Source: Streptomyces prasinopilosus | GTDB lineage: Bacteria > Actinomycetota > Actinomycetes > Streptomycetales > Streptomycetaceae | Direction: 5' to 3' | NCBI RefSeq assembly: GCF_001419695.1 | Contig: NZ_LIRG01000066.1 | Coordinates: 1 to 63,792, forward strand | DNA: 63,792 nucleotides | Notes under the pieces: model-generated | The model's input: only the letters and a program-made list of their open reading frames with translations | Told to the model about the DNA's origin: nothing | Database searches by the model: none | Made by a program: the position numbers and the translations under genes | In this document: piece after piece, positions 1 to 63,792 of the stretch | Numbering within the stretch: position 1 is the stretch's first letter | Layout of the letters: the number at the start of each line of letters is the position of its first letter

Positions 1-296
1 CGGCCGTCGTCTCCCCGGTCACGGCGCCGTCCTCGCGCCGGATCCCGCTGCACCCGGAACCCGGGACGCCGTCCACCGTCCGGCTCGGCCTCGGCGGCCG
101 GGCGGCCCGGGGTCGCCGCGGCGCTCCCCGCACCGCGCGGCCGGCCCCGGACCGGCGGAGAACGGCGGGAAGGGCCCGGCCCCGCGGGGCGCGACGCCGC
201 GCGGTCACACCGGGTTGTCGCCCCTCCCGGATCGCTACGTCCCCGTCAACGGGCAGTGACCGAATCGTGTCACTGGCCGGGCTAGGGTGACTCACC
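1..296. other. Left-edge region, no gene resolved
   Basis: This is GC-rich chromosomal sequence before the first supported gene. More than one forward frame stays open from the window edge, which is expected at this GC content and is not evidence of coding. The end of a neighbouring gene could lie here, but I recognise no protein motif. The promoter of the following gene should lie within the last 100 bases. Confidence 0.3.
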
Positions 297-1310
297 ATGT
301 GGCCAGGAAACCAGCCGCCCGGGGGCGAGCAGAACCCGCAGTCGAACAATCCGTACCAGCAGCCGGGGTACCGGCAGCCGAACCCGTACCAGCAGCCCGG
401 CGTCCAGCAGCCGAACCCGTACGCGCAGCAGCAGCCGCAGCAGTGGGGGCCGCCGGACACCGTGGGGATGCCCCAGCCGCCGCAGGGCGGGGGCGGCGGG
501 AAGCAGACGAAGATCGTGGCCGTCGTGGCCGCGGCGGCCGTGGTGGTGACCGCCGGTGTCACCGGCTTCCTGGTGCTGGGCGGCAACAAGGACGACACCG
601 CCGGCGAGAAGGACGCGAAGCCGTCCGTGAGCGCGTCCGGGAAGCCCTCCGCGGAACCGAGCGCTTCCGGCTCCGGCGACAATCCGCGGGGCGGGGAGGC
701 CGAGAAGGCGACGATTCCTGGCTGGCAGGTCGTCACGAACACCCGCTTCGGCACCAAGTTCGACGTCCCCGCCGACTGGGAGATCGAGAACCCCGGCACC
801 AGTGTGGGCTTCGAATGGGAGGAGAAGGACGGTGAGCTGGACCGCACCACCGTCACCGCCCCCGCCTACCTGAAGTCCAAGTGGTGCACGAGCGACGACG
901 ACAAGGACGGCCGCGAGGACGACACCGCCCTCGTCACCGCCGGCACCCGGGGCGAGAACGGCGCCAGGACCACGGACCAGGCCGCGGAGACCCGTGTGCC
1001 GTGGTGGATCTACGGCGGTTACACGCAGCCCGACAAGAAGAGCGTGAAGACGCAGAAGCCGAAGGCGTACACGACCGCCTCGGGCATCGAGGGCAGCGTC
1101 GCCACGGCGTACTCGCAGAACACGCCCCAGAAGGGCAAGTGCGACAGCGAGGGCAAGGCGATCACCTTCGGGTTCAAGAACGGTGCCGGGGACTTCGTCA
1201 CCTGGAACCTGTACGGCGCCAAGGGCGTCAAGGACGAGATCCCGGAGGAGACCGTGCAGAAGATCCTCAGCACGGTGCGCCTCACCGAGGAGGCGCCGAC
1301 CGGGTCGTAG
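297..1310 (+). CDS. Membrane-anchored P/Q-rich protein with extracytoplasmic domain
   Basis: The 337-residue protein starts with a low-complexity cytoplasmic segment (about residues 1-68) rich in Pro, Gln, Asn and Tyr, with NPYQQPG-like repeats. One hydrophobic helix follows (about 72-96), then a Ser/Glu/Lys linker and a roughly 200-residue extracellular domain with several Trp and two Cys. This layout is very common in Streptomyces membrane proteins of unknown role, and I do not recognise the outer domain. The ATG at 297 is preceded by a weak AGGGTGA ribosome-binding sequence. It is followed by an MFS gene on the same strand after a 70-base gap, so co-transcription is possible but not shown. 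No enzymatic function is claimed. Confidence 0.85.
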   Translation: MWPGNQPPGGEQNPQSNNPYQQPGYRQPNPYQQPGVQQPNPYAQQQPQQWGPPDTVGMPQPPQGGGGGKQTKIVAVVAAAAVVVTAGVTGFLVLGGNKDDTAGEKDAKPSVSASGKPSAEPSASGSGDNPRGGEAEKATIPGWQVVTNTRFGTKFDVPADWEIENPGTSVGFEWEEKDGELDRTTVTAPAYLKSKWCTSDDDKDGREDDTALVTAGTRGENGARTTDQAAETRVPWWIYGGYTQPDKKSVKTQKPKAYTTASGIEGSVATAYSQNTPQKGKCDSEGKAITFGFKNGAGDFVTWNLYGAKGVKDEIPEETVQKILSTVRLTEEAPTGS

Positions 1311-1380
1311 CGGACGGGAGTCCCGGGCTCACGCGGCGGGACATTTGGCAAGTCGGCCCCGCCCCGGCGATAGTCACGGT

Positions 1381-2685
1381 GTGCCGACCACCCTCTCCTC
1401 CTCACGCCGCCCTGCCTGGGCGGGCCGCAACTACACCCTGCTGACCGCCTCCGCCGTGGTGACGAGCCTGGGCAGTCACGGCTCCCTGATCGCCTCCGCG
1501 TTCGCGGTGCTGGGCGCGGGCGGGGACGGCGGCGACGTGGGCCTGGTGGCCGCCGCCCGCACCCTGCCGCTGGTGCTGTTCCTGCTGATCGGCGGTGCCG
1601 TCGCGGACCGGCTGCCGCGCCACCACGTGATGGTCGCGGCCAACGTCCTCAACTGCGTCTCGCAGGCCGCGTTCGCCGCGCTGGTCCTGGCGGGCGAGGC
1701 CCGGCTGTGGCAGATGATGCTGCTCAGCGCGCTCGGCGGGGTCGGCCAGGCGTTCTTCGGGCCGGCCGCCGAGGGCATGCTGCTCTCCTCGGTCGAGGGC
1801 GAGCAGGCCGGCCGGGCGTTCGCGGTGTTCCGGATGGCGATGCAGGGCGCGACACTCGGCGGCGCCGCCCTCGGCGGCCTCATGATCGCGGCGATGGGAC
1901 CGGGCTGGGTCCTCGCGGCGGACGCGGCGGCCTTCGCGGTCGCGGCGGCGCTGCGGGCCTTCCTCGACGTGAAGCACATACCGCCGCGCGCCCCGGGCGG
2001 CGGCCTGCTCTCCGACCTCCGCGACGGCTGGCGGGAGTTCTCCGGCCGGCCCTGGCTGTGGGGCATCGTCATCCAGTTCTCCATCGCCAACGCCGTGGTC
2101 GGCGCCGCCGACGCGGTCTACGGCCCCCTCGTCGCCCGGGACCATCTGGGCGGTGCCGCGCCCTGGGGCCTGGCCCTCGCCTTCTTCGGCGCGGGCACGG
2201 TGCTGGGCGCGCTGCTGATGACCCGCTGGAAACCGCGCCGCCTGCTGTTCGTCGGCACCCTGTGCGTGTTCCCGCTGGCCCTGCCCTCCGCCGCGCTCGC
2301 CGTGCCGGTGCCGGTGGCGGTCCTGTGCGCGGTGATGTGCCTGACCGGAGTGACCGTCGAGGTGTTCGGGGTCTCCTGGATGACGGCGCTCCACCAGGAG
2401 ATCCCGGAGGAGAAGCTGTCCCGGGTGTCGGCCTACGACTGGTTCGGGTCCGTCGCCCTGGTGCCGGCCACGATGGCGCTGGCGGGCCCCGCGGAGACCG
2501 CGTTCGGGCGCACGGAGGCGCTGTGGGGCTGCGCCGTGCTGGTCGTCGTGGTCACGGCGGCGGTGCTGTGCGTGCCGGACGTGCGCAATCTGCGGCGCCG
2601 GACGGTGCCCGTCGCCGGGACGGCCCCGGACGTCGTCGCCAAGGAGTCAGCCGACGCCGAACGCACCGCCGGGGGGCTCGGGTGA
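1381..2685 (+). CDS. Major facilitator superfamily exporter
   Basis: The 434-residue protein is almost entirely hydrophobic, with about twelve predicted membrane helices and the loop between helices 2 and 3 typical of MFS drug/siderophore exporters (ADRLPRHHVMV). It probably exports a small molecule by proton antiport across the cytoplasmic membrane; the substrate cannot be read from sequence. I chose the GTG at 1381 because the open frame further upstream runs into the 3' end of the previous gene and is not MFS-like. The C-terminus overlaps the 3' end of the convergent spermidine-synthase-like gene by 39 bases, so read-through would make antisense RNA to both. Confidence 0.88.
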   Translation: MPTTLSSSRRPAWAGRNYTLLTASAVVTSLGSHGSLIASAFAVLGAGGDGGDVGLVAAARTLPLVLFLLIGGAVADRLPRHHVMVAANVLNCVSQAAFAALVLAGEARLWQMMLLSALGGVGQAFFGPAAEGMLLSSVEGEQAGRAFAVFRMAMQGATLGGAALGGLMIAAMGPGWVLAADAAAFAVAAALRAFLDVKHIPPRAPGGGLLSDLRDGWREFSGRPWLWGIVIQFSIANAVVGAADAVYGPLVARDHLGGAAPWGLALAFFGAGTVLGALLMTRWKPRRLLFVGTLCVFPLALPSAALAVPVPVAVLCAVMCLTGVTVEVFGVSWMTALHQEIPEEKLSRVSAYDWFGSVALVPATMALAGPAETAFGRTEALWGCAVLVVVVTAAVLCVPDVRNLRRRTVPVAGTAPDVVAKESADAERTAGGLG

Positions 2686-3492
2686 CGGTACGGCGTCCGC
2701 GTCCCGTACCGGCCGCGCCCCGCCGGTGAGGTCCCGCAGGGCCGCGCCGTGCTCGACGCGGGCGGGAAAGGCGTCGGCGGCGGTGCGCCGGGCCAGGGCC
2801 GCGAGGTCGAGGGGGCGGTGCGCGGCGGCGAGGACGGCGTTGCCGAAACGGCGCCCGCGCAGCACCCCCGGCTCGGCGATCAGCACCAGTTCCTCGAACT
2901 CCGTGCTCAGGGTCGCGAGTTGGGAGCGCAGGAAGGTGAAGGGCGCCGCGTCGGCGAGGTTGCCGAGGTAGACGCCGTCGGCCCGCAGGACCCGCGCGGC
3001 CTCACGGACGTAGGCGACGGAGGTCAGGTGCGCCGGGACGCGCGAGCCGCCGAAGACGTCGGCGACCAGGACGTCCGCCGAGGCGTCGGGGGCGGCCTCC
3101 AGCCAGGCGCGGGCGTCCGCCGCGTGCAGCGTGACGTCCGCCCCCTCCGGCAGCGGCAGCTGCTCGGCGACCAGGTCCAGCAGCTCCCGGTCGAACTCGA
3201 CGACGTCCTGCCGGGAGCCGGGGCGGGTCGCGGCCAGGTAGCGGGGCAGGGTGAGCGCTCCGCCGCCGAGGTGCAGCGCGTCCAGCGGGCGCCCCGGCTC
3301 GGCGAGGACGTCCAGCACGTGCCCGAGCCGCCGGACGTACTCGAACTCCAGGTGGGCCGGCTCGTCCAGGTCGACGTACGACTGCGGTGCCCCGTCGACC
3401 GTCAGCAGCCACGCCCGCTCCCGGTCGACGTCGGGCATCAGCTTCGCGGTGCCGTGACCGACGGCGCGGGTCACGGGTATCGGCTCGTTCAC
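2647..3492 (-). CDS. Spermidine-synthase-like (PABS-type) protein
   Basis: The 281-residue protein has the Rossmann fold of spermidine synthases and related aminopropyl/methyl transferases. A Gly-rich nucleotide loop (LHLGGGALTLPRYL) is followed by an acidic strand end (VVEFDRELLDLV) and a DARAWL segment, then DVLVADVFGG. Streptomyces carry several soluble spermidine-synthase-like proteins whose substrate is unknown, so polyamine synthesis is only one possibility. I chose the GTG at 3492. The open frame continues upstream, but there it encodes a relic of elongation factor Tu, not an N-terminal extension of this family. It is convergent with the MFS gene and the two overlap at their ends. Confidence 0.75.
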   Translation of the reverse strand: MNEPIPVTRAVGHGTAKLMPDVDRERAWLLTVDGAPQSYVDLDEPAHLEFEYVRRLGHVLDVLAEPGRPLDALHLGGGALTLPRYLAATRPGSRQDVVEFDRELLDLVAEQLPLPEGADVTLHAADARAWLEAAPDASADVLVADVFGGSRVPAHLTSVAYVREAARVLRADGVYLGNLADAAPFTFLRSQLATLSTEFEELVLIAEPGVLRGRRFGNAVLAAAHRPLDLAALARRTAADAFPARVEHGAALRDLTGGARPVRDADAVPSPEPPGGAFGVG

Positions 3493-3496
3493 CGTC

Positions 3497-3672
3497 CCAT
3501 TGTGCCGGTGCGCGACCGGGCGTCCGCCCTCGTGGGCCGACAGCACGTACACCCGCGCCGTGAACCTCCGGCTCGGCACCGCACTGCCCGGCGCGGCCAC
3601 CTCGTGCCCGCGCCGCACCGCGTCCCGCGGCACCCCGCGCGGCGGGAGCGCCACGTCGTCCCCGGCCTGCGC
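3497..3672 (-). pseudogene. Relic of an elongation factor Tu gene (tuf)
   Basis: In the frame that leads into the downstream gene, about 58 residues line up with EF-Tu domain II. The visible pieces are AGDDVALPPRGV, RRGHEVAAPGS and FTARVYVLSAHEGGR, which correspond to the EF-Tu segments AGxNVxxLLRGI, RGQVxxKPGS and FxxxVYILSxxEGGR. No GTP-binding domain and no start codon of an intact tuf gene are present on either side. Streptomyces genomes commonly hold a second, divergent tuf gene, so this is most simply the remains of such a copy. It sits directly upstream of, and in frame with, the spermidine-synthase-like gene. Confidence 0.7.
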
Positions 3673-3797
3673 CCCGCGGCCCGCTCCCCGCACACGGGGT
3701 GCCACGTCCCGGACGTTCCCGGGACGTTCCGGCCGCTGTGGCACGTCTGAGACGCACACTACGGCGGCCGGTCGCATTCGTCGGTTACTGTCACCGA

Positions 3798-4598
3798 ATG
3801 CTCGATGCCACCAACCGCTCTGGGGGCACCGCCACGGCCTCTCCCCGGGCCTCCGCCGCACAGCTCACCACCGCCGTCCTCGCCCCCGCGGCGACACCCG
3901 CGGCGCCCGCGGTACCGGCGGCGGGGGCCGCCGCCCGCTGCGCCAGAGTCCTGCTGTCCCCCTGGTCGCGCCTGTCCCTGCTGGTCGCGCTGCTCGCCTC
4001 CGCGGCCTCCCTCGTGCTGCTCCTGGAGCCGCAGAAGCTGCTGACCGACGGCCTGCCGTCGCAGTTCGGCGGTGCCGCGGCGGTCGTCGCGTACGCGGTG
4101 TCCTACGGGGTGTGCACGGTGGCGTTCGTGCCGCGCCCGATCCTGAACCTCGCCGCGGGCGCGTTGTTCGGCAGCCAGTTGGGGCTCGGCGCCGCTCTGG
4201 GCGGCACGGTGCTCGGCGCCGGGCTCGCGTTCTGCCTCGGGCGGGCGCTCGGCCAGGAGGCGCTGCGTCCGCTGCTGCGGGGGCGCTGGCTGAAGGCGGC
4301 GGACCACCAGCTGAGCCGGCACGGCTTCCGCTCGATGCTGGCGGCGCGGCTGTTCCCGGGGGTGCCGTTCGCCGCGTCGAACTACTGCGCCGCCGTCTCC
4401 CGGATGGGTCCGGTGCCGTTCCTGCTGGCGACGGGGCTCGGCTCGATCCCGAACACCGCCGCCTACGCCGTCGCCGGCGCCCGCGCCTCCACGCCGACGT
4501 CCCCGGCCTTCCTGATCGCGCTGGCCTGCATCACCGTGCCGGGTCTGGTGGGCGCGGTGGTCGCCTGGCGCAAGCGGCACCGGCTGCGCGCCGGGTGA
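3798..4598 (+). CDS. TVP38/TMEM64 (SNARE-associated/DedA-like) membrane protein
   Basis: The 266-residue protein has an Ala/Pro-rich N-terminus (about 1-45) followed by five or six membrane helices. The core carries the family signature region: FVPRPILNLAAGALFG, then a Gly-rich re-entrant stretch (GLGAALGGTVLGAG) and RLFPGVPFAASNY. This family is thought to act in lipid scrambling or transport in the cytoplasmic membrane; the exact substrate is unknown. The ATG at 3798 is the first good start after the divergent region shared with the tuf relic. It lies 169 bases upstream of uppP on the same strand, so both may serve lipid-carrier or envelope functions. Confidence 0.82.
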   Translation: MLDATNRSGGTATASPRASAAQLTTAVLAPAATPAAPAVPAAGAAARCARVLLSPWSRLSLLVALLASAASLVLLLEPQKLLTDGLPSQFGGAAAVVAYAVSYGVCTVAFVPRPILNLAAGALFGSQLGLGAALGGTVLGAGLAFCLGRALGQEALRPLLRGRWLKAADHQLSRHGFRSMLAARLFPGVPFAASNYCAAVSRMGPVPFLLATGLGSIPNTAAYAVAGARASTPTSPAFLIALACITVPGLVGAVVAWRKRHRLRAG

Positions 4599-4767
4599 GG
4601 ACGGGCCCGGACGCCGGGCCGGGGACCGGTGCGGCCCCGGCATCCGGCGTTCATCTTGGGGCGCTACCCTTCCGACTCGGCGCGCCTGATCATCGATCAC
4701 CGCACACGGCGTTTCGGCGTGCCCACGTCGTCCCCTCCCGCGATCGGCACTTGGACACCGCTGCCTC

Positions 4768-5643
4768 ATGTCTTGGTTTGAATCCCTCATCCTCGGACTC
4801 GTCCAGGGGCTGACCGAGTTCCTCCCCGTCTCCTCCAGCGCGCACCTGCGGCTGACCGCGGCCTTCTCCGGCTGGGAGGATCCGGGCGCGGCCTTCACCG
4901 CGATCACCCAGATCGGCACGGAGGCCGCGGTGCTGATCTACTTCCGCAAGGACATCGCGCGGATCCTGTCGGCCTGGACGCGCTCGCTCACCGACAGGAC
5001 GATGCGCCGGGACCCCGACGCCCGGATGGGCTGGCTCGTCATCGTCGGCTCGCTCCCGATCGGAGTCCTCGGCCTGACGCTGAAGGACCAGATCGAGGGG
5101 CCGTTCCGCGACCTGCGGCTCACCGCGGCGATGCTGATCGGCATGGGCATCGTCCTCGGTGTCGCCGACCGGCTGGCGGCGCGGGACGAGCAGGGCGGAC
5201 GGCACCGTTCGCCGAAGCAGCGCAAGTCGCTCGACGACCTGACCGTCAAGGACGGCCTGGTCTACGGGTTCTGTCAGGCCCTGGCGCTCATCCCCGGTGT
5301 CTCCCGCTCCGGCGCTACGATCAGCGGCGGCCTGTTCATGGGGTACCGGCGTGAGGCGGCGGCCCGCTACTCCTTCCTGCTGGCGATCCCCGCCGTCCTC
5401 GCCTCCGGCCTCTTCGAGCTGAAGGACGCCACCGAGGGCGGCCACGTCACCTGGGGCCCGACGATCTTCGCGACGGTCGTGGCCTTCGCGGTCGGCTACG
5501 CGGTGATCGCGTGGTTCATGAAGTTCATCACCACCAAGAGCTTCATGCCGTTCGTCTGGTACCGCGTCGCGCTCGGCATCGTCATCTTTTTGCTGGTCAG
5601 CTTGGGTGTGCTGAGTCCTGAGGCTGGGGGTTCAGCTCACTGA
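4768..5643 (+). CDS. uppP: Undecaprenyl-diphosphatase UppP/BacA
   Basis: This 291-residue integral membrane enzyme dephosphorylates undecaprenyl pyrophosphate to recycle the lipid carrier for peptidoglycan and other glycans; overproduction gives bacitracin resistance in other bacteria. Both family signatures are present: [15 protein letters not shown] (residues 13-27) and PGVSRSGAT (176-184), the latter holding the catalytic Ser and Arg. Length is normal. The oddity is the C-terminus. Thirty codons before position 5587 all end in G or C, but only 10 of the last 18 do, with TTT, TTG, AGT, CCT and TCA appearing. I infer that this tail was supplied by the adjoining mobile element. The catalytic core is untouched, so the enzyme should remain active. 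Confidence 0.95.
5575..5643. other. Candidate attL in the 3' end of uppP
   Basis: Base and codon use change sharply at about 5587, inside the last codons of uppP, and phage-type genes begin to the right. Integration into the 3' end of a gene with restoration of the reading frame is a known habit of tyrosine-recombinase elements. The core sequence probably lies near 5575-5600. The matching attR should be beyond the right edge of the window, so this call is inference from composition and context only. Confidence 0.45.
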
Positions 5644-5783
5644 GCTGCCTGTTGGGTGAGGTTTCACGTCTGCCTATTCGCAAGTCGCGACGCGTAGATA
5701 TTTGCAGAAACTAGCAAGGTTTCGAGGGGTTTCGCGGCTCGGTTCTCCCACTCTTCTCCCATAGGGCTGCGGGACAATCGAAC

Positions 5784-5837
5784 GCCGCCCTCCGGGCCGC
5801 CCACTTGGGAGGTGGGCCTGGCGGTCCGGAGGGCGGC
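5784..5837. terminator. Long hairpin after uppP
   Basis: Arms GCCGCCCTCCGGGCCGCC (5784-5801) and GGCGGTCCGGAGGGCGGC (5820-5837) pair over 18 positions with a single G-T wobble. The loop contains a further CCCAC/GTGGG pairing. It is a strong factor-independent-like terminator shape for uppP and for leftward transcription, although no U-tract follows, as is usual in Streptomyces. Confidence 0.65.
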
Positions 5838-6039
5838 TTCGTGGCCTGGCGACCCTGGGTGTCGGGTCGGCAGGCCGTTTGCGGCGGAAGTCTACGAGTG
5901 GGTGGCTCGCGCCTTGCGGCTGTCGACTTCCGGGCGGGACTACGCGCCTGGTGGTGACCGGGTGGGCGTGGCCTCCTTCTTTGATCCATTTGCTTGGCGT
6001 GCCGATGCCCGGCGCTGGAAGCCGGACACGTGGGGTTGA

Positions 6040-6067
6040 GTCTGTTCACTCGAAGGGGTGAACAGAC
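6040..6067. repeat. 10-bp perfect inverted repeat
   Basis: GTCTGTTCAC (6040-6049) is repeated inverted as GTGAACAGAC (6058-6067) around an 8-base loop. It lies about 145 bases upstream of a small XRE regulator gene. It could be an operator for that regulator or a weak terminator; the sequence alone does not decide. Confidence 0.4.
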
Positions 6068-6212
6068 GTTCGGTTCATGGGTGTCACACAGGGCCCTGCG
6101 GCGTACCTCGGATCTCGCAGGGCTGGGGCGTGGATCGAGGCTCATTTCATGATCGAAGAATGCCTCAGATCTGCTGCTGACTTATGATCATGATCGGTAA
6201 AGCGTTGCTCGG

Positions 6213-6443
6213 GTGCCAGCCGATCTGCCCGAGTGGGTCCCCGCCGCCCGCCGGGCGACCGGGGACCGCATTCGCGTCCGCCGGCTGCACCAGAACCTGA
6301 CTCAGGAGTCCCTCGCGCACGCCGCGGGCATCGACCGCAGCACCATCCAGCGGATGGAAGCCGGCCACGAGATGAAACTGACCCACCTGTTGCTGGTGGC
6401 TCACGCTCTGCGGGTGCACGTCGTCGATCTCCTGCACGGGTAA
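6213..6443 (+). CDS. Small XRE-family HTH regulator
   Basis: The 76-residue protein is essentially one lambda-repressor-like helix-turn-helix domain (IRVRRLHQNLTQESLAHAAG, then IDRSTIQRMEAG). It lacks a ligand or cleavage domain, so it may act as an antirepressor-like or auxiliary regulator. I take the GTG at 6213 as start because the HTH domain begins shortly after it. It is transcribed rightward, opposite to most of the element, and is followed by unassigned sequence before a convergent minus-strand pair. Confidence 0.72.
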   Translation: MPADLPEWVPAARRATGDRIRVRRLHQNLTQESLAHAAGIDRSTIQRMEAGHEMKLTHLLLVAHALRVHVVDLLHG

Positions 6444-6651
6444 GGGCGGCAGCCTCTTTTCAGCCGCTACCGACTTAAAGTCAACAACAGAGAATCCTGT
6501 GACGGAAGCTGTCCGCTCCATATATCTGCACGATTTGCATATGCTCCGCACACATTCGTGACCATCCGTGAAAGTTCTGGCCTGCGCTTTCCTCTGCGGC
6601 AACGAGCCACGCCCAGTTCTTGCCTGCCGGGCGGCACGATTCGGGCGACGC

Positions 6652-6828
6652 TCAGACCTTCCGCACCCGCGCCGGCTTCCCGCGGTGGCAGGTGCAGCTG
6701 CATGTCAGCATCGGCACGGGCCGCCCGGGCCCGGCCTGGATGTCGATGTTGCCGTGACAGAACCCGCACTCGCCGAGCTGGCACGGCCCCGACACGCTGC
6801 CGTCCTTGACCGCGGGCCGGCCGTTCAC
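6652..6828 (-). CDS. Small Cys-rich (zinc-ribbon-like) protein
   Basis: The 58-residue protein carries CQLGECGFCHG near the N-terminus and CSCTCHRGKPARV at the C-terminus, a likely zinc-binding knuckle followed by a basic tail. The GTG start at 6828 overlaps the stop of the upstream gene as GTGA, which argues for this start and for translational coupling. I do not recognise a specific family. Such small zinc proteins are frequent in actinophage accessory regions. Confidence 0.6.
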   Translation of the reverse strand: MNGRPAVKDGSVSGPCQLGECGFCHGNIDIQAGPGRPVPMLTCSCTCHRGKPARVRKV

Positions 6829-7010
6829 GGTGCGCTGCCCGTGCTGGTGGCCCGCGGCGCCGGGCACACGTAGACGGGGCCGACGATGCTGCCGGTGGGC
6901 GAGAGTGCCTCGCCGATGCGGACCGGCTGGTGGTCGTGGCTACCGCAGACGCAGGGCCACTCCTCGGTGGCGGTCCGGTGCTGGGGGTGGGTTTCCGTAG
7001 GCTCGTCCAC
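6825..7010 (-). CDS. Small protein of unknown function with CxC motif
   Basis: The 61-residue protein contains EEWPCVCGSHDHQP and a second half reading GEALSPTGSIVGPVYVCP. The three Cys and nearby His suggest a metal-binding fold. I chose the GTG at 7010 because GGAG stands eight bases upstream; a longer start at 7052 has no usable spacing. It is the first gene of a two-gene minus-strand unit and diverges from a GntR-type gene at 7166. Confidence 0.55.
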   Translation of the reverse strand: MDEPTETHPQHRTATEEWPCVCGSHDHQPVRIGEALSPTGSIVGPVYVCPAPRATSTGSAP

Positions 7011-7165
7011 GTCGACGCTCCGATCGTCGGCGCCTCCGGGGTGGCGGCCCACGCTCCCCGGGGGGCTTTCTGCTGTTCCGCCTGATCGTAGGTGCGATAG
7101 GTGTGATACGTCTGCTAGTCGCGCCCGTCTCGCCCGTCGGGCTGAGCGGTCTTAGCGTCGGGATC

Positions 7166-7423
7166 ATGAAGTGGGAGCCGGATGTGCCGAGGTGGAAGCA
7201 GGTTCACGAGAAGCTGCGGGAGCGGATCCTCGACGGCACGTATGCGCCGGATGAGCAGTTGCCGTCGGTGGTGGCGATCTGCGGCGAGTTCGGTATCTCG
7301 CAGATGACGGCTCGCCGGGTCCTGACGGAGCTGCGCACGGCCGGCCTGGCGTACATGCAGCCGGGGATCGGCACGTTCGTCACCGAACTGCCGCAGCCGG
7401 GGGGCGATACACGCCAGGCATGA
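7166..7423 (+). CDS. GntR-type DNA-binding protein lacking an effector domain
   Basis: The 85-residue protein is the N-terminal winged helix of the GntR family: PRWKQVHEKLRERILDGTY, then LPSVVAICGEFGISQMTARR and a wing ending in GTFV. The usual ligand-binding domain is absent. Single-domain GntR proteins are typical of Streptomyces plasmids and AICEs, where KorSA-like regulators control transfer genes, so a link with the tra-like module is possible but only inferred. The ATG at 7166 is the best start for the domain. Confidence 0.78.
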   Translation: MKWEPDVPRWKQVHEKLRERILDGTYAPDEQLPSVVAICGEFGISQMTARRVLTELRTAGLAYMQPGIGTFVTELPQPGGDTRQA

Positions 7424-7425
7424 CA

Positions 7426-7453
7426 ATGCCCCCGTCGATATCGACGGGGGCAT
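7426..7453. terminator. Perfect 28-bp palindromic terminator
   Basis: The sequence ATGCCCCCGTCGA and its exact complement meet at a central TA. It starts two bases after the GntR-type stop codon and lies just before the stop of the convergent HNH-like gene, so it can serve both. Confidence 0.8.
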
Positions 7454-7461
7454 GCAGTCCG

Positions 7462-8121
7462 TCAGGCGGTCTCCCCCGCCTCGGCAGGGCCGACGAAGCG
7501 TGCGAGCACTGCCGGATCAGCCCCGGTGGTCAGTGTCCGTTCGACCGACCAGCCTTGCTTGGTTAACCGTCCGCGCACGGTGTCGTAGTTCAGCCCAAGA
7601 AGTTCGGACCACTCGATGATCGTTTTGGTCTGGCCGCGAAAAGTGACAAGGTGGCTGCTGCGCTTGTTGCGGGCCTGTTCGATGACTGTCGCCCATCGAC
7701 AGTTGCCAGGCTCGTATCCGCGGTCGTTGTCGATACGCTCGAGGGTCAGCTCCGGGGAGAACGTCGAACCCATGTCTTCGGCGAACGCCTCAAACGACTT
7801 CCATCGCTCGCAGACCGTGATGCCGCGCCCGCCATAGTCGGCGTAGCGCCGGTGGTTCGGGTCGGTCGTCCGTGCGACCATCCCGCGCCAGCGGTAGTAC
7901 AAGGGATGACTTCTCCGACGGAGGCTCTTGGGGGGACCGCTCGGAATGCAACCGCACGACGCGGTATGCCCCGACTTGAGATGGTCAGCACGCACCCTCT
8001 TTTCATTGCCGCACGCGCAGGCGCAGAGCCACATGATGCGGTTCCGTCCCACCGAGGTGGGAGCACCGATGACGGTCAGCCGGCCGAACCGCTGACCGGT
8101 TAGATCTATTGCCCTCTTCAA
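7462..8121 (-). CDS. HNH/homing-endonuclease-like phage protein
   Basis: The 219-residue protein has an N-terminal zinc-like segment (CACACGNEKRVRADHL, then SCGC) and a central block typical of phage free-standing HNH-like nucleases: YYRWRGMVARTTD, YADYGGRGITVCERW and LTLERIDNDRGYEPGNCRWAT. The C-terminal part (WSELLGLNYDTVRGRLTKQG) looks like a small helix-turn-helix used for target choice. Such proteins usually behave as selfish homing endonucleases. The start is a TTG at 8121. It is bracketed by hairpins, so it forms its own transcription unit. Confidence 0.72.
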   Translation of the reverse strand: MKRAIDLTGQRFGRLTVIGAPTSVGRNRIMWLCACACGNEKRVRADHLKSGHTASCGCIPSGPPKSLRRRSHPLYYRWRGMVARTTDPNHRRYADYGGRGITVCERWKSFEAFAEDMGSTFSPELTLERIDNDRGYEPGNCRWATVIEQARNKRSSHLVTFRGQTKTIIEWSELLGLNYDTVRGRLTKQGWSVERTLTTGADPAVLARFVGPAEAGETA

Positions 8122-8174
8122 GGCATCCTTCTCTCTTCAGGCTAGTCGCGCCTCAGGGTGGTTGATGTGCTAGC

Positions 8175-8200
8175 GCAGCCCCGCACGGTGGCGGGGCTGC
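8175..8200. terminator. Perfect hairpin terminator
   Basis: GCAGCCCCGC (8175-8184) pairs with GCGGGGCTGC (8191-8200) around a six-base loop. It lies four bases beyond the stop of the minus-strand gene at 8204-8593. Confidence 0.75.
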
Positions 8201-8203
8201 GGT

Positions 8204-8593
8204 TCAGGCGGCCTGCGCGTAGAGCTCGGCGCGGAGCTGGGCGAAGAACTGCTCGCCCTCGCCGACGTTGGTGATGCCGACGTCGACCATGCGGCCGAGC
8301 AGGTTGCAGAGCTGCCAGGGCGACAGGGCGTTCAGGCGGGCGACGAGAACGGCGTCGGCTCGACCACCGAGGATGTGCTTCTCGTAGGAGCACAGGGCGG
8401 GGAAGGCGGAGCGGAAGAGTTCTTGGCGCGCCTCGCTGTACAGGCCGTTGTAGTGGGTGGCCTCGGCGATGCAGTCCAGGATCATGCGGTGCATGTCGCT
8501 GCCCTTGAACGCGCGGCTTCCCCAGCGGCGGGTGCGGGTGCCGATGCCGAGGTTCTTCCGCATGTCCTTCGCGAAGCGCTGGCCCTTGGTCAT
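8204..8593 (-). CDS. Phage accessory protein of unknown function
   Basis: The 129-residue soluble protein begins MTKGQRFAKDMRKNL and contains YNGLYSEARQELFRSAF and LNALSPWQLCNLLGRMVDVG. It is mostly helical, with no signal peptide and no motif I recognise. The ATG at 8593 follows a GGGGAGAC ribosome-binding sequence. It is divergent from the small regulator at 8680, with an 86-base operator-like region between them, so the two are probably regulated together. Confidence 0.65.
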   Translation of the reverse strand: MTKGQRFAKDMRKNLGIGTRTRRWGSRAFKGSDMHRMILDCIAEATHYNGLYSEARQELFRSAFPALCSYEKHILGGRADAVLVARLNALSPWQLCNLLGRMVDVGITNVGEGEQFFAQLRAELYAQAA

Positions 8594-8631
8594 TTCCGTC
8601 TCCCCTGCTGTCGTTCTCTGACTCTCTAAAT

Positions 8632-8678
8632 GTAAGGGTACCCCTTACGTCATGTCAACCCTCCCCCTACACTGACGT
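8632..8678. promoter_or_regulatory. Divergent promoter/operator region
   Basis: Between the divergent genes at 8593 and 8680 there is a near-palindrome GTAAGGGTACCCCTTAC (8632-8648). An ACGTCATG motif occurs twice, once right after it and once overlapping the plus-strand start codon. Such duplicated sites next to a small DNA-binding protein gene suggest autoregulation by the product of 8680-8955. Confidence 0.5.
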
Positions 8679-8679
8679 C

Positions 8680-8955
8680 ATGACGACACCGCCGAACCCC
8701 TTCGAGAACCTCAAGCACCTTGCTGAGCAAGGCGATCCGACCCAGCAGGCCAAGGAAGCCGGCGCCGCACTCCAAACCATCCCTGACCTGCAGAAGTGGC
8801 TACGCGAGATCCGACAGGCTGCAGTGCAGGGGATGCGCGAGGGCGGACTCAGTCACGCCCAAGTGGCTGCCGAGCTGGGCATCAGTCGGGCGCGCGCCCA
8901 GCAGATCGCCGAAGGGCGCACGACGGGCAAGCGGGCCGGCGCCGAAGAGTCGTAG
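8680..8955 (+). CDS. Small HTH protein, putative autoregulator
   Basis: In the 91-residue protein a C-terminal helix-turn-helix reads LSHAQVAAELGISRARAQQI, similar to the sigma-70 region 4 or Fis-like fold often found in small Streptomyces element regulators. The N-terminal half (IPDLQKWLREIRQAAVQGM) is helical and may dimerise. The ATG at 8680 overlaps one of the duplicated ACGTCATG motifs, which supports self-control. Confidence 0.7.
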   Translation: MTTPPNPFENLKHLAEQGDPTQQAKEAGAALQTIPDLQKWLREIRQAAVQGMREGGLSHAQVAAELGISRARAQQIAEGRTTGKRAGAEES

Positions 8956-8988
8956 CCCGCTGTCCGACCCGGCGACTACGCTGCCCTC

Positions 8989-9183
8989 ATGTTCCCCTCT
9001 CCTCTGGTCCCGGCTCCGGTGCGTCTGGCTGCGGTGGTGAATGAGGAGATCCGCGCGCTGCTGTTGTCGACGGGCGGTTGGTTGTATGGGGAGTCGCGGG
9101 CCCGATATGAGGTGCTGGTCGCGGAGTGGACGCGGGCGGTGGCGGCGGAACGCGCGTGCGGGGAGATCGACGTCGCCGCGTAG
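8989..9183 (+). CDS. Small hypothetical protein
   Basis: This 64-residue protein begins MFPSPLVPAPVRLAAVV, with an amphipathic helical middle (RARYEVLVAEWTRAVAAE). It follows the HTH gene by 33 bases on the same strand and ends just before a strong hairpin, which supports it as the second gene of a two-gene unit. I do not recognise a family. Confidence 0.55.
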   Translation: MFPSPLVPAPVRLAAVVNEEIRALLLSTGGWLYGESRARYEVLVAEWTRAVAAERACGEIDVAA

Positions 9184-9194
9184 ACTGACATGCG

Positions 9195-9229
9195 AGCGCC
9201 CCCGCCTGATTTCCCCAGGCGGGGGCGCT
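9195..9229. terminator. Bidirectional hairpin terminator
   Basis: AGCGCCCCCGCCT (9195-9207) and AGGCGGGGGCGCT (9217-9229) form a perfect 13-bp stem between convergent genes. Confidence 0.8.
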
Positions 9230-9251
9230 TCCGTGTGCGGGGGTCAGGCTC

Positions 9252-9497
9252 TCACTTCTCGGTGACGCGGTTGATGAAGATGCTGCGGCCCTGGCTCTCC
9301 AGCTCGGCAAGGCGCAGCAGGTCGCCAGCGGCGCGGTTCGTCACGCCGTACTTCTTGCGCAGGTACTCGGCGGCCAGACGCAGGGTCTCCTCGTGGTCCC
9401 GCTGTCCCTTCAGTTCGGCTACGAGCTCGTCGGCGCGGGCGAGGCCAACCTTGTCCTTGAGGTGGTGGATGATCTGGTCTTCGGCGGAGATGGCCAT
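9252..9497 (-). CDS. Small helical protein of unknown function
   Basis: This 81-residue protein begins MAISAEDQIIHHLKDKVGL and contains AAEYLRKKYGVTNRAAGDLL. It is charged, helical and probably cytosolic. I took the ATG at 9497 because the longer open frame upstream is Arg-rich shadow sequence overlapping the next gene. It is the last gene of a three-gene leftward unit (10134 to 9252). Confidence 0.62.
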   Translation of the reverse strand: MAISAEDQIIHHLKDKVGLARADELVAELKGQRDHEETLRLAAEYLRKKYGVTNRAAGDLLRLAELESQGRSIFINRVTEK

Positions 9498-9508
9498 GGT
9501 CGGGGTCC

Positions 9509-9754
9509 TTACTTCTCGGTGTCGCGGCTGGTGGTCTGGGCGGCGCGGATCTCGTCGGCGGTGACGGTCTCGAACCAACGCCAGAGGCCGCCCTCCCACT
9601 GCTCGATCTTCGCGGTGTCGGCAGGGCTGCCGCCGCCCAGAGTGGCGCGGATGAAGGCGTAGGTCTTCGCCTCGCTGGTGAACGAGGAGCTGGCTTCCAC
9701 CTCAGGGCCCGTGACGGTCACGCGCCACGGCTTCGACGGCTTCTTCGCGGTCAT
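9509..9754 (-). CDS. Small hypothetical protein
   Basis: This 81-residue protein begins MTAKKPSKPWRVTVTGPEVE and ends with a charged TSRDTEK tail. Alternating beta-type segments (WRVTVTG) and a central helix suggest a small alpha/beta fold. It starts two bases downstream of the stop of the upstream gene. No known family is recognised. Confidence 0.6.
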   Translation of the reverse strand: MTAKKPSKPWRVTVTGPEVEASSSFTSEAKTYAFIRATLGGGSPADTAKIEQWEGGLWRWFETVTADEIRAAQTTSRDTEK

Positions 9755-9756
9755 GG

Positions 9757-10134
9757 TCAGTGTCCTTGCTTCTCGGCGGGGTCGGTGGTCTGGGCCTTGC
9801 GGTCGCGCGGGCGTCCGTGCTTCTCCAGCACCCGGTACAGCCGGGAGGGCGGCATGGCGGCGGCGATGGCGATGGCCTTACGGTCGGCGTGCGGGCTGGT
9901 GTCGTCCGCTTGGACCATGGCCAGTTCCCGGAAGACTTCCAGGTGCTGGATGAGGTGGGAGGTCTGGGCGATGGTGGCGGTCAGGTCGTCGAAGGTGCGG
10001 GCGTGGTGCGGGGGCTCCACACCGACCTGATTGCGGAGGGCGTCAGCGAGTGCAACGGCGAGGTCGGGGGTGATGTCGAACACCGTCTCCTTGTTGCCGT
10101 CGGTGTCACCGAACTCGGCGAACTTCTTCTTCAT
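9757..10134 (-). CDS. Hypothetical protein, putative DNA-binding or plasmid-maintenance-like
   Basis: The 125-residue protein begins MKKKFAEFGDTDGNKETVF. Its C-terminal part reads ADRKAIAIAAAMPPSRLYRV, which could be a helix-turn-helix, followed by LEKHGRPRDRK. Function is not recognised. Upstream of its ATG at 10134 are two similar blocks, AAACGCTACAC and GAACGCTATAC, that may be promoter or operator elements. Confidence 0.6.
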   Translation of the reverse strand: MKKKFAEFGDTDGNKETVFDITPDLAVALADALRNQVGVEPPHHARTFDDLTATIAQTSHLIQHLEVFRELAMVQADDTSPHADRKAIAIAAAMPPSRLYRVLEKHGRPRDRKAQTTDPAEKQGH

Positions 10135-10214
10135 GACGCAAACGCTACACGTATCGCGAACGCTATACAACGGGTTTACGGGGATCCGCCCCACCTCCAC
10201 GTAAGCTCCCGCCC

Positions 10215-10427
10215 GTGACCACCTTCGACTTCCCCGACGACCTGCTGTCCGCCGCACGCGCCTCCTGGGAGGCGATCCAGGCCGGGCGACTCACCGTCGA
10301 CCAGGCGACCGCCGTGCACGACGGGGTCGTCGCCTACGCCACCGAGCACGGACACAGCCGGTACGAGGTCGAGATGGCGCTCAAGAAAGCCGTGCGGCAC
10401 ACGGCACCCGAGGCTACGAAGGGCTGA
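10215..10427 (+). CDS. Small hypothetical protein
   Basis: This 70-residue acidic helical protein begins MTTFDFPDDLLSAARASW and contains DQATAVHDGVVAYATEHG. It starts with GTG at 10215, diverges from the 9757-10134 gene and ends just before a 22-base palindrome. It resembles small Streptomyces proteins found with element regulators, but I cannot name a family. Confidence 0.6.
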   Translation: MTTFDFPDDLLSAARASWEAIQAGRLTVDQATAVHDGVVAYATEHGHSRYEVEMALKKAVRHTAPEATKG

Positions 10428-10428
10428 C

Positions 10429-10450
10429 CACTTCCCGGCGCCGGGAAGTG
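10429..10450. terminator. 22-bp perfect palindrome
   Basis: CACTTCCCGGC and its exact complement meet without a loop, starting two bases after the stop of the 10215 gene and before the convergent 10469 gene. It is most likely a bidirectional terminator, although a dimeric protein site is possible. Confidence 0.65.
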
Positions 10451-10468
10451 AGCTGACCTGCGGCGTAG

Positions 10469-10708
10469 CTAGGGCCGCTCGCAGTAGTGGATACGCATGG
10501 CCAGCACGTCAGACCAAGTGCGGATCTCGTGCGTCTCGCCCGCACAGTCCTTCGTCAGGCACACCGAGGGGGCGCGGCGGATCGGCCGCTCGGGCTCCGC
10601 GTCCCCGATCCCCAGCTCGCGCTCCAGGCGCTCAATGCGGTCGTAGTCCAGGTCGCCCGGCGAGAGCGTCACCAACTGCTCATCGGGGCGCGGCCGGTAG
10701 GCGGGCAT
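10469..10708 (-). CDS. Small hypothetical protein with C-terminal Cys motif
   Basis: This 79-residue protein begins MPAYRPRPDEQLVTL. A charged middle reads DYDRIERLERELGIGD, and the C-terminus holds CLTKDCAGETHEIRTW and a final YCE, which may bind a metal. A longer start at 10744 is also open. I prefer 10708 because the extension is short and Arg-rich. Confidence 0.55.
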   Translation of the reverse strand: MPAYRPRPDEQLVTLSPGDLDYDRIERLERELGIGDAEPERPIRRAPSVCLTKDCAGETHEIRTWSDVLAMRIHYCERP

Positions 10709-10763
10709 TGATCCGCCACGACGCCGAAGCAGACGATGGAGCACGGCCCCTCCCCTGGTTGCA

Positions 10764-10791
10764 GCCCCGCCCGGCGCTGTACGGGCGGGGC
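10764..10791. terminator. Perfect 10-bp hairpin
   Basis: GCCCCGCCCG (10764-10773) pairs with CGGGCGGGGC (10782-10791) around eight bases. It lies downstream of the 51-codon gene at 10846-11001 and upstream of the 10469 gene, separating the two units. Confidence 0.72.
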
Positions 10792-10845
10792 CTCAGCAAC
10801 AGCAAACCCGACTGCTCGTATGCCTGGTCGGATAGTCCAACCAGC

Positions 10846-11001
10846 CTACGAGATGCCACCGACACTGCCGGGGCGCGTCGACAGACGGTAGGTGTCGACC
10901 GGCGGGGCCTCGCCCTCAGTGCTGACGATGTCGTCCTGGCAGCCACACAGGCAGCTGTCGTCGTCCTCGCGGTGCGGGATCATGTCCCCCCAGCGGCTCA
11001 T
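10846..11001 (-). CDS. Short Cys-containing protein (51 residues)
   Basis: The gene encodes a 51-residue protein starting MSRWGDMIPHREDDD and containing SCLCGCQDDI. The CxCxC cluster and acidic surroundings suggest a metal-binding peptide. It starts with ATG, sits between the 11039 gene and a terminator, and has a GGAG-type sequence upstream. No family is recognised. Confidence 0.5.
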   Translation of the reverse strand: MSRWGDMIPHREDDDSCLCGCQDDIVSTEGEAPPVDTYRLSTRPGSVGGIS

Positions 11002-11038
11002 CGGCGTCTCCTTCGCTCCCCGTCAGGATGGCAGAGGC

Positions 11039-11233
11039 TCACGCCGGCTCGGGCCACTCCGTCAACACGCGGCTGGTGTCCTCGTCGACGAGGGTGACCT
11101 TCGCGCCGGGCTGGCCCCACTCTCCCACCCACTCCGTGAGCTTGTCGCGCGCCGTCGCCTCCACCGCCCACCAGCCGTGCGCCACCGGACGGCCGGCCAC
11201 GGCCAGGGTGAGGTGGTAGCGGTCGTCGGACAT
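11039..11233 (-). CDS. Small hypothetical protein
   Basis: The 64-residue protein begins MSDDRYHLTLAVAGRPVAHG and reads as a compact beta/alpha fold with several Trp (GWWAVEATARDKLTEWVGEW). It is upstream of, and probably co-transcribed with, the 51-residue Cys protein. Function is unknown. Confidence 0.58.
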   Translation of the reverse strand: MSDDRYHLTLAVAGRPVAHGWWAVEATARDKLTEWVGEWGQPGAKVTLVDEDTSRVLTEWPEPA

Positions 11234-11291
11234 GCGGCCACCCTACGGCGGGCAGCCGCAGAGCCTCCCGTGGGGAGCCGGGAGGTGCGGC

Positions 11292-11325
11292 GGGCCCTGT
11301 CGGCCGGCGATGCGCGACAGGGCCC
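11292..11325. terminator. 11-bp perfect inverted repeat in a divergent region
   Basis: GGGCCCTGTCG (11292-11302) pairs with CGACAGGGCCC (11315-11325). It lies between divergent genes (11233 leftward, 11452 rightward), so an operator role is as likely as termination. Confidence 0.5.
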
Positions 11326-11451
11326 GAAAGGGGGACCCATCACCTGGGGGCGGGGAGGATCCCGTGCGCACCACCATGCATCATGATCCGGCCACGCGAT
11401 AGATCAAGGCCGGAAATCTTCGCTGTCAGTGCCAACAATGATCATGTCCCC

Positions 11452-11625
11452 ATGCAGAACTACGCCCTCACCTGGACCAACCCCGACGGCATCCCGTGCG
11501 CGTCCGCCGTCGCCTACGACCAGCCCTCCGCCGACCGACGCCGCAGCGAACTCGAAACCGCCGGCTGCACCGAGGTGACAGTCGTGCCGACCAAGCCCGG
11601 CCAGCTGCCCGAACCGCGGGGGTGA
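11452..11625 (+). CDS. Small hypothetical protein
   Basis: The 57-residue protein begins MQNYALTWTNPDGI and continues with SAVAYDQPSADRRRSEL and TEVTVVPTKPGQLP. The pattern suggests a small beta-alpha-beta domain seen in other Streptomyces small proteins that I cannot name. The internal ATG at 11452 fits the domain start; the frame upstream to 11383 looks non-coding. Confidence 0.55.
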   Translation: MQNYALTWTNPDGIPCASAVAYDQPSADRRRSELETAGCTEVTVVPTKPGQLPEPRG

Positions 11626-11631
11626 CACGCG

Positions 11632-11670
11632 CGAGCGCCCGTTCTCCGGCAAGACGAGAACGGACGCTCG
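11632..11670. terminator. Hairpin terminator
   Basis: CGAGCGCCCGTTCTC (11632-11646) pairs with GAGAACGGACGCTCG (11656-11670), 14 of 15 positions. It begins seven bases after the stop codon of the 11452 gene. Confidence 0.75.
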
Positions 11671-11800
11671 GGGTTCGGCGATCGCGTCAGACCATCACCA
11701 CTGGGCACCGCGTGCGGCGCGTCAGGGGGCGGCGGCCGTCACCGCCAGGTGTCACGGCAGGGTGCCGTGGAACATGCCGCCCAGGCCAGGATGCCAGAGA

Positions 11801-11828
11801 CCCGCCACGACGGGGGATGCGTGGCGGG
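11801..11828. terminator. Hairpin at the end of the integrase unit
   Basis: CCCGCCACG (11801-11809) and CGTGGCGGG (11820-11828) form a perfect 9-bp stem about 40 bases past the stop of the minus-strand gene at 11868. It probably ends the integrase operon transcript. The 160 bases to its left hold nothing else I can identify. Confidence 0.65.
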
Positions 11829-11867
11829 GCCTACCGGCAGTGTGGCACGAGGAGGGGCGGTAGGCGC

Positions 11868-12146
11868 CTACTTGTGCAGTTCGTCGGCTGCGTAGGTTCC
11901 CGTGCCGAGCCACCACAGGAGCGAGTCCTTCTGCTCTTCCGTGATCTGGCCGACCTCGTAGTGGCCTCGGATGAAGTGGCTCATCACCGAGATCGCCACT
12001 CGCGCACTCGTGGCCGTCTCTGGGTTGCTGAGTGACTGCCCGGCCGTCAGGAACGCCTTCTCCCAGTCTTCGGCCATGTGTCGCTTGATGCGTTCGTTGG
12101 GCTCCTCTCGGAAGAGGTGGACCACGTTGTCCGGCTCGTCGGTCAC
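11868..12146 (-). CDS. Small protein coupled to the integrase gene
   Basis: The 92-residue protein begins with GTG and reads MTDEPDNVVHLFREEPNERI (first residue shown as Met), followed by AEDWEKAFLTAGQSL and a Trp-rich C-terminus (SLLWWLGTG). Its start overlaps the integrase stop as GTGA, so the two are translationally coupled. The position suggests a recombination directionality or accessory factor, but no HTH is visible and function is unknown. Confidence 0.6.
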   Translation of the reverse strand: MTDEPDNVVHLFREEPNERIKRHMAEDWEKAFLTAGQSLSNPETATSARVAISVMSHFIRGHYEVGQITEEQKDSLLWWLGTGTYAADELHK

Positions 12147-13318
12147 TCTTGCTCTCCTGCCTGCTCGGCTGCCTGCTTCGCTCGCTTGCGGCGCATGGCG
12201 GTGATCGTGTTGTTGGCCTTGCCCTGGGCGGGTTCGACGTAGTGCTTCCGGACGGTAATGGAGCCGGCCTTCCAGCGTCCTTGTCCGGTCGGGTCCTCCC
12301 CAGCTTCAGCGATCTCTTGTGCGGGGCCGCGGCGGAGTCCGTGCGCAGTGACCTTGGATGGGTCGGGCAGGTCCGCCAGTTGGGCTCGGGTTTTGACGAT
12401 GACGCCGATGGCGTCGGGGGTGAGGAAGTCTCCGCGTGGTCCGGTGCGGGGGCGGATGGTGCCGCCTCGGTTGATGTGCCGGAACAGTGGGCCGGTCGTG
12501 ATGCCTTGCCGTCGCAGCTCTTCGAGCCAGGCTCGGATGCGGACGACGGGGCATGTGGCTGGGTCGTCGGGGTTGGCGGGTACGAACGTCGTCTCGCCCT
12601 TGGCGGCTTGGTCGGTCTTGGAGAAGGCGACGAGGACGTGGATGCCGTCGTCGTCGATGGCGAGTTGTTCGATGAGGAGGTGGGCGAGTTCGCTTCGGCG
12701 GGAGAGCATGCCCCAGCCGAGGGTGAGGAGTGCGGCGTCGCGGGTGGCTTTGGGGTAGTCGGCGTCGGTGTCGGTGGTGCAGGTGGCGACGAGGGCGGCG
12801 AGCATGTCGCTTCGGATGCCGGTCGCCTTCTTGGGTGTCCGCCTCTGCGCCCAGCCGCGGGCGTGCTTGCGGAGGGCTTCGCGGGCTTCCTTCATGCCGG
12901 GTTGCTGGCCGTCTGGGTGCCATGAGCGGATCGCGGACATGGCGACTTGGATGGTGGACGGGGACTTGTCGAGGCGGATGAGGTGGCCGACGTACTCGAC
13001 GAAGGTGGCTGTGGTGCAGGGCAGGTGGACGCGCCCGTTCTCTTGGCACCAGGTCTCGAAGCGGTCCCGCGCGGACTTGTAGGTGCGGGACGTGTTCTCT
13101 GGGGGCGCTTCGTCGAGGAGTTCGGCGGTCTCCTCGGAGATCCGGAAGTCCGCCTCGGTGTACGTCGGCAGGTCTGCCGTGGTGGGGATCGGCGCGTTGG
13201 GTCGGAGGATCGTGTGCCGGTCGACGATCGGCCGGGCGGGTGCCGCTGCGGGGAGTGTGGCGGGGAGGTGGCCGTCGTCGACGAGTTCGGCGTCGACCAC
13301 CTCGTCGGGCCCGGTCAC
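12143..13318 (-). CDS. int: Tyrosine recombinase (phage integrase)
   Basis: The 391-residue enzyme catalyses site-specific integration and, with a directionality factor, excision. It has an N-terminal SAM-like core-binding domain (about 70-160, TYKSARDRFETWCQENGR) and a C-terminal catalytic domain. The catalytic set is readable: Arg in MLSRRSEL (near residue 207), HGLRRG for His-x-x-Arg (about 326-329), Trp at the second His position (GRWKAGS) and the nucleophile Tyr in RKHYVEP (about 360). Length is normal. I chose the GTG at 13318 because it overlaps the upstream stop as GTGA; GTG at 13324 is an alternative. It lies about 6.5 kb from the proposed attL, which is unusually far for an integrase. 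Confidence 0.9.
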   Translation of the reverse strand: MTGPDEVVDAELVDDGHLPATLPAAAPARPIVDRHTILRPNAPIPTTADLPTYTEADFRISEETAELLDEAPPENTSRTYKSARDRFETWCQENGRVHLPCTTATFVEYVGHLIRLDKSPSTIQVAMSAIRSWHPDGQQPGMKEAREALRKHARGWAQRRTPKKATGIRSDMLAALVATCTTDTDADYPKATRDAALLTLGWGMLSRRSELAHLLIEQLAIDDDGIHVLVAFSKTDQAAKGETTFVPANPDDPATCPVVRIRAWLEELRRQGITTGPLFRHINRGGTIRPRTGPRGDFLTPDAIGVIVKTRAQLADLPDPSKVTAHGLRRGPAQEIAEAGEDPTGQGRWKAGSITVRKHYVEPAQGKANNTITAMRRKRAKQAAEQAGEQE

Positions 13319-13941
13319 GAGCACTCCCGCAGCCGGGGAGCCTTCGCCTGCTCGAACTCCAGGCCGCGACGCTCCAGCTCTTGCTTCAAGTACTCCTCAT
13401 ACTCACTGCGGTGGGCCGCGATGAGTCGGCGTCGAGCTGCGTTCGCGGCCTGAGTCTTCACTTGCTCTTCGCGTGTCCCGGGCTCCTCTGCCTTCCTCAA
13501 GGAACGGATCTCCAACTGGCGAGCGTGAACGATCCCGCTACGGCGAACCATCGCCGCGCGCCACTCCTGGGTCTCCGGGTCCTGCACCCCCTTCTTCTTC
13601 GCCAGGTCCGCGTGGATGTCCGTCAGTACCCGCTTGAGCGCGACACCCCAGCGGAGAGCGAGCTGAGGTGTCCGCAAGGCGGCTGCGACTTCGGGAGTGG
13701 ACCGCCCGCGCAGTTCTGCGGAGACCTCAAGTTGGAAGTCATGGTCGGACATGCTGGCGAGGCGGTCGACGGCCCCGGGCGGCGCCACGGGAGCCGCCGT
13801 GCGGCGCATGGTCAGATGCCAGCTACCGCACTGGCACTGGTACGCGTACATCTGCGTGCTCGACACAGAAGCCTTCGCCTCGGCCGTCGCGCGGTTGGGG
13901 TACTTGCGCTTCTTCGCTGTCGGACAATCGGTGACGTTCAA
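13315..13941 (-). CDS. Unknown protein with N-terminal zinc-ribbon-like motif
   Basis: The 208-residue protein has a first 45-residue segment with the pattern of a degenerate zinc ribbon (CPTAKKRKYPNRATAEAKA, then YQCQCGSWHLT). The rest is highly charged and helical, ending in a probable coiled coil (YEEYLKQELERRGLEFE). The start is probably TTG at 13941, eight bases after GGGAGG. It is the first gene of the integrase operon, directly behind the 13963-13996 operator, so it may regulate recombination. I cannot name the family. Confidence 0.62.
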   Translation of the reverse strand: MNVTDCPTAKKRKYPNRATAEAKASVSSTQMYAYQCQCGSWHLTMRRTAAPVAPPGAVDRLASMSDHDFQLEVSAELRGRSTPEVAAALRTPQLALRWGVALKRVLTDIHADLAKKKGVQDPETQEWRAAMVRRSGIVHARQLEIRSLRKAEEPGTREEQVKTQAANAARRRLIAAHRSEYEEYLKQELERRGLEFEQAKAPRLRECS

Positions 13942-13962
13942 GGGTGATCCTCCCTGGTCTAT

Positions 13963-13996
13963 GTAGCCACGTATAAGGGAAATTATACGTGGCTAC
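13963..13996. promoter_or_regulatory. 14-bp perfect inverted repeat, putative operator of the integrase operon
   Basis: GTAGCCACGTATAA (13963-13976) is followed, after the six-base spacer GGGAAA, by TTATACGTGGCTAC (13983-13996). The AT-rich centre lies about 25-55 bases upstream of the first gene of the integrase operon. A symmetric site of this size at a promoter is typical of a dimeric repressor, perhaps one of the XRE proteins at 49.0-49.8 kb. Confidence 0.68.
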
Positions 13997-14136
13997 CGTG
14001 GGTAACACTCTGCCTGTGGCGAGAGTTGACGACTCCTCGGATAAGACGAAGACCCCACTCCGATAGAGGAGCAGGGCCCGCGATACGGCATGTTATCGAG
14101 AGTCGGACCCCCCAACCGGGAGCGCTTCAGGGAACG

Positions 14137-14352
14137 TTATGCGCTAGAACTCCCGCCTCCGGGGTGGCAGATGCCGCATCTCGTTCTAGCGGCAGCGGAC
14201 CCGAGGGAGCGTGCCGACGCAAACAGGTCGTGAAGGAACTCCTTCTGCTCCTCGGTGAAGCGCGGGGCGGCAGCCGCGCTACGGCGGGCTTCCTCGGCGG
14301 CAGCCGGCCCCAGCCGTGCTTCAGCGCACTCGATGCAGAACGGTTTAGTCAT
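14137..14352 (-). CDS. Small protein with paired CxxC motifs
   Basis: The 71-residue protein begins MTKPFCIECAEARLG, has a helical middle (RFTEEQKEFLHDLFASAR) and ends near RCGICHPGG. The two CxxC pairs can make one zinc site. It lies alone between the integrase operator and the lipoprotein gene. Family unknown. Confidence 0.6.
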   Translation of the reverse strand: MTKPFCIECAEARLGPAAAEEARRSAAAAPRFTEEQKEFLHDLFASARSLGSAAARTRCGICHPGGGSSSA

Positions 14353-14504
14353 GGCTGGAGAACGAGACGGTGCCGCACGCGATCGCCGGGGCCGCGGCAT
14401 GTCACCCGCGTGGGCGCACTGCCCGTGTCACGGCTCGGTGACAGCCGCCCCGCTCCCCCGCGCCCGGTTCTACCGTGATGCGACATTCAACTTCGGGGGG
14501 AACC

Positions 14505-15125
14505 ATGCGCGCACGCGCTACCGCGGCTACGGCTGCTCTGCTTCTGGCTGTCCTGACCGCATGTGGCGGTGAGGACGGCAGTGTCAGTGCCGACACGAAG
14601 CCATCGGCCGTCGAGACCACGCCGACAGAGGGAAGCCCGGCAGCGGAGCCCGAGAAGGGCATGAAGCTCGGGGAGCCGGCGCAGACGGTCGGCGATGGCG
14701 GCACGGGCGCCCTGGAGATCACCCCGGACACCGTCGTCTTCACGGAGGAGGGCGGCGGGGAGACCGCGGTGAACGGAGTCTTCGTCGTCGTCACGATGAA
14801 GGACAAGGCGACAGGGTCGGTCGCCGCGGATGAGCCCGCCCCGATCAGTGGCGGGGGTTGGAAGTGGATGGCCGCGGACGGGGAGATGGTCGATGCGGGC
14901 GGCGGGAACGCGTTCAACGTGGTGATGGACAAGTACAACAACGCTGACCCGGTGCAGCCGGGCGCCTACCAGTGGCGTAGCCAAGTCTTCGACCTCACGC
15001 CAGCGCAGGCGAAGGGCGGCACGCTCATCTACATCGACGGTGAGGAGAAGGCGCACCGCTGGGAGATGCCGTCGACGGACTCCGGCCCGAGCGTGGCCGA
15101 GGTGAAGAAGCAGCTGGAGTTCTGA
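14505..15125 (+). CDS. Prophage-encoded lipoprotein (lysogenic-conversion candidate)
   Basis: The 206-residue protein has a clear lipoprotein signal peptide: Arg-rich n-region, hydrophobic stretch ALLLAVLTA and lipobox LTAC with Cys about residue 20. An Asp/Ser/Pro/Glu-rich linker follows (21-60), then a mature beta-rich domain (TVVFTEEGG, VFVVVTMKDKA, DGEMVDAGGGNAFNVVM) that resembles the Telokin-like DUF4352 fold. It will be anchored on the outer face of the cytoplasmic membrane. The ATG at 14505 follows a GGGGGG tract. It is transcribed against the surrounding late genes, with its own terminator, in the tail-fibre-distal position typical of morons. Superinfection exclusion is a reasonable guess, not shown. 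Confidence 0.78.
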   Translation: MRARATAATAALLLAVLTACGGEDGSVSADTKPSAVETTPTEGSPAAEPEKGMKLGEPAQTVGDGGTGALEITPDTVVFTEEGGGETAVNGVFVVVTMKDKATGSVAADEPAPISGGGWKWMAADGEMVDAGGGNAFNVVMDKYNNADPVQPGAYQWRSQVFDLTPAQAKGGTLIYIDGEEKAHRWEMPSTDSGPSVAEVKKQLEF

Positions 15126-15136
15126 GCACGACGAAG

Positions 15137-15172
15137 CGCCCCGCATCGCCGCCGAAGCGGTGGTGCGGGGCG
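15137..15172. terminator. Bidirectional hairpin
   Basis: CGCCCCGCA (15137-15145) and TGCGGGGCG (15164-15172) enclose a smaller CGCCGC/GCGGTG pairing. It separates the convergent lipoprotein gene from the end of the minus-strand late operon. Confidence 0.78.
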
Positions 15173-15179
15173 TTGTCGT

Positions 15180-15356
15180 TCAGGCAGCGTCGTCGGGTGT
15201 CCACCCGCCGGGCAGTCCGGGGTAGTGCGGTTCCTGGAACGGCTGTGTGGCTGGCGCGGGGATGGGCGGTGGTTCTTCGCGGCCGAGGCGGACGAGGCTG
15301 CCGACGTCGGCGGCGGTGTCGTCGCGTCGCGGTGGCCGCTCGGGGGCTTCCGGCAT
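15180..15356 (-). CDS. Small Pro-rich protein at the end of the late operon
   Basis: This 58-residue protein starts MPEAPERPPRRDDTAADV and ends HYPGLPGGWTPDDAA. It is Pro-rich, with no predicted fold. GGAG lies eight bases before its ATG, and it follows the fibre gene by 14 bases. It is the last late gene before the terminator; function unknown. Confidence 0.55.
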   Translation of the reverse strand: MPEAPERPPRRDDTAADVGSLVRLGREEPPPIPAPATQPFQEPHYPGLPGGWTPDDAA

Positions 15357-15370
15357 GGCGGCAGCTCCTG

Positions 15371-16819
15371 TCAGTCGGTGGTGTTGTTGGTGATGAGCCC
15401 AAGGCTGGCCAGCGCGGTCAGCAGGGACGTCAACGCCGCGTTCCCGCCTCGGGAGCCGGTCACCGTCGGCTTGGTGGTCGCGGTTGCCCCGTAGAAGCCG
15501 AGCGTGCTGCCCAAGTGCCGTAGGGCGAGTGCGATGACCAGGGCGTCGTCCGTGGTCAGTTCGTTCGCGGCGGACCGGCGGAGGTTGGTGTCTCGTGCTG
15601 CACCACCTGGGCCCCACTCGATCCGGTCGGGTGTGACCCGGGCTCGGTCGAATGTTTCCGCGCCGACGTGCAGTCCGAGCAGCGCGTCGCCTACGGCGGC
15701 TGTGTTGATGGTGAGGCTGCCCGACAGGGAGCCGCCCACCTTGTCGAACTTGCCCGTCTCCAACGTGGTGGCCCGGTTCTCCACCGCGGTAGCCCGGTTC
15801 TCCAGGCCGAACTGGCCGCCGACCCTGGTCTGCAGGTCGGTGACGAATCCGTTGAGCGCGTTCCCGTCGCTGGCCGGGTAGGCGCCGATCGCGGCCGGGG
15901 TGACCGGGTCAGTGCCGCCGGTGGCGTGGCTGGCGGCGTGCGTGGTGGGGGTGCGGGCGTCCGTGAGGGTGGGGTCGGTGGAGCGGAGGGCGACGTCAGG
16001 GCTGGCGCCTGCGGAGCCGAGCGGCGGCTGGGGTCCTTGCTCGCCCCGGGGCCCGACGAGCGAGGCCAGCCACTCAGCTTGGGTGCCAGCGAATCCGCCC
16101 GCGACGGCCACCTCATAGGCGGACGCTCCGTCCTCGCCGTCGGTTCCGTTCTGCCCGTCTGTTCCCGAGGTTCCGGGTCCACCAGGCTGCCCGCGGAGTG
16201 AGTCGAGGAAGTCGACCTCCGTGCCGGTGTTTCCGGCGTCCAGCCACAGCTGGTAGGCGGACCGCCCATCAGCACCGGAGGTGCCAGGGGTGCCGTCCTT
16301 GCCGTCAGCACCCCGCAGGGACGCTAGGAAGTCTGTTTCACTCCCCTCGTTCCCCGCGGCCAGCCACGTCTCGTATGCGGACGCCCCGTTCTCGCCGTCG
16401 GTTCCGTCAGTCCCGGGCAGTCCGCGCGGTCCGGGTACGGGTACGTAGTCGGGGGTGTCGGGGTCGAGTTGCTGCAGTTGGTCGAGGTCGACTTCGTCGC
16501 CTGCGCCTTCGAGGGTGAAGTGGAAGACGCGGCTCTGGTTGCCGATGGTGATGATGGCCTGCCACAGCCAGCCGGCCGGGTTGCCTGCAGCCGAGTTGTC
16601 GAGGAGCTCCACCCCAACCGTGCCGTCGGAGTCGATGAGCTGACCGGCGTCGTTGAGGCCGTAGCTGCCCTTGCCGGTCCAGGTGACGGGGACGCCGTCG
16701 AGGACGACGGCGGGCACGTTCGGGGAGAGCCGCACAGTGCCGGAGCTGGCCTTGCCGCCTGCCGGGTTGGCGACGGTGAGGTGCACCCGCGTCGTCGGGG
16801 CGCCGTCAGGGAAGGGCAT
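15371..16819 (-). CDS. Tail fibre protein with collagen-like repeats
   Basis: The 482-residue protein has an N-terminal beta-sandwich (about 1-115: VHLTVANPAGGKASSGTVRL). Then come Gly-rich collagen-like runs interrupted three times by a module of the form SAYExWLxxGNxGSExDFLxSLxG (about 120-260). A linker with short helices leads to a C-terminal receptor-type domain. This is the structure of a trimeric phage side or tip fibre. The ATG at 16819 shares one base with the stop of the upstream gene. It probably helps set host range together with the 19006 and 20971 products. Confidence 0.8.
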   Translation of the reverse strand: MPFPDGAPTTRVHLTVANPAGGKASSGTVRLSPNVPAVVLDGVPVTWTGKGSYGLNDAGQLIDSDGTVGVELLDNSAAGNPAGWLWQAIITIGNQSRVFHFTLEGAGDEVDLDQLQQLDPDTPDYVPVPGPRGLPGTDGTDGENGASAYETWLAAGNEGSETDFLASLRGADGKDGTPGTSGADGRSAYQLWLDAGNTGTEVDFLDSLRGQPGGPGTSGTDGQNGTDGEDGASAYEVAVAGGFAGTQAEWLASLVGPRGEQGPQPPLGSAGASPDVALRSTDPTLTDARTPTTHAASHATGGTDPVTPAAIGAYPASDGNALNGFVTDLQTRVGGQFGLENRATAVENRATTLETGKFDKVGGSLSGSLTINTAAVGDALLGLHVGAETFDRARVTPDRIEWGPGGAARDTNLRRSAANELTTDDALVIALALRHLGSTLGFYGATATTKPTVTGSRGGNAALTSLLTALASLGLITNNTTD

Positions 16820-17184
16820 TACAGGACTCCAGTTCGGTTGAACTCGTCCACCAGAGGGTGCGCCGGCTCCGGCTCCATCTCCGCGCGCTGCATCTGGCGC
16901 AACCACCGGTCCTGACTCCAGGAGAACGCCCGGACCAGTGCTTCCAGGCGGAACATCTTGCCCCTCAGCTGCCCGTTCTCCTCGTCCACCCGGCGCACGG
17001 TCGCTTCAAGGACGGCCAGGTTCGCGGCCTGCTGCGCGGGGGCGGCGTTGGCTCGGGCGGCCGCTTCGGTTGCTGCGGCGGTCGCCCTTGCCGCGTCTCG
17101 TGTGGCGCGGGAGACGAACCAGCCGCCGCCTCCGAGGACACTGCCGGCGGCTCCAATGATTGCCGCCCACTCGCCCACGTTCAT
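16819..17184 (-). CDS. Membrane-anchored coiled-coil protein in the lysis cassette
   Basis: The 121-residue protein has one N-terminal membrane helix (EWAAIIGAAGSVLGGGGWFV) followed by a long Ala/Arg/Glu-rich coiled coil (RATRDAARATAAATEAAARA, then VLEATVRRVDEENGQLRGK). This one-helix-plus-coiled-coil form is seen in phage accessory lysis or holin-like proteins. ATG at 17184 fits the membrane helix; the open frame upstream is a shadow of the next gene. It overlaps its neighbour by four bases. Confidence 0.62.
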   Translation of the reverse strand: MNVGEWAAIIGAAGSVLGGGGWFVSRATRDAARATAAATEAAARANAAPAQQAANLAVLEATVRRVDEENGQLRGKMFRLEALVRAFSWSQDRWLRQMQRAEMEPEPAHPLVDEFNRTGVL

Positions 17185-17624
17185 GGCGCCTTGCCTCTCC
17201 AGGGCGGTCGCGATGCTGGGGGGACCGAGTATTCGGGCACCGTGCTCGCCCACAAGATGACCCCGCAGTGCGAAGTCGCGTACCAGATGGCGACAAAGCC
17301 GCCGCGGGAGTAGTCGCCAGAGAACACGGCGACGGTGTAGGCGATGGCCCACACGGTGGGGGGTAGTAAAGCCGCGAGGAACCCGAACCAGTCCCGGCCG
17401 ACGCGCAGGAGCGCGGAGCCGAGAGTGATGAGTCCGCACACGATCCACAGCCATGACCAGTGACGGAGGCTGCACAGGCCGGTGAGGAGTTCGAGGCCCT
17501 GACCGTCGGGCGGGTCGACGAGGAAGGACACGCCCCAGCAGGTTTTGCCGGTGCCGAGGATCAGCAGGAAGGTGCCGCGGCGGCCCAGAGCCTTGTACAG
17601 CCGCCGGGCCGCACGGCGAGGCAT
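17181..17624 (-). CDS. Multi-spanning membrane protein, lysis cassette
   Basis: This 147-residue protein has a basic N-terminus (MPRRAARRLYKALGRR) and about four hydrophobic segments (FLLILGTGKTCWGVSFLV, LWIVCGLITLGSALL, FLAALLPPTVWAIAYTVAVF, FVAIWYATSHCGVILW). It sits between two other small membrane proteins beside the endolysin gene and could be a holin or antiholin. Start and stop of adjacent genes overlap by one base at 17624, a sign of coupling. Confidence 0.62.
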   Translation of the reverse strand: MPRRAARRLYKALGRRGTFLLILGTGKTCWGVSFLVDPPDGQGLELLTGLCSLRHWSWLWIVCGLITLGSALLRVGRDWFGFLAALLPPTVWAIAYTVAVFSGDYSRGGFVAIWYATSHCGVILWASTVPEYSVPPASRPPWRGKAP

Positions 17625-17995
17625 CAGACCGCCTTGACGAGACTGGACTGCTCGATCCGCAGGGTGGTGATCGGTGCGGTCACCTGCGGGCGGACGATGA
17701 ACAGGGCAACGAGTCCCTCGATCGCGAACATCCACAAGGCCTGCTGCTCAGCGCTCATGTCGCGGCCGAAGGCCAGGAACAGCGCGACAGCGGCGTGCCC
17801 CAGGTTCACGAGCGCGGCGAACGCGGCACCGGTCTTCAGGACAAAGGCTTCGGCGACAGCGACGGCGCAGGACAGGGCCACCATGATGGCGACCTGCATC
17901 TCGGCAGAGACGCCAAGACCGTAGGCGGACCCCAGCTTGAGGGCGACCGCTATGAACGCGAGGATGGTGACCGGCTCTCTGCCGAAGATCTTCAT
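17624..17995 (-). CDS. Putative holin
   Basis: The 123-residue protein has three or four membrane helices (VTILAFIAVALKLGSAYGLG; VAIMVALSCAVAVAEAFVL; FAALVNLGHAAVALFLAFG; ALWMFAIEGLVALFIV) and a charged C-terminus. It lies directly downstream of the endolysin gene in the same operon. Size and place fit a class I holin, which times membrane opening for the amidase. No family signature is decisive; of the three membrane genes here this is the strongest holin candidate. Confidence 0.65.
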   Translation of the reverse strand: MKIFGREPVTILAFIAVALKLGSAYGLGVSAEMQVAIMVALSCAVAVAEAFVLKTGAAFAALVNLGHAAVALFLAFGRDMSAEQQALWMFAIEGLVALFIVRPQVTAPITTLRIEQSSLVKAV

Positions 17996-18019
17996 GGGGA
18001 ATCCGTTCTCTGGTTGAGG

Positions 18020-18970
18020 TCAGGCGACGACGCGGAAGCCGTACTTGTCGCCGAGGCGCTTGAGGGAAGTGCGGCCGGGGATGCCGTCGGCGTCCTTGCC
18101 GGTGTAGCCGAGGCGGCGCTGCCAAGTGGCGTAGGCGGTCACGGTGGTGGTGCCGTAGTGGCCGTCGGAGTACTTCTTGGCCAGGAGTCCCGCGTCGACC
18201 AGGGCGGCCTCCACGGTGCGCACGCCGGAGTAGGTGACCGGGGTGCCCTTTGCGGCCGGGTTCGACTTGGCGGCGGCGACCAGCTGGGACAGGTCGACGG
18301 TGGGCTTGGTCGGCTTCGGCAGAGGCTTGGGAGCGGCGGGCTTCGGCGTGGCTGGCTTCGGGTCGGGCTTGTCGCCCGCGAGGCGTGCGGTGACTCGGGT
18401 GAGGATGTCGTCCCAGTCCATGCCGGGCCCGCGCGGGTCGATCTTCCCGGGCTGCCAGTCGAGATGGCGGAGTGCGGAGCGTGCGCCCCAGCCGTGGTGG
18501 CGGCAGATCGCGGTGATGACGCGACCGATCGCTTCGATCTGCTCCGGCGGCCACGGGTCGACCCCGTCGCCGAGGTTCTCGCACTCGAAGCCGTAGAAGT
18601 GCCGGTTCCCGTCGGTGCTCGCCTCGTTGTCGGTGGGCGGCTTCACCTCGTTGATGACGGCGCGCAGCACGTCCGGGTCACCGAGGCCGGCGTGGTTGGC
18701 GCGGCCGTAGCCCACCAGGTGGACGGTGCCGTCCTTGGCGATGACGCCGTGACAGAGCGGGCCGGGCAGGCCGGGGTAGCCGTCGCGGCACATCCGCACG
18801 GTAGTCGCAGTGCCCCGGGTGACAGTGTGATGGATCATCACGCCGTGCACTTCGCCCCAGGGGCCCTTGCTGTTGCGGTTGTGGTCGCGCCAGTCACCGA
18901 CTTCGAGGACGGTGATGCCCTCGGCTCTGAAGAGTGCGGCGAAGGTGGCGGCGGGCATGGGTGGTGCCAT
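18020..18970 (-). CDS. Endolysin: N-acetylmuramoyl-L-alanine amidase with C-terminal binding domain
   Basis: The 316-residue enzyme cleaves the amide between MurNAc and L-Ala of peptidoglycan to lyse the host. The N-terminal amidase_2/PGRP domain (about 10-195) shows the zinc ligands in VMIHHTVTRG and in RHLDWQPGKIDPRGPG, and the segment FYGFECENLGDG. A Pro/Lys-rich linker (KPDPKPATPKPAAPKPLPKP) joins a C-terminal peptidoglycan-binding domain (YGTTTVTAYATWQRRLGYTG). ATG at 18970 is preceded by GGAG at six bases. There is no signal peptide, so release depends on the holin. Confidence 0.88.
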   Translation of the reverse strand: MAPPMPAATFAALFRAEGITVLEVGDWRDHNRNSKGPWGEVHGVMIHHTVTRGTATTVRMCRDGYPGLPGPLCHGVIAKDGTVHLVGYGRANHAGLGDPDVLRAVINEVKPPTDNEASTDGNRHFYGFECENLGDGVDPWPPEQIEAIGRVITAICRHHGWGARSALRHLDWQPGKIDPRGPGMDWDDILTRVTARLAGDKPDPKPATPKPAAPKPLPKPTKPTVDLSQLVAAAKSNPAAKGTPVTYSGVRTVEAALVDAGLLAKKYSDGHYGTTTVTAYATWQRRLGYTGKDADGIPGRTSLKRLGDKYGFRVVA

Positions 18971-19005
18971 CGGAACTCCAGGCGGGAGGCGCTTGGGGGC
19001 GCGGG

Positions 19006-19593
19006 CTAGGTGGTGCGGAGGAAGGTGACGTGCAGGCGGAGGTTCGTGCCGCCATCGATGTCGTCGGTGGCGGTGCGGAGGGTGACGATGCCGTCGGTGC
19101 CGATGACGAATCCGCCGTGGACGATGCCGTTGTCGAAGCAGCCGGTGATGGTGCTGTGGGTGGGCCGCCATGCTGAGGGGACGGTCGCGCACACGGTGTC
19201 GGCGATGTTGCCGCTGCTGGCGGTGATCTTGCCGCCGGTGCGGGCCAGGTATAGGTCGATGCTGGTGACGCGGCCCTGCCGGTGCCCGAAGAAGTCGAGG
19301 ACGGAGAAGCCGGCTCCTGCGGACAGGCCGGTGGTGCTGCTGGCCAGTGACGGTTCCGGGGTCACCCAGCTGCTGCCGTTGTAGATGTCGAGCCGGTTGA
19401 CGTCGTTCAGCCACGTCGCCATGCCCTCGACCGGGTCCTTGAGGGTGGCGCCCCGCTGTGACGCGGACGCGAACCTCATCACCGTGCGGGGGATGATCCC
19501 GTCGGCGAGTGCCTGCGCGGCGTCGGGGATCGACGGCGGGTCCGTCATCTGCCAGACCTGGACGTTCTGGCCGTACTTGTCGGGCGCGGTCAC
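19006..19593 (-). CDS. Tail fibre or baseplate-associated protein
   Basis: The 195-residue protein begins with GTG and an N-terminal segment QNVQVWQMTDPPSIPDAAQA that resembles the virion-anchoring ends of actinophage tail fibres. The C-terminal half is beta-rich (VLDFFGHRQGRVTSIDLYLA, FVIGTDGIVTLR). It stands between the tail-tip genes and the endolysin. The role in receptor contact is inferred from position. Confidence 0.62.
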   Translation of the reverse strand: MTAPDKYGQNVQVWQMTDPPSIPDAAQALADGIIPRTVMRFASASQRGATLKDPVEGMATWLNDVNRLDIYNGSSWVTPEPSLASSTTGLSAGAGFSVLDFFGHRQGRVTSIDLYLARTGGKITASSGNIADTVCATVPSAWRPTHSTITGCFDNGIVHGGFVIGTDGIVTLRTATDDIDGGTNLRLHVTFLRTT

Positions 19594-19606
19594 GGGCCCC
19601 CCTTTC

Positions 19607-19876
19607 TCAGGTGGCGAGCTTGCCGAGGACGGCCCAGTTGCCGTCGCCGAAGTCAGCGAGAACCACGAGGTCCCCGACAGCCGGGGTGGTGTAGGAGGTG
19701 AGGCGGCGGACCTCCACGTCGCCGTCGACCTCGACCAGGCCGGCGCCGGGAATCGCGGTGACGGTGGCGAGCATCAGGCGGGATCCGCGGACGCTGGTCG
19801 TGTTCTCTCCGGTGCGCTGTGCTTGCCGTTTCAGGGCGGCAGCGAGGTTGCGGTTCACGGAGTGCCCGGATTTCAC
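19607..19876 (-). CDS. Small minor tail protein
   Basis: The 89-residue protein begins VKSGHSVNRNLAAALKRQAQ and ends AVGDLVVLADFGDGNWAVLG, an OB- or SH3-like beta-barrel pattern common in small phage tail-tip proteins. GTG at 19876 follows GGAGG and overlaps the preceding stop as GTGA. Its tight coupling to the tail-hub gene suggests it joins the same complex. Confidence 0.65.
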   Translation of the reverse strand: MKSGHSVNRNLAAALKRQAQRTGENTTSVRGSRLMLATVTAIPGAGLVEVDGDVEVRRLTSYTTPAVGDLVVLADFGDGNWAVLGKLAT

Positions 19877-20967
19877 GAGTCCTCCCTCGCCGAGATGGTG
19901 CTGATCGGGAAGTCGCCGCCCAGGTCCAGCGGTACGGAGAAGCTCGCGACTTGGTGGAGTTCGCGGGTGCCGTCCTCGTGTGTCACCCGGATGACGTCGC
20001 CCGGCTCCAGGGCTGGGTTGGGCAGGCTGGAGATGTCGCCGCTGGCGTTCGGGGCTCGCGCTTCCGCGAGCTTCAGGCGGGCGGCCCGCTGGCAGGCCGC
20101 TGTGGAGTTCAGCGTCGACGAGCTGTAGAACGTGGGCCGTCTGCCGTAGGGGCCTGACCAGTACGTCGGCGAGCCCGGGTCGTTGTCGACGACGAGCGCG
20201 GACACGGGCGGTATGCCGTCGGAGGCGTTCTCGCCGCGGGCGTGGACTCCGTTGTGGACGCCGTCGCTGGTCATGGCCCGGTTTCCGGAGATGTACACGC
20301 CGCCCTCGACCGCTTCGACCGCCCATATGGGCTCGGTGGTGAGCGGGTCGGGCAGCGTGCTGATGACGAACACGCCGTCGGCGTTGGCGTACACCTCGGC
20401 TCCGGCTGCGGCGGCGATCTCCTGGCAGCCGGCCCACGGGTCCGCTTCGAGATCGAACCAGCGGCTCCCGATGGTGACGTCGGTGATGAGGGGGAGGACG
20501 TCGGCGTCGGGGATGCTGCGGCGGATGATCGCCGCTATGGCGGAGACTGCCGTGCCGGATGCCCGGTAGCGGGTGGTGAATTTGTCGTCCGCGATGACCA
20601 CCTCGAGGCCTTTGCCTTGCAGGGTGACCGGGCCTTCGGAGACGTCGCCGTCCGCCGAGTCCAGCCGGAACACTCCGAGCGGCACCAGTTCGGTGTCGTC
20701 GGGGCGCCCGTATTCGACGCCGCGGGAGATCCGAAGCCGGGCCCCGTACACGGCGAGCTGGTCGGATGGTGTGCGCGGGATCAGCGCCGGGTCGGGGATG
20801 GTGACGCTGCAGGTGCGGCGGATCGCCTGGGCTCGGTCGACGGTGACGCTGCCGCCCGTGTGCTCGAGGTCGATGACGTCACCCGTCGTCAGAAAGAGCT
20901 GCACCTTCGTGATCGGGGTGTGGCTCTCTGCGAGGCGGGCCAGGAACCTGTCGGACACCGGGTACAT
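19873..20967 (-). CDS. Tail-tip hub protein (DUF5047-like)
   Basis: The 364-residue protein begins MYPVSDRFLARLAESHTPIT and has the segments VQLFLTTGDVIDLEHTGGSV, RRTCSVTIPDPALIPRTPSD and VPLGVFRLDSADGDVSEGPV. This is the pattern of DUF5047 minor tail proteins of Streptomyces phages, related to tail-hub (gp27-like) folds. It should form the ring that closes the tail tube and carries fibres. Neighbours are the CBM-rich minor tail protein upstream and the small barrel protein downstream. Confidence 0.8.
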   Translation of the reverse strand: MYPVSDRFLARLAESHTPITKVQLFLTTGDVIDLEHTGGSVTVDRAQAIRRTCSVTIPDPALIPRTPSDQLAVYGARLRISRGVEYGRPDDTELVPLGVFRLDSADGDVSEGPVTLQGKGLEVVIADDKFTTRYRASGTAVSAIAAIIRRSIPDADVLPLITDVTIGSRWFDLEADPWAGCQEIAAAAGAEVYANADGVFVISTLPDPLTTEPIWAVEAVEGGVYISGNRAMTSDGVHNGVHARGENASDGIPPVSALVVDNDPGSPTYWSGPYGRRPTFYSSSTLNSTAACQRAARLKLAEARAPNASGDISSLPNPALEPGDVIRVTHEDGTRELHQVASFSVPLDLGGDFPISTISAREDS

Positions 20968-20970
20968 CGA

Positions 20971-23199
20971 TCACCTCCGGCGGTCGAGCAGGAGATCCTC
21001 GCTGGTGGCGTACACGTCCAGCAGGTCCGCGCACGTCGCGAACTCCGTCACGACGTCCTGGCAGGTGCGCCCGCCGGAACCGTTGATGCCGACGGTGGCC
21101 GGCATGTCCTGCTCGACGAGCGGCAGCGTCCAGGCCCGCCACTGCTCCTGTGCGAGCTGCCCGACCCGGTTCTCGTTGACCTGGGCGACGGCGACGTACA
21201 TGTCGGTGACGCCCATGCCGGGCACGGCCTGCCACAGCAGCGTGTTGCCGGAGTCGAGGAGCAGGTGCAGGGCCTGCCGTTCCTCGTCGGTGCGGGTCCA
21301 GATCGCGAGGTCCCCCTCGCGACCCTGCCTCTTGCCGGAGAGGACGACTTTGTTGCGGCGGCCTCGGACCACGACCGCTGTCTGCTCGATGGGCCGCTGC
21401 CAGTCCGGCGCCTGCTGCACCACCACCTTGCAAGCGCGCTGCGGATTCCCTGGGTCCTTCAACCATGCGGTGTTGATGTCGTCGAGGGTGAGCTGGACGG
21501 TGTCCGAAGAGCGTGTCGCCCGGCCGCCTCCCGCGTCGTAGAGCTCAACGTGGTAGGCGATCGGGACGCCCATGGGTGCTTCGTGGTCTTCGATGATGAG
21601 GAGGTCGGACGTGATCGGTTGCCGGTCGATGAGTCCGGCCGTGCCGCGGACCAGGGTGCGGGAGCCGTCCGCTCCGACCCGGTACACGGTGATCGTGTAG
21701 TCCGGTGGCAGTTCCCGCAGGGTCAGTGTGATGTAGCCGCGGCTTGAGTCGGCGGTGACCGCGGTGAGCGGCAGCACTTCCCACAGGGCGACCCGGTCGA
21801 CGTGGAGGACGCTGCCCGCGGTGGATGCGGTCGGCACGATCTCGATCGACGCCTGTGTCGCTCCTGCCGGCGCGGTCTGGTCGGACTGGAGGAGGTACCA
21901 GCTGCTGCCGGGCAGGTTGTAGGTGATGCCCGTGCTGGCGCCGAGGCTGGCGTCTGCGGCGTCGTACCAGCGGAGCCGGATCGTGGCGGTCGCCCACGTT
22001 CCGGCCGCCGGGTGCGCGATGGCGTGGGCCCTCCAGTTGACGCCCTCGGTGACCGGGAAGCGCGCCGAGCGGATGGTTGACGAGCTGGCGGTCGACGAGG
22101 TGATGGCGAGCGAGTAGGAGCCTTCGTAGGCGGAGGCCCCCCACGGTGCGGTGCGGGCGATCGTCGCCACACCTGAGGCGACCGTCCAGCCGGCGGCGCC
22201 CTGCTCGAAGCTGGCGTCGGCGTAGGGGATGACGGTGCCCGCCTGCAGCACTGGTGCTGCCACGACGACGATCGTCTCGAGGCGGAGTACCTGCCCGGCC
22301 GATGCTCCGTCGAGGCCGGCGGCGAGGGAGCAGGTCGCGGCGCCTGCCGGGGCTGTGGCGGAGACGCGCTGCCGGTACATGCCGGTCGCCGGAGTCGGCG
22401 GTGCCAGCGTCGACCGGGTGGCGGCGATCTGGTTGCCGTTGGCGTCGTAGAAGCGCAGCTCAATCCACGCCGTGGATGCGACGGTCGGCGGCTGCATGTA
22501 CGCGTAGGCCAGGTACTCGCGGCCCGGGGTGACGGTAGGCCGGTCCACGGCGAGGATGCTGGCGTTGCCTGCGGCGACCGCGGTCATCGACAGCGTGTGG
22601 CCGCCCGCGGTGTAGTTGGTGACGGACCAGCTCATCACCGGAACCTGGCGGGAGATGGTGGCGTTGACGACGGCAGTCCAGCCCGAGGTGTCCACCTCGG
22701 ATGATTCCGTGTTGAAGGGGAGCAGGTTACCGAGCGTGCGAAGCGGCGCCCCGAAGTAGACGTTCTCCCAAAAGTGGGAGACCGTCGCCCCGCCTTCTGT
22801 CGAGGAGAGCAGCACCTGGGCCTGCGTCGCGCCCACGGGTGCCGCGCCGGCCACGGATACGCGGTGCCAGCCCACCGAGGCCGTCATCGTGGTCAGTGAC
22901 CAGGTGATGGAGACCTCGACTCCCCGCCAGTTGAGCCAGCGAATCCCGATCCGTTCGGTGCTCGCTCCGGCCGCGTCTGCGAAGGCGTAGTACACGCCAC
23001 CGGCGGTGACCGGGTAGGAGGAGACGGTGCGGGCCTGCATCTCTCCCGCTGCCACCGATCGGACGGACAGGCAGCCGTCTCCGCCGGTCCGGCCGCCTGT
23101 CCCCTTCGCGATGACGCAGTTGAGTTTGCTCGTCCACCCGGAAGTGTTCGGGTCGATGGTCTCGGTGGTCGGGCTGAGGAGGTTCCCAGGGATCGGCAT
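20971..23199 (-). CDS. Minor tail protein with three carbohydrate-binding-like modules
   Basis: In the 742-residue protein, three related jelly-roll modules of about 160-170 residues span roughly 5-500. Each opens with a SGWT or AAGWTV type turn, has a YYAFADA, YLAYAYM or WRAHAIA strand and a RWLNWRG, RFYDANG or RWYDAAD loop, and ends with an ATQAQVLL or ATQASIEI strand. These resemble CBM4/9-type sugar-binding domains. A fibronectin-like section (about 505-600) and a distal-tail-like C-terminus follow. It probably binds cell-wall glycans at adsorption. ATG at 23199 is preceded by GAGGAGG. Confidence 0.75.
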   Translation of the reverse strand: MPIPGNLLSPTTETIDPNTSGWTSKLNCVIAKGTGGRTGGDGCLSVRSVAAGEMQARTVSSYPVTAGGVYYAFADAAGASTERIGIRWLNWRGVEVSITWSLTTMTASVGWHRVSVAGAAPVGATQAQVLLSSTEGGATVSHFWENVYFGAPLRTLGNLLPFNTESSEVDTSGWTAVVNATISRQVPVMSWSVTNYTAGGHTLSMTAVAAGNASILAVDRPTVTPGREYLAYAYMQPPTVASTAWIELRFYDANGNQIAATRSTLAPPTPATGMYRQRVSATAPAGAATCSLAAGLDGASAGQVLRLETIVVVAAPVLQAGTVIPYADASFEQGAAGWTVASGVATIARTAPWGASAYEGSYSLAITSSTASSSTIRSARFPVTEGVNWRAHAIAHPAAGTWATATIRLRWYDAADASLGASTGITYNLPGSSWYLLQSDQTAPAGATQASIEIVPTASTAGSVLHVDRVALWEVLPLTAVTADSSRGYITLTLRELPPDYTITVYRVGADGSRTLVRGTAGLIDRQPITSDLLIIEDHEAPMGVPIAYHVELYDAGGGRATRSSDTVQLTLDDINTAWLKDPGNPQRACKVVVQQAPDWQRPIEQTAVVVRGRRNKVVLSGKRQGREGDLAIWTRTDEERQALHLLLDSGNTLLWQAVPGMGVTDMYVAVAQVNENRVGQLAQEQWRAWTLPLVEQDMPATVGINGSGGRTCQDVVTEFATCADLLDVYATSEDLLLDRRR

Positions 23200-23209
23200 A
23201 GAGACCTCC

Positions 23210-26200
23210 TCAGCTCGCGTTGAGTACCTGGATGAGCTCGCCCTGCGCGGTGCGGACTTCGGCACGGGCGATGTCGGTGATCTGCTGGTCGCCGACGTAC
23301 ACCGACACCTGAAGGTCGCCCAATTCGCCGCCGCCGCGGGCGAGGGCGTTGAACTGGGAGCCAGTCAGGACCGGCTCCGGCCGGCCGGTGCCGTTGTAGG
23401 CGAGGTTGAAGCCGGGCTGGAGCATGCCGCCCTGGTCGTACTTCCCGGGCTGGAAGCCGTACCAGTCGGTGTACAGGGACGACTTGTAGCCGCGGGCCCG
23501 GGAGCCGACGACGACACCGTCCCCGCCCCTCGATTCGACGTTGGTCTTGCCGAGGGTTCCGGAGGTGTGGCCGACGCCCGCGTTCGTGATGCCGATCTTG
23601 AATGCGGAGTTGCCGTTCTTCACCCAGCCGGGAGGGGCCTGCTTGCCGTGGAACGCCATCGTTGCCCAGCGCCGGTGCGGCTTCTGACCTCGGATGACGC
23701 TCTCAATGGCGCTCATGAACCCGCTGCAGTCCCAGGATGGGTTGCCGTTGCCTGCCCACTGGTAGGGCTTGCCGTGCTGGGTGCGCGCCCACTTCAGCGC
23801 GGCGGAGATGCGTGGCCCGCCGATGCCTCCGGCTCCCTTGTCGTCGGCCTTCTTCGAGTAGCCGAACAGGGCGTCGATGATCCTGTTGGGGATGCGGCGG
23901 ATCATCTTCCCGAAGCCGGTGTCCATGCCGGGGAAGTTCCGCAACAGCGGGTCGACGACGTTCTTCACGCCGGCCCTCGCGCTCGCTTCCAGGGTGTCGC
24001 CGAGCCAGGAAGCACCCTCCTTGATCTTGTTCCATGCGTCCGATCCGGCGCCCATGGCGGCCGAGGCAGTGCTCTTGATCCAGCCGAAGATGCCGCCGTC
24101 GGCGAACCGCTGCACCGGGTAGACGCCGCCACCCGAGTAGCGGAGGGAGGTGTCGGTCGGCGTGCGGGGGTTCCCGCCGAGCATCGGTGCGAGGGCTGCC
24201 TTGACGCCCTGCGCGCCATGGGATCGGGCGACCTTGTTGAAGTAGCCGACGAATCCACTACCGACGGCGCGGGTGAACTCGGGCCGCATGATGGCCTCGC
24301 CGCCCGACAGTTCAAGCTGCCCGCCGGTCGGAGACATGAACTTGTGGACGTCCCGGCCCGGCGTGTAGCCGGGCATGATGCCGCCGGACGCGAACGAGTA
24401 CTTCTCCAGCTTCGGCGCCCCGAACGCGCCAGCGACCTTGTTCCAGACGCCGACGATGCCCTTGTTGTAGACGGTGTCGACCACAAACTGGACGGGCTTC
24501 CGGGAAACCGACTTGACCCGGTCCCAAGCGGACTTGATCGAGTCGACTGCCGTGTTGAAGGCGCCCTTGAGACTGCGGACGATGTCCTTGAAGCGATCAA
24601 AGACGGGCCGAATGCCCTTCTCCCACGCCGTCTTGCCTGCAGAGACGATGCCGTCCCATGCGGGCTTGATGGCGTTCTTCCACAGCCAGGTGCCCCAGCG
24701 GCCGACCTCCTTCATCCCGTCCCAGATGAACTTGAAGACGGGCTTGAGGATCTTTTCCCACATCCATTTGGTGCCGGTCTGGATGCCGGACCAGGCCGGT
24801 TTGATGGCGTTCGTCCACAGCCACTTCGCCTTGTCGCCGATCCACTGGAAGGTCGGCTTGAAAGCCGAGTTCCACAGCCACAGGGCGAGCTTGGCAATCG
24901 CCTCGAAGGTAGGCTTCAGGGCGGTCTGCCACAGCCACTTGCCGATGAACGCAAGGAGTTTGAAGCCTGCGATGATCGGCGCCACCATGACGACCACGAT
25001 GATCGTGGCCAGGACTTTCGCGGCGGTGGCGATGAATCCGAAGACCGGTTTGATGATCGAATTCCACAGCCAGAGGACGACTGCGGCGACCTTCTGCCAG
25101 TAGGCGATCAGGAAGCCCACATAGGGCTTGATTATCGAGTTCCACAGCCACATGACGACCTGACCGAACCAGGCGAAGAAGGGCTTCAGTGCGTTGTTCC
25201 ACAGCCACATCGCACCGGTCTGGATCGCCGACCACACCGCCTGGACGCCTTCGCGGAACCAGTCGAAGCGGTTGTACGCCCACACCACGACGGCGATGAG
25301 CGCCACCACACCGATGACGATCAGCGTGATCGGGTTCGCTGCCACGGCCGCGTTGAACGCCCACAGGGCGATCGTCCACAGTTTCGTCGCCAGGATGATC
25401 CCGTAGATCGACAAGATGAGCCACGGCGCCTGCTCGGCAACGACAGCCACAAACTCAGCCAGGGCCCCGACGATCCGCAGGATCGGGCCGGAGAGCGGCG
25501 ACAGAGCCTGCGCAACGTTCATGAGCGCAGACCCAAGATTCCCGAACGTCTCCGCGAGGAGCGGGCCGTGCTCGGAGGAGTACGACAGGAACCGCTCGAA
25601 CTCCGGGGAGCCCTTCAGGTTGCTGCCCCAGTTCGCGAACCGGGCCGTGATCGTCTGCATCCGCGACGAGATGGAATCCATGTGCGGGAAGAAAGCCTGC
25701 ACGACGCCGGCCATGCCCTTGAAGACGTTCCCGAAGGCGACCCCAAGCCCGGTGATCGCGGGCTTCACCGAGCCCTCGAGGTCAGACTTGAACTCCTTCC
25801 ACCACGGCGACTTGAAGCCGCGCGACGCCCGGTCCTGCAGATCCGTGATGGCGTCCGCAGCCTCCAGCACGAACGGCGTCAGACCCGGCAGGCTGTTCTT
25901 CAGGCCCTCGAGCGCCCGGGTGAAGATGGGCATCACGGCGGGCTGCAATGCCCGCGACCAGGCACTGAAGGTGTCCTTCAGGCTGAGGAACGCGTTCAGT
26001 GTCTCCCGCGCGCTGGGCGTGAGTTTCGCCAGCTCAGCCTGGTACTTGGCCTGCGCGATGGCAGCCTGATCCACGCCCCCGGCCGCAGTGAGCGACGCGG
26101 AGGCAATCTGACGTTGTGCCGATGCGATCGAGTCCGCAGCCGACTGCTGCGCCTGCACAAGCTGCTCCTGGGCGCGGGCCACGGAACGGGCCCCGTCCTT

Positions 26201-28114
26201 CTGCGTCCGGGCCACATTCTTCTGTGACTCGGCCACCCGCTCCTGCGCCTCAGCAATGTCCCGCTGCGACTGCACCGCCTGCCGAGCCGCATCCGAGCGG
26301 GCCTTCGACAGGGCCTTCTGCTGGCTGGCGACACCCTGCTCCGCCTGCCGCAGACGCTCCTGCGCATCCAGGACGATTTCCGAGCCCTCGACGCCGGCCT
26401 TGTCCGCCTTCTTCTTCTCCGCGGTCAGCCGCTTCGTCTCGGTGCGCTGGTCCTCGAGCCGCTGCACTGCCTGGTCGTAGGCGAGCTGGATGCGCTGCTG
26501 GTCGGCGTAAGCGACGCCGTCGCCAGCTTCCCGCATGCGGATCAGCCGGTTGTGCGCTTCCTGTACCGCGAGGACGGCGTCCCGCTCGGACAGGGACGCG
26601 TTCGCGAGCCGCGACTCCAGATCCTCGAGCTGCCGGGCGGCATCCGCGCGGGCCTCGGTCAGATCCTGCTGGGCCTGCCGGGCAGTCCTCTGTGCGTTAG
26701 CGAGGGACTCCTCGGCGCTGCGGATCTGCTCGAGGGCCTGCTCCTGCCGGTCGGCCGCCTGCCGTACCGCGTCCGCCAGCGACTGACGCGCCTGCTTGAC
26801 CTGCTGTGCGGCACGCTCATTGGCTTCGGCCGCGTTGCGGGCGGCGTCGGACACGCCTTCCTCGGCCTGCCGGATCTGCCTCGCGGCGTTGCGGTGTGCG
26901 GTCGCCAGGGACTGTTGCGCGGACGCCATCTGCATGGCCTTCTGCGCGCCCTGGGAGGCGGCCTGCCCGCCCTGCATTGTCGCCTGAGTGGCCGCATCCT
27001 GGGCGGCCTTCTGCGACTGCAGCACCTTCCCGATCTGCATGAAGGCAGGGGCGGCGACGAGGGCGATGCCGCCGATGCCGACAGCCGCGGCCGTCGCCGC
27101 AGCGGCGACTGCGCCCAGGCCGGCAGCGGCAACCGGAAGCACCGGCAGCAGTGCCGGGCCGAACGCCAGAGCCGCCGTGACCAGCATCTGCATGCCGGAC
27201 ACGCGGACGTTGACGTTGGCGGTCTGCCCGTCCAGCCGGTTCACCATGACCTGCACTGCAGCCAACTGGGCTGCCGCCGCCCCGGTGTCCACGCGCACAG
27301 CCACGTCGGCGTCGGATGCAGACAGTGCCTGGAGCCGGGCCTGGATCGCCTCGATGCGGGCGGTGGCAGTGGCGGTGTCCATGTCGACACCGATCCGCAC
27401 ATCCCGCAGCGCCGTGAGCTGGGCCCGCAGCCGGGCGATCTCCACCTCGGCGGCAGACGAGTCCGCCGTCAGGTTGATGTTCGGCAGGGACGCCTCAGCG
27501 GCCTGCACCTGGGCACGAAGCCGCTGCCCGAAAGTGCCGTCCGTCTCCACCCGGATGCGGGCAGGGTCACGCGTGGTCTCGTCGATCTGCTGCTGCAGCA
27601 ACTGAAGCTGCGCGATCGCTGCCGCGGTGTCGGCGCGGACGGCGACGTTGGGGTGGGCAGCGCCAATCCGGCGCAACCGCTCCTCGATGTCGGCGGCCTG
27701 GGCGCGGGCGGTCGCCGCGTCGATGTCGATGCCGACCGTCTTCCCGGCCAGGGACTCCAGGCGGGCACGCAGCCGGGCGAGGTCGGCGTCCACTCCGGTG
27801 TCGGAGAGACGGACGTCCAGGCGGGGCATGCTGCGGAATGCCGCCTCCAGGCGGGCTCGCAGCGACCGGGCGAACGCACCGCCAGCCTGCTCGCCACCCC
27901 GAGTCGCCGCCGGGCGGGCCGCCCGAGCACCGTTCTGGACGCCGTCCCGCACGGCGGGGGTGATGTTCGCGGCGATCCGCTGGCCGATGATCCGGCCGAC
28001 CTCGTCGCCGATCGTCGACGCATGCGGCACCAGCGCGGCACGAAGCTGCGACTGGATACCGCGCGCGTTGGGGACGACATCGACCTCGACGGAGCCGACA
28101 GAGATAGCTGGCAC
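23210..28114 (-). CDS. Tape measure protein with NlpC/P60 domain
   Basis: The 1634-residue protein sets tail length; at about 0.15 nm per residue this implies a tail near 245 nm. The first 300 residues hold repeats with IDxDxATA-like motifs. A hydrophobic patch precedes a long coiled coil (about 370-640, many QAQ/EAQ heptads), then Trp-rich amphipathic repeats of the form WLWNxAxKPxF (about 900-1200). The C-terminal NlpC/P60-type peptidase has Cys in WDCSGF (about 1463) and His in GVGHTSG (about 1516), probably to open peptidoglycan during DNA entry. The start is GTG at 28114. It is preceded by the frameshifted chaperone genes, the standard order. Confidence 0.9.
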   Translation of the reverse strand: MPAISVGSVEVDVVPNARGIQSQLRAALVPHASTIGDEVGRIIGQRIAANITPAVRDGVQNGARAARPAATRGGEQAGGAFARSLRARLEAAFRSMPRLDVRLSDTGVDADLARLRARLESLAGKTVGIDIDAATARAQAADIEERLRRIGAAHPNVAVRADTAAAIAQLQLLQQQIDETTRDPARIRVETDGTFGQRLRAQVQAAEASLPNINLTADSSAAEVEIARLRAQLTALRDVRIGVDMDTATATARIEAIQARLQALSASDADVAVRVDTGAAAAQLAAVQVMVNRLDGQTANVNVRVSGMQMLVTAALAFGPALLPVLPVAAAGLGAVAAAATAAAVGIGGIALVAAPAFMQIGKVLQSQKAAQDAATQATMQGGQAASQGAQKAMQMASAQQSLATAHRNAARQIRQAEEGVSDAARNAAEANERAAQQVKQARQSLADAVRQAADRQEQALEQIRSAEESLANAQRTARQAQQDLTEARADAARQLEDLESRLANASLSERDAVLAVQEAHNRLIRMREAGDGVAYADQQRIQLAYDQAVQRLEDQRTETKRLTAEKKKADKAGVEGSEIVLDAQERLRQAEQGVASQQKALSKARSDAARQAVQSQRDIAEAQERVAESQKNVARTQKDGARSVARAQEQLVQAQQSAADSIASAQRQIASASLTAAGGVDQAAIAQAKYQAELAKLTPSARETLNAFLSLKDTFSAWSRALQPAVMPIFTRALEGLKNSLPGLTPFVLEAADAITDLQDRASRGFKSPWWKEFKSDLEGSVKPAITGLGVAFGNVFKGMAGVVQAFFPHMDSISSRMQTITARFANWGSNLKGSPEFERFLSYSSEHGPLLAETFGNLGSALMNVAQALSPLSGPILRIVGALAEFVAVVAEQAPWLILSIYGIILATKLWTIALWAFNAAVAANPITLIVIGVVALIAVVVWAYNRFDWFREGVQAVWSAIQTGAMWLWNNALKPFFAWFGQVVMWLWNSIIKPYVGFLIAYWQKVAAVVLWLWNSIIKPVFGFIATAAKVLATIIVVVMVAPIIAGFKLLAFIGKWLWQTALKPTFEAIAKLALWLWNSAFKPTFQWIGDKAKWLWTNAIKPAWSGIQTGTKWMWEKILKPVFKFIWDGMKEVGRWGTWLWKNAIKPAWDGIVSAGKTAWEKGIRPVFDRFKDIVRSLKGAFNTAVDSIKSAWDRVKSVSRKPVQFVVDTVYNKGIVGVWNKVAGAFGAPKLEKYSFASGGIMPGYTPGRDVHKFMSPTGGQLELSGGEAIMRPEFTRAVGSGFVGYFNKVARSHGAQGVKAALAPMLGGNPRTPTDTSLRYSGGGVYPVQRFADGGIFGWIKSTASAAMGAGSDAWNKIKEGASWLGDTLEASARAGVKNVVDPLLRNFPGMDTGFGKMIRRIPNRIIDALFGYSKKADDKGAGGIGGPRISAALKWARTQHGKPYQWAGNGNPSWDCSGFMSAIESVIRGQKPHRRWATMAFHGKQAPPGWVKNGNSAFKIGITNAGVGHTSGTLGKTNVESRGGDGVVVGSRARGYKSSLYTDWYGFQPGKYDQGGMLQPGFNLAYNGTGRPEPVLTGSQFNALARGGGELGDLQVSVYVGDQQITDIARAEVRTAQGELIQVLNAS

Positions 28115-28135
28115 CGGGAGCCCCCTCCCAGCGCC

Positions 28136-28971
28136 CTACTCGGCGCCCCCTTGAAGCAGCTGAAGCAGCGTGTTCGCCGACTTCTCGGTGAGCTTGGCCT
28201 TCTTCTTCCGCGGCCCCGCACCCGGCCGGCGCAGCGGCTCCGGCGGATCAGGCCGCTTGCTCTTCTTCTCGGTGTTGACGCAGATCAGCACCCATTCCAG
28301 GCGACGCACGGCGTCGTACAGGGCGGCGGTGAGCTGCTCCTGCTGGGACCAACGCCCCTTCTCCGGCTCGCCCGTGTCCGCCTGCGCCGACAGTTGCTCC
28401 GGTGTGAGCTCGTTGCGGAGGGCGGTCATGGTGTGTGACTCGGGCGGCAGGTGCTCGATGAGGACGCGCAGCCACCGCCACGACCGGCGCCCCGACAGCA
28501 CGTCGGCGATGTCGTAGTGCCGGTCGATGAGGTCGGCTTCTACCGCCTCCGGGTGGGCCTGCCAGATCGCGATCGTGCCGCGGACTTTCCCAGGGTCTCC
28601 CCTGCCCGCTCTCCGGCTTCGGTGACGAACTCCTGGAACTCGGTCGCAGTCGGATCCAACTCCTCGAAGAACTCGTAGTCGTCGGGGTGCAGGATCTTCT
28701 CGGCGAATTCGTAGATGAGGCCCTGGGTCAGCATCCGCTGCCAGGACACACGCCACGCCGCGGGCGGGACGACTCGCACTTCCTCGCCGCACAGTTCGGC
28801 GGTGACGTAGTGGCCCTCGGCTTCGATCTCCTGCGCGTCGGCGGCCGACACCTCGGGGTCCTCGGTGTCCGGCTCGACGTCCGGTTCCTCGCGGCGGGTG
28901 GTGGGGCGGGATGCTGCTCGGGCCGCGGTGCGCGGCTTCCTGCTCGTGCTGGTGGTTCGCGTGTTGGCCAC
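28136..28971 (-). CDS. Tail assembly chaperone, long form made by -1 frameshift (gpGT-like)
   Basis: The product is about 278 residues: 129 codons in the frame starting at 28971, then a -1 slip at 28585-28591 into the frame ending at 28136. The extension begins VRGTIAIWQAHPEAVEADLI and continues YDIADVLSGRRSWRWLRVLI, typical of actinophage gpT-type chaperones, and has a Lys-rich end. With the short form it chaperones the tape measure during tail assembly. The second frame has no good start of its own; an open-frame ATG-type start exists upstream but lies inside the first gene in shadow sequence. Confidence 0.82.
28540..28971 (-). CDS. Tail assembly chaperone, short form (gpG-like)
   Basis: The 143-residue protein has a Thr/Arg/Ala-rich N-terminus (MANTRTTSTSRKPRTAARAA), an acidic stretch, then a helical core (WQRMLTQGLIYEFAEKIL, DDYEFFEELDPTATEFQEFV). 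It starts at a GTG whose leader GGAGCCCGCGCC also precedes three genes near 43-44 kb. It is made in excess over the frameshifted form in phages of this type. Confidence 0.82.
   Translation of the reverse strand: MANTRTTSTSRKPRTAARAASRPTTRREEPDVEPDTEDPEVSAADAQEIEAEGHYVTAELCGEEVRVVPPAAWRVSWQRMLTQGLIYEFAEKILHPDDYEFFEELDPTATEFQEFVTEAGERAGETLGKSAARSRSGRPTRRR
28585..28591 (-). promoter_or_regulatory. Programmed -1 frameshift site GGGAAAG
   Basis: On the minus strand the heptamer G GGA AAG lies in the zero frame of the short chaperone (codons 128-129). It is the same slippery heptamer used by phage lambda for gpG/gpGT. A -1 slip converts the reading from LGKSAAR to LGKVRGT and enters the downstream chaperone frame. 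Confidence 0.82.
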
Positions 28972-29011
28972 GGCGCGGGCTCCTTATCTCCTGGCGCGGG
29001 CTGGGGGTAGA

Positions 29012-29070
29012 GGTGGACGGGCCGGGCCCGCGCCAACGGTGACACCAGTGGTGTCGACGGCCCGTCCACC
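29012..29070. terminator. Hairpin after the major tail protein gene
   Basis: GGTGGACGGGCC (29012-29023) pairs perfectly with GGCCCGTCCACC (29059-29070), with a second GACACCA/TGGTGTC stem inside the loop. It starts six bases after the major tail protein stop codon. It probably gives partial termination or 3'-end protection and so favours the abundant tube protein over downstream genes. Confidence 0.72.
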
Positions 29071-29075
29071 CGTCT

Positions 29076-29663
29076 TCAGGACCCGGTGTACGCCTCGGTT
29101 TCGGGCAGCCGGTCGAAGTGGTAGACCGTGTTGCCGACGCTGTCCGGGTAGGCGGTGATCGTCCACTCGTAGGCGATCGCCTCGTCCTGCTTGTTGGTCA
29201 CGTCGCTGCGCTCCGTGATCTCCCCCTCAGGCACGTAGAAACCGCGCTGGAAGGAGTCGCCGTCCAGGACGACGAACCACCAGGCGCGCCGGTCCGGCTT
29301 CGGGGAAGCGGTCTCCGCGTAAGTCGTCAGTCCGGCCGTCGGGGCCAGGTCCGCAGTGTCGAGGCGGTACTGCAGCGACTGCACCGTGGTCCGTGCCGTC
29401 TCCCACGCCGTCAGCGAGAACGTGCGCAGCGACGACGTGATCGTGGTGCGGATCGGCGCCGTGAACCCCCACGGGGTGAAGCTCTCGGAGTCCTCCTCGA
29501 AGCCCTGCACGAGACCGTCGTCGCTGATGGCACCGAGCGGTGCCCACGGCGCCAGCGGCTGGATCTCCGGGTCGCCGGGCGAGGTGGTACCGAGCGGCGC
29601 CACCCAGGCTCCGCCGTTCGCACCGATACCCATCAGGTCCGCTGCGCGGGTGATCTGAACCAT
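29076..29663 (-). CDS. Major tail (tube) protein
   Basis: The 195-residue protein has the usual major tail tube pattern: MVQITRAADLMGIGANGGAW, then LGAISDDGLVQGFEEDSESF and WGFTAPIRTTITSSL, and a C-terminal beta-rich half ending ITAYPDSVGNTVYHF. It polymerises into the tail tube around the tape measure. ATG at 29663 has GGAG six bases upstream; an earlier in-frame ATG at 29678 lacks such a site. It is followed at once by a strong hairpin. Confidence 0.85.
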   Translation of the reverse strand: MVQITRAADLMGIGANGGAWVAPLGTTSPGDPEIQPLAPWAPLGAISDDGLVQGFEEDSESFTPWGFTAPIRTTITSSLRTFSLTAWETARTTVQSLQYRLDTADLAPTAGLTTYAETASPKPDRRAWWFVVLDGDSFQRGFYVPEGEITERSDVTNKQDEAIAYEWTITAYPDSVGNTVYHFDRLPETEAYTGS

Positions 29664-29737
29664 GATGTCTCCAGACATGCTTGAAGCCCGCGCACGGGCG
29701 GGAACTGGAAAAGGCCTGGCGCGGGCCGAACAGCCGG

Positions 29738-30130
29738 TCAGGAGACCGGGTGACAGAAGAGTTCGTAGGTCGCCCCAGCGCGGCGCAGGGCGAGGTTCTC
29801 GTAGGGGCGGATGGTGGGCAGAGTGATGGCACCGGTGCGGCCGATGACCATGCTCGGACTGGACGAGCCGCGCAGTTCGCGAGTCACCCAGGCGTGCACC
29901 TCGTTGGCTAGGGCAATCGCATCCGCGCGGGTCCGGTGGTAGGTGTCGATGTCGACAAGCATCCGCGCCAGCCGCATCCCGTCGTCGTCACCGGCAGGGA
30001 TCTGGTTGATCTGGATCGTCGGCAACTCCTCGAGGAGCCGGTTGTCGAGCTCGTCCCGCACCACCGCCTGCGGGAAGCGAGCCGTCGCGCGGGTGATGAG
30101 CTCGAGCTCGATGTCGACGAGCGCGGTCAC
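29738..30130 (-). CDS. Tail terminator protein
   Basis: This 130-residue protein (MTALVDIELELITRATARFP, then RMLVDIDTYHRTRADAIALA and VTRELRG) matches by size, order and pattern the actinophage tail terminator or completion protein, which caps the tail tube and joins it to the head. GTG at 30130 overlaps the upstream stop as GTGA. Confidence 0.75.
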   Translation of the reverse strand: MTALVDIELELITRATARFPQAVVRDELDNRLLEELPTIQINQIPAGDDDGMRLARMLVDIDTYHRTRADAIALANEVHAWVTRELRGSSSPSMVIGRTGAITLPTIRPYENLALRRAGATYELFCHPVS

Positions 30131-30456
30131 TGGTTCCGCCCGCCGATCTGCGCCGCCCGCAGCAGGACGTGGTGGGCGGGGACGCGTTCGGTGCCGTACT
30201 CCACCCAGCGGGCGTAGTACGCCGTGTTGCGGACGTAGCCGACCGCGCGGTCACGGCGACGACCACCACGCGAGGTGCTGTCCGTCTCCCACGACGCCTT
30301 GTAGTGCCCGGGGTCGGGACTGCGCTCGTCCACCGGGGACAGCGACACCGCGACGCCCTTGATGACCTCGGCCCGGCGCAGCATCTCCGCCTGCATACCA
30401 GGCATGCGCAGCATCCGTCCGATCCCTTTGCGTTTCGCCTTGAAGCGTGCTGCCAT
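30127..30456 (-). CDS. HK97 gp10-like head-tail joining protein
   Basis: The 109-residue basic protein has a C-terminal signature NTAYYARWVEYGTERVPAHH with a final LLRAA, which is characteristic of the HK97 gp10 neck family. It helps connect the completed head to the tail. It is coupled by a four-base overlap to the tail terminator gene. Confidence 0.8.
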   Translation of the reverse strand: MAARFKAKRKGIGRMLRMPGMQAEMLRRAEVIKGVAVSLSPVDERSPDPGHYKASWETDSTSRGGRRRDRAVGYVRNTAYYARWVEYGTERVPAHHVLLRAAQIGGRNQ

Positions 30457-30490
30457 AGCCCCTCCTCACACTCGCTACCAGGGGGCGGAC

Positions 30491-30811
30491 ATGGACGTGG
30501 AAGGCGTGCTCGGCACGATCAGCTTCGACGGCGAATGGGTGACCATCACGAAGACGCCCGTCGGGCCGAAGCCGGCACCCGTGCGGATCCGGGCCGCCGA
30601 TGTCACCGGCACCCGCTATAAGCCGGGCACCCGACTCATGCACGGCTACGTGCAGTTCGTCCTCCCGGGCTCGGTGCCCGCAGGAGAGAAGGGCGGTGTC
30701 CTGCATGCGGGCAGGCCCCCGTATGAGGACCCGCACAGCCTGTCCATCCCCCGCAAGAGCAACGACCTTGCGGAGAAGCTGGTTGCCGCGGTGGAGCAGG
30801 CGCGTGACTAG
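30491..30811 (+). CDS. DUF4429-like (PH-domain-type) protein on the opposite strand
   Basis: This 106-residue protein is one DUF4429-like beta domain: GTISFDGEWVTITKTPVG, then IRAADVTGTRYKPG and HGYVQFVLPGS, with a C-terminal helix (SNDLAEKLVAAVEQ). Such domains occur in Streptomyces proteins thought to sit at or near the membrane. ATG at 30491 follows GGGGGCGG. It is the only plus-strand gene inside the minus-strand head-tail block, and its TAG shares a CTAG with the convergent neck gene's stop. This is the arrangement of a moron expressed in the lysogen. Confidence 0.75.
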   Translation: MDVEGVLGTISFDGEWVTITKTPVGPKPAPVRIRAADVTGTRYKPGTRLMHGYVQFVLPGSVPAGEKGGVLHAGRPPYEDPHSLSIPRKSNDLAEKLVAAVEQARD

Positions 30812-31179
30812 CCGGTCACCCGGTCCGCGGCGAACTGGACCGGACCGCGCATGCCGGTGAACGGTGAGTGGCCCCAGTCGCCGGGCTCACCAGTGATCTC
30901 ACAGACCACGCCGCGGATCACGACCTTGTCCGTGGTCCGCAACGGCATCTGCGGGTGGTCGGGCGGAGCGTACACGGTCCAGCCGACGATGACCGTATCC
31001 CGGTCCTGCTGCTGCGAGCCGCCCACCTGCGGCGTCTCCGCACGCGGCGCCACCACGCAGCCGGTCAGATCGAACGACTCATCCACCCCGGGGAGCGGCT
31101 GCCCGCGCGGATCCCGGCCTGGCGAGGGCCCGGTGCGGAGGATCCGCACCGTCTCCCCGAACGGGAACGGGGCCGGCAT
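30808..31179 (-). CDS. Head-tail stopper/connector-like protein
   Basis: This 123-residue protein (MPAPFPFGETVRILRTGPSP, a mid-part DTVIVGWTVYAPPDHP and an end VICEITGEP-like strand pattern) fits the SPP1 gp16-type stopper fold by size and gene order. It would close the neck after DNA packaging. Its ATG at 31179 overlaps the stop of the glycosyltransferase gene by one base. Confidence 0.68.
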   Translation of the reverse strand: MPAPFPFGETVRILRTGPSPGRDPRGQPLPGVDESFDLTGCVVAPRAETPQVGGSQQQDRDTVIVGWTVYAPPDHPQMPLRTTDKVVIRGVVCEITGEPGDWGHSPFTGMRGPVQFAADRVTG

Positions 31180-32192
31180 CAGGGAGCTCCCCAGCCTGCC
31201 AGGGACTCCACAGCACTGCACCAGGCCGCCAGGTCGGCAGCAGGATCGAGCTCAGCGGACCGGGCCTTCGCCCGCTTCGACGCCAGCCGGTACTCGGCCG
31301 GGTCTTCCAGCAGTCTGGTCAGTGCCGTTTCCCATGCGTCGAGATCTTCGCGGCCCGCGTAGATGCCGGCGTCCCCTAGGGACTCGCATAGGCCTCGGGT
31401 GGGGTTGGCGATGACGGGGATACCTGAGGCGAACGCTTCGACAGCGGTACGCCCCCACGATTCGTAGGAGGACGGCATGAGCAGAACACGGGTGCGCCGG
31501 TAAACGCGGGCCGCCATCTCCTCGCCCGGCGCGTGCTCGACGACTTCGACGTTGGGCAGGTCGGGAAGAACCTGCTCCCCGTAGGCGCCCTTCACGGCCA
31601 AGAACTGCTGGCCGGGCATGCGGCGGGCAAGTTCCTCAAGCACACGGCCGCCCTTGGCCTCATTGCAGTTGATGAGGGTGACCGCCTTGCCGGGCTTCGT
31701 CGCGTACCGCTCGGCGTGCACCGGAGGACGAACGACGATCTCCTCACGGGGACGCACGGCCGCCGGATACTCGGCGAAGAACAGTTCGGCCTCTGCCGCA
31801 ACCCACTGCGAGTTGTAGACGGCCAGAGAAACGCCGCCAGAGGCCATGTCCCTCAATGTCGGCCGGTGATCGTTGTGGCAGACCACAATCATGGGGCGCC
31901 CGAACCCGCGTGCCAGGGAAGCGGTCGTCGGTACGCATTCCAGATGCGATACCAGGACATCCGCGCGCCGCGCCGCGGCGGCGAAGTCCAGCCTGGCGCC
32001 TTGGGGTACGACCTCGATCCCCTGATACGCGTAGACATCGCGGGTGCTCGTATGGCGGGACAGCCATACCTGCGGCCGGTGGCCGCGCTCGACAAGCGCC
32101 CCCAGCATCGCCACCAGCATGTGCTCGGCGCCCGCATTGTGCTCCGGCGGAAACGCGTGGACGCGAGCCACGATGTTCAGGGGCTTCTTCAT
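31179..32192 (-). CDS. GT4-type glycosyltransferase, copy 1
   Basis: The 337-residue GT-B protein transfers a sugar from a nucleotide donor. The N-terminal lobe begins VARVHAFPPEHNAGAEHML. The C-terminal donor lobe holds the GT4 signature ESWGRTAVEAFASGIPVIA with its ExxxxxxxE pair, plus LLMPS just before. ATG at 32192 has GAGG upstream; longer starts run into the connector gene. It is a paralogue of the 32805-33818 product: same length, with matching N-terminal HNAGAE and C-terminal SLGDAG and LDPAA segments. Its place within the head genes suggests glycosylation of virion protein, though a host target is possible. Confidence 0.85.
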   Translation of the reverse strand: MKKPLNIVARVHAFPPEHNAGAEHMLVAMLGALVERGHRPQVWLSRHTSTRDVYAYQGIEVVPQGARLDFAAAARRADVLVSHLECVPTTASLARGFGRPMIVVCHNDHRPTLRDMASGGVSLAVYNSQWVAAEAELFFAEYPAAVRPREEIVVRPPVHAERYATKPGKAVTLINCNEAKGGRVLEELARRMPGQQFLAVKGAYGEQVLPDLPNVEVVEHAPGEEMAARVYRRTRVLLMPSSYESWGRTAVEAFASGIPVIANPTRGLCESLGDAGIYAGREDLDAWETALTRLLEDPAEYRLASKRAKARSAELDPAADLAAWCSAVESLAGWGAP

Positions 32193-32821
32193 CGCCACCT
32201 CGCCATCGTCGTGCCCGCCTTGCGGCGGTAGCCGGCGAGCTCGAGCATGCGCCGGTCGTCGTCGGTCATCGCGACAGCAGTCCCGATGCCGCTGCCGTCG
32301 GTGCGGTAGCTGTAGGGGCCGATCGTTTCCCCGGTGACTCCGCCCGCCATGGTGGGCGAGGTCAAGGTGCGCAGCGCCATACGTGCCACGACCGCGACCA
32401 CGTCGGCGGGCACCTCGGCTGCGCCGTGGCTGTACGTGACCCGGTAGGTGCCTGGGTAGGACTCGTATTCCTCGTCGGCCCACAGTTCGGGCAGGTTGAT
32501 GGCTGGGCTTTCCGCGGCGGTGCGGATGATGTCGATGCCGTCCCAGCGCCAGCCGACTACTGGAAGGTCTGGCGCCCCGCCTGCGCCGACGGCCACAACC
32601 TCGGTGACCGCGAGAACGGGGGTTTGCGGCAGCCGGATCTCGCCCTGCTGGGCGCGTAGGACCACGGTGTCGTTGTCGCTGCGGGTGAAGTCGCGGCCGG
32701 TGTAGGACCGCACGAGGGCGGAGGCATCAGCGAGCAACGCTTGGGCCCGCGCCTCCTCCTGTGCCATGAGAGGGCGCCCGAGGCGGTCTTGGAGATCGAT
32801 CACGCTAGCGAGTAGGCCCAC
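32189..32821 (-). CDS. Head-tail connector (gp6/gp15-like adaptor)
   Basis: The 210-residue protein has an N-terminal helical segment (VIDLQDRLGRPLMAQEEARA, LLADASALVRSYTGRDF) followed by beta strands (LRAQQGEIRLPQTPVLAVTE) and YRVTYSHGAAEVPADVVAVV, the usual pattern of phage head-tail adaptor proteins. GTG at 32821 is chosen for its GGAGG; GTG at 32803 is an alternative. It is sandwiched between the two glycosyltransferase genes and overlaps both. Confidence 0.75.
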   Translation of the reverse strand: MGLLASVIDLQDRLGRPLMAQEEARAQALLADASALVRSYTGRDFTRSDNDTVVLRAQQGEIRLPQTPVLAVTEVVAVGAGGAPDLPVVGWRWDGIDIIRTAAESPAINLPELWADEEYESYPGTYRVTYSHGAAEVPADVVAVVARMALRTLTSPTMAGGVTGETIGPYSYRTDGSGIGTAVAMTDDDRRMLELAGYRRKAGTTMARWR

Positions 32822-33818
32822 GCTTGACCACCCCCTCCATGACCTTGACCCACAGATCCAGTTCGGCGGCAGGATCCAGTCCGGCAGCACGAGCCGCTGC
32901 GGCCTTCGACGCCTGCGGGTAGACCTTCGGCGAAAACAGGCGCTTCACTGCTGCCTCCCAGGCGTCGACGTCTCCGCGGTCCGCGAAGAAGCCGGCGTCA
33001 CCGAGCGACTCCATCAACCCTGGCGTGGGGTGGGCGACGACCGGGATCCCTGAGCACATCGCCTCGACAGCGACGCGCCCATAGGACTCGTACACCGACG
33101 GCGCCAGCAGCACCCTCGTGCGGGCGTACACGTCTTTCGCCATGCGGTCCCCAGGCGTGTGCGGGAAAATCTCCACATTTGGCAGGTCGTCGCGCACTAT
33201 CTGCTGCCCGTAGCCGCCGATCACTCCTAGGAATTTGCGGCGTGGCATCCGCTCGGCCAGGGCGTAGAAGATCTCTGCGCCCTTCTCTGCCGTCAGGTTG
33301 ATCAGCGTGACGTGATCACCCGGAGTGGCCTGGTAGTCCTCCACGGAGACCGGCGGGTGCACCGTGATATCCCACGGCATCGGCCGATCCCCCCGGTGAA
33401 CACGCCACCATGCCTCGACATCCGCTTTCATCCACGCCGTGTTGTAGACGACGAGGGCCGGACTTCCTTTGACCAGCCACGACTTGGACTTCTCGTAGGT
33501 GTTGTGCAGCAGGTGCACGACCGGTATCCGATGAACCTCCCCCAGCACTGAGGCCCTGGGAGTGTTTTCCAGATGCGTCACGATGACCTGAGCTCGGTCT
33601 TCACCGCGCAGCCACCGGCCCGGATCATCCTTGCCGCGATGCGGGTGCACGGTGACGCCGTCGAGGACGTACACGTCGTCCGAGTCGGCCGGCTGCGAGA
33701 GCAGCACGTCCACTGTGTGGCCGCGCTCCGCCAATGCCCGGAGCAGGCTGTGAGCCGCCCATTCCGCCCCGGCGTTGTGCGTCGGTGGATAGGCGTGGAA
33801 CATCGCCAGGACCCGCAA
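32805..33818 (-). CDS. GT4-type glycosyltransferase, copy 2
   Basis: The 337-residue GT-B protein begins near LRVLAMFHAYPPTHNAGAEW and has the GT4 signature YESYGRVAVEAMCSGIPVV and LLHNT, GHTVDVLLSQ motifs. I chose the TTG at 33818 because GGAG lies five bases upstream; this makes it exactly as long as copy 1. The gene follows the capsid gene after a strong hairpin, so it is likely translated from a reduced share of the late transcript. The duplication has diverged clearly, suggesting two acceptors or donors rather than dosage. Confidence 0.84.
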   Translation of the reverse strand: MRVLAMFHAYPPTHNAGAEWAAHSLLRALAERGHTVDVLLSQPADSDDVYVLDGVTVHPHRGKDDPGRWLRGEDRAQVIVTHLENTPRASVLGEVHRIPVVHLLHNTYEKSKSWLVKGSPALVVYNTAWMKADVEAWWRVHRGDRPMPWDITVHPPVSVEDYQATPGDHVTLINLTAEKGAEIFYALAERMPRRKFLGVIGGYGQQIVRDDLPNVEIFPHTPGDRMAKDVYARTRVLLAPSVYESYGRVAVEAMCSGIPVVAHPTPGLMESLGDAGFFADRGDVDAWEAAVKRLFSPKVYPQASKAAAARAAGLDPAAELDLWVKVMEGVVKRGPTR

Positions 33819-33843
33819 GGTGACTCCGATCTGCCGGACGGCT

Positions 33844-33867
33844 GGCAGCCCTCGCACGAGGGCTGCC
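33844..33867. terminator. Hairpin between capsid and glycosyltransferase genes
   Basis: GGCAGCCCTCG (33844-33854) and CGAGGGCTGCC (33857-33867) form a perfect 11-bp inverted repeat with a minimal loop. It begins 13 bases after the capsid stop codon. Confidence 0.72.
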
Positions 33868-33879
33868 TGCCGTCGCGGT

Positions 33880-34827
33880 TCAGGACGCGGCGGTGGCCGT
33901 CTGTACCACGGCGAACGGGGACCGGGTCGCCGAGTTGGTGTTGAGGCGGGTCGCCGGGTTGGCCGTGGCGAACGCCACCCGCATCACCACGCGCATGGCG
34001 ACGGAGTCCTGCTGCATCAGGTTGAGGACGACCTTGCCGTCGTCGTCGGAGATGACGCCCTCGGTGAACAGCTTGAAGCTGATGTCCTGGCGCACGCCGA
34101 CGATCGCCTTCGACCAGTCGCCCATGAGGAGCTCGGCCTCGGACATGTCCCAGGCGCCGTTGGTGAGCTCCGACATCGGGTAGCCGTACAGCGTGCCGCC
34201 CAGGCCGCCCTGCAGGTTCGGCTGGTAGATCGGCACACCCTGCTCGGACCGCATCGTGTTCAACTTCCACGTCAGGCCCGGCCGGCTGATGAAGCCGTTC
34301 ACGGCGAACCCGTCCGCGGCGACCTTGCCTGCAGCGTCGGCCACATCGACGGCGAAGTCGACGCCGGCCCCCGAGATGACCGCGTTGCCTGCGGCCACCG
34401 CCGACTGGTACACGGCGGCCGGCCAGGTGGACGGCTTGTCCAGGCCGAACAGTCCGGCCCCGTCGAGCTTGGCGCCGATGGCCTCGACGAGTCGGGGGCG
34501 GACCTCGTTCCAGATCGGCATCTGGGCGTCGTCGAGGTAGGCCTCCGGGATCGGGACGATCGCGGCGATCTCCTCGGCGACAAGGTCGACGTTCTTCCAG
34601 TCCTGCGACGTGGTCTGCTTCAGTCCGGTGTCGCCACCGACGAAGTACGCGAGCGGCAGCACGTCGAGCACGGGCTGGCGCTGCGTCTTGCTGGACATCG
34701 GCACCTGGCGGGCCCGCTGCAGAAGCGCCGATGCGCCCGGCAGGCCCTGGATGATCTCGACGGACACCGGCTCGGGGACGAGCGGGTCGTTGCTGGCGTC
34801 CCGGCTGATGAGCGAGTTGAAAGGCAC
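33880..34827 (-). CDS. Major capsid protein (HK97 fold)
   Basis: In the 315-residue protein the pattern MPFNSLISRDASNDPLVPE, then QPVLDVLPLAYFVGGDTGLK, VDLVAEEIAAIVPIPEAYLD and IWNEVRPRLVEAIGAKLD matches HK97-fold capsid proteins of actinophages. It has no long N-terminal delta domain; a separate scaffold gene lies upstream. GTG at 34827 follows AAGGAGA. It forms the icosahedral shell and is a possible substrate of the adjoining glycosyltransferases. Confidence 0.9.
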   Translation of the reverse strand: MPFNSLISRDASNDPLVPEPVSVEIIQGLPGASALLQRARQVPMSSKTQRQPVLDVLPLAYFVGGDTGLKQTTSQDWKNVDLVAEEIAAIVPIPEAYLDDAQMPIWNEVRPRLVEAIGAKLDGAGLFGLDKPSTWPAAVYQSAVAAGNAVISGAGVDFAVDVADAAGKVAADGFAVNGFISRPGLTWKLNTMRSEQGVPIYQPNLQGGLGGTLYGYPMSELTNGAWDMSEAELLMGDWSKAIVGVRQDISFKLFTEGVISDDDGKVVLNLMQQDSVAMRVVMRVAFATANPATRLNTNSATRSPFAVVQTATAAS

Positions 34828-34896
34828 GGGGTCTCCTTCCGGAAAAGCAGCGACCCCGGCCCCGTGCGGGTGATTCCGGTGCTGCGGTGAACGTGG

Positions 34897-35481
34897 TTAG
34901 CGGCCGGCTAGGCGCCGGATCCAGTCGTCCGGGCTGGCTGTGGCCGACCCGGACGCCGTTGCGGCGCCCGGTGTGAGGGCCTCGACGGGCCTCTGAGATG
35001 TCGGTGCGGTAGGCGCGGATGCCTTGAGGCGCTCGGCGAGGATCTCCGCACGCGCGTTGATCTCCTCGTCACTGCCGGAGCCGAGCAGGTCGATCAGGTC
35101 CGGCGGGATGTTGTGCGTGGCCGCCGCCATCAGGCGGGTGTTGGTGGCGCGCAGGTCGCCGAGCTGGCGCTCCGCCGCCTCCTTGGCGTCGAGGAGCTTC
35201 TGCTGCTCGGTCTTCTGCGACTCCTGCCACTGCTGATACTCGGTCAGCTGCGGTTCGGCCTCTCGGTACTTCGTGCGCCAGCTCGCCGACTCCCTGCGGA
35301 GCTTCTCGATCTCCTTCCGGGCCGCCTCGGGGTCCGCCCACGGGTCCGTGCCCTGGGACTGCTGGTTTGCCGAGGTGTCTTGCGTTCCGCCGCCGGACTG
35401 CACGTCCGGCTGCTGCGCGATGTCGGTGGTGCTGGCGTCAGACTGTCCTGCAGCCTGCGTGGTGTCGGCCGTGTCCTGCAC
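34897..35481 (-). CDS. Scaffolding protein
   Basis: The 194-residue protein is Gln/Ser/Asp-rich at the N-terminus, then has a charged coiled coil (ARKEIEKLRRESASWRTKYR; EAAERQLGDLRATNTRL) and a short C-terminal helix (PDDWIRRLAGR) of the type that docks to the capsid. It stands directly upstream of the capsid gene, the standard place. GTG start with GAGGGACC upstream. Confidence 0.85.
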   Translation of the reverse strand: MQDTADTTQAAGQSDASTTDIAQQPDVQSGGGTQDTSANQQSQGTDPWADPEAARKEIEKLRRESASWRTKYREAEPQLTEYQQWQESQKTEQQKLLDAKEAAERQLGDLRATNTRLMAAATHNIPPDLIDLLGSGSDEEINARAEILAERLKASAPTAPTSQRPVEALTPGAATASGSATASPDDWIRRLAGR

Positions 35482-35594
35482 GGTCCCTCCTCGTTCTGGG
35501 CATGAGAAAAGGCCGTGTCCAGCACGACCCCAAGGTCCCGCAGACGCGGGCGATATTCGGTTAGCTGACGCCGCCAGGACGCCAGAGCTTTAGA

Positions 35595-36371
35595 TCAGGG
35601 GCGATCGGGTGCCGTGTAGGCGGCCCTGCCCTCGGACTCCCACCAACGGCGGAACGCGTTGACGGCGTGCGTACCGCCGCGGCCACGCGTCGTCCGCAGC
35701 CAGTCGTCATAAAGCTGTTCGGCGACACCGATGAACGGCTCGTCGTTCGTGAACGCAGGCCACGCCTGGCACCCGCAGTGATCGTGGTAGCGATTGCCGC
35801 CCTGCCGCGGATCGCCCGCCGTCTTCGCCGACTTGTACACCGGCCCCCGCGAGGCGAGCATTGCGCACCAAGCGCACGGATCAGCGTCCGTCACCCGTGC
35901 CCATCCGGTCGCCTGCTCATCGACCTCGATCGACCGCTGCATGACCTGCCGGCCGCCCTCTAAAGCCAGGTACTGGGTGCTGCCGACCAGGCGGACGGCG
36001 GCGGCATCCATGGCTTGTTGAGGTGTCTTGCCCGCGGCGATGGCCTTCTTGAACTCGACCGGGCCAGTCACATCGAGGGCACTCTCCAGCCGCTTCGCCA
36101 AGAGCGGCAAAGGACCCTCTGGGGTGAAACCGTCCTCGTTGACGCCAGCCTCGCGCCTGGCATTCATGTACGAGGACTCGGCGAGAGCCGCGGACTGTTC
36201 GCGAGCCTGCCGCACCAACGGCGTCAGAGCGGCACGGACGGCCGGCCAGGACGCGTCCACCTTCGCCGGGTTCATCAGTTCCCGCCATACCTGCAGTACC
36301 TGCTGGGCGAGGCGGGCAGCCGCCAGAGCCTGGATGCGGCGATACCGCTGAGGAGCCTCCGGGCTCGCCAT
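35595..36371 (-). CDS. MuF-like capsid morphogenesis protein
   Basis: This 258-residue protein follows the portal gene with a one-base overlap. The N-terminal part is helical. The C-terminal domain has the DPCAWCAMLASRGPVY and YHDHCGCQAWPAF motifs, the Cys/His cluster of MuF-type minor head proteins. It is thought to ride inside the head with the portal. The 114-base gap downstream, before the scaffold gene, holds no gene. Confidence 0.82.
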   Translation of the reverse strand: MASPEAPQRYRRIQALAAARLAQQVLQVWRELMNPAKVDASWPAVRAALTPLVRQAREQSAALAESSYMNARREAGVNEDGFTPEGPLPLLAKRLESALDVTGPVEFKKAIAAGKTPQQAMDAAAVRLVGSTQYLALEGGRQVMQRSIEVDEQATGWARVTDADPCAWCAMLASRGPVYKSAKTAGDPRQGGNRYHDHCGCQAWPAFTNDEPFIGVAEQLYDDWLRTTRGRGGTHAVNAFRRWWESEGRAAYTAPDRP

Positions 36372-37765
36372 CAGAGCACCACGTCCGCCACCGGCTCCGC
36401 AGCAGGGGCGGGCTCCAGCTGGCTCATCTGCTTTTCGATGATGCCGTTCAGGCGACTCAGCGAATCACCCTGCTCGGCCGTCGTCTTCCAGCGTTCGACA
36501 TCGGTCTGCGTGACACCGGGGATCTTCTCCCACAGCTCCTGCGGAGGAACCCCGAGCATCGTGACGAGCTTGCCCAGCGCGTCGACGGTCTGCGCCAGCG
36601 ACCGCGCCGACGTGTCCCGCCACACGACCTGGGCTTGGATGTCCTCCCAAGCCTTCTGATCGCCCGCCGCCAGGCCAGCCAGGCGCAGGGCCTGCTCCCA
36701 GCCCTCGCCGAACAGGGACTCGCGTTCGTCGATCTTCCGGTCGAGACCATCGCGGGCTGCCGCGAGGGCTTCCGCAGACAGGTTCACCATCTGCCCGAGG
36801 AGGTGGTACGGCGGCACCTGCGACAGGGTCGACATGTGCCGGATCGTCGCCTCACGACTCTCGAGGTAGCCCTTGAGGTCGGTCTGGCCGAACTCGCCGA
36901 ACTTCGTGTCCGCATCCTCGGCAACGAACAGACCGTCCACGCGGGAGCGGAACGGCTCGATCGGGTTGCCGTCGTCGTCCTGCGGCGGCGCCATACCGGT
37001 GACCCAGCGCTGCCGGAATGCCGCGTACTGCTGCGCCATCAGCAGGTTGAACGTGGTCATGTTCAACTGGTCCTGGGCGTCGATCAGCGGCTCCACCTCG
37101 CCGATCACGCCGTCGCCGTCGAGATCGTCCGTGTTGACGAAGCGGACCACCGGGCACACGCCCAGACCGTGATGCATCACGCCGTTCTCGTCCAGCTTTA
37201 GACCGGATCCGTCGACGTTACCGACCAGCGTGTAGCGGCCCTGGTCGTCATACAAGCGCACCACGCGGCGACGGCCCTTCGCCGTGTTCTCCACGCGGTC
37301 CTCGATCGCATAGATCGGCCACTCGTCATTGACCGGATCCGCATACAGTGCGGTCAGGCGCCGCGGCGAGAACGGGGTGATCACCGGTACGGGCTTGCCC
37401 GGCATCACCACCACATAGGAGGCCCCGTAGGTGAGCGCAGCCCGGTGCACACCGTGCTGCCGCGCGTCCAGCCGGTTCGCCTGCCACACCCGCCACGGCG
37501 AAGCGTTGTCGTCCGCACCCTTCGGCCGGTAGCCATCGACGTACATGTTCTGCGAGACGACCGTGACCACCAGCGGCAGGATCTTCACCTTCGCCCGCTC
37601 GATCAGCCACCGGTACTCGGCACGCGCCCCAGCGGGAACGTAGACGCTCGAATGATCGCCCGCCATGTAGTCGGCAATCCGCTGCAGCCTCGGCTGCTCC
37701 ACCTCACGTAGCTTCAGCAGTCGGCGCGCCGTCGAAACCGCCTCTTCTTCGCCCATCAACGGCAT
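36371..37765 (-). CDS. Portal protein (SPP1 gp6-like)
   Basis: The 464-residue protein forms the dodecameric vertex through which DNA passes. Recognisable segments are LRRLLKLREVEQPRL-like N-terminal helices, VVSQNMYVDGYRPKG, a beta section KPVPVITPFSPRRLTALYAD, and the crown/stem region QDQLNMTTFNLLMAQQYAAF and SQVPPYHLLGQMVNLSAEAL. ATG at 37765 has GGAGGGGG upstream. Length and order are normal. Confidence 0.9.
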   Translation of the reverse strand: MPLMGEEEAVSTARRLLKLREVEQPRLQRIADYMAGDHSSVYVPAGARAEYRWLIERAKVKILPLVVTVVSQNMYVDGYRPKGADDNASPWRVWQANRLDARQHGVHRAALTYGASYVVVMPGKPVPVITPFSPRRLTALYADPVNDEWPIYAIEDRVENTAKGRRRVVRLYDDQGRYTLVGNVDGSGLKLDENGVMHHGLGVCPVVRFVNTDDLDGDGVIGEVEPLIDAQDQLNMTTFNLLMAQQYAAFRQRWVTGMAPPQDDDGNPIEPFRSRVDGLFVAEDADTKFGEFGQTDLKGYLESREATIRHMSTLSQVPPYHLLGQMVNLSAEALAAARDGLDRKIDERESLFGEGWEQALRLAGLAAGDQKAWEDIQAQVVWRDTSARSLAQTVDALGKLVTMLGVPPQELWEKIPGVTQTDVERWKTTAEQGDSLSRLNGIIEKQMSQLEPAPAAEPVADVVL

Positions 37766-37784
37766 GACGCGCCCCCTCCCCCGC

Positions 37785-39434
37785 TCACGCGAATCCATGG
37801 ACGCGACCAGTGCGCTTCCGCTTCTTCTGCCTCTTCGACCAGTCCGGCGACGCCAACAGTGCTCGCCGCGCCATATCCGCCAGCTGCATCGCCGCGAAGG
37901 CGTCCACCTTCTTCGGGGACTCCCGCGACTCCTTGCCGAACGACACGCCCCACTTGTTCGGCCTGCGCCGGGCGTTCGCAACATGCCGCTTCAGGACCGG
38001 ATCGCCGGTGTGCAGGATCTTCTGGTCGATGATGGCCTGCACCAGCGCCTCGGTCGCCTTCGTCAGCTCCTGCTGGTGGCCACGCATGTCGTAGCCGATC
38101 AGCGACCTCGCGGACGCCTTCACCAGTAGTTCGTCGCGGTACGTCTCGCCCCACTCGTCGATGTACGACTCCCACAGCTTGACGTCCGCGAAGAACGCCC
38201 GGACCTGGTAGCGGCCGAACGCGTGCGCCACGAGATCCGACACATGCTTGCGGTCGACCTCCCAGTTCTTCCCCAGGGGTCCTTCCGGCCGCTCCCAGAT
38301 ACCCAGAGGCTGCACCAGGCGGTCCGAGAGCCGCAGCGCAATCAACGCAGTCGCGTCGTCGGTCTTGCCGCCGTCGAAGCCGAGCGTGATCTCGTCGCCG
38401 TCCTGCAGACGAAGCTCCGAAGCGCACTTGGCCCACTCCCCCGGGTCCAGCAGAGCGTCCTCCGCAGCAACCGGCTGGTTCAGCCAGTACCGTCGCGAAT
38501 CCGACGGCGACGACTGCGGATCCCAGATCTCGGCGATGATGCCGTCCAGGTCCATCCACGCCGCGGCCGGCCCGTAAGCCTCCTTGAGGCCAGCGAGCAA
38601 GGCATCACGGTCGGACAGGTCCACGCCGTCAACGGCCTGGCGGTGGTCGAACAGCAAGCCGGCCGCGTCCGCGCCCCGTACCCGGCCTTCTCTGATGGCC
38701 TTGTAGTAGGTGTGGGTCGCCTCCGCGACCGAGTCCTGACCCGGCTCGTACATCGTCGACGTCTCAAGGCACCACGGCTCGGCTTCCTTGCGTTTACGCA
38801 GGTTGCGTCGCACCGTGCCGTGCATGCGCCGCAGCTCCGGCAGCACATACAGATGGGTCTCGTCGAAGACCGCAAAGGTCTCCTTGCCGCCGTCCTTCGC
38901 CGCGGATGACGCCGTCGACGGGGTGATCTCGCCCCGCTGATGATGCAGAATGATCCGGCTCGAGGACTGCGCCGACTTGCCGATGTCGATGCCCGGGAAG
39001 TCGGCGCCGTGGTGCTCGATGAGGTACTCGAGCATCGTCGACACGTTGTCGTAAGTGTTGCCCGACTGGCCCTCTTCCGTGGCCAGGCAGCGGATGAACG
39101 GCGACTTCACCGGCCTCCCGACCGGCTCCCCGTTCGCGTCCCAGCCGTCGAACCGCACCGGGAACAAGGCTTCGGAGCAGACCAGCATCCCGGCGATCTC
39201 AGACTTCGCGCGGCCCTTCGCCCGCGACAGGAACGCCCGCCGGTAGACCCGCCGGCCCGTCTCCGGGTCGATGCGGTAGGCCTTGACGATGAACGCGTAG
39301 AACTCATCGTCCAGTTCGATCGGCTCGCCGACAACGTCGCCAGGGCCGTGGCACAGGTACTCCTCGATGTGCTCCACGATGTGGTGCCCGAGAGAAGGGA
39401 ACTCGCCGTCGTACTGGGGACCGCGCCACGGCAT
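37785..39434 (-). CDS. Terminase large subunit
   Basis: The 549-residue motor packages DNA and cuts it. The ATPase domain has a divergent Walker A (LSRAKGRAKSE) and Walker B FAVFDETHLYVL. The nuclease domain has the first acidic motif ITLGFDGGKTDDATAL, then AFFADVKLWESY and a C-terminal KKVDAFAAMQLA. ATG at 39434. It lies nine bases downstream of the small subunit and 20 upstream of the portal gene. Confidence 0.92.
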   Translation of the reverse strand: MPWRGPQYDGEFPSLGHHIVEHIEEYLCHGPGDVVGEPIELDDEFYAFIVKAYRIDPETGRRVYRRAFLSRAKGRAKSEIAGMLVCSEALFPVRFDGWDANGEPVGRPVKSPFIRCLATEEGQSGNTYDNVSTMLEYLIEHHGADFPGIDIGKSAQSSSRIILHHQRGEITPSTASSAAKDGGKETFAVFDETHLYVLPELRRMHGTVRRNLRKRKEAEPWCLETSTMYEPGQDSVAEATHTYYKAIREGRVRGADAAGLLFDHRQAVDGVDLSDRDALLAGLKEAYGPAAAWMDLDGIIAEIWDPQSSPSDSRRYWLNQPVAAEDALLDPGEWAKCASELRLQDGDEITLGFDGGKTDDATALIALRLSDRLVQPLGIWERPEGPLGKNWEVDRKHVSDLVAHAFGRYQVRAFFADVKLWESYIDEWGETYRDELLVKASARSLIGYDMRGHQQELTKATEALVQAIIDQKILHTGDPVLKRHVANARRRPNKWGVSFGKESRESPKKVDAFAAMQLADMARRALLASPDWSKRQKKRKRTGRVHGFA

Positions 39435-39442
39435 GGCACCCC

Positions 39443-39901
39443 CTAGCCGGCATCCTCACTGACGATCCGAAGGTTCTTCCGCCGGTCCGACGTCGACCGT
39501 GGGGTCTCCACTTGGGCTGGCTTGTCTGCCGGGGTCTCGATCTTCAGCTTGAGCCGCATCCGGTCCTCCGGAGTGGCCCCGTACTTCGCGGCCCGTAGCC
39601 GGACCTCGGAAGCGAACTCCCAGCGCCCCTTGGTCCACATGACGTGGTGCAGCAGGGCCGTGTCGAGGAGGAAGTCCCAATCGGTGTCGATGAAGACCTG
39701 AGCCTGCGCCGACCGCCGCCACGTCTCCCACCACTGCACCGTCCGTGGATGCCACGACTCCTGGTCCGGCAGAACTCCCTCCGGCAATTCGGGCCCGCGG
39801 ACTTCGCCGTCGTCCTCGACACGGTTCAGCTCCCCCTCCCGGGCCTTTGAGTCCCGGGCGCGCGACCGCGTAGCCTTCGGCGCCATGCCGCGACCAGCCA
39901 T
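39443..39901 (-). CDS. Terminase small subunit-like protein
   Basis: This 152-residue protein has a basic N-terminus (ATRSRARDSKAREGEL) and a helical core with PRTVQWWETWRRSAQAQVFI and LLDTALLHHVMWTKGRWEFA, then KYGATPEDRMRLKLKIE. This is the familiar actinophage small terminase pattern that recognises the packaging site. ATG at 39901 is chosen because GAGGGG lies upstream; GTG at 39910 and ATG at 39886 are alternatives. Confidence 0.75.
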   Translation of the reverse strand: MAGRGMAPKATRSRARDSKAREGELNRVEDDGEVRGPELPEGVLPDQESWHPRTVQWWETWRRSAQAQVFIDTDWDFLLDTALLHHVMWTKGRWEFASEVRLRAAKYGATPEDRMRLKLKIETPADKPAQVETPRSTSDRRKNLRIVSEDAG

Positions 39902-39914
39902 GAGAGGCACCCCC

Positions 39915-40517
39915 TCACAGCAAGTCGTCGATCACCCTCGAGAGATCAGCCAGCACAGAGGGCGCCTTCTCGAATCGCTCGCCCGTCACGGTCATGTAGC
40001 GGCCACGGTCATAGATTTCAACCGCGGTATCGCCGCGCCGAATCCGGCGCCCTCGCCCAACGCTGCCGTAGCCCCAAATGTGCAGGCCAGTACCGGACGG
40101 CGAGATCTCGATGTACGTGCGCGGCAGCCGGGCGACGATCCTCCGCGCCCAGGCCGTCAACGCTCCATCCACCAAGGCGTGGTCGAGGTCGATGCACACC
40201 AGGCGGTCCACCGAGCTCAGAACGAACCCGATGCCGACACCGGCCCTCGAACGCTTGGCCGCACTGTAAGAACTCCACGTCTCCGGGTCAGTCGACGAGG
40301 CCGGCGCACGCTTCGGACCGCGGGCCGACAGCGGCACCTTGCGGTCGCTGTACCGAACCCACTGCCGACGGCGCGTCATCGCGGCCGGGACCGAGTCCGA
40401 CTGTCGCTGACGCGCCCGGTGAGCAGCCATGCGGCAACGGCCCGAGCAGAACCGAGCGTTGTGCGCATGCCGCGCGCCGAGGTGCTCCCGGCAGTGCTCG
40501 CAACGCTTCGTCTTCAT
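39915..40517 (-). CDS. Small PrimPol-like (AEP-type) primase domain protein
   Basis: The 200-residue protein has an N-terminal zinc-like segment (CEHC, then FCSGRC, residues 6-28) and a domain with archaeo-eukaryotic primase motifs: an acidic pair in LVCIDLDHAL (about 107-115), SGTGLHIWG (about 141-149) and an Asp in VEIYDRGRYMTVTG (about 166-179). Prim-pol N-terminal domains of this kind initiate replication on Streptomyces AICEs and plasmids, but there they are joined to a helicase or other domains. Here it stands alone beside the terminase. Start ATG at 40517. Confidence 0.72.
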   Translation of the reverse strand: MKTKRCEHCREHLGARHAHNARFCSGRCRMAAHRARQRQSDSVPAAMTRRRQWVRYSDRKVPLSARGPKRAPASSTDPETWSSYSAAKRSRAGVGIGFVLSSVDRLVCIDLDHALVDGALTAWARRIVARLPRTYIEISPSGTGLHIWGYGSVGRGRRIRRGDTAVEIYDRGRYMTVTGERFEKAPSVLADLSRVIDDLL

Positions 40518-40642
40518 GCACCCCAGTCTACGGGCATGCGTGACGGCAATCTGCACCCTGACCTGCACTGATACAGGTCCGTGACATGCGTACCACCCGG
40601 CAGGCCGACGACACCCGAACGGCAAACATGCAGGTCAGACCA

Positions 40643-40790
40643 TGATCATCAGATCCCCAGAGTCGCGCGCACTCCGGGAAGCTAACGTGCCCGATCCTCA
40701 GATCTGGATGATCTTGGAGGTACCCCCCAGGATGATCTTGAAGGCATGATCACCCTGGGATCGATCAAGGTCCGCTCGGCTCAATTGATC
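40643..40790. other. GATC-rich intergenic region, possible packaging or replication site
   Basis: Between the PrimPol-like gene and an HNH gene there are ten GATC tetramers in about 150 bases. They include two similar blocks, GGATGATCTTGGAGG and GGATGATCTTGAAGG, spaced 26 bases apart. It lies close to the terminase genes, where a cos or pac site is expected, and next to a primase-like gene. Neither role can be decided by eye. Confidence 0.4.
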
Positions 40791-41092
40791 AAGCCGGGGT
40801 GGGCCTCGGCTGGCCGGCGCCGCGGCGGCTTGGCATGAGCCACGGCCGATGCCTCGCGACCAGTCTTCTGATCATGGTGCCACTGGCACAGCGCCCACAG
40901 GTTCGCTTCGCTGTGGTCGTCCACTCCCTGGGCGGCGCCCTGCTTGTGGTCCACCTGGTTGGCCGGCTCGCCGCACAGGCCGCCGGCAGCGAGGGGCCAC
41001 TGGCAGACATGGCCGTCACGCTTGAGGATGCGGGCACGGATGCGATACCAGCCCTTGGGCAGCGGAGCTGAGCGCCGGCCTTGACTGGGCAT
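40781..41092 (-). CDS. HNH endonuclease
   Basis: The 103-residue protein shows the HNH layout CQWPLAAGGLCGEPANQVDH, then EANLWALCQWHHDQKT, with zinc-binding Cys pairs. HNH proteins of this size next to terminase genes assist DNA packaging and cleavage in many HK97-like phages, which fits the position. It overlaps the next gene by one base. Confidence 0.82.
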   Translation of the reverse strand: MPSQGRRSAPLPKGWYRIRARILKRDGHVCQWPLAAGGLCGEPANQVDHKQGAAQGVDDHSEANLWALCQWHHDQKTGREASAVAHAKPPRRRPAEAHPGLIN

Positions 41093-41343
41093 CAGTCGCG
41101 GCCCTTGCCGCCGTGGGCGTTGGGACCAGGCCGCTCGCCGGTGGCCCGCTTGTGCAGGTTGGAGCAGAGGCCGTCGAGCATCCGACCGGGCTTCACGTAC
41201 TTGCCGAGCTGGACTCGGCAGCGGTCGAAGTCCCCTGCCGATCCCCAGGCGATCTTTGCCGCGCCTGGACCTTCGGCCCAGTAACGCATCAGGCGCTCAG
41301 TGGCAGCGGCATCTCCGGGGGTGACTTCACGTCCGGCGACCAT
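41092..41343 (-). CDS. Conserved small element protein
   Basis: The 83-residue protein has a distinctive sequence: LMRYWAEGPGAAKIAWGSAG, DFDRC, then MLDGLCSNLHKRATGERPG. I recognise this pattern as common in Streptomyces phages and integrative elements, without a known function. One conserved Cys pair and His could bind metal. It is coupled to the HNH gene. Confidence 0.7.
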   Translation of the reverse strand: MVAGREVTPGDAAATERLMRYWAEGPGAAKIAWGSAGDFDRCRVQLGKYVKPGRMLDGLCSNLHKRATGERPGPNAHGGKGRD

Positions 41344-41394
41344 GCGGAATCATCTCGCTTCCATTCAGCGACGAGCTTGGTGGGGTGGTGACGC

Positions 41395-41823
41395 TCAAGC
41401 CGCCTCAGTCGTCTCCGGCGAGAGCGGCTGCGCAGCACCTTCGCTGCTCGCCGACTCTTGTTTGCGACGCCACGTCCTGATCCGGTGACAGTTCGAGCAG
41501 ACGACCTCGCACTTCGCGAGCTCCGCGAGGAGGGTGTTCCGATGCGCAGTGAGCATGCGCGAGATTCCGCGACGCTTCTCATGGCCGGGCAGGTGATCAA
41601 AGTCCAGGGCTGCCGGATGCTCCTTGTAGCCACAGTCAACGCAGCCGAGCCTCATCTTGAGCTCGGTCACGAACTCGACGTTCTCCCGTGTCCGCTCGCG
41701 GACACGTCGAGCATCTCTGGTTTTCCTGCTTGCCGCTTCGCCTGGCGTGTATCGGGGCAAGCCTCGCTCGATTCGATCTTTACGGCGCTGCCAGCCAGAC
41801 ATGGGCTTAGGCTTGTCAAGCAT
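41395..41823 (-). CDS. HNH endonuclease-like protein
   Basis: The 142-residue protein has a basic N-terminal half (WQRRKDRIERGLPRYTP; RKTRDARRVRERTRENV) and a zinc/HNH module: CVDCGYKEHPAALDFDHLPG followed by CEVVCSNCHRIRTWRR. It may be a free-standing homing endonuclease or a packaging accessory. ATG at 41823 has GGAG upstream. A hairpin separates it from the block to the right. Confidence 0.78.
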   Translation of the reverse strand: MLDKPKPMSGWQRRKDRIERGLPRYTPGEAASRKTRDARRVRERTRENVEFVTELKMRLGCVDCGYKEHPAALDFDHLPGHEKRRGISRMLTAHRNTLLAELAKCEVVCSNCHRIRTWRRKQESASSEGAAQPLSPETTEAA

Positions 41824-41848
41824 CACGACTCCGATCGTGGTGTCACGG

Positions 41849-41885
41849 CCCCGGGATCGCCTGCCCGCGATCGCCGGGGTTCTTC
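41849..41885. terminator. Terminator closing the 41.9-48.9 kb unit
   Basis: CCCCGGGATCGC (41849-41860) pairs with GCGATCGCCGGGG (41867-41879) allowing one bulged base, followed by a T-rich TTCTTCGG stretch. It lies just downstream of the 41889 gene read leftward. Given orientation, it serves the minus strand transcripts from the right. Confidence 0.55.
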
Positions 41886-41888
41886 GGT

Positions 41889-42107
41889 CTATTTTACCTG
41901 CTCAGCCCCATCGTTCGGTCTCAACTCGCCTATCTCGTCGTCGCGTTGGATGCTGGCGCCTTGCCCGGCCGGGATGGCGAGGCAGTCGCCTTGGGCGTCG
42001 CTGAAGATGGCCCAGCCGGCTTCGAAGCGGAGTGCGAGGTCTGGGTCGGAGAGGCGGAGGTCGTCGCGCTGTTGTTCCCGCGAGTGGATGACGAGGTAGG
42101 CGGGCAT
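41889..42107 (-). CDS. Small hypothetical protein
   Basis: The 72-residue protein begins MPAYLVIHSREQQRDDLRLS and contains LRFEAGWAIFSDAQGDCLAI, a small beta-rich fold. It is the last gene of the leftward unit before the 41849 terminator. Family not recognised. Confidence 0.6.
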   Translation of the reverse strand: MPAYLVIHSREQQRDDLRLSDPDLALRFEAGWAIFSDAQGDCLAIPAGQGASIQRDDEIGELRPNDGAEQVK

Positions 42108-42110
42108 CGT

Positions 42111-42314
42111 CTACTCCTCCCCGCTGCGTTCGGTGTCGCTGCTGACGGCCCAGTTCGCGAAGCCGGCGCGCCGGTCGGGTGGTGTGGCGGCGACGATGCC
42201 GTAGAGCCGGACGGCTGTGTCTTCGGCTTGGGTGAGCGGGTCGTTGTCGGCGCCGTGGACTTCGACGGTGATCTCGCGGACGCCGTCGGACAGCTTCACC
42301 GTCACGTCAGGCAT
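42111..42314 (-). CDS. Small hypothetical protein
   Basis: The 67-residue protein begins MPDVTVKLSDGVREITVEVH and ends in a charged tail. Two beta strands and a helix (LTQAEDTAVRLYGIVA) are predicted by eye. It overlaps the upstream gene by eight bases. Unknown function. Confidence 0.6.
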   Translation of the reverse strand: MPDVTVKLSDGVREITVEVHGADNDPLTQAEDTAVRLYGIVAATPPDRRAGFANWAVSSDTERSGEE

Positions 42315-42687
42315 CGGCGGCGGGCTGTTCGCCGAGCCCCGGCTCGGTCTGGTCTTGCCTGGGGCGCTTCTTGGGGTAGCTGATCGCTTCGACGATGCGC
42401 GCGAGGGTCTCGTTCGTTCCTGCGGCCCAGTGCTGGACGTCGCTCTTGAATGCTTCGTCGAACCCGACCGGCACGTCGTTGGCGGGGATGTCGACGGTCT
42501 CTTCGAAGACGAGGATGCCACGGGCGCCGATCTTCTCCGCGATGCCGTCGAACTCGTCGATGGGCTGTTCGGTCTGGCCGGGGCCCATGACGAAGCGGCG
42601 CGGCGTGTACTCGTCGACGACGAGGACGAACGGCGGCCGGTCGTCGTTGGTGCCTTCGGGGAGTTCGAGGATCTGCAGGCGGGCCAT
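42307..42687 (-). CDS. Hypothetical protein
   Basis: The 126-residue protein begins MARLQILELPEGTNDDRPPF, continues VLVVDEYTPRRFV and IAEKIGARGILVFEETVDI, and ends with an acidic, Gln-rich tail. The pattern is seen in small proteins of Streptomyces elements, but I cannot assign a role. Its ATG shares one base with the upstream stop. Confidence 0.62.
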   Translation of the reverse strand: MARLQILELPEGTNDDRPPFVLVVDEYTPRRFVMGPGQTEQPIDEFDGIAEKIGARGILVFEETVDIPANDVPVGFDEAFKSDVQHWAAGTNETLARIVEAISYPKKRPRQDQTEPGLGEQPAADA

Positions 42688-42968
42688 CAGTTCACCGCCT
42701 TGCGGAAGGGGACGACGGGCGCGAGGAAGATGCCGTGCTTGTCCCAGTAGTGGATTCCGCTGATCTTGGGTTGGCCGTCGACGAGTTGCAGGACGAGTTC
42801 CATGGTCTTCGCCTGGTCGGGTGCGCCGTCCATCTCCATGTCGAGGATGGTGATGCCCATTGCCGTGGGGCTGGGCCGGCGTCCGGTTTCGCGGCCGTTG
42901 AGCTTGGGGCGGATGGCTTCGAAGCTGTCGAGCATGTCGTTGGCGATGTGCAGTTCGACGGTGGCCAT
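42687..42968 (-). CDS. Hypothetical protein
   Basis: The 93-residue protein (MATVELHIANDMLDSFEAIR; PTAMGITILDMEMDGAPDQA; LVLQLVDGQPKISGIHYWDK) reads as alternating beta strands and one helix, probably a small alpha/beta domain. Coupled by one-base overlaps on both sides. Family unknown. Confidence 0.62.
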   Translation of the reverse strand: MATVELHIANDMLDSFEAIRPKLNGRETGRRPSPTAMGITILDMEMDGAPDQAKTMELVLQLVDGQPKISGIHYWDKHGIFLAPVVPFRKAVN

Positions 42969-43180
42969 CAGGCGTCACCCCGCTTGAGGTTCTCGCGGAG
43001 GACGTCGCCGATCTCCAGCAGGGCTTGCACCATGGCGACGGCCGCGATGGCCTGTGCCTTCGCAGCGCGAGCTTGGATCTCGGCGCTGGCCACGTTCCCC
43101 TGCGGCATCGCGTTGAGATCCTGCGCGGCCTGCCCGAGGGTGCGCTGGGCGAGTTCGCGGTAGCTGGGTACGGCAGCCAT
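42968..43180 (-). CDS. Small helical protein
   Basis: The 70-residue Ala/Gln-rich protein begins MAAVPSYRELAQRTLGQAAQ and continues AKAQAIAAVAMVQALLEIGD. It is probably a helical bundle or coiled coil. Coupled to both neighbours by single-base overlaps. Unknown function. Confidence 0.6.
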   Translation of the reverse strand: MAAVPSYRELAQRTLGQAAQDLNAMPQGNVASAEIQARAAKAQAIAAVAMVQALLEIGDVLRENLKRGDA

Positions 43181-43371
43181 CAGCCGGTCACCGCCTTGGC
43201 GGCGGGCTCGGGCATGCGGACGATGCTGAGGACTCCGACGCGGGGTGCGAAAGCGGTGGGCTCGCCGCTGGTGGTGAAGACGTACTGGTCGTTGTCGGTT
43301 TCGAAGTGGACCTTGTCGGCGGGGATGTGCTGTTCACTGCCCTCGGTGTAGGTCACGTAGTACTGGGCCAT
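43180..43371 (-). CDS. Small beta-rich protein
   Basis: This 63-residue protein (MAQYYVTYTEGSEQHIPADK; NDQYVFTTSGEPTAFAPR) is probably a small beta barrel. Its start is preceded by the leader GGAGCCCGCGCC shared with three other genes of the element. Unknown function. Confidence 0.6.
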   Translation of the reverse strand: MAQYYVTYTEGSEQHIPADKVHFETDNDQYVFTTSGEPTAFAPRVGVLSIVRMPEPAAKAVTG

Positions 43372-43391
43372 GGCGCGGGCTCCTGTGGGGT

Positions 43392-43967
43392 TCAGGGTTT
43401 CCAGTGGGGGCCGCGGAGTGCGGCGGGCACGTCGGCGGTGGTGATCGGTCGGGTCGGATAGCTGGTGATGCGCATCTCGTAACCGAAGTCGTCGGGGAGG
43501 CCGCCGTCTGCCTCGGGCGGCTGGGGCCGGTCGAGTCCGGCGAGGATCTCGTCCGTCAGCCCGTGCGCGTGCGCGAGGTCCAGCAGCTCGGGGCAGTCGT
43601 TGAGGTTCTCGGTGACGGGGTCGTCGCAGTCGCCTTCGGTTCCGCAGCCGTGGCAGGGAGCCTCGTGCGCCCAGGTCCACTCGGTAGCGAGCCGGTGCCG
43701 GGCGAGGATCCGCCGGTCCGCCTCACAGCGACGCAGGACGGCGGTGGCCGACTGCACGGGCGCGGGCGTCTCGTCGCGCGGTTCAACGCCGCACTGGGCG
43801 ATGTCGAGTTGCAGCCCGTCCGGGGTCTGCGTGACTCCGGTGACGGTGCCGGTGATGGCGGGCCCGCCACTGTGAGGCTCGAAGACGACCCGCCGGTATT
43901 CCAGCTCGGCGCGGGCGGACGCTTCGACGCGGTCGACTTGCCGGGTGATCCAGGCGTGGAGATCCAT
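43392..43967 (-). CDS. DUF6221-like protein
   Basis: The 191-residue protein starts MDLHAWITRQVDRVEASARA and carries AVLRRCEADRRILARHRLAT, then a Cys group CHGCGTEGDCDD and CPELLDLAHAHGL. This resembles the DUF6221 proteins that are abundant in Streptomyces phages and elements; function is unknown. A second member is at 52368-52838. The start is preceded by the shared leader GGAGCCCGCGCC. Confidence 0.65.
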   Translation of the reverse strand: MDLHAWITRQVDRVEASARAELEYRRVVFEPHSGGPAITGTVTGVTQTPDGLQLDIAQCGVEPRDETPAPVQSATAVLRRCEADRRILARHRLATEWTWAHEAPCHGCGTEGDCDDPVTENLNDCPELLDLAHAHGLTDEILAGLDRPQPPEADGGLPDDFGYEMRITSYPTRPITTADVPAALRGPHWKP

Positions 43968-43982
43968 GGCGCGGGCTCCGGT

Positions 43983-44264
43983 TCAACTGTCTTCAGGCGA
44001 TGGGTCGGCGGCTGGACGGATGAGGTCGGAGGCCCATACGGCGCCAGCGTCGAAGGTGTCGTCGTGCTGTTCGGGTGCTTCTTCGGTGCGAATCTTCTCG
44101 GCCGCTTCGTGCAGGACGGCGTCGACGAGTGTGGTGGCTTCCTCGTGGGTCCAGAGGAAGCCGCCTTCAGCAACGCTCATGCGGGTGATGAGATCGTCGT
44201 AGGCGCTTTCGGGTTCGGGGATGCTGCCGAGGAGCCGTCCGAGGAAGTGCGTGGGATCGGCCAT
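43983..44264 (-). CDS. Small hypothetical protein
   Basis: The 93-residue acidic protein begins MADPTHFLGRLLGSIPEPES and contains EEATTLVDAVLHEAAEKIRT. It is helical and soluble. Its leader GGAAGGCCCGCGCC is a variant of that shared by neighbouring genes. Unknown function. Confidence 0.6.
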   Translation of the reverse strand: MADPTHFLGRLLGSIPEPESAYDDLITRMSVAEGGFLWTHEEATTLVDAVLHEAAEKIRTEEAPEQHDDTFDAGAVWASDLIRPAADPSPEDS

Positions 44265-44296
44265 GGCGCGGGCCTTCCGTGGGGTCAGGTTGCGGT

Positions 44297-44518
44297 CTAC
44301 GGGGTGGGCGGTGTGGTCCGCCACTGGTCGGGGGTGATCTGCTCGGGGAGAGGACCGATCACCCGAAACCACCAGTCGACGGTCTTGCCTCGCATCGCCA
44401 CCTGCTGCTCGGGCGACAGGTTGTGGATGCAGTCGCGGTGATGCAGGTGCCTGCCGCCGTTCTCGGCCCGCTTGCGGAGAGCAGCGGCGGCGATCGTGCG
44501 GGCGTCGAGGTCAGCCAC
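44297..44518 (-). CDS. Small hypothetical protein
   Basis: The 73-residue protein begins VADLDARTIAAAALRKRAEN, then GGRHLHHRDCIHNLSPEQQV and TVDWWFRVIGPLPEQI. A His/Cys-rich middle could bind metal. GTG at 44518 lies inside the end of the methyltransferase gene (eight-base overlap). Unknown function. Confidence 0.58.
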   Translation of the reverse strand: MADLDARTIAAAALRKRAENGGRHLHHRDCIHNLSPEQQVAMRGKTVDWWFRVIGPLPEQITPDQWRTTPPTP

Positions 44519-45053
44519 GGTTCCACCACCAGCACCCAAGCGTGTTCCCGCGCAGGCTGTCGACGTTCCCGCCGAGTCCGGCGAGCACCTGGTCCATGTC
44601 GTCCGCATCCCACTGGTGGAGGTGCGCCTCGTGCGGGTTGCCGTCCACCTCACCCTGAATGGACTCGACGATCGGCACGGACACGAGGATGTTCCACGCC
44701 CCGGCGGCGACGATCCGCTCCAGCAGCGTGACGGCGTCCTCGCGCGGCATGTGCTCTAGCACGTCCCCGAGCAGGACCGCGTCCCGGTAGTACAGGTGGT
44801 CGGGTGCTTCGCGGGCGTCGAGGTTGTGGACCTCGTCGTACATGCCGGTCCGCTTCGCCGTGTTCTTCAGGCCGTACTTACGGATGTACGGCTTGTGGAT
44901 CTCGATGCAGGTCCACCAGACGCCGTGATGCACGGGCCGGAAGAGTTTCGCGTAGGTCCCCTCACCCGGCCCGACATCGCACACCGTGTTCGGCAGGTGG
45001 TAGCGGAATCGTTCGAGGGACCAGTCCTTGCCCTCGGCATCACTGGTGGGCAT
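44511..45053 (-). CDS. Class I SAM-dependent methyltransferase
   Basis: The 180-residue protein has the SAM-binding loop VCDVGPGEGTYAKLF (residues 24-38), an acidic residue in WTCIEIHKPYI, then DAVLLGDVLEHMPREDAVTL, the standard class I motifs. It ends after GEVDGNPHEAHLHQWDADD, without a DNA-target domain, so a small-molecule, protein or glycan substrate is more likely than DNA. It lies next to the NlpC/P60 fibre gene and may modify a virion sugar or protein. That link is inference. Confidence 0.82.
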   Translation of the reverse strand: MPTSDAEGKDWSLERFRYHLPNTVCDVGPGEGTYAKLFRPVHHGVWWTCIEIHKPYIRKYGLKNTAKRTGMYDEVHNLDAREAPDHLYYRDAVLLGDVLEHMPREDAVTLLERIVAAGAWNILVSVPIVESIQGEVDGNPHEAHLHQWDADDMDQVLAGLGGNVDSLRGNTLGCWWWNRG

Positions 45054-45062
45054 GACGGTCTC

Positions 45063-46610
45063 CTAGAAGCGTCGAATGAGACGGAGGCTGGTGGCGTACA
45101 GGCCGGTACCGTCCAGGGCGGAGGATCCACCCAAGTCACCGAAGGTGGGCCCGTTCGGCGTTTTGCGCGAGTTGATGAACCGGGGGTGACCGGCGGTGTC
45201 GACGCCAAGGTAGATCCCGTTGTGGTCCATCTCGCCGGCCGTGGCCTCGGTGGTCGCGTCGAAGTGCGGCACGTCCCCGATCTGCATGTTCGTGAGCGGC
45301 GGCGCCGTGCCGGTGGCCTGGGCGACGATGATGCCGGGCCCGTTCGGGCCGATGTCTCGCGTCCTGCGCGGGAGGTTCAGGCCGTTGATGGCCTGGTCAC
45401 GGACCATGGGAATGCCCATCTGGTAGCCGTAGACCATGCGCACGAAGCCGGAGCAGTCGAGGCTCTTCTGCCACTTCGGATCGGGCGCGGGCACGGTCTC
45501 GCCGCTGACGAACGTCCACGGCAGGCCCATGTACTCGTGGAAGTCGGCGCCTTCCATGCGGGTGCCGTCCACGTCGTCGGGCCCGTACTTCGACTCCCCC
45601 ACGATCTGCGCTCCGGCGAGGGCGGGGCTGGTGACGGCGGGGGCGCCGGTGACGTACATGAGCGCGTAGGCGAGAACGTCAGGGCTGCTGTCGACCGCCC
45701 ACCGCCGAATCTGGTCGGCGAGTGCCGGCGTCCATGTCCCGTCGAACGGCGTCGGGAGGACACGCACCCACGTGCTGTGAGTAATGACGGGCGGGTCGGG
45801 CCAGGTGCCGGAGTACAGCTGAAGGTCGTGCACCTTGAACTGGAATGGGATCGCGGTGCTACCAGTGGTGGCGATGCCGCGAACACCGATCCGGCCAGCG
45901 CCGAGCGTGGCGTCGACGACTTCGTGCGTCCAGGTGGTCGGTTCCGGGGTGCCGTCCTTCCAGGCGCGGCAGCGGATCGTAGTCCCGATGCGTTGGGCGC
46001 GGATGTGCCAGACGTCGCCGACGACGTAGCCGGTGCCGAGTTGAGTGGCGGCGCCGATGGTGGTGGTGCCGCTGGGAGTCTGGCATTCGAGAATGAGCTG
46101 GACGGCACCGGTCGTGAGGACTGACATGCGGGCCCGGTACTGGCTGGTGCTGCTGGTGTACGCGAATGACAGGGCCAGGCTGCTGGCGTTGCCGGTGGGC
46201 GTCTTGTCCAGGCTCCAGGACAGGCGGGCGTCCAGGTCGGTGATGTCGTCGACAAGCGATGTGTGCCGGGACGCGTTCACTGCGGTCATGTTGATGATGC
46301 CGGTACCGCTCGACACTGTGTAGTCGGCGTCGGTGCCGTTGCTGTTGGACCAGTTGCCGCCTGCGGGTGAGACTCCCCAGCCGCTTGTGGTGGTGCGGTC
46401 GAAGCTGTCGACGTGCGGGCGCTTCGTCTCGGTGAATGTCCTCTGCGGGCCCCGTATGGCGACGGTGCGCGCCCCGATGGTGAGCGTGGCTAGCACGCCC
46501 TGCGCGTCGGAGACTTGCAGCCGGGCCGGCCCGGTCAGGGTCTGGGTGGTGAGCGTGGTGGGCGGCGGCTGGTACAGCATCTGCCCGTCGTCGACGGTGT
46601 AGACCGCCAT
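45063..46610 (-). CDS. Virion-type fibre protein with C-terminal NlpC/P60 hydrolase domain
   Basis: This 515-residue protein has an N-terminal beta-rich part (about 1-90), a jelly-roll lectin-like domain (about 95-280: TSLVDDITDLDARLSWSLDK; ALSFAYTSSTSQYRARMSVL) and a C-terminal NlpC/P60-type domain. The latter has nucleophile Cys386 in LDCSGFVRMVYG, then IGDVPHFD and His463 in DHNGIYLG. Such enzymes cut D-Glu-mDAP type bonds in peptidoglycan. No signal peptide is present, so export as part of a virion or after lysis is expected. It is outside the main tail cluster, grouped with three fibre-like genes. Confidence 0.78.
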   Translation of the reverse strand: MAVYTVDDGQMLYQPPPTTLTTQTLTGPARLQVSDAQGVLATLTIGARTVAIRGPQRTFTETKRPHVDSFDRTTTSGWGVSPAGGNWSNSNGTDADYTVSSGTGIINMTAVNASRHTSLVDDITDLDARLSWSLDKTPTGNASSLALSFAYTSSTSQYRARMSVLTTGAVQLILECQTPSGTTTIGAATQLGTGYVVGDVWHIRAQRIGTTIRCRAWKDGTPEPTTWTHEVVDATLGAGRIGVRGIATTGSTAIPFQFKVHDLQLYSGTWPDPPVITHSTWVRVLPTPFDGTWTPALADQIRRWAVDSSPDVLAYALMYVTGAPAVTSPALAGAQIVGESKYGPDDVDGTRMEGADFHEYMGLPWTFVSGETVPAPDPKWQKSLDCSGFVRMVYGYQMGIPMVRDQAINGLNLPRRTRDIGPNGPGIIVAQATGTAPPLTNMQIGDVPHFDATTEATAGEMDHNGIYLGVDTAGHPRFINSRKTPNGPTFGDLGGSSALDGTGLYATSLRLIRRF

Positions 46611-46613
46611 CGC

Positions 46614-47414
46614 TCACACCCCTTGCAGGTCGACCTGGATCGTGACCGCGGTCGGCGTACCGGTGACGGAACGGATCGCCACGGTGAGACTGTCCCCCGC
46701 GGCGAAGGTGGCGTTCTGCACGGACGGCCCGGACATCCACGTGCTCGCGGTCGACAGCGACAGGTTCGTGGCGAGGAGATCGACCGCACCCTTCTGCGCG
46801 TTGATCGTCGCACCGGTGCCCCCGACCCGGTACCCGCGCACCGCCGTCACCGTGCACGCCTTCGGCGCCCGCCACACCACGTAGGAGACCGCCCCGGTCG
46901 GGCCGGTGACGACCAGGCTCTTGCTGAGCGTGGTCGCTGCCGCGGGAAGGGTGAGGCTCGGCGCGGTGACACCGCCATCAGCGGCGACCGCGAACGTTCC
47001 CGGCCCGTTGAACGGCCCGGTGAACGTGCCGCCCGCCTTCGGGAAGAACTTCCCGTCAGCGTAAGCCCGATCCCCATGCGGGTCCACGGCCGCGAGGTGC
47101 GCGTCGACTTTCGCCGTCGCGTCGGCTGCCGCTGCCGCCCGATCGCCGTGCGGATCCGGAGCGGTGACGTGCCCCTGCAGCGCCTCCTCGGCATGCGCCC
47201 GGTCCCCATGCGGGTCCACAGCGGCCACATGCTCGTCGACCACACCCTGCGCCGCGGCCTCGACACCGTCGACCGTGGCCAGGCCCTCGACATCGCCCGT
47301 CTGCCCGTTCACGGAGGACACGAGCCCTGCGGACACCACAACAGTGCGCGCCTGCTGCCCGGTCGTCACCTCGATCTCGTCGGTGAGCGCCTCACCGGTC
47401 ACCTGAAGCCTCAC
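46614..47414 (-). CDS. Fibre protein with DPHGDRA repeats
   Basis: The 266-residue protein has an N-terminal strand-rich head, then three copies of a motif AVDPHGDRA or APDPHGDRA spaced about 18-20 residues apart within a predicted trimeric coiled coil (about 65-125). Next come a GGTFTGPFNGPG turn and a C-terminal beta domain. The DPHGDR repeats are typical of phage tail fibre shafts. GTG at 47414 overlaps the preceding stop as GTGA, so it is made with the 47411 product. Confidence 0.75.
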   Translation of the reverse strand: MRLQVTGEALTDEIEVTTGQQARTVVVSAGLVSSVNGQTGDVEGLATVDGVEAAAQGVVDEHVAAVDPHGDRAHAEEALQGHVTAPDPHGDRAAAAADATAKVDAHLAAVDPHGDRAYADGKFFPKAGGTFTGPFNGPGTFAVAADGGVTAPSLTLPAAATTLSKSLVVTGPTGAVSYVVWRAPKACTVTAVRGYRVGGTGATINAQKGAVDLLATNLSLSTASTWMSGPSVQNATFAAGDSLTVAIRSVTGTPTAVTIQVDLQGV

Positions 47415-48526
47415 CGAGTCACCTCCAGCGAGACGACCGCCCGGCCCTGCAGCAGCCTGACGACGGTACCCGCCTTGAAGACTTCGAGGTCCCAGACCCC
47501 GTTCCGGGTGAGGGTTTCAGTGACCGTGGCGGGGATCGCGAGACGGATCGTGTCCCCGATGATGGTCAGGTAGTCGCCCAGGTCGAGGAGGAGTTCGCCG
47601 TGCTCGGAAGCGGGCGCCGACCGGATCTGTGAGCGCACCGACCAGCCGTCCCAGGAGAAGCCCGGCACGTCCGCGACCCGGTAGTTCTGCACGAACGTGG
47701 CGCCCTGCTCCAAGCGCAGATCGAAATGCCCTGCGGCCAACCCAGCCACCTCCGGGATCTCTGCACTGTCCGCATCCGCGGCAAGCGTCGCCTGCCCGAC
47801 GAGGGCGGCTGTGGTGTGCGCGGCCAGGGTCGGGGCGGCGGTGAGGGTTGTGTCTGCGGTGAGTTCTGCCGTCGCGCGGGCGGCGACGCGGGCCGCGGCA
47901 CTGAGGGTCGTCTCGGCGGACAAAGCCGCAGACGCTGTCCACACCGCCCCGTTGGACAGGGTGTTGAACAGGTCGAATGCGACGTAGTCGCCAGTGCCGC
48001 CATCCCGGTGGGCGCTCATGTCGAGCGCGCACGTATCCACTTCGGCTGGGATCCAGGCGGGGGTGGCGAGCGTCCTGCGGTTGGTCCACGTCGTGCCGTC
48101 CGGGGACGTGTCCCAGTAGAGGCTGGTGCCGTCCTCACGCATCCGCAGAAACAGGTGGGCGACGGGGCTGTAGGCGAGTTCGACGGCGGCATCATCCCAG
48201 TAGCCGGTCTCGGACACACAGCGGAGCATGCCCGACACCGCATTGATGATGAACCCGACGCGGGTGCCCTCGACCGAGCCTTGCACGGTGACCGCGCAGT
48301 ACGCCTCCGCCGTGGCCCCGCCCGAGGCCGGCACGACGGGCACCTGCACGAAGAAGCTGGCCCCGGCGAGAGTCCACGCGTAGGCGGTCTGGCAGCCGGC
48401 GTAGTCGAGGGTGCACGGCACGCGCGCCCGGCCGCCGACCACCGCGGTCCCGCCGTAGGAGTTGCCCCAGACGGGGTTGAGTGCGGCCGCGTTGAAGTTG
48501 TCGACGAGCGTGGAGAGGCTCGGCAC
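47411..48526 (-). CDS. Virion-type adhesin with lectin-like and BppU-like domains
   Basis: The 371-residue protein has an N-terminal concanavalin-like beta sandwich (about 1-185: YAWTLAGASFFVQVPVVPAS; HLFLRMREDGTSLYWDTSPD), an Ala/Thr-rich helical linker (about 195-260), then a BppU-type virion-anchoring domain (FDLRLEQGATFVQNYRVADV; TVVRLLQGRAVVSLEV). The domain order is reversed from many baseplate proteins, with the anchoring part at the C-terminus. GTG at 48526 has GGGAGG upstream. Confidence 0.7.
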   Translation of the reverse strand: MPSLSTLVDNFNAAALNPVWGNSYGGTAVVGGRARVPCTLDYAGCQTAYAWTLAGASFFVQVPVVPASGGATAEAYCAVTVQGSVEGTRVGFIINAVSGMLRCVSETGYWDDAAVELAYSPVAHLFLRMREDGTSLYWDTSPDGTTWTNRRTLATPAWIPAEVDTCALDMSAHRDGGTGDYVAFDLFNTLSNGAVWTASAALSAETTLSAAARVAARATAELTADTTLTAAPTLAAHTTAALVGQATLAADADSAEIPEVAGLAAGHFDLRLEQGATFVQNYRVADVPGFSWDGWSVRSQIRSAPASEHGELLLDLGDYLTIIGDTIRLAIPATVTETLTRNGVWDLEVFKAGTVVRLLQGRAVVSLEVTR

Positions 48527-48536
48527 GGCCGCCTCC

Positions 48537-48923
48537 CTACGAGATCGACAGCGTCAGGGACCCGGCGGTGAGCTTGAGTTCGTCCCCCGCGGCGACGGTG
48601 CGGGACGCGGACAGCGGCCCGTACCAGAGGCGGACCGGGCTGCCTGCCGAGTCCCAGATCTCGACACCGACCACGGTCGCCGCGGGCAGCCCGGTCCACG
48701 CCAGGTCAACCGAGTTGCTGGTGGCCCCGTTGACAGCCGCGGCCACGCTGAGGTTCTGCCGGGCGTAGGAGCCGCCGGCCACCTCGGTGCCCGCAGCCGT
48801 GTCGGTGCCGTTCGCGGTGACCAGAGCGACCTTCAGTGGCGTAGTGGGCCGGGTCGGGGCGCCGACACCGAGGACCCAGTCGAGCGTCAAGTTCTCTGCC
48901 GTGTTGCTGAGCGAGTCCGGCAC
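48537..48923 (-). CDS. Small tail-fibre-associated protein
   Basis: The 128-residue protein begins LSNTAENLTLDWVLGVGAPT after a short start, and carries GTEVAGGSYARQNLSVAAAV, a pattern seen in many actinophage virion proteins located with tail fibres. It is beta-rich throughout. GTG at 48923 follows GGAGG. It is the first gene of the 48.9-41.9 kb unit, directly behind a strong terminator, so its promoter should lie in the 40 bases before it or overlap the hairpin. Confidence 0.68.
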   Translation of the reverse strand: MPDSLSNTAENLTLDWVLGVGAPTRPTTPLKVALVTANGTDTAAGTEVAGGSYARQNLSVAAAVNGATSNSVDLAWTGLPAATVVGVEIWDSAGSPVRLWYGPLSASRTVAAGDELKLTAGSLTLSIS

Positions 48924-48964
48924 GCGGCCTCCTCCAGTTGGGCGCCGCGTGGCGCTGGGGTGGT

Positions 48965-49001
48965 GTCCCGCCGCCCTGGCGGGGGGCGCGGGCGGCGGGA
49001 C
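48965..49001. terminator. Strong hairpin between regulators and fibre block
   Basis: GTCCCGCCGCCC (48965-48976) pairs perfectly with GGGCGGCGGGAC (48990-49001). It lies just downstream of the XRE gene at 49025 read leftward and insulates the regulatory operon from the fibre block. Confidence 0.78.
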
Positions 49002-49024
49002 CAGGCGGCGACCGGACCGCCCGT

Positions 49025-49474
49025 CTAGTGGCTGCCGATCTCGCGGTTGCGACGGATCGGCGGTCGGGAGTGCAGTAGGTAGAGCAGTGCTGCGCTACTG
49101 GGGTCCGGTGAGGGTTGGTCGAGTCGGCGGCGGCCGTCCATCCAGTCCCATGCCTGATCGGCGGGGATCGGTCCGGCGCCGGTGATCTCCACCTTCTCCG
49201 ACGGGTTGTCGGTGGGCGGCAGCAGTAGCGCCGACGGCGAGACGTCGAGGGCGGCTGCGAAGACCACCAGTTCGTCTACGTGCACCTGGCGCTCGCAGCG
49301 CTCCACCTTGGAGATAGCGGACGGGGCGACTGTCCGGCCTGCGTCTCGGAGTCGGTCCGACAATGTATAGACGCTCAGGCCCCGAGCCTTCCGGATGCGT
49401 TTGATGTTGGCTGCCACGGTGGCGGCGGTAGGCCCGTACTGGACTGCGGGACGGGCGTGGCGCTGCTCGCTCAT
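49025..49474 (-). CDS. XRE-family HTH regulator 1
   Basis: The 149-residue protein has an HTH region: VAANIKRIRKARGLSVYTLS, then VAPSAISKVERCERQVHVDE and LVVFAAALDVSPSALLL. The C-terminal 50 residues are unstructured. It is a paralogue of the next gene upstream and overlaps it by four bases. Such tandem XRE genes could form the lysogeny switch, although neither has a cleavable C-terminal peptidase domain like CI. Confidence 0.8.
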   Translation of the reverse strand: MSEQRHARPAVQYGPTAATVAANIKRIRKARGLSVYTLSDRLRDAGRTVAPSAISKVERCERQVHVDELVVFAAALDVSPSALLLPPTDNPSEKVEITGAGPIPADQAWDWMDGRRRLDQPSPDPSSAALLYLLHSRPPIRRNREIGSH

Positions 49475-49785
49475 CGGCCCTCACCGCCGCTCCCGATGCG
49501 GATCTCTATCGACAGGTCCGACGGCGACAGGAGGAGCTGGGCTACCTGAACGTCGAGCGTCTTGGCCAGCGCGGCAAGGTCGTCGACGTCTACACGGCGC
49601 ATGCCCTGCTCAATGCGTGTGATGCCGGAAGCGGGTATGGGTCGCCCCACTTCGGCAAGTCGGGTGCTGAGTTGCCGCGTACTGAGCCTGCGGGCTTCGC
49701 GGATGCGCTGGACGTTGGCGGCGACGTTGCTTCCCACGGGGCCGACCTCGATGGCCCGACGACCATACTGCTGGCCGCCCATCAC
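49471..49785 (-). CDS. XRE-family HTH regulator 2
   Basis: In the 104-residue protein the HTH region reads VAANVQRIREARRLSTRQLS and IPASGITRIEQGMRRVDVDD, clearly homologous to the downstream regulator. Coupled by four-base overlaps on both sides with 49025 and 49782, forming one regulatory operon. Confidence 0.8.
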   Translation of the reverse strand: MMGGQQYGRRAIEVGPVGSNVAANVQRIREARRLSTRQLSTRLAEVGRPIPASGITRIEQGMRRVDVDDLAALAKTLDVQVAQLLLSPSDLSIEIRIGSGGEGR

Positions 49786-50015
49786 TGCTCACCGCCAGGC
49801 TGCACCTGCGCCTTTACCTGCTCCGCATCCCACGCGTCGAGCACCGCGACGTCGTACAGCACCTTCCGGCCCCGTTTGACGCCGCCGGGGATGTAGCCGA
49901 TGTGCCGCCAGTACCGCACCGTGCTCTCGGCGGTCCTGTAGCGCTCCGCCACTTCGGCGGTGGTCATGTACTTCTTGACCTGCTCATCGAGCGACGAGCG
50001 ATTTCCGTTAGCCAT
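49782..50015 (-). CDS. Small winged-helix (excisionase/MerR-like) protein
   Basis: This 77-residue protein has an HTH_17-type domain: KKYMTTAEVAERYRTAESTV, RYWRHIGYIPGGVKRGRKVL. The ARAE-like DAWDAEQVKAQ tail is typical of phage excisionase-like factors. It could be the directionality factor for the integrase or a regulator. ATG at 50015 has GGAG six bases upstream. Confidence 0.75.
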   Translation of the reverse strand: MANGNRSSLDEQVKKYMTTAEVAERYRTAESTVRYWRHIGYIPGGVKRGRKVLYDVAVLDAWDAEQVKAQVQPGGEQ

Positions 50016-50034
50016 GTTCGTCTCCAGGTGACAC

Positions 50035-50088
50035 GGAGGCCCGGCGCCTGGAACGCCGGACCTCCTTCCCGCAGTAGCTAACTGCGGG
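50035..50088. terminator. Two adjacent hairpins
   Basis: GGAGGCCCGGCG (50035-50046) with CGCCGGACCTCC (50054-50065), one mismatch, is followed by CCCGCAGT (50068-50075) with ACTGCGGG (50081-50088). They lie upstream of the 49782 gene and probably stop leftward transcripts coming from the 50151 gene. Confidence 0.6.
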
Positions 50089-50141
50089 CGCTTATCGGGG
50101 TTGTCGTCCGCCCGGCCCCCACTGTGATGTGCGCAAGGAGA

Positions 50142-50161
50142 CTCCGGCCTTCAGGTCGGAG
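50142..50161. repeat. Hairpin resembling an IS605-family end
   Basis: CTCCGGCC-TTCA-GGTCGGAG has the same stem length class and identical TTCA loop as the hairpin at the right end of the TnpB gene (51642-51663). It overlaps the stop of the 50151 gene. It could be a left end or remnant of the transposon family, or simply a terminator. Confidence 0.4.
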
Positions 50162-50357
50162 GGGAATCGCGCTTGCGGCGGGCCGGATGCTTGGCCCGCC
50201 AGTCGAGGAGTGCCTGACGCTCGAAGAGCAGGGTTCGACCGATCTTCGAAGGCTGCGGGAAGCCCTCCATGCGCTGGACGTAGGTGTATACGGACCGGCG
50301 GTCGATTCCGAGCAGGCCGGCGGCTTCGTCTGCGGTCAAGAAGTCGTCACTATTCAC
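50151..50357 (-). CDS. Small HTH_17-type DNA-binding protein
   Basis: This 68-residue protein has the excisionase/AlpA-like fold: FLTADEAAGLLGIDRRSVYT, then MEGFPQPSKIGRTLLFERQA, and a basic C-terminus (AKHPARRKRDSP). I chose GTG at 50357, since the longer frame upstream is antisense to tnpB. It is transcribed away from tnpB, whose start is 56 bases off. A second candidate for the directionality factor. Confidence 0.7.
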   Translation of the reverse strand: MNSDDFLTADEAAGLLGIDRRSVYTYVQRMEGFPQPSKIGRTLLFERQALLDWRAKHPARRKRDSPPT

Positions 50358-50412
50358 ACTCAGTACGATAGACTGTTCCTGTTCGCACTCAGTTGGATTA
50401 AGGGGGTGGGTT

Positions 50413-51570
50413 GTGCAGCTCAGGTACCAGTTCCGCTTGTATCCCACCCGTGGCCAACAGCAAGCGCTCGCCCGCACCTTCGGCTGCGCCCGCGTCGTCT
50501 ACAACGACGCCCTACGCATCCGCAAGGACGCGCACGCGGCGGGCACGCCGTTCCCGAAGTCCGGAGATCTGTCCAAGCAGCTCATCACCGAGGCGAAGCG
50601 CACACCTGAGCGTGCGTGGCTGTCGAACGCCCCGGTCGGCGTCATGCAACAGGCACTGCGCGACCTGGACCAGGCGTACCGGAACTTCTTCGACTCCCTG
50701 TCCGGAAAACGCAAGGGTCCGAAGATGAGCGAGCCCCGGTTCAAGTCCAAGCGGGACAACCGCCAGACCGCCCGCTACACCCGATCCGACTACTTCCGGG
50801 TACTCCCCGACGGCAAGCTCCGGCTGCCAAAGGTCGGCGAGGTGCGGGTGAAGTGGTCCCGCGACCTGCCATCCGACCCTTCGTCAGTCACGGTGGTGAA
50901 GGATGCGTCAGGCCGCTATTTCGCGAGCTTTGTCGTCCAGACCGACCCGTCCGAGGTGCTGCCGGAGTCGAGCGGCGAGGTCGGCATCGACCTGGGCCTG
51001 ACGCACTTCGCGGTCCTCTCGGACGGGCGAAAGGTGTCCTCACCGAAATTCCTGCGCCGCGCCGAACGCAAGCTCCGCAAGGCACAGCAGGCCCTCTCCC
51101 GGAAGAAGAAAGGCAGCAACAACCGCAAGAAGGCCGTCGCCCGCGTGGCGCGGCTGCATGCCCGCGTCGCCGACACGCGGCGGGACCACCACCACAAGCT
51201 CTCCACCCAGTTGATCCGCGAGAACCAAGCGGTGTACGTGGAGAACCTGTCGGTAAAGGGGCTCGCTCGCACCAGGCTCGCGAAGTCCGTGCACGACGCC
51301 GGCTGGGCCCGGCTCACGGCGATGCTGGAGTACAAGGCTGCCCGGTACGGCCGGACCTTCGGCAAGGTGGACCGCTTCCTGCCGTCGTCGCAGACCTGTT
51401 CAGTGTGCTTCGTCATCGACGGGCCCAAGCCCCTCAGTGTCCGGGAGTGGACGTGCGGGGCCTGTCAGACCATCCACGACCGGGACGTGAACGCGGCCCG
51501 CATCGTCTTGGCCGCCGGACGGGCGGACAAGCCAAACGCCTGCGGAGGGACCGTAAGACCAGCCGCCTAG
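50413..51570 (+). CDS. tnpB: TnpB (IS200/IS605-family RNA-guided nuclease)
   Basis: The 385-residue protein is an OrfB/TnpB nuclease, the ancestor type of Cas12. The N-terminal part reads QLRYQFRLYPTRGQQQALAR. The RuvC residues are readable: Asp in VGIDLGLTHFAVL, Glu in VYVENLSVKGLA and Asp in RDVNAARIVLAAG. The zinc finger has CSVC and CGAC (about 330-355). All key residues are intact, so it is likely active. GTG at 50413 is preceded by a Gly/purine run (AAGGGGGTGGG). No TnpA transposase gene is present, so it is not self-mobile. It is on the plus strand, against its neighbours. Confidence 0.9.
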   Translation: MQLRYQFRLYPTRGQQQALARTFGCARVVYNDALRIRKDAHAAGTPFPKSGDLSKQLITEAKRTPERAWLSNAPVGVMQQALRDLDQAYRNFFDSLSGKRKGPKMSEPRFKSKRDNRQTARYTRSDYFRVLPDGKLRLPKVGEVRVKWSRDLPSDPSSVTVVKDASGRYFASFVVQTDPSEVLPESSGEVGIDLGLTHFAVLSDGRKVSSPKFLRRAERKLRKAQQALSRKKKGSNNRKKAVARVARLHARVADTRRDHHHKLSTQLIRENQAVYVENLSVKGLARTRLAKSVHDAGWARLTAMLEYKAARYGRTFGKVDRFLPSSQTCSVCFVIDGPKPLSVREWTCGACQTIHDRDVNAARIVLAAGRADKPNACGGTVRPAA

Positions 51571-51663
51571 CGGAGGGCAGGACCCGATGAAACAGGAACT
51601 CGACTCAAGGCGAGCCGCCACGGCGGACGCCAGGGAGAGAATCTCCCGCCTTCAGGCGGGAGA
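51530..51663 (+). ncRNA. Candidate omega (guide) RNA at the 3' end of tnpB
   Basis: In this family the guide RNA comes from the 3' end of tnpB and the transposon right end. The region past the stop codon ends with the hairpin TCTCCCGCC-TTCA-GGCGGGAGA (51642-51663), a typical right-end structure. Flanking sequence after about 51663-51672 would be the guide. Exact ends cannot be set by eye. Confidence 0.5.
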
Positions 51664-51747
51664 GGACGTCAAAAGGACCGGGCGGACAAGGGGCCGAGCG
51701 CGAGGCGCTACCAGGCCCGGCCCTGCGGGAGCCACACGCAGGGAGAT

Positions 51748-51987
51748 TCAGGCGGCGAGTAAGCCAGCTTCGATGATGCCGGGCGTGGGCCCGGGTTCGA
51801 CGAGTTCGCGCGTGTCGGGGTCCCGGCGGGCTTCGGGGAGTTCGGCGAGGTCGTAGAGGACGCCGTTACGCCGCTGCGGGTTGTGGTGCCTGGTGAGTCG
51901 TCCTTCGGCTGCCCACCTGCGGATGGTGGTCGCGGGGCGGCCGGTCCAGTAGGCGGCAAGGTCTTCGGGAACGAGCTGCGGGGGCAC
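51748..51987 (-). CDS. Small winged-helix DNA-binding protein
   Basis: The 79-residue protein begins VPPQLVPEDLAAYWTGRPAT, then TIRRWAAEGRLTRHHNPQRR and VLYDLAELPEA. This is a MerR/HTH_17-like fold similar in plan to the 49782 and 50151 products. GTG at 51987 has GGGGGTGA six bases upstream. A role in early gene control is plausible. Confidence 0.68.
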   Translation of the reverse strand: MPPQLVPEDLAAYWTGRPATTIRRWAAEGRLTRHHNPQRRNGVLYDLAELPEARRDPDTRELVEPGPTPGIIEAGLLAA

Positions 51988-52110
51988 TCGATCACCCCCA
52001 GACGCACGGAAGGGCCGCTTGGTGGCGGCCCTCCAGACACAGCGAGATCGATTGGAGCACACCATACGCTCGCCGCTGATCAGATGGCAACCCCTGTTGC
52101 TGAAACAGCA

Positions 52111-52371
52111 TCACGGGGTGGACCCGGCTCCCTCTTCCTCGTCGAAGAGTGGTCGGATCAGGTGCAGGTACTCCCAGATCCAAATGCCGAGGTGTTCGGC
52201 GGCCGTGTGGTAGCCCTCAATGCGGAGGCGCCGGTTGGGCCGCCAGGTTCCTTCGGTGTGGCGGCGCAGCCAGTAGGTGCAGCGTGGTGACGGGGCGGGC
52301 GGGGACTGAGTCCAGTAGGCGGTGGCGTCATCTACGGGCGGCGGCTTGTGCCCCCATGGCGGGGCGCTCAC
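52111..52371 (-). CDS. Small hypothetical protein
   Basis: The 86-residue protein begins VSAPPWGHKPPPVDDATAYW and contains RCTYWLRRHTEGTWRP and AAEHLGIWIWEYLHLIRPLF. It is Trp-rich and probably compact. GTG at 52371 overlaps the upstream stop as GTGA. Unknown function. Confidence 0.58.
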   Translation of the reverse strand: MSAPPWGHKPPPVDDATAYWTQSPPAPSPRCTYWLRRHTEGTWRPNRRLRIEGYHTAAEHLGIWIWEYLHLIRPLFDEEEGAGSTP

Positions 52372-52838
52372 GGCGCCCATTCCTCGCCCTTGTGGTCGGG
52401 GTGCCCGGCGAACGGCTGGGCGAGCAGGCGGAGGGTGCGGCAGGGGTATGGGCCGCCCGTCAGCTCGCCGTCGCTACTGATCTCGCCGCACGTCCTGCAC
52501 ACGGTGCCGTCGACGTTGACACCATCCCATCCGGTCGCGGCCGGATGCTCGTCAACGATGGCGAGCTTTGCATCAAGGTCGACGATGACGGCCTCGGGCT
52601 GGTTTGCCTCGATGTGCAGGGCGTCCGTCTTCTCATAGATGCCGCCGCCTTCGTGCGGTTGGTGGGCGACAACATCTACTTCTCCGGCTTTGATCTCCCA
52701 GTGTGTCGGGTCGCCCCAGCCATCTTCGGGAAGCCCGTACACGTAGGCTTCGGCGCGCCACAGTCCGGGAGTGGCTGCCGCTGCAATCGCCCGCCGTTCG
52801 GCGTACCGGGCCCGCAGGAAGTCGCCGATCTCGCTCAT
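52368..52838 (-). CDS. DUF6221 family protein
   Basis: The 156-residue protein begins MSEIGDFLRARYAERRAIAA and has the family features: DTHW-like DPTHWEIKAG, HIEANQPEAVIVDLDAKLAI, CRTCGEI and the C-terminal RTLRLLAQPFAGHPDHKGEEW. DUF6221 proteins are frequent on Streptomyces mobile elements and have no known function. It overlaps both neighbours by four bases. Confidence 0.85.
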   Translation of the reverse strand: MSEIGDFLRARYAERRAIAAAATPGLWRAEAYVYGLPEDGWGDPTHWEIKAGEVDVVAHQPHEGGGIYEKTDALHIEANQPEAVIVDLDAKLAIVDEHPAATGWDGVNVDGTVCRTCGEISSDGELTGGPYPCRTLRLLAQPFAGHPDHKGEEWAP

Positions 52839-53551
52839 GCTGCCGCTCCCGTCTGGGTTGCCTGTTCGACGGTCACGGCGTCCTGCGCGGCTCGGAGTTC
52901 TCGCCACTCCCCCAGCGTCTCCCACCGCCCGCCGCAGCCTCCGCAGTGGACGCGGTGGCTGCCGGTGGATGCGGTGAGCTGCGTGCCGCACCATCCGTCG
53001 CCGACGACCGTGGGGCAGGCGCCGATCTGAACACGACCGGGCCGCTTCTCCCCGGAGGCGAGCGCCGCGCACTCGGAGTGCAGCTTGCACAGGTCGTCGA
53101 TGTCCTGCCCGACGCTCTCGTAAGACGAGCACGCCCACAGCAGGTTGTTGCCGAGGAACCCGACCAGGTGCGGCACGGCCTGGGTCGGATTCCCGCGCCA
53201 CGGGGCGACCGTCCAGCCGAGCGCCGCCCGCCACGCATCCTCGATCGCCGACAGTCGGGCCGCGATCCCGCCCGGACCAACCAGGGCGAGGACTTCGAGC
53301 CGCGGCGGGATCGGCGGCGTCTTACTGCCGGACGTCGCCCCGCCGGGACGCCGGGCACCGCGCATCAGCATGGCGGTGGTGTCGAGCTGGCGGAACAGGC
53401 CGGGGAGGTCACGGAGACGGCGGGCCGTGGCGTCCTCGCACGGCCGGCATGCGTACCGGCCGGCTTCGGCAACCCACAGCTGCCGCCCGCAGCGGGGGGT
53501 GATGCAGGTCGGCCACTCGTACTGGTCCAGGCTGGTGGGGTGGTCGTGCAC
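52835..53551 (-). CDS. Zinc-finger-rich hypothetical protein
   Basis: The 238-residue protein has an N-terminal Cys group CITPRCGRQLWVAEAGRYAC followed by CEDATARRL, a helical middle (VGFLGNNLLWACSSYESVGQ) and a C-terminal zinc module with CPTVVGDGWCGTQL and HCGGCGGRWETLGEW. Two zinc ribbons around a helical core suggest a nucleic-acid-binding protein typical of actinophage early regions. GTG at 53551 has GAGGAG upstream. Family unnamed. Confidence 0.7.
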   Translation of the reverse strand: MHDHPTSLDQYEWPTCITPRCGRQLWVAEAGRYACRPCEDATARRLRDLPGLFRQLDTTAMLMRGARRPGGATSGSKTPPIPPRLEVLALVGPGGIAARLSAIEDAWRAALGWTVAPWRGNPTQAVPHLVGFLGNNLLWACSSYESVGQDIDDLCKLHSECAALASGEKRPGRVQIGACPTVVGDGWCGTQLTASTGSHRVHCGGCGGRWETLGEWRELRAAQDAVTVEQATQTGAAA

Positions 53552-53644
53552 GGCGGGCTCCTCGTGGTGCGGGATCCAGGGTGACGCTGTGGCCAATGAT
53601 GCGGCACGCCGTTGACAACGCCGGGCCGTTGACCCGTGGCACGC

Positions 53645-53678
53645 CTGTGGGCCCGCACCAGACGGCACGGGCCCACAG
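53645..53678. terminator. Perfect 11-bp hairpin
   Basis: CTGTGGGCCCG (53645-53655) pairs with CGGGCCCACAG (53668-53678). It lies ten bases beyond the stop of the 53688 gene read leftward and separates it from the 53551 gene. Confidence 0.75.
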
Positions 53679-53687
53679 GGGGTGGGT

Positions 53688-53879
53688 TCAGCGGTGGCGA
53701 TGCCTGCCGAGGAGCAGGGTGACGGTGGCGGGGGTGACGAGGAGTATCGCGCAGCCGATCAGGAAGCGGGTCCAGCTGAGGTCGTCTCCAGCGGGCAGCA
53801 GGATCGCGGCGAACAGGCCAAGGCCCACGGCCGCACCGATCACCGAGTCGAGGAAGGCGCGCATGGTCGGGTCGGACAT
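53688..53879 (-). CDS. Small two-helix membrane protein
   Basis: The 63-residue protein begins MSDPTMRAFLDSVIGAAVGL and has two membrane helices (VIGAAVGLGLFAAILLPAG and FLIGCAILLVTPATVTLLLG), with a basic His/Arg tail. It could be a small transfer-associated or phage membrane protein. Ends at a terminator. Confidence 0.65.
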   Translation of the reverse strand: MSDPTMRAFLDSVIGAAVGLGLFAAILLPAGDDLSWTRFLIGCAILLVTPATVTLLLGRHRHR

Positions 53880-53886
53880 TGGTTCC

Positions 53887-54177
53887 TCACTTCTCCTTGT
53901 TGGTGGCCCACCGCTCCCATGCGGCGAGTCCGGCGATGGCGGCTTTCTCGATGGTGGTTTCGCGCCGTCGGGAGGCGCCTCCGGTGGGGAGCCGCCACGT
54001 CCACCCGTTCCGGCCCGTGGCGGAGGTGCCGCCGTAGGACGGCTCGACCACAACCAGCACCGCACCGCCGGACACCACATGCCAGCAGCGGGACTCCCGC
54101 CAGTCCGGGGCCTTCACCAGGGTGGCGGCGTCGACCACGGCGCGAGCACGGCGGGCCGACATGGGGCGGTGGGTCAC
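53887..54177 (-). CDS. Hypothetical protein
   Basis: The 96-residue protein begins MTHRPMSARRARAVVDAATL and reads WHVVSGGAVLVVVEPSYG, then RRETTIEKAAIAGLAAWERW. Mixed alpha/beta, basic. GTG start overlapping the upstream stop by four bases. Unknown function. Confidence 0.6.
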   Translation of the reverse strand: MTHRPMSARRARAVVDAATLVKAPDWRESRCWHVVSGGAVLVVVEPSYGGTSATGRNGWTWRLPTGGASRRRETTIEKAAIAGLAAWERWATNKEK

Positions 54178-54422
54178 GGTGCGCTCCGCATCGTCACGAG
54201 GGTGACCTTCTCGGCGAGCACGGACTCGTCGCCCGCGCGGTAGCCGGGCGGGAAGACGCTCACCGTGTACTCGCTACCGCCGGGCTCCTCGCCCAGGAGC
54301 GTCTCGCGGATCCCCGTCTTCACCTGGTCCAAGGCGTCGCGGGGAGACGTCGAGAGGACGGGCAACACGAGCGGCTCACCCTCTCGCCCCTCGAAGGTGA
54401 CGTGCACCTTCCATACGGTCAT
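54174..54422 (-). CDS. Small hypothetical protein
   Basis: The 82-residue protein (MTVWKVHVTFEGREGEPLVL; RDALDQVKTGIRETLLGEEP; YTVSVFPPGYRAGDE) is a beta-alpha-beta fold by eye. It overlaps the short upstream gene by four bases (ATGA). Unknown function. Confidence 0.6.
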   Translation of the reverse strand: MTVWKVHVTFEGREGEPLVLPVLSTSPRDALDQVKTGIRETLLGEEPGGSEYTVSVFPPGYRAGDESVLAEKVTLVTMRSAP

Positions 54423-54550
54423 GAGTCCTCGTCTCGGTCGAACCAGTAGCGGTCGTAGTGGGCGCAGGTGCGAGGGTCGTCGTCCCAGTCGTGCTGGTGG
54501 GGCTCGGACGGCGGCGGGACGTCGGGGGCGGGGGTGGCCGAGGTAGTCAC
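54419..54550 (-). CDS. Short acidic protein (43 residues)
   Basis: The 43-codon gene encodes a peptide beginning VTTSATPAPDVPPPSEPHQH and ending HYDRYWFDRDEDS. Both its ends overlap neighbours by four bases, which is the main support for it. Pro- and Asp-rich with a single Cys. Unknown function. Confidence 0.5.
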   Translation of the reverse strand: MTTSATPAPDVPPPSEPHQHDWDDDPRTCAHYDRYWFDRDEDS

Positions 54551-54714
54551 CCGGTCTCCTGGCGGGCGTTGCGGCGGTCGGCGGCTTCCTGGGCGGCCTT
54601 GCGGGTGAAGCGCGGGTCGTAGCTGAGGTGGCTGACGGTGTCGTAGACATAGAAGTCGCGCGGGCCGGACTCCTGAACGACGAAGCGCGGGGCCGATTCG
54701 GTGGGAGCGGTCAT
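54547..54714 (-). CDS. Small hypothetical protein
   Basis: The 55-residue protein begins MTAPTESAPRFVVQESGPRD and continues FYVYDTVSHLSYDPRFTRKA, then a charged helix. This short beta-hairpin-plus-helix pattern recurs in Streptomyces element proteins. The ATG follows GGAGGAGC. Unknown function. Confidence 0.58.
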   Translation of the reverse strand: MTAPTESAPRFVVQESGPRDFYVYDTVSHLSYDPRFTRKAAQEAADRRNARQETG

Positions 54715-54772
54715 CGCTCCTCCTTCCTGAACGGTTCGGTGGGCAGGCTCATCCGGTGACGAGCCCGGGGGT

Positions 54773-54799
54773 GGGAGGCGCCGGATTAGGGCGCCTCCC
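54773..54799. terminator. Perfect 10-bp hairpin
   Basis: GGGAGGCGCC (54773-54782) and GGCGCCTCCC (54790-54799) enclose seven bases. Lies between the 54845 and 54714 genes, so it ends the transcript from the right or attenuates it. Confidence 0.68.
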
Positions 54800-54844
54800 G
54801 TAGGCGATCGGGCTACGCGCCCAACTCGGGATACTGACCGGCCA

Positions 54845-55078
54845 TCAGGCGTTCTGACGGTTGTGGAGGCGGGCCAGGACGGGCGTGAACTCGGCGACCA
54901 GGCCGGCGAACTCGGTCTCGGTGGCGATGCAGTGGTGCACCGGCGTGGAGTACGGCGTGGCCGCGTCATCCGGGGTCATGTTCAGCCGCCATGACTCGAC
55001 GACGAACCGGCCGTCGCCGATGGGCTGCGCGGTGATGAAGCCGCCGGGGACCGGGGTGAAGACGGGAACCGTGGCCAT
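54845..55078 (-). CDS. Small hypothetical protein
   Basis: The 77-residue protein begins MATVPVFTPVPGGFITAQPI and contains RFVVESWRLNMTPDDAATPY and ETEFAGLVAEFTPVLARLHN. Mixed fold, soluble. AAGGAG precedes the ATG by six bases. Unknown function. Confidence 0.6.
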   Translation of the reverse strand: MATVPVFTPVPGGFITAQPIGDGRFVVESWRLNMTPDDAATPYSTPVHHCIATETEFAGLVAEFTPVLARLHNRQNA

Positions 55079-55132
55079 CTGGGACTCCTTGCGGTGGTCG
55101 GGGCGGGGGTGTGAGCGGGGGGCCTGCGGCGG

Positions 55133-55420
55133 TCAGGACGGCTCCTGGCCGTACCCGCCGCGCTCGCCGATCAGCTTGCGGACGTCCTCCACAGGCACCT
55201 CCAGGAACAGCCGGCCCTTCGTCAGCTTCGGGTCGCCGGACAGGAACAGCTCGGCCGAGTCCTCGGCGTGGTCCCAGTCGACGTCGAGGCCGGGATGGCA
55301 GAACACCTCGTCGAACAGGTCGGCGCCGGCCGGACCGAACACGGTGACCTGGTGTCCGTCGGCGAAGACGATCAGGTGGTCGCCGCCAGCGAGGACAGCA
55401 GCGTCAAGGGTGGAGGTCAT
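55133..55420 (-). CDS. Hypothetical protein
   Basis: The 95-residue protein begins MTSTLDAAVLAGGDHLIVFA and continues DGHQVTVFGPAGADLFDEVF and SAELFLSGDPKLTKGRLFLE. Beta-rich with an acidic core. Unknown function. Confidence 0.6.
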   Translation of the reverse strand: MTSTLDAAVLAGGDHLIVFADGHQVTVFGPAGADLFDEVFCHPGLDVDWDHAEDSAELFLSGDPKLTKGRLFLEVPVEDVRKLIGERGGYGQEPS

Positions 55421-55431
55421 GGCGGGGCCTT

Positions 55432-55602
55432 TCAGGCGGGGGTGAGGGAGCGGGCGCGGACGCAGGTCGCCACAGGTCGGCCGGTGCTGTCGGCGAGCTG
55501 GAAGCGGGCCGTCCCGATGATCGGGTCGTCGCAGTTCAGGCACGTGCACGGGTGGGCGTGGTGGAGGCCGTGCAGGTCGGTGAGGCTGCCGTGCCTAGCT
55601 AA
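55432..55602 (-). other. Coding-like stretch without a start, in frame after the stop of the next gene upstream
   Basis: Read leftward after the TGA of the 55603 gene, the same frame stays open for 56 codons. It spells a zinc-ribbon-like stretch (HAHPCTCLNCDDPIIG, then TARFQLADSTGRPVATCVRA). No ATG, GTG or TTG lies in this frame after the TGA. It could be expressed by a rare start (CTG), by stop read-through, or be a decayed gene. Confidence 0.3.
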
Positions 55603-55905
55603 TCAGCTCCATTCCCAGTTCTGTCCGGCGCGGGCTGCACGGTGGGCGGCGTCGGCGAGTTCGGCGGCGAGTTCTCCCCACTCCGGGCTCATGGACCGGG
55701 TGCCGGCGGCCTTCTCCATGAGGTCGCCGATGCGTCCGGCTTCGCGGGGCGGGATGAGGGCGATGTCGGCGAAGCGGCCGTCGAACAGGTAGCTGATCTC
55801 GCGCCACTCGCTGCTGGTGAGGGTGTGGGCGAGGTGCTGGCCGAGGTTGGCGATGGTGAGCGAGGACCGGCTACCGCGGACGCCGTGGCTGATGCGGATT
55901 GCCAT
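55603..55905 (-). CDS. Hypothetical protein
   Basis: The 100-residue protein begins MAIRISHGVRGSRSSLTIAN and reads SEWREISYLFDGRFADIALI, then WGELAAELADAAHRAARAGQ and ends NWEWS. Mostly helical. The ATG shows only one base between it and the stop of the upstream gene. Unknown function. Confidence 0.6.
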   Translation of the reverse strand: MAIRISHGVRGSRSSLTIANLGQHLAHTLTSSEWREISYLFDGRFADIALIPPREAGRIGDLMEKAAGTRSMSPEWGELAAELADAAHRAARAGQNWEWS

Positions 55906-55906
55906 G

Positions 55907-56125
55907 TCAGTCCTCCGCCAGGTGCTTGAACCGCTCGGGGAGTCGGGCGGCGGCGTCGATGACGGCTGCGTTGAGCCGCAGGTACTCGGAGGTCTCGTGG
56001 GTGATGCCAGCGGTGGCTTCGCGGGCCGTGTTCTCGCACAGGGCGGCTTCGGCTCGGTGGTAGGCGGCGACGGCCTGGTTCTCGTCGGCGTAGGTGCGGA
56101 TCTGCTCGGGGGTGGGCTTGGTCAT
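55907..56125 (-). CDS. Small helical protein
   Basis: The 72-residue protein begins MTKPTPEQIRTYADENQAVA and has two helices (AVAAYHRAEAALCENTAREA; LRLNAAVIDAAARLPERFKH). Soluble, no recognised family. AAGGAAA precedes the ATG. Confidence 0.58.
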   Translation of the reverse strand: MTKPTPEQIRTYADENQAVAAYHRAEAALCENTAREATAGITHETSEYLRLNAAVIDAAARLPERFKHLAED

Positions 56126-56149
56126 CGGGTTTCCTTCGGGTGAGTTGGG

Positions 56150-56365
56150 TTAGCGGCGGCGGTACTGGGCTTCGGCGTCGGCGATCGCTTCGGCCTGGGT
56201 GGCGGACAGTGCGGACTTGACGACGAACCGGCCGGTGGTGTTGTCGATGACGGCGGCGACCCATGTCTTGTCGGGGGTGGTGAGGGTGTCGCTGGGGTTG
56301 TCGGGCATGCGGCCGAAGGTCTGGCCGGTCTCCAGCCTGTGGTTGCGGTCGAGCTTGATGGCCAT
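56150..56365 (-). CDS. Small hypothetical protein
   Basis: The 71-residue protein begins MAIKLDRNHRLETGQTFGRM and continues TWVAAVIDNTTGRFVVKSAL, then a helix ATQAEAIADAEAQYRRR. A beta-hairpin plus helix fold by eye. GGAAGGAAC precedes the ATG. Unknown function. Confidence 0.6.
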   Translation of the reverse strand: MAIKLDRNHRLETGQTFGRMPDNPSDTLTTPDKTWVAAVIDNTTGRFVVKSALSATQAEAIADAEAQYRRR

Positions 56366-56388
56366 GTGTTGTTCCTTCCGGGTGCGGC

Positions 56389-56877
56389 TCAGAGGCCGCG
56401 GTTGTGGGCGTGGTCGGTGGCGCGGTCGAACGCTCGGAGGACGGGGGCGGGGCTGGTCTGGGCCGCGTTCCAGGACGGGATCGTCTCCGCGCCCGGGAAG
56501 GCCTGCTGGATGGCGTCGAGGAGGAGCACGCACGCGTCGTGGGTCTGGTCGCGGCCGGCGGCTTCGAGGCGGATGGCGCGGATCGGGCAGACGGCACCGG
56601 ACTCGTCGTAGAGGGCATCGCGGCACCAGCCGCCGGTCTCGAGCCGGGTTCGGGCCCGGTGGAGGAGGCCGGCGATCGGCGTCCGGCACGGGTTGGGTGC
56701 CGCGGTCGGGGTGAGGCGCGGCAGGACGGGGTCGGCGCCGGGCAGGTGCGCGGTGCGAACCTCGTAGGCGACCGCGGCCTCGTCGAGACGGACCGACATG
56801 ACGGCGTCAACGAGGGCAAGCCGGGTCTCGAGGTCGAGGGTGGTGTCGACGGACGGCCGGAGAGCGGTGACGGTCAT
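56389..56877 (-). CDS. DUF6197-like protein
   Basis: The 162-residue protein has a C-terminal domain with the DUF6197 pattern: GGWCRDALYDESGAVCPIRA, then RDQTHDACVLLLDAIQQAFP and IPSWNAAQ with a final DRATDHAHN. DUF6197 proteins are common in Streptomyces phages and plasmids; function unknown. The N-terminal 60 residues are variable. ATG at 56877 overlaps the small upstream gene by four bases. Confidence 0.75.
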   Translation of the reverse strand: MTVTALRPSVDTTLDLETRLALVDAVMSVRLDEAAVAYEVRTAHLPGADPVLPRLTPTAAPNPCRTPIAGLLHRARTRLETGGWCRDALYDESGAVCPIRAIRLEAAGRDQTHDACVLLLDAIQQAFPGAETIPSWNAAQTSPAPVLRAFDRATDHAHNRGL

Positions 56878-56993
56878 CGGCGGGCCTTGCCGTTGCCGCT
56901 GCAGCACCAGCACAGGCCGCGAGCTCGGGCTTCGTCCGGGGAGAGGCTGCCGTTCTGGGCCTCCCACTGCTGGTCGGTCATGGGGTGGGGCAT
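56874..56993 (-). CDS. Short Cys-containing protein (39 residues)
   Basis: The peptide begins MPHPMTDQQWEAQNGSLSPD and ends RGLCWCCSGNGKARR. The CWCC group suggests metal binding. It overlaps the DUF6197 gene by four bases, which supports it despite its length. Confidence 0.5.
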   Translation of the reverse strand: MPHPMTDQQWEAQNGSLSPDEARARGLCWCCSGNGKARR

Positions 56994-57085
56994 GATGAGG
57001 GTCTCCTCGTCTGGTCTTGAATCGGATGGGGAGGGAGGGGCGCCCCTGGTCGCTTCCAGGCATTCGAGGGGCGCCCCGGTCTTGG

Positions 57086-57295
57086 CTAGGCGAGCTTGCG
57101 GACTTCGCATGCGGTGATCCGCCCGCCCCTGAGGTGCGGGGCTTGGTGGAGGAGCATCTCTGCCACCTGCTCGGCCATCATTCGTTCTGTGGGCACGCGG
57201 CCCCCGACCGTCTCGGCATCGAGCGTCCCCTTGTGCTCGACGTACTTGCCGTCCTTCTCGATCCGGACGTGGGCGTACCAGCTGGTGCGGCGCAT
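57086..57295 (-). CDS. Small hypothetical protein
   Basis: The 69-residue protein begins MRRTSWYAHVRIEKDGKYVE and ends APHLRGGRITACEVRKLA, with a central helix MMAEQVAEMLLHQA. AAGGAGA precedes its ATG. Unknown function. Confidence 0.6.
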   Translation of the reverse strand: MRRTSWYAHVRIEKDGKYVEHKGTLDAETVGGRVPTERMMAEQVAEMLLHQAPHLRGGRITACEVRKLA

Positions 57296-57326
57296 CTGTG
57301 TCTCCTTGCGGTGGGTGGGTTGGTGG

Positions 57327-57728
57327 TCAGACGCGTCGGCCGCGGATGCGGCGGGCCCGCGGGTCGGTGCCCTGCGCGGCGAGCTTCTCCATGCCCCGCA
57401 GTTCGGCCTCGTCCAGGTACGCGGAGTGGTCCTCGCCGAGCGGCGCACCGACCTGCGGGCCGGGCCCGGCGACGTTCCGCATGCCGGCCGGGGGCTTGTC
57501 GTAGACAGGCCCGTAGCGCAGGCAGAGCCCCTCAGCGCTCGTACCGCCGTCGGTCATCGGGTTGCCGGTGAACGGCGCCCGACGAGTGAAGGTGAACTCC
57601 GAGTACAGCTGGGCGTCCTCGTAGGGGGCCCGGTTCTGGGCGATGTCGTAGACGACGTAGTAGGGCTTGTTCAGGCGGGCCTCCTTGGCGAACTTCTTCG
57701 CCTGGGAGGGGCTCCAGGTCTTCGGCAT
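57327..57728 (-). CDS. Hypothetical protein
   Basis: This 133-residue protein begins MPKTWSPSQAKKFAKEARLN, then KPYYVVYDIAQNRAPYEDAQ, and has a charged helical C-terminus (YLDEAELRGMEKLAAQGTDP). It is the first gene downstream of the translocase and repeat region. Unknown function. Confidence 0.6.
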   Translation of the reverse strand: MPKTWSPSQAKKFAKEARLNKPYYVVYDIAQNRAPYEDAQLYSEFTFTRRAPFTGNPMTDGGTSAEGLCLRYGPVYDKPPAGMRNVAGPGPQVGAPLGEDHSAYLDEAELRGMEKLAAQGTDPRARRIRGRRV

Positions 57729-57796
57729 GGGCCAGGTCTCCGTTTCAGATTTGCGGTGGTTTGCCGGGTGGACAGGTGGGGGTTTGCCCCGGTCTG

Positions 57797-57908
57797 CACC
57801 CCGGACAGGGGGTGGTCGACGGGTGGACGCGACCCGGGTCGCGTCCACCTGCCGTCCGGGTGACAGACCGGGATGAAAAGGGTCTTGTCCGGGGGCCTGT
57901 CCGGGGTG
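57797..57908. repeat. Nested inverted repeats downstream of the translocase gene
   Basis: The outer arms CACCCCGGACAGG (57797-57809) and CCTGTCCGGGGTG (57896-57908) are a perfect 13-bp inverted repeat, 86 bases apart. Between them lies a perfect 28-bp palindrome (57822-57849) with GACCCGGGTC at its centre. A further CCGGTCTG (57789-57796) is answered by CAGACCGG (57864-57871). The palindrome alone could be a terminator, but the ordered set is more than termination needs. Streptomyces TraB proteins bind short GACCCGG-type repeats in clt loci, so a transfer site is a reasonable hypothesis. Confidence 0.55.
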
Positions 57909-57928
57909 AACGGGCGAGTAAGCCCAGG

Positions 57929-60160
57929 TCAGGCGCCTTCGAGGAGGTCGAGCGCGTCCTCGATGTCGGCCCGCTTGTAGCCGTTCACGCGATTCGGCCG
58001 ACCCGGGATCGTGATCTTCACGGTGCCGCCCGCTCCAGCGGCACGAAGCAGCTCGCTCAGGCGCTCCTCGGTCATGCCGCCGCCGATGATCTCGGCCATC
58101 TCATCCAGTTGGGCGACGTCCCGCTCGAGCTCGTCCATCGCTTTCAGTGCCCCGCGGCAGGCATCCATCTGCATGCGCTGCTCCGGCGTGTGGCTCAGGA
58201 TGTGCCGGCCCGGCACGCCATCCCGCTTCGGTCCTCCCGCCGCCGAAGACAGACCGGTCGCGTTGAGGAGGTGCTGCTCGATCGGGTCCTCCCACTGCCC
58301 GGCCAGACGGCCCGACTTCTCGCGGATCCTGGCGGCCTTCTCCAGCAGCATGGTGATCTCGCCGCGCTCGTCCTCGTCCAGGTCGAAGGAGCGGGCCAGG
58401 TCGGTGACTCCGGCGAACGGGTTCACCAGCCAGCCGAAGCCGGGCCGCGGCGGGTCGAACTTGGAGGCGTCCCGGCCCGCGCTGGCCTGACCGCCCCCAA
58501 GGATGGCGTTGGACTGGGTGGCGTTCTCAACGCGCATCGCCCATCGGGCACCGCAGTTCATGGCGAGCGCCTGCGGGATGACATCGGCCTCCGGGTACTG
58601 GGTGATCAGCACCATGAGGATGCCTGCACCCGCAGCGACCGCAGACAGCTCGATCAGCGCTTCCAGGATCTCGTCACGCAGCGGCTTCCCGGGCCGCGTG
58701 TAGGTGGCCAGCTCGTCGATGACCAGCAGCTCGATGCCGCCGATCTGCTCAATCACGGGCGCGACCAGCTTGGACTTGCCGAGCGCGCCCAGGTCCCTCT
58801 CCCGCCGGTCCTTGTCGGCGAGCAGCGCCTTGAGCAGGGCCAGCAGCCGCTCGGGGTTCGGCTTGAAGTACGTCGACGCGACGCCCGCCTTGGAGTAGGG
58901 GTCCCACTCGCCATTGTTCTTCCCGGCAACGATCCGCAAGTTGATCCGCGGGTCGAAGGACGTGCCGACGACCAGGTTGGAGGCGCCGACGCCCTTACCG
59001 GATCGGGTCATGCCGGCGATGACGTAAGACTGGTTGTTGATGGCCAGGCGGATGGTGATGCCGCGCTTGTTCCAGGCGACGGGCACGCCGTCCTTGAAGG
59101 CGTCGAGCTGGGTCGGCGCCTTCAGCAGCGGGGACGGCCGGGTCTCTTCGAATGGGTCGCGGTCCGTCATCCAGAAGGAGGTGCGTACCTCAGTGCCTGC
59201 CTTCTCGATGTCGACCATGGACACGTCGCGGCCGAGTGCGCCAGCCAGCTTGGGCAGCTTCTTCTTCAGTTCGGCGACGGTGGTGCGGGGCGGCAGGTCG
59301 AAGACAACGGTGGTGCTGCCGTCCTTCTCGCGCTGCGGCACGGCGAGGATCTGGATCTGCTCGTTGGGCTTGACCTCGCCGATGTTGCGGAGCGCCTGCT
59401 CGAGTTCTTCAACCGTGAGCGCCGGGGGCGGCGGGGCGTTGAACTCCCGCATCCCAGGCTGCGACTCCAGCTTCGTCAGGTCGACCGGGGCGGCCAGCAT
59501 CTGCGTCTCCGTGGTCGGGGCAGGTACAGGCTGGCCGACGTCGAAAGGGCGCGACACCAGATACCAGCCGTAGCCGGCTGCGGTGCCAAGCGCGGCCAGC
59601 AGCATGGGCTGCCCGCTGGCGGCCTGCTCTATCGCGCCGCCCAGGACGGACATGGCGCCCAGTCCGCCACCGGCGACGATCGCGGCTCGGCTGGCCTTCT
59701 TGCTGGTGCGGGCGGCGTTGATCTCCCGGTCGGTCGGGGGCAGGAGCGGGGTGGCCTGCAGCGCGGCGAGCTTGGACTCCTCTGCGGCGACGCGCCCGCC
59801 GAGGCTGGCGAGGGTGCCGGCGCTGACGTCTTCGCCGGCCTCGGAGCGTGCCTTGGCGTGAGCGAAGCGGCCGTGGGCTTCCGCGGCGATCCGCTGCTGC
59901 TGGATCAGCTTGTTGTCGTAGCGGCCCTGCTTGCGGTCGGTGGCGTACTGGATGGCGGTGACGGGGTCGATGTCGGCGCCGGCCAGCCAGTGCTTGGTGC
60001 GGGCGGTGGCGTGGCCGTACTGCTTCTTGGCGGTGGTCTTGATGCGGTCGCTACGGGACGGCCCCTCGGGCTCGGCGGGCTTGGTCAGTTCCTCGTCGGA
60101 CCACTCGAACGGCGGCTCGTAGGGCTCGTAGGGCGGCTGGTGCTCGATCTCGGTGGCCAC
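57929..60160 (-). CDS. FtsK/SpoIIIE-type DNA translocase (TraB/TraSA-like)
   Basis: In the 743-residue protein, the N-terminal 150 residues are charged and helical. Two membrane helices follow (about 159-180 and 185-203), then an alpha-domain-like region and a RecA-type motor with Walker A GMTRSGKG (383-390) and Walker B LLVIDELA (478-485). Sequence after the motor includes LITQYPEADVIPQALAMNCG and RWAMRVENATQSNAILGG, typical of Streptomyces plasmid and AICE transfer proteins. These move double-stranded DNA between hyphae as a single-protein conjugation machine. The C-terminus (MTEERLSELLRAAGAG) may hold a small DNA-recognition domain. GTG start at 60160. A phage role such as DNA segregation is possible. 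Confidence 0.85.
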   Translation of the reverse strand: MATEIEHQPPYEPYEPPFEWSDEELTKPAEPEGPSRSDRIKTTAKKQYGHATARTKHWLAGADIDPVTAIQYATDRKQGRYDNKLIQQQRIAAEAHGRFAHAKARSEAGEDVSAGTLASLGGRVAAEESKLAALQATPLLPPTDREINAARTSKKASRAAIVAGGGLGAMSVLGGAIEQAASGQPMLLAALGTAAGYGWYLVSRPFDVGQPVPAPTTETQMLAAPVDLTKLESQPGMREFNAPPPPALTVEELEQALRNIGEVKPNEQIQILAVPQREKDGSTTVVFDLPPRTTVAELKKKLPKLAGALGRDVSMVDIEKAGTEVRTSFWMTDRDPFEETRPSPLLKAPTQLDAFKDGVPVAWNKRGITIRLAINNQSYVIAGMTRSGKGVGASNLVVGTSFDPRINLRIVAGKNNGEWDPYSKAGVASTYFKPNPERLLALLKALLADKDRRERDLGALGKSKLVAPVIEQIGGIELLVIDELATYTRPGKPLRDEILEALIELSAVAAGAGILMVLITQYPEADVIPQALAMNCGARWAMRVENATQSNAILGGGQASAGRDASKFDPPRPGFGWLVNPFAGVTDLARSFDLDEDERGEITMLLEKAARIREKSGRLAGQWEDPIEQHLLNATGLSSAAGGPKRDGVPGRHILSHTPEQRMQMDACRGALKAMDELERDVAQLDEMAEIIGGGMTEERLSELLRAAGAGGTVKITIPGRPNRVNGYKRADIEDALDLLEGA

Positions 60161-60223
60161 AGGGCCTGTCCTTCCAGGAGTCGGGGGCGGGGCCCCGATG
60201 TGGGGCCCCGCACGAGGGGTGGG

Positions 60224-60685
60224 TCAGAGGCCGCCGAGGATGTTGCTGAGCGAGGCGACGCCGGTGTCGGTGAGCTGATCGGCCATGCCGCCGATCACGG
60301 TTCCGGCGAGCGCGACACCGAGAATCGTGACGACGACCGCGTCACCGACCTTCAAGTGACCGCCCTTGACCCGGAAGAAGACGACGAGGCCGAGGATCGC
60401 GATGGTGGCAACACCGGTCCCGATGGCCGCTCCGGACGCCTGGGTCTGGATGTTCTGCGGGTAGCCGGCGGGCATCTGCTGCGGGTTGGTGAGTGGGGCG
60501 CCGACACCGTTGGGGGTGAGGTCGCGGCCGATGCCGTCGGCGGCGCCCGGCTGGGTGTCGGTGCGGGCGACGGCGAGAACGGTCGCCTCGTGCTCCGGGC
60601 TCGCGGCGGCGGTCGCCGTGGCGCCTCCGAGGAGGGCGACGGTGGCGGTGGTCGAGACGGCGATGCGGCGAAGAGTGGCGTTCAT
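60224..60685 (-). CDS. Exported small membrane protein, spread/transfer-like
   Basis: The 153-residue protein has a Sec-type signal (MNATLRRIAVSTTATVALLG, cleavage likely near AAASPEHEA), an exported 45-residue segment, and two membrane helices (AIGTGVATIAILGLVVFF; VGDAVVVTILGVALAGTVIG). It sits between the TraB-like and SpdB-like genes, the position occupied by Spd-type membrane proteins in Streptomyces conjugative elements. No specific family is certain. Confidence 0.68.
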   Translation of the reverse strand: MNATLRRIAVSTTATVALLGGATATAAASPEHEATVLAVARTDTQPGAADGIGRDLTPNGVGAPLTNPQQMPAGYPQNIQTQASGAAIGTGVATIAILGLVVFFRVKGGHLKVGDAVVVTILGVALAGTVIGGMADQLTDTGVASLSNILGGL

Positions 60686-60708
60686 TTCGGGTCTCCTGAC
60701 GGGGTGGG

Positions 60709-62049
60709 TTAGGCGTTGGATGTGGGGTTGTTCTTCACGTAGTCGCGGAGGCGGACGGCGTACTCGTTGGAGCCGCCGCCGATCACTTCGCGGACCTTGC
60801 GGGCGGAGAGCTGGTCGACGTCTCCGAGGGCTTCGGCGAGCTTGCGAACCTTCTCGATGTGGGCCGGCTCAAGAGGCTTCTCGGGGGTCTTGGCGGAGGT
60901 GCGGCCAGATGCCTGCTTCCCTTTACGCCCAAGGGCTCCAGGCCCTTCGGAGGTGGTCCGGGAGCGGGCCCGTGACCCTCCCCCCGCGGGCCCTCCAGGG
61001 CCGCCTTCTGTGGTCGCTCCAGACGGCCCGTCGTCGCCTCCGTTGGCACCGAACACGTCGGCGAGCCAGAGGTCGACGGCGACGCTTTCGGGGCTGCGTT
61101 CGTAGTCCCGCATCACCTCTGCGATGGCCTCACGCGCAGCCTCGCGGGAGGCGAGCGATTCGGCCGTGACCGACAGCGGCAGACCGTGCTTCGTCTCCCA
61201 TGCCTGCACCCACGCAGCCTCGCGACTGATGGCCCCCGTGGGGTGGGCGGCGATGATCCGACGGAACTCCTTGAACTCCTCCTCGAAGAGATCCTCACGG
61301 AGCTTGTCCTCGGCCTGCTCGGTCCGCTTCCGCTCCGCGTCGGCCTTCGCCTTCTCCCGGGCGACGCGTCGGTCCTTCGCGCGCTGCTTCAGGTCCCGGC
61401 CGTCCTCCGCGGCCTTCGACTCGAGGAACTGACGGACCTCCGCCAGCAGCGGGCCGATGACTGACGTGGCAGCGAGGGCGCAGCCGGCGACTGTGCCGTA
61501 CTGGGTGACGCCGTGTGCGAAGTTGATGTAGCCGGCGAGCGACGCGAGCGTGGCAGTCAGCAGCCAGAACGGCCAGCGGGGCAGGCCCTTACGGTGCGCC
61601 CACCGGGTGCCCATGACGCCCACCCAGGCAAGCAGTTCGAGGAAGAACGGGATGGGGGCGAGCGTCCAGGCCGGGCCGGGGTTCTTGTCGTCCTTGTGGT
61701 GCAGGCCGAGGAAGTAGGAGATCTGGGCGGGGAGGGCGGCGAGCAGGCCGAGCGTCATGACGACGTTGACGAGGATCTTGAAGGTGGTGCCGTCGTCGTC
61801 GCGCTGCTCGCGTCGCTTCGCCTTGCGGACGGCCTTGTCGTCCTTCGCGGTCTCGGCGACGGCGGCGAGCTGGTTGCGCAGCTTGGTCTGCCTGACCTGC
61901 TCGGCGAGCTTGTCCGTCTCGGTCTTCGCCGCGTTGGCCTCGGCCTGCTGGGCGGCCGTCTGTGCTTCGGCGGCGAGCTTCGCGGCTTCGGCGCGGGCCT
62001 TGGCGGCGTCGGCTTCACGCTCCTCCCAGGAACGGTATCCGCTGCTCAT
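60709..62049 (-). CDS. SpdB-like/DUF2637-like membrane protein
   Basis: The 446-residue protein has an N-terminal coiled coil (residues about 8-85, AAKARAEAAKLAAEAQTAAQ), then four membrane helices (VNVVMTLGLLAALPAQISYF; PIPFFLELLAWVGVMG; FWLLTATLASLAGYINFAHG; VAGCALAATSVIGPLLAEV). A charged cytoplasmic region and a Gly/Pro-rich, low-complexity linker follow, then a C-terminal helical domain (EKVRKLAEALGDVDQLSARK) like a DNA-binding winged helix. SpdB-type proteins help plasmid spread through septa between hyphal compartments. It is the first gene of the three-gene transfer-like module. Confidence 0.75.
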   Translation of the reverse strand: MSSGYRSWEEREADAAKARAEAAKLAAEAQTAAQQAEANAAKTETDKLAEQVRQTKLRNQLAAVAETAKDDKAVRKAKRREQRDDDGTTFKILVNVVMTLGLLAALPAQISYFLGLHHKDDKNPGPAWTLAPIPFFLELLAWVGVMGTRWAHRKGLPRWPFWLLTATLASLAGYINFAHGVTQYGTVAGCALAATSVIGPLLAEVRQFLESKAAEDGRDLKQRAKDRRVAREKAKADAERKRTEQAEDKLREDLFEEEFKEFRRIIAAHPTGAISREAAWVQAWETKHGLPLSVTAESLASREAAREAIAEVMRDYERSPESVAVDLWLADVFGANGGDDGPSGATTEGGPGGPAGGGSRARSRTTSEGPGALGRKGKQASGRTSAKTPEKPLEPAHIEKVRKLAEALGDVDQLSARKVREVIGGGSNEYAVRLRDYVKNNPTSNA

Positions 62050-62154
62050 CGGGTGTCCTTCCAGGACTTAGTGGGGGTGAACGATGGGGTGGTGCTGGGC
62101 CGGTTCTCCTCACCACCCGGTCGAGCCGGGCGGATCGGACAGCCGGTCAGCGGG

Positions 62155-62328
62155 TCAGTTCTCGTACAGGGCGCGTGCGCGCCGCCAGATCGGCTGCTGG
62201 CGCAGCTTGCGATCGAGTTCGGCGTTGACCGCCTGCGCTTCCGGCGACTCGTCGCCGTGCTTGCCGTCCGGGTCGGGACGGGCGGCCATCAGGCGCTTGA
62301 TCTCGGCTCGGTCCTGCTTCCAGCCCAT
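62155..62328 (-). CDS. Small hypothetical protein
   Basis: A 57-residue protein (MGWKQDRAEIKRLMAARPDP; SPEAQAVNAELDRKLRQQPI, end WRRARALYEN). Charged and helical. GAGAGGAG precedes the ATG. It lies directly upstream of the SpdB-like gene and may belong to the transfer-like module. Confidence 0.55.
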   Translation of the reverse strand: MGWKQDRAEIKRLMAARPDPDGKHGDESPEAQAVNAELDRKLRQQPIWRRARALYEN

Positions 62329-62466
62329 GACGGGCTCCTCTCGGGTCAGGTGGATGGCGGGTGGTGCAGTGCCCCGGTCTGCCTTTGCGGCTACGCCCGT
62401 GGTGGCCGGGCCGGGGCTGCCACCGCACGGAACGGGGGTGGACCGTGCGACGGCGGTATCGGAGGG

Positions 62467-62652
62467 TCAGACGACGTCCTGCCAGTCCCTGCCGGTCTGC
62501 GCGCGGAAGGCGTCGGCCATGTCGTCCGCCTTCACCTCGGCCACGAGGCCTTCCGGGGAGTCTTCGCCGTAGGTGGCCATGGTCTTGATCCGGTCGCGGT
62601 ACGCGGCGTGGACCTCGGCGGCCTGAGCCTTGGGGGTCTTGCTGCGAAACAT
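62467..62652 (-). CDS. Small hypothetical protein
   Basis: The 61-residue protein begins MFRSKTPKAQAAEVHAAYRD and ends MADAFRAQTGRDWQDVV. Charged, helical. AAGGAGT precedes the ATG. Function unknown. Confidence 0.58.
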   Translation of the reverse strand: MFRSKTPKAQAAEVHAAYRDRIKTMATYGEDSPEGLVAEVKADDMADAFRAQTGRDWQDVV

Positions 62653-62690
62653 GCGGTACTCCTTCAGTTCGATCAGTCGGATTGGGTCGG

Positions 62691-63071
62691 TTAGCGCTGT
62701 ACGACAGGGCGACGAATGTCGCGGTGGATGACGGTGACGGTGTGGCCGCGGCGCCGCAGTCGGCGGGCGAGCTGGTCGGCGACGACGACCGACCGGTGCC
62801 GGCCCCCGGCGCAGCCGGAGCCGATGACGATCGGCTTGTCGCCCGGACCCTCGGCGTAGGCCTGCACCTGCCGGGCGGTGGCCTTCAGGAGCGGCCGAAT
62901 GCCTGCGGTGTGGAGCACGGCCCGCTGCACGAGCCGGTCGCGGCCGGTGAGCTGCCGCATCCGGGGGTCGACGTGCGGGTCACGGAACGCGCGCCGCAGG
63001 TCCAGCACGATGTCCGCCTCAGGAGCGCTGGCATGCAGGAAACCGAAGCTGACGATCTCGACGGCGGCCAT
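62691..63071 (-). CDS. RapZ C-terminal-domain protein
   Basis: This 126-residue protein corresponds to the C-terminal domain of RapZ (YvcJ) without its N-terminal kinase-like part: IVSFGFLHASAPEADIVLDL, RRAFRDPHVDPRMRQLTGRD, then IVIGSGCAGGRHRSVVVADQ and VIHRDIRRPVVQR. In enterobacteria this domain binds regulatory RNA; in Streptomyces the function of full-length RapZ is not settled. Stand-alone versions occur in actinophages and elements. All typical conserved residues (GCAGGRHRS, HRD) are kept. ATG at 63071 shares one base with the upstream stop. Confidence 0.82.
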   Translation of the reverse strand: MAAVEIVSFGFLHASAPEADIVLDLRRAFRDPHVDPRMRQLTGRDRLVQRAVLHTAGIRPLLKATARQVQAYAEGPGDKPIVIGSGCAGGRHRSVVVADQLARRLRRRGHTVTVIHRDIRRPVVQR

Positions 63072-63466
63072 CAGGCGGCGGCCGGGTAGTGGATGTGGAG
63101 TTCGGTGCAGCCGGTCACCCAGTCGAGGTGGATCGGGCACGTCTCGCGCTCGGCCAGCGGGACGGCGTAGACGGTCTCCCGGTGCAGGGCGCGGCACTTC
63201 TCCGCGTGCTCCTGCGCCCACTCACTGGCCTGGGCGTCGGAGAAGCGGCTGCCGTCGTTGAAGCCGACGGACGCGTTCCGCCGCCACTCCTGGTTGCAGT
63301 AGGCGCCGCAGCCCCCGCACCGGGCAGTGCTTACGTTCGGCTCGGTGTCGTCGAGGTAGAGGCTGTCGTGGCTGACGTCGACGGTGGCGCCGCCGACGGT
63401 CAGGTAGCGGGCGATGACGCCCTCGGGCCAGGCGGTCGACTGCGCGGGTTGGGTGGAAGAAGGCAT
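63071..63466 (-). CDS. Hypothetical protein with Cys cluster
   Basis: The 131-residue protein has a beta-rich N-terminus (VIARYLTVGGATVDVSHDSL) and a Cys group RCGGCGAYCNQEW, then SEWAQEHAEKCRALHRE. It may bind zinc. Coupled to the RapZ-domain gene by a one-base overlap. Family not recognised. Confidence 0.62.
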   Translation of the reverse strand: MPSSTQPAQSTAWPEGVIARYLTVGGATVDVSHDSLYLDDTEPNVSTARCGGCGAYCNQEWRRNASVGFNDGSRFSDAQASEWAQEHAEKCRALHRETVYAVPLAERETCPIHLDWVTGCTELHIHYPAAA

Positions 63467-63512
63467 GGCTGATCTCCTCGGCTGGTCATGCCGGAATGGA
63501 TGAGGGTGGAAG

Positions 63513-63562
63513 CCGCGGGGTGGCGGGACGGAGGGGAGCCGTGGACATCCGCCACCCCGCGG
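63513..63562. terminator. Perfect 14-bp hairpin
   Basis: CCGCGGGGTGGCGG (63513-63526) pairs with CCGCCACCCCGCGG (63549-63562). It lies downstream of the 63575 gene read leftward. Confidence 0.75.
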
Positions 63563-63574
63563 CGGTCTTGGGGT

Positions 63575-63700
63575 CTAGCGCTGGCCGGTGGTCTTACGGG
63601 CGGCCTCGGCAGCCTCGGCGGCAGCCTTCGCCTCCGCGATCCGCTGCCGGGTCTGCTCCGCGAGAGCCTTCGCCGCAGCACCCTGCTCGGCGGGGCTCAC
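63575..63700 (-). CDS. Short Ala-rich helical protein (41 residues)
   Basis: This peptide begins VSPAEQGAAAKALAEQTRQR and ends AAEAARKTTGQR, one long amphipathic helix. The GTG overlaps the stop of the upstream partial gene as GTGA, and a terminator follows. Unknown function. Confidence 0.5.
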   Translation of the reverse strand: MSPAEQGAAAKALAEQTRQRIAEAKAAAEAAEAARKTTGQR

Positions 63701-63792
63701 GACGCCTCCCGCACGAGACGCAGCGGCCGGGTGGCCGGCTCGGGCCGGACGGTGACGGGCACGAACCGGTGTCCGAGCCGGGTGCGGGTGAC
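63697..63792 (-). CDS. C-terminal part of a gene running off the window
   Basis: The last 31 codons of a minus-strand gene are visible, with the segment HRFVPVTVRPEPATRPLRLV and a stop at 63697. It is Arg/Pro-rich; nothing can be said of function. Coupled to the next gene by a GTGA overlap. Confidence 0.45.
   Translation of the reverse strand, partial: VTRTRLGHRFVPVTVRPEPATRPLRLVREAS

Follow-up and report, generated by a model that had tools for sequence, protein, structure and literature searches.

A prophage of Streptomyces prasinopilosus carrying a putative plasmid-type DNA transfer module

Introduction

The contig NZ_LIRG01000066.1 of Streptomyces prasinopilosus, analysed over positions 1 to 63,792 (referred to as the window), encodes the late genes of a tailed phage and, on the same strand, a group of three genes resembling the double-stranded DNA (dsDNA) transfer apparatus of Streptomyces plasmids. 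This raises the question whether both gene sets belong to one element, which may then spread both by virions and by mating. The preliminary description of the locus had proposed such a prophage with a conjugation-type module, and this reading largely holds.

Results and Discussion

The prophage in the uppP gene

The attachment site is the 3' end of a host gene at 4768..5643 (+), which we take to be uppP and which is 83% identical to its positional counterpart in the relative G174. The attL core TGGTTCATGAAGTTCATCAC (5512..5531, +) is repeated, in reverse complement, as the first 20 nt of contig C98 of the same genome, which carries attR, an integrase and DnaB. A search of the genome with an 18-base pattern found no second core, because only 17 of the 18 bases are present at the end of C98, and attR was recovered through the integrase search. 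This integrase (C98:26-1420) had no Pfam match at E 0.1 and takes its name from its 57% identity to the G174 integrase. A second tyrosine recombinase is encoded in the window (12143..13324, −).

According to PHROGs, the minus strand of the window encodes a holin (17624-17995), an endolysin (18020-19414), tail genes (20971..29678) including a tail protein, the tape measure (23210-28114) and the major tail protein (29076-29678), and a head and packaging block (33880..39910) with the major capsid protein (33880-34827), protease (35595-36371), portal (36371-37984), large terminase (37785-39434) and a small-terminase-like gene (39443-39910), for which the best PHROG was named minor tail. The window and C98 together carry the tailed-phage prophage set of terminase, portal, capsid, tape measure, lysis genes, integrase and att sites. 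A TnpB gene, identified with Pfam, sits between the late genes and the transfer module. Between contigs C98 and C682, a stretch of about 10 kb is absent; no exact end overlap of at least 12 bases joins them, and a search for the middle part with one gene of the relative G204 returned nothing useful. Beside the module, the window showed no GntR+UTRA regulator, the absent 10 kb lying outside this search.

The putative transfer module and its SpdB2 homologue

The three reading frames of the module were confirmed on the minus strand common to the terminase, capsid and tail genes. They span 62049-57929 and encode, in reading order, an SpdB2 homologue, a membrane protein with a signal peptide, and a TraB-type translocase. 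All three show a gene-like GC-by-codon-position pattern and have homologues, and traB, judged from dN/dS values of 0.145–0.378 in five pairs, is under purifying selection. Upstream of the module lies a gene for a RapZ C-terminal-domain protein (62691..63221, −; PF22740, 8.7e-29); the plasmid pZL1 also has genes annotated as RapZ, located downstream of its traB.

The first gene (60709..62049, −) encodes an SpdB2-like membrane protein of 446 aa. Its family (A2, nine rows) was matched by hhalign to SpdB2 of the S. venezuelae plasmid pSVH1 (99.4%, E 1.4e-21) and to the DUF2637 protein of pZL1 (98%, E 2.5e-13), and the counterpart in the G157 prophage is 65% identical over 99% of its length. Neither membrane protein of the module had a significant match in Pfam, PHROGs or NCBIfam; for Spd, one was obtained only in the profile comparison. 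Pfam DUF2637 matched neither this protein nor SpdB2 of pSVH1, and was found in the pZL1 and S. jietaisiensis proteins. On the profile evidence, the homology to SpdB2 is a firm point. Of the four-helix SpdB-like protein first described, the relationship was thus retained, but two hydrophobic segments were detected at the cut-off used, compared with three in pSVH1 SpdB2.

The second gene (60224..60685, −) encodes a small secreted or membrane protein of 153 aa with a signal peptide, judged by eye, and two hydrophobic segments in the hydropathy plot; its topology may resemble that of VirB2/TrbC pilins. It had a tblastn match in 6 of 16 compared records, and in G174 the gap between spd and traB is too short for it; on this distribution, the gene is an optional part of the module.

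In pSVH1, the genes are arranged in the order GntR, two small genes, SpdB2, a small gene and TraB. The window shares the order SpdB2–small gene–TraB, with homologous SpdB2 and TraB. However, the small gene product of pSVH1 has 108 aa and no hydrophobic segment. Moreover, the 12 features annotated on pSVH1, a 12.7-kb plasmid, include a rep gene but none for virions, whereas the set in the window is located in a prophage.

An spd gene accompanies traB, as seen by tblastn or by position, in every phage element checked for it. This would also suit a module that spreads the excised or injected phage genome only through the septa of one colony, and pSVH1 SpdB2 is cited for a role in intramycelial spreading in the part of the literature consulted (PMC4170104). 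However, the same part of that source describes that TraB of Streptomyces plasmids also directs transfer to a recipient. Such a purely intramycelial function, a narrower form of our best explanation with odds that overlap with it, is considered rather improbable.

Relationship of the translocase to TraB proteins

The third gene (57929..60160, −) encodes a 743-aa protein, which is described here as a TraB-type dsDNA translocase based on tree, profile and predicted structure. Alignment and Foldseek identified an FtsK-like RecA motor with Walker A (GMTRSGKG, residues 383-390) and Walker B (LLVIDELA, residues 478-485) motifs; the former ends in GKG instead of GKS/T, as it does in four of six NF041214 TraB proteins. 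The best Foldseek match was the conjugation ATPase TcpA (3.1e-11), followed by the FtsK motor (4.2e-11), and hhalign assigned the protein to pSVH1 TraB with 99.75% (E 2.9e-27). The C-terminal domain (659-740) is predicted to be a winged helix; the AlphaFold model contains three helices, two strands and a further helix in this block, with pLDDT values of 80-90. Of the two membrane helices initially attributed to the translocase, a single N-terminal hydrophobic segment (159-177) appeared at the hydropathy cut-off used, near which the model is poor (163-243); the other hit (501-519) sits in the motor. For pSVH1 TraB, no hydrophobic segment was detected at the same cut-off.

The scores for NCBIfam plasmid_TraB (NF041214; 22.6 bits) and Pfam FtsK_SpoIIIE (14.7) were below the cut-offs of 800 and 24, respectively. 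The NF041214 members are placed on a separate branch, which is apart from pSVH1 TraB too, and the translocase is best classed, from its relationships, as TraB-type outside NF041214. In a tree of 45 rows, it was recovered in a clade of 15 related TraB proteins (100/100), which is joined successively by the pZL1 group (93/99), L107 with L014 (91/96), and pSVH1 with others (89/96), these three nodes not being starred in the tree. The clade is located away from chromosomal FtsK (100/99) and from three phage FtsKs; the comparison set comprised four chromosomal and these three phage proteins, the FtsK of Streptomyces phage Mischief19 being left out, and the rows of pSVH1, of pIJ101 Tra and of the phage FtsKs are either long or rich in gaps. 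The translocase thus groups with Streptomyces plasmid TraBs, and not with the chromosomal or the three sampled phage FtsKs.

These results bear on the alternative, already raised in the preliminary description, that the protein is a phage FtsK acting in segregation, dimer resolution or packaging, and not in cell-to-cell transfer. The best PHROGs family is indeed named 'FtsK/SpoIIIE-like', FtsK-like proteins occur in phages of other hosts, and Mischief19 possesses one that lacks an annotated Spd-like neighbour. However, besides the tree with its three phage FtsKs, on which a plain phage FtsK was rejected, the adjoining SpdB2 homologue, the pSVH1-like gene order and the array after traB, resembling TraB recognition repeats, speak against it. 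Furthermore, 50,697 phage records gave only two matches at 1e-5, both in Staphylococcus phages (31.5% over 11%), and in the Streptomyces phage records no match was obtained even at E 10. A function as phage FtsK is accordingly disfavoured and appears unlikely.

Repeats downstream of traB

Directly past the traB stop codon lies a clt-like non-coding array of 200 nt (57729..57928, −), which was absent from the first reading and is rated the most diagnostic part of the module. It contains CCCGGAC at 57899-57905, 57887-57893 and 57854-57860 (all −) and at 57800-57806 (+), as well as a perfect 28-bp palindrome, GGTGGACGCGACCCGGGTCGCGTCCACC (57822..57849). Four copies within 220 nt are attained in none of 3157 other windows. 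In pSVH1, the repeat GACCCGGA was ranked first by an unsupervised 8-mer count, at a site just after its traB. These are the transfer repeats of the pSVH1 clt, and the array described here occupies the equivalent place with nearly the same letters.

A simple 8-mer count of the window placed other k-mers on top and did not single out the array, which was recognised by reading 330 nt after traB across relatives. The CCCGGAC count in the window is thus after the fact, and independent loci provide the fair test. At 15 of 20 loci, the window included, the CCCGGA[CA] counts are unmatched elsewhere in the same element, and six of the eight loci outside motif discovery possess the array. The same holds for G321, with three copies (0/3967 windows). 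It is missing at five of the 20 loci (G201, G204, G206, L140 and L141), with only a shorter CGGAC enrichment in G201 (12/4306 windows as high) and a weak enrichment in G204 (88/3952). Omitted from the 20 loci were CP042280.1 (record with an interrupted traB and no copy at its apparent stop), the non-phage G014 (one copy) and G070 (two copies, 0/751 windows), the distant L143, the loci L132, L133, L134, L136, L138 and L142, identical over the compared stretch to records already counted, and G361, which matches G200 at 100% in terminase, portal and tape measure.

In an unbiased 7-mer test, the array was within the top 2% of the window (20/1053 windows as high), and 12 of 17 elements were in their top 5%, while nothing was detected in the other five (G201, G204, CP042280.1, G014 and pZL1); G321 was outside the top 5% (353/1323). 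Other lineages carry different repeats at the same place after traB: CTGTACA six times on contig C105 of the same genome (2/627 windows as high), CCCTGCC five times in G157 (5/990) and GGTGTCC nine times in the Kitasatospora plasmid NZ_CP108486 (0/343).

The repeats might instead represent a transcription terminator or operator of a phage that has no clt, since the palindrome might fold into a hairpin, the array is positioned downstream of a gene, and TraB binding to the repeats is putative. However, a terminator scan of 57000-63792 yielded two sites, none of them in the array, and neither the direct CCCGGAC copies, nor lineage-specific motifs at the same place, nor the GACCCGGA copies of pSVH1 at that place are in line with this explanation, to which we give little credence. 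The locus is referred to here as a putative clt.

Module and virion genes in one element

Two related prophages are bounded by att repeats. In G174, an exact 143-bp repeat is present at both ends, 53,504 bp apart, in uppP, and in G321 a 47-bp tRNA-Val repeat at ends 62.5 kb apart; in both cases, the module is located between DnaB and the terminase, inside the repeats. Furthermore, the G202 record, with ends overlapping in 242 of 243 bases, closes to an 89.6-kb circle that likewise has the module between DnaB and the terminase. In the S. prasinopilosus genome, the attR was found on C98, beyond the module and not between it and the late genes. Two adjacent elements were rejected on the basis of these att-bounded relatives and of attR and the integrase on C98. 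A plasmid or AICE beside an unrelated prophage, or a module that is a decaying passenger, is largely contradicted and very improbable: although attR is not within the window itself and in the AICE-like G014 no phage genes were recognised around a related TraB, G174, G321, the circular G202 and C98 point to one element, traB is under purifying selection, and the module recurs beside different head genes and terminases. Neither of the two outcomes that had been named as speaking against a phage-conjugative hybrid, an FtsK placement and an intervening attR, was thus observed, and its gene content is present in one element.

TraB proteins of the 15-member clade were detected in 7 of 392 sampled Streptomyces species genomes. 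Those of G000, G174, G321 and G361 are located in phages, no phage genes were recognised in G014 and G070, and G386 is the seventh. The combination, first regarded as uncommon, recurs, in phages in at least four cases. Among the rows of the tree, L014 and L107 are in phages, L011 and L013 have no recognised phage genes, and for L129, L135 and L140 no phage context was found within 10 kb. With 25 of the 33 rows used (20 phage, 5 not; 8 unknown omitted), three changes of context are needed on the tree, so that one or several captures of traB by phages are both possible.

Comparison with known elements

Streptomyces plasmid-phages that conjugate are already known. In the parts of the reports consulted, they are described as conjugating as episomes and making infective particles, pFP4 being cited (PMC4170104), and pZL12 transfer is described as needing a tra gene and two neighbours (PMC3583192). 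However, pZL12 is an episome with ParAB, while the element in the window is integrated and of the TraB/SpdB2 type. Within the first 50 of 90 kb of pZL12, no FtsK domain was detected in the Tra3-like gp018 or its neighbours gp019-020, and a translocase homologous to the pZL12 type was not found in the window element. AICEs are searched for, in the consulted part of PMC3218068, as Int, Rep and Tra elements. Those of the pSAM2 and SLP1 type resemble the window element in recombinase-mediated integration, FtsK-like Tra and Spd; the head, tail and lysis genes place it outside the AICE definition. A further close system is CP042280.1, a circular record of 92.6 kb from Streptomyces sp. WAC08241 ('plasmid unnamed1'), which shares TraB (61%) and Spd (51%) as well as a terminase, tape measure and recombinase match; it was deposited as a plasmid without annotation, and its traB appears to be interrupted there by a change of frame. 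What appears to be new, on genomic evidence, is that the element is integrated, that its gene set is of the pSVH1 type and accompanied by a clt-like array, and that such elements make up a family.

Proposed function and implications

Our best explanation, including its proposed working, is a temperate tailed-phage prophage in the 3' end of uppP that has a Streptomyces dsDNA conjugation module as a regular part of its genome, for which we estimate a probability of roughly 0.7. The uppP integrase would excise the prophage, and the circle would be replicated with the phage-encoded DnaB. Upon lifting of a GntR-type repressor, as encoded by the GntR+UTRA genes seen upstream and on the opposite strand in the related phages G206, G207 and G208, TraB hexamers would use their C-terminal winged helix to bind the CCCGGAC repeats and would pump the phage DNA, as a double-stranded circle, into a neighbouring hypha. 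The SpdB2-like protein would help the DNA across septa within the mycelium, followed by reintegration. Virion production would be a parallel route; like binding, pumping and transfer, it is inferred.

Filamentous hosts hinder phages by septa and multigenomic hyphae. More tentatively, and with slightly less than even odds, these elements may represent a recurring family of integrated Streptomyces phages with plasmid-type dsDNA conjugation and TraB/clt codes specific to each lineage, which would colonise the multinucleate mycelium and mate from colony to colony without lysis, virions or receptors, and several phages with different codes, such as CCCGGAC and CTGTACA in this genome, would coexist in a single host without cross-mobilising. 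If the proposed function is true, the phage gains a second, virion-free route through filamentous hosts, the boundary between AICEs, plasmids and prophages blurs, and the phage becomes a new candidate for mobilising the chromosomes of antibiotic producers. This might explain why such elements are found as prophages, as a deposited plasmid and as a metagenomic circle, yet are absent from the phage records searched. Some twenty natural variants of the array after traB would then offer an address code on which the specificity of TraB can be tested directly.

Organization and Boundaries of the Prophage

The window represents one complete contig (C682; 63,792 bp) in an assembly of 1,058 contigs. 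Its left part is host DNA, including uppP (4768–5643); the prophage begins with the att core at 5512 and occupies the remainder of the contig. Genes for recombinase, holin, endolysin, tail proteins, tape measure, major tail protein, capsid, protease, portal, and terminase are all located on the minus strand, as are the three module genes (62049–57929) upstream of this set. The anatomy of the element can be regarded as firm. An IS605-type TnpB gene (50284–51570, plus strand) lies on the opposite strand between the late genes and the module; its only counterpart among the compared records was a 29% match in the metagenomic record G202, at a different place in that genome.

At the start of contig C98 (19,172 bp) of the same genome stands the 20-nt core that also occupies window positions 5512–5531. 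Next comes an integrase with 88% identity to the one in G204, an element likewise integrated in uppP, and after it early genes and DnaB, arranged as in relatives. Therefore, the element consists of C98, a gap, and the window from 63792 to 5512; judged from the spacing in the relatives G201 and G204, the gap would measure about 10 kb. The one-contig chromosome G174 has two exact copies of a 143-bp segment from the 3′ end of uppP, 53,504 bp apart, which enclose integrase, DnaB, Spd, TraB, terminase, portal, capsid, tape measure, and endolysin. In G321, a 47-bp repeat of the tRNA-Val 3′ end (copies 62.5 kb apart) encloses matches to tape measure, capsid, portal, and terminase, together with TraB, Spd, DnaB, and an integrase-like match. 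The ends of G202 overlap in 242 of 243 bases, yielding a circle of 89,630 bp. The preliminary description had treated phage genes and transfer module as parts of a single element, which is upheld: no att repeat was seen between the late genes and the module in G174 and G321, and the att core of the window element recurs on C98, beyond the module.

The prophage contains two recombinase genes, one near each end (window 12143–13324 and C98 26–1420, both minus strand). Likewise, the pZL12-like plasmid pSLE1 is described as encoding ParAB and two integrases (PMC4487206). C98 also encodes a homologue of the DNA polymerase III beta clamp, DnaN (7303–8814, plus strand; Pfam PF00712, 3.3e-25; 78% match in G201), for which replication takeover or drug-target duplication is possible, and two C5 cytosine methyltransferases in the early region (15411–16376 and 17966–19021, plus strand), possibly serving anti-restriction.

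A Plasmid-Type TraB Translocase

The 743-aa protein (57929–60160, minus strand) contains an FtsK-type motor; among solved structures, Foldseek gave TcpA, an ATPase of conjugation, and the FtsK motor as its best matches. In a tree of 45 rows, it formed a single clade with 14 close relatives (support 100/100), neighbored by plasmid TraBs (pZL1, Kitasatospora NZ_CP108486, and S. jietaisiensis NZ_CP108328), then by L107 and L014, and then by pSVH1; supports for the joins to the plasmid groups were 93/99, 91/96, and 89/96, none starred. Outside the TraB grouping fell chromosomal FtsK and three FtsK-like phage proteins (from Mycobacterium phage WXIN, Bacillus phage Andromeda, and a Staphylococcus phage). 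In this tree, the branches of pIJ101 Tra and pSVH1 are long, and the aligned rows of the phage FtsKs contain many gaps. The initial preference for the TraB type over chromosomal FtsK and over phage FtsK, the latter sampled with three proteins, is supported.

Searches against 50,697 phage records returned two weak matches at 1e-5; among plasmids, 54 records were matched, 49 of them from Streptomyces. A profile-based comparison to pSVH1 TraB gave an E-value of 2.9e-27, and dN/dS values of 0.145–0.378 (five pairs) indicate purifying selection on traB. We read the final 80 residues as a probable winged helix (AlphaFold pLDDT 80–90 for this block, with a whole-model mean of only 62). A canonical NF041214 TraB is located on contig C89 of this genome (2409–4362, minus strand); it is split over two overlapping frames and is therefore frameshifted or misassembled.

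A clt-Like Repeat Array Following traB

The transfer locus clt carries 8-bp repeats, according to PMC4170104 and PMC12857230, and an unsupervised 8-mer count in pSVH1 ranked GACCCGGA first, directly after traB. In the window, the 200-nt intergenic stretch past the traB stop (57729–57928) contains four copies of CCCGGAC, three in traB direction and one inverted, with a perfect 28-bp palindrome amid them. None of 3,157 other window intervals matched four copies in 220 nt, and the heptamer is not over-represented in the contig overall (30 found vs. 34.5 expected). For 15 of 20 loci, the CCCGGA[CA] count after traB was unequalled elsewhere in the respective element or locus (9/12 among those used to spot the motif, 6/8 among genome loci not so used); the same did not hold for G201, G204, G206, L140, and L141. 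G321, a further locus outside this set, carries three copies, a value reached by none of 3,967 other intervals.

More distant TraBs are followed, at the same position, by different repeats, namely CTGTACA (six copies) behind this genome's second TraB, on contig C105, CCCTGCC (five) in G157, and GGTGTCC (nine) in NZ_CP108486. In a 7-mer test without preset motif, the post-traB stretch ranked in the top 5% for 12 of 17 elements, with nothing detected in G201, G204, CP042280.1, G014, and pZL1. A fixed position with lineage-specific letters is what plasmid-specific recognition by TraB predicts.

Spd and Neighboring Genes

The 446-aa protein (60709–62049, minus strand) has no significant family in Pfam, PHROGs, or NCBIfam; compared as a family profile, it matches pSVH1 SpdB2 (E 1.4e-21) and also the DUF2637 protein of pZL1. 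In pSVH1, GntR is followed by two small genes, then by SpdB2, one more small gene, and TraB. Phages G206, G207, and G208 have GntR+UTRA regulators upstream of the module and on the strand opposite to it, as is the case in pSVH1; for the window element, no GntR-type regulator was found next to the module, and any such gene would fall in the stretch missing between C98 and C682. The 153-aa protein (60224–60685, minus strand) is under weaker purifying selection than TraB (dN/dS 0.416–0.781, three pairs). Found in only part of the family, it features a signal peptide and two hydrophobic segments, a topology which we take to be that of VirB2/TrbC pilins. RapZ-type proteins occur near the TraB modules of the prophage (62691–63221, minus strand) and of pZL1 (L007 13896–14279 and 18511–18903).

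Recurrence of the Module in Phages

TraB was detected at 62–100% identity on eleven IMG/VR contigs, one apparently representing the window's own genome; each of the other ten also carries head or tail genes, and the window terminase was matched in seven of them. By PHROGs, G200 has portal and tape measure, G206 has terminase and capsid, and G204 has a tail protein, with no terminase identified in the last. In 9 of 11 measured cases, traB and terminase share one direction, with traB 3.3–20.8 kb upstream, the exceptions being the circular G202 and G203, which looks permuted; an end overlap of G203 was looked for and none was found. The terminases belong to phrog_9 in the window, phrog 2 in G174 and G206, and phrog 38 in CP042280.1; therefore, the module persists as the head genes vary. 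In the prophage on contig C72 of G157 (L156–L158), whose structural genes match at up to 78%, Spd is 65% but TraB 40% identical to the window proteins; spd and traB are thus also exchanged separately.

A TraB of the window clade is encoded by seven of the 392 species genomes sampled from the genus; these score at least 585 bits and are clearly separated from the rest (at most 352 bits). Four of the seven are in phages; G014 and G070 show no recognised phage genes, and G386 is the seventh. Searching genome contigs yielded 15 loci (13 Streptomyces, Kitasatospora aureofaciens, and one other actinobacterium), six being the same as earlier ones. Contig C105 (L149, L150) carries a second phage with TraB and Spd in the same genome, its TraB being 41% identical to the first (traB stop 28540 and Spd near 31572, minus strand; terminase 10522, plus strand). 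CP042280.1 (L006, L062–L066), although deposited as an unannotated 92.6-kb plasmid, is a phage or phage-plasmid with terminase, tape measure, and a recombinase match, its traB being apparently broken in the record.

Streptomyces plasmid-phages combining episomal conjugation with infective particles are mentioned, with pFP4 cited, in PMC4170104, and PMC3583192 states that pZL12 transfer requires a tra gene and two neighbors. Among the open-access papers listed, as far as titles and abstract openings show, no prophage in integrated form that combines TraB, SpdB2, and clt is described. The odds of rival readings overlap with those of the transfer function and do not sum to one. Considering homology, gene order, selection, and the array, the best-supported function of the module, with a probability of roughly two in three, would be to move phage DNA between or within hyphae.
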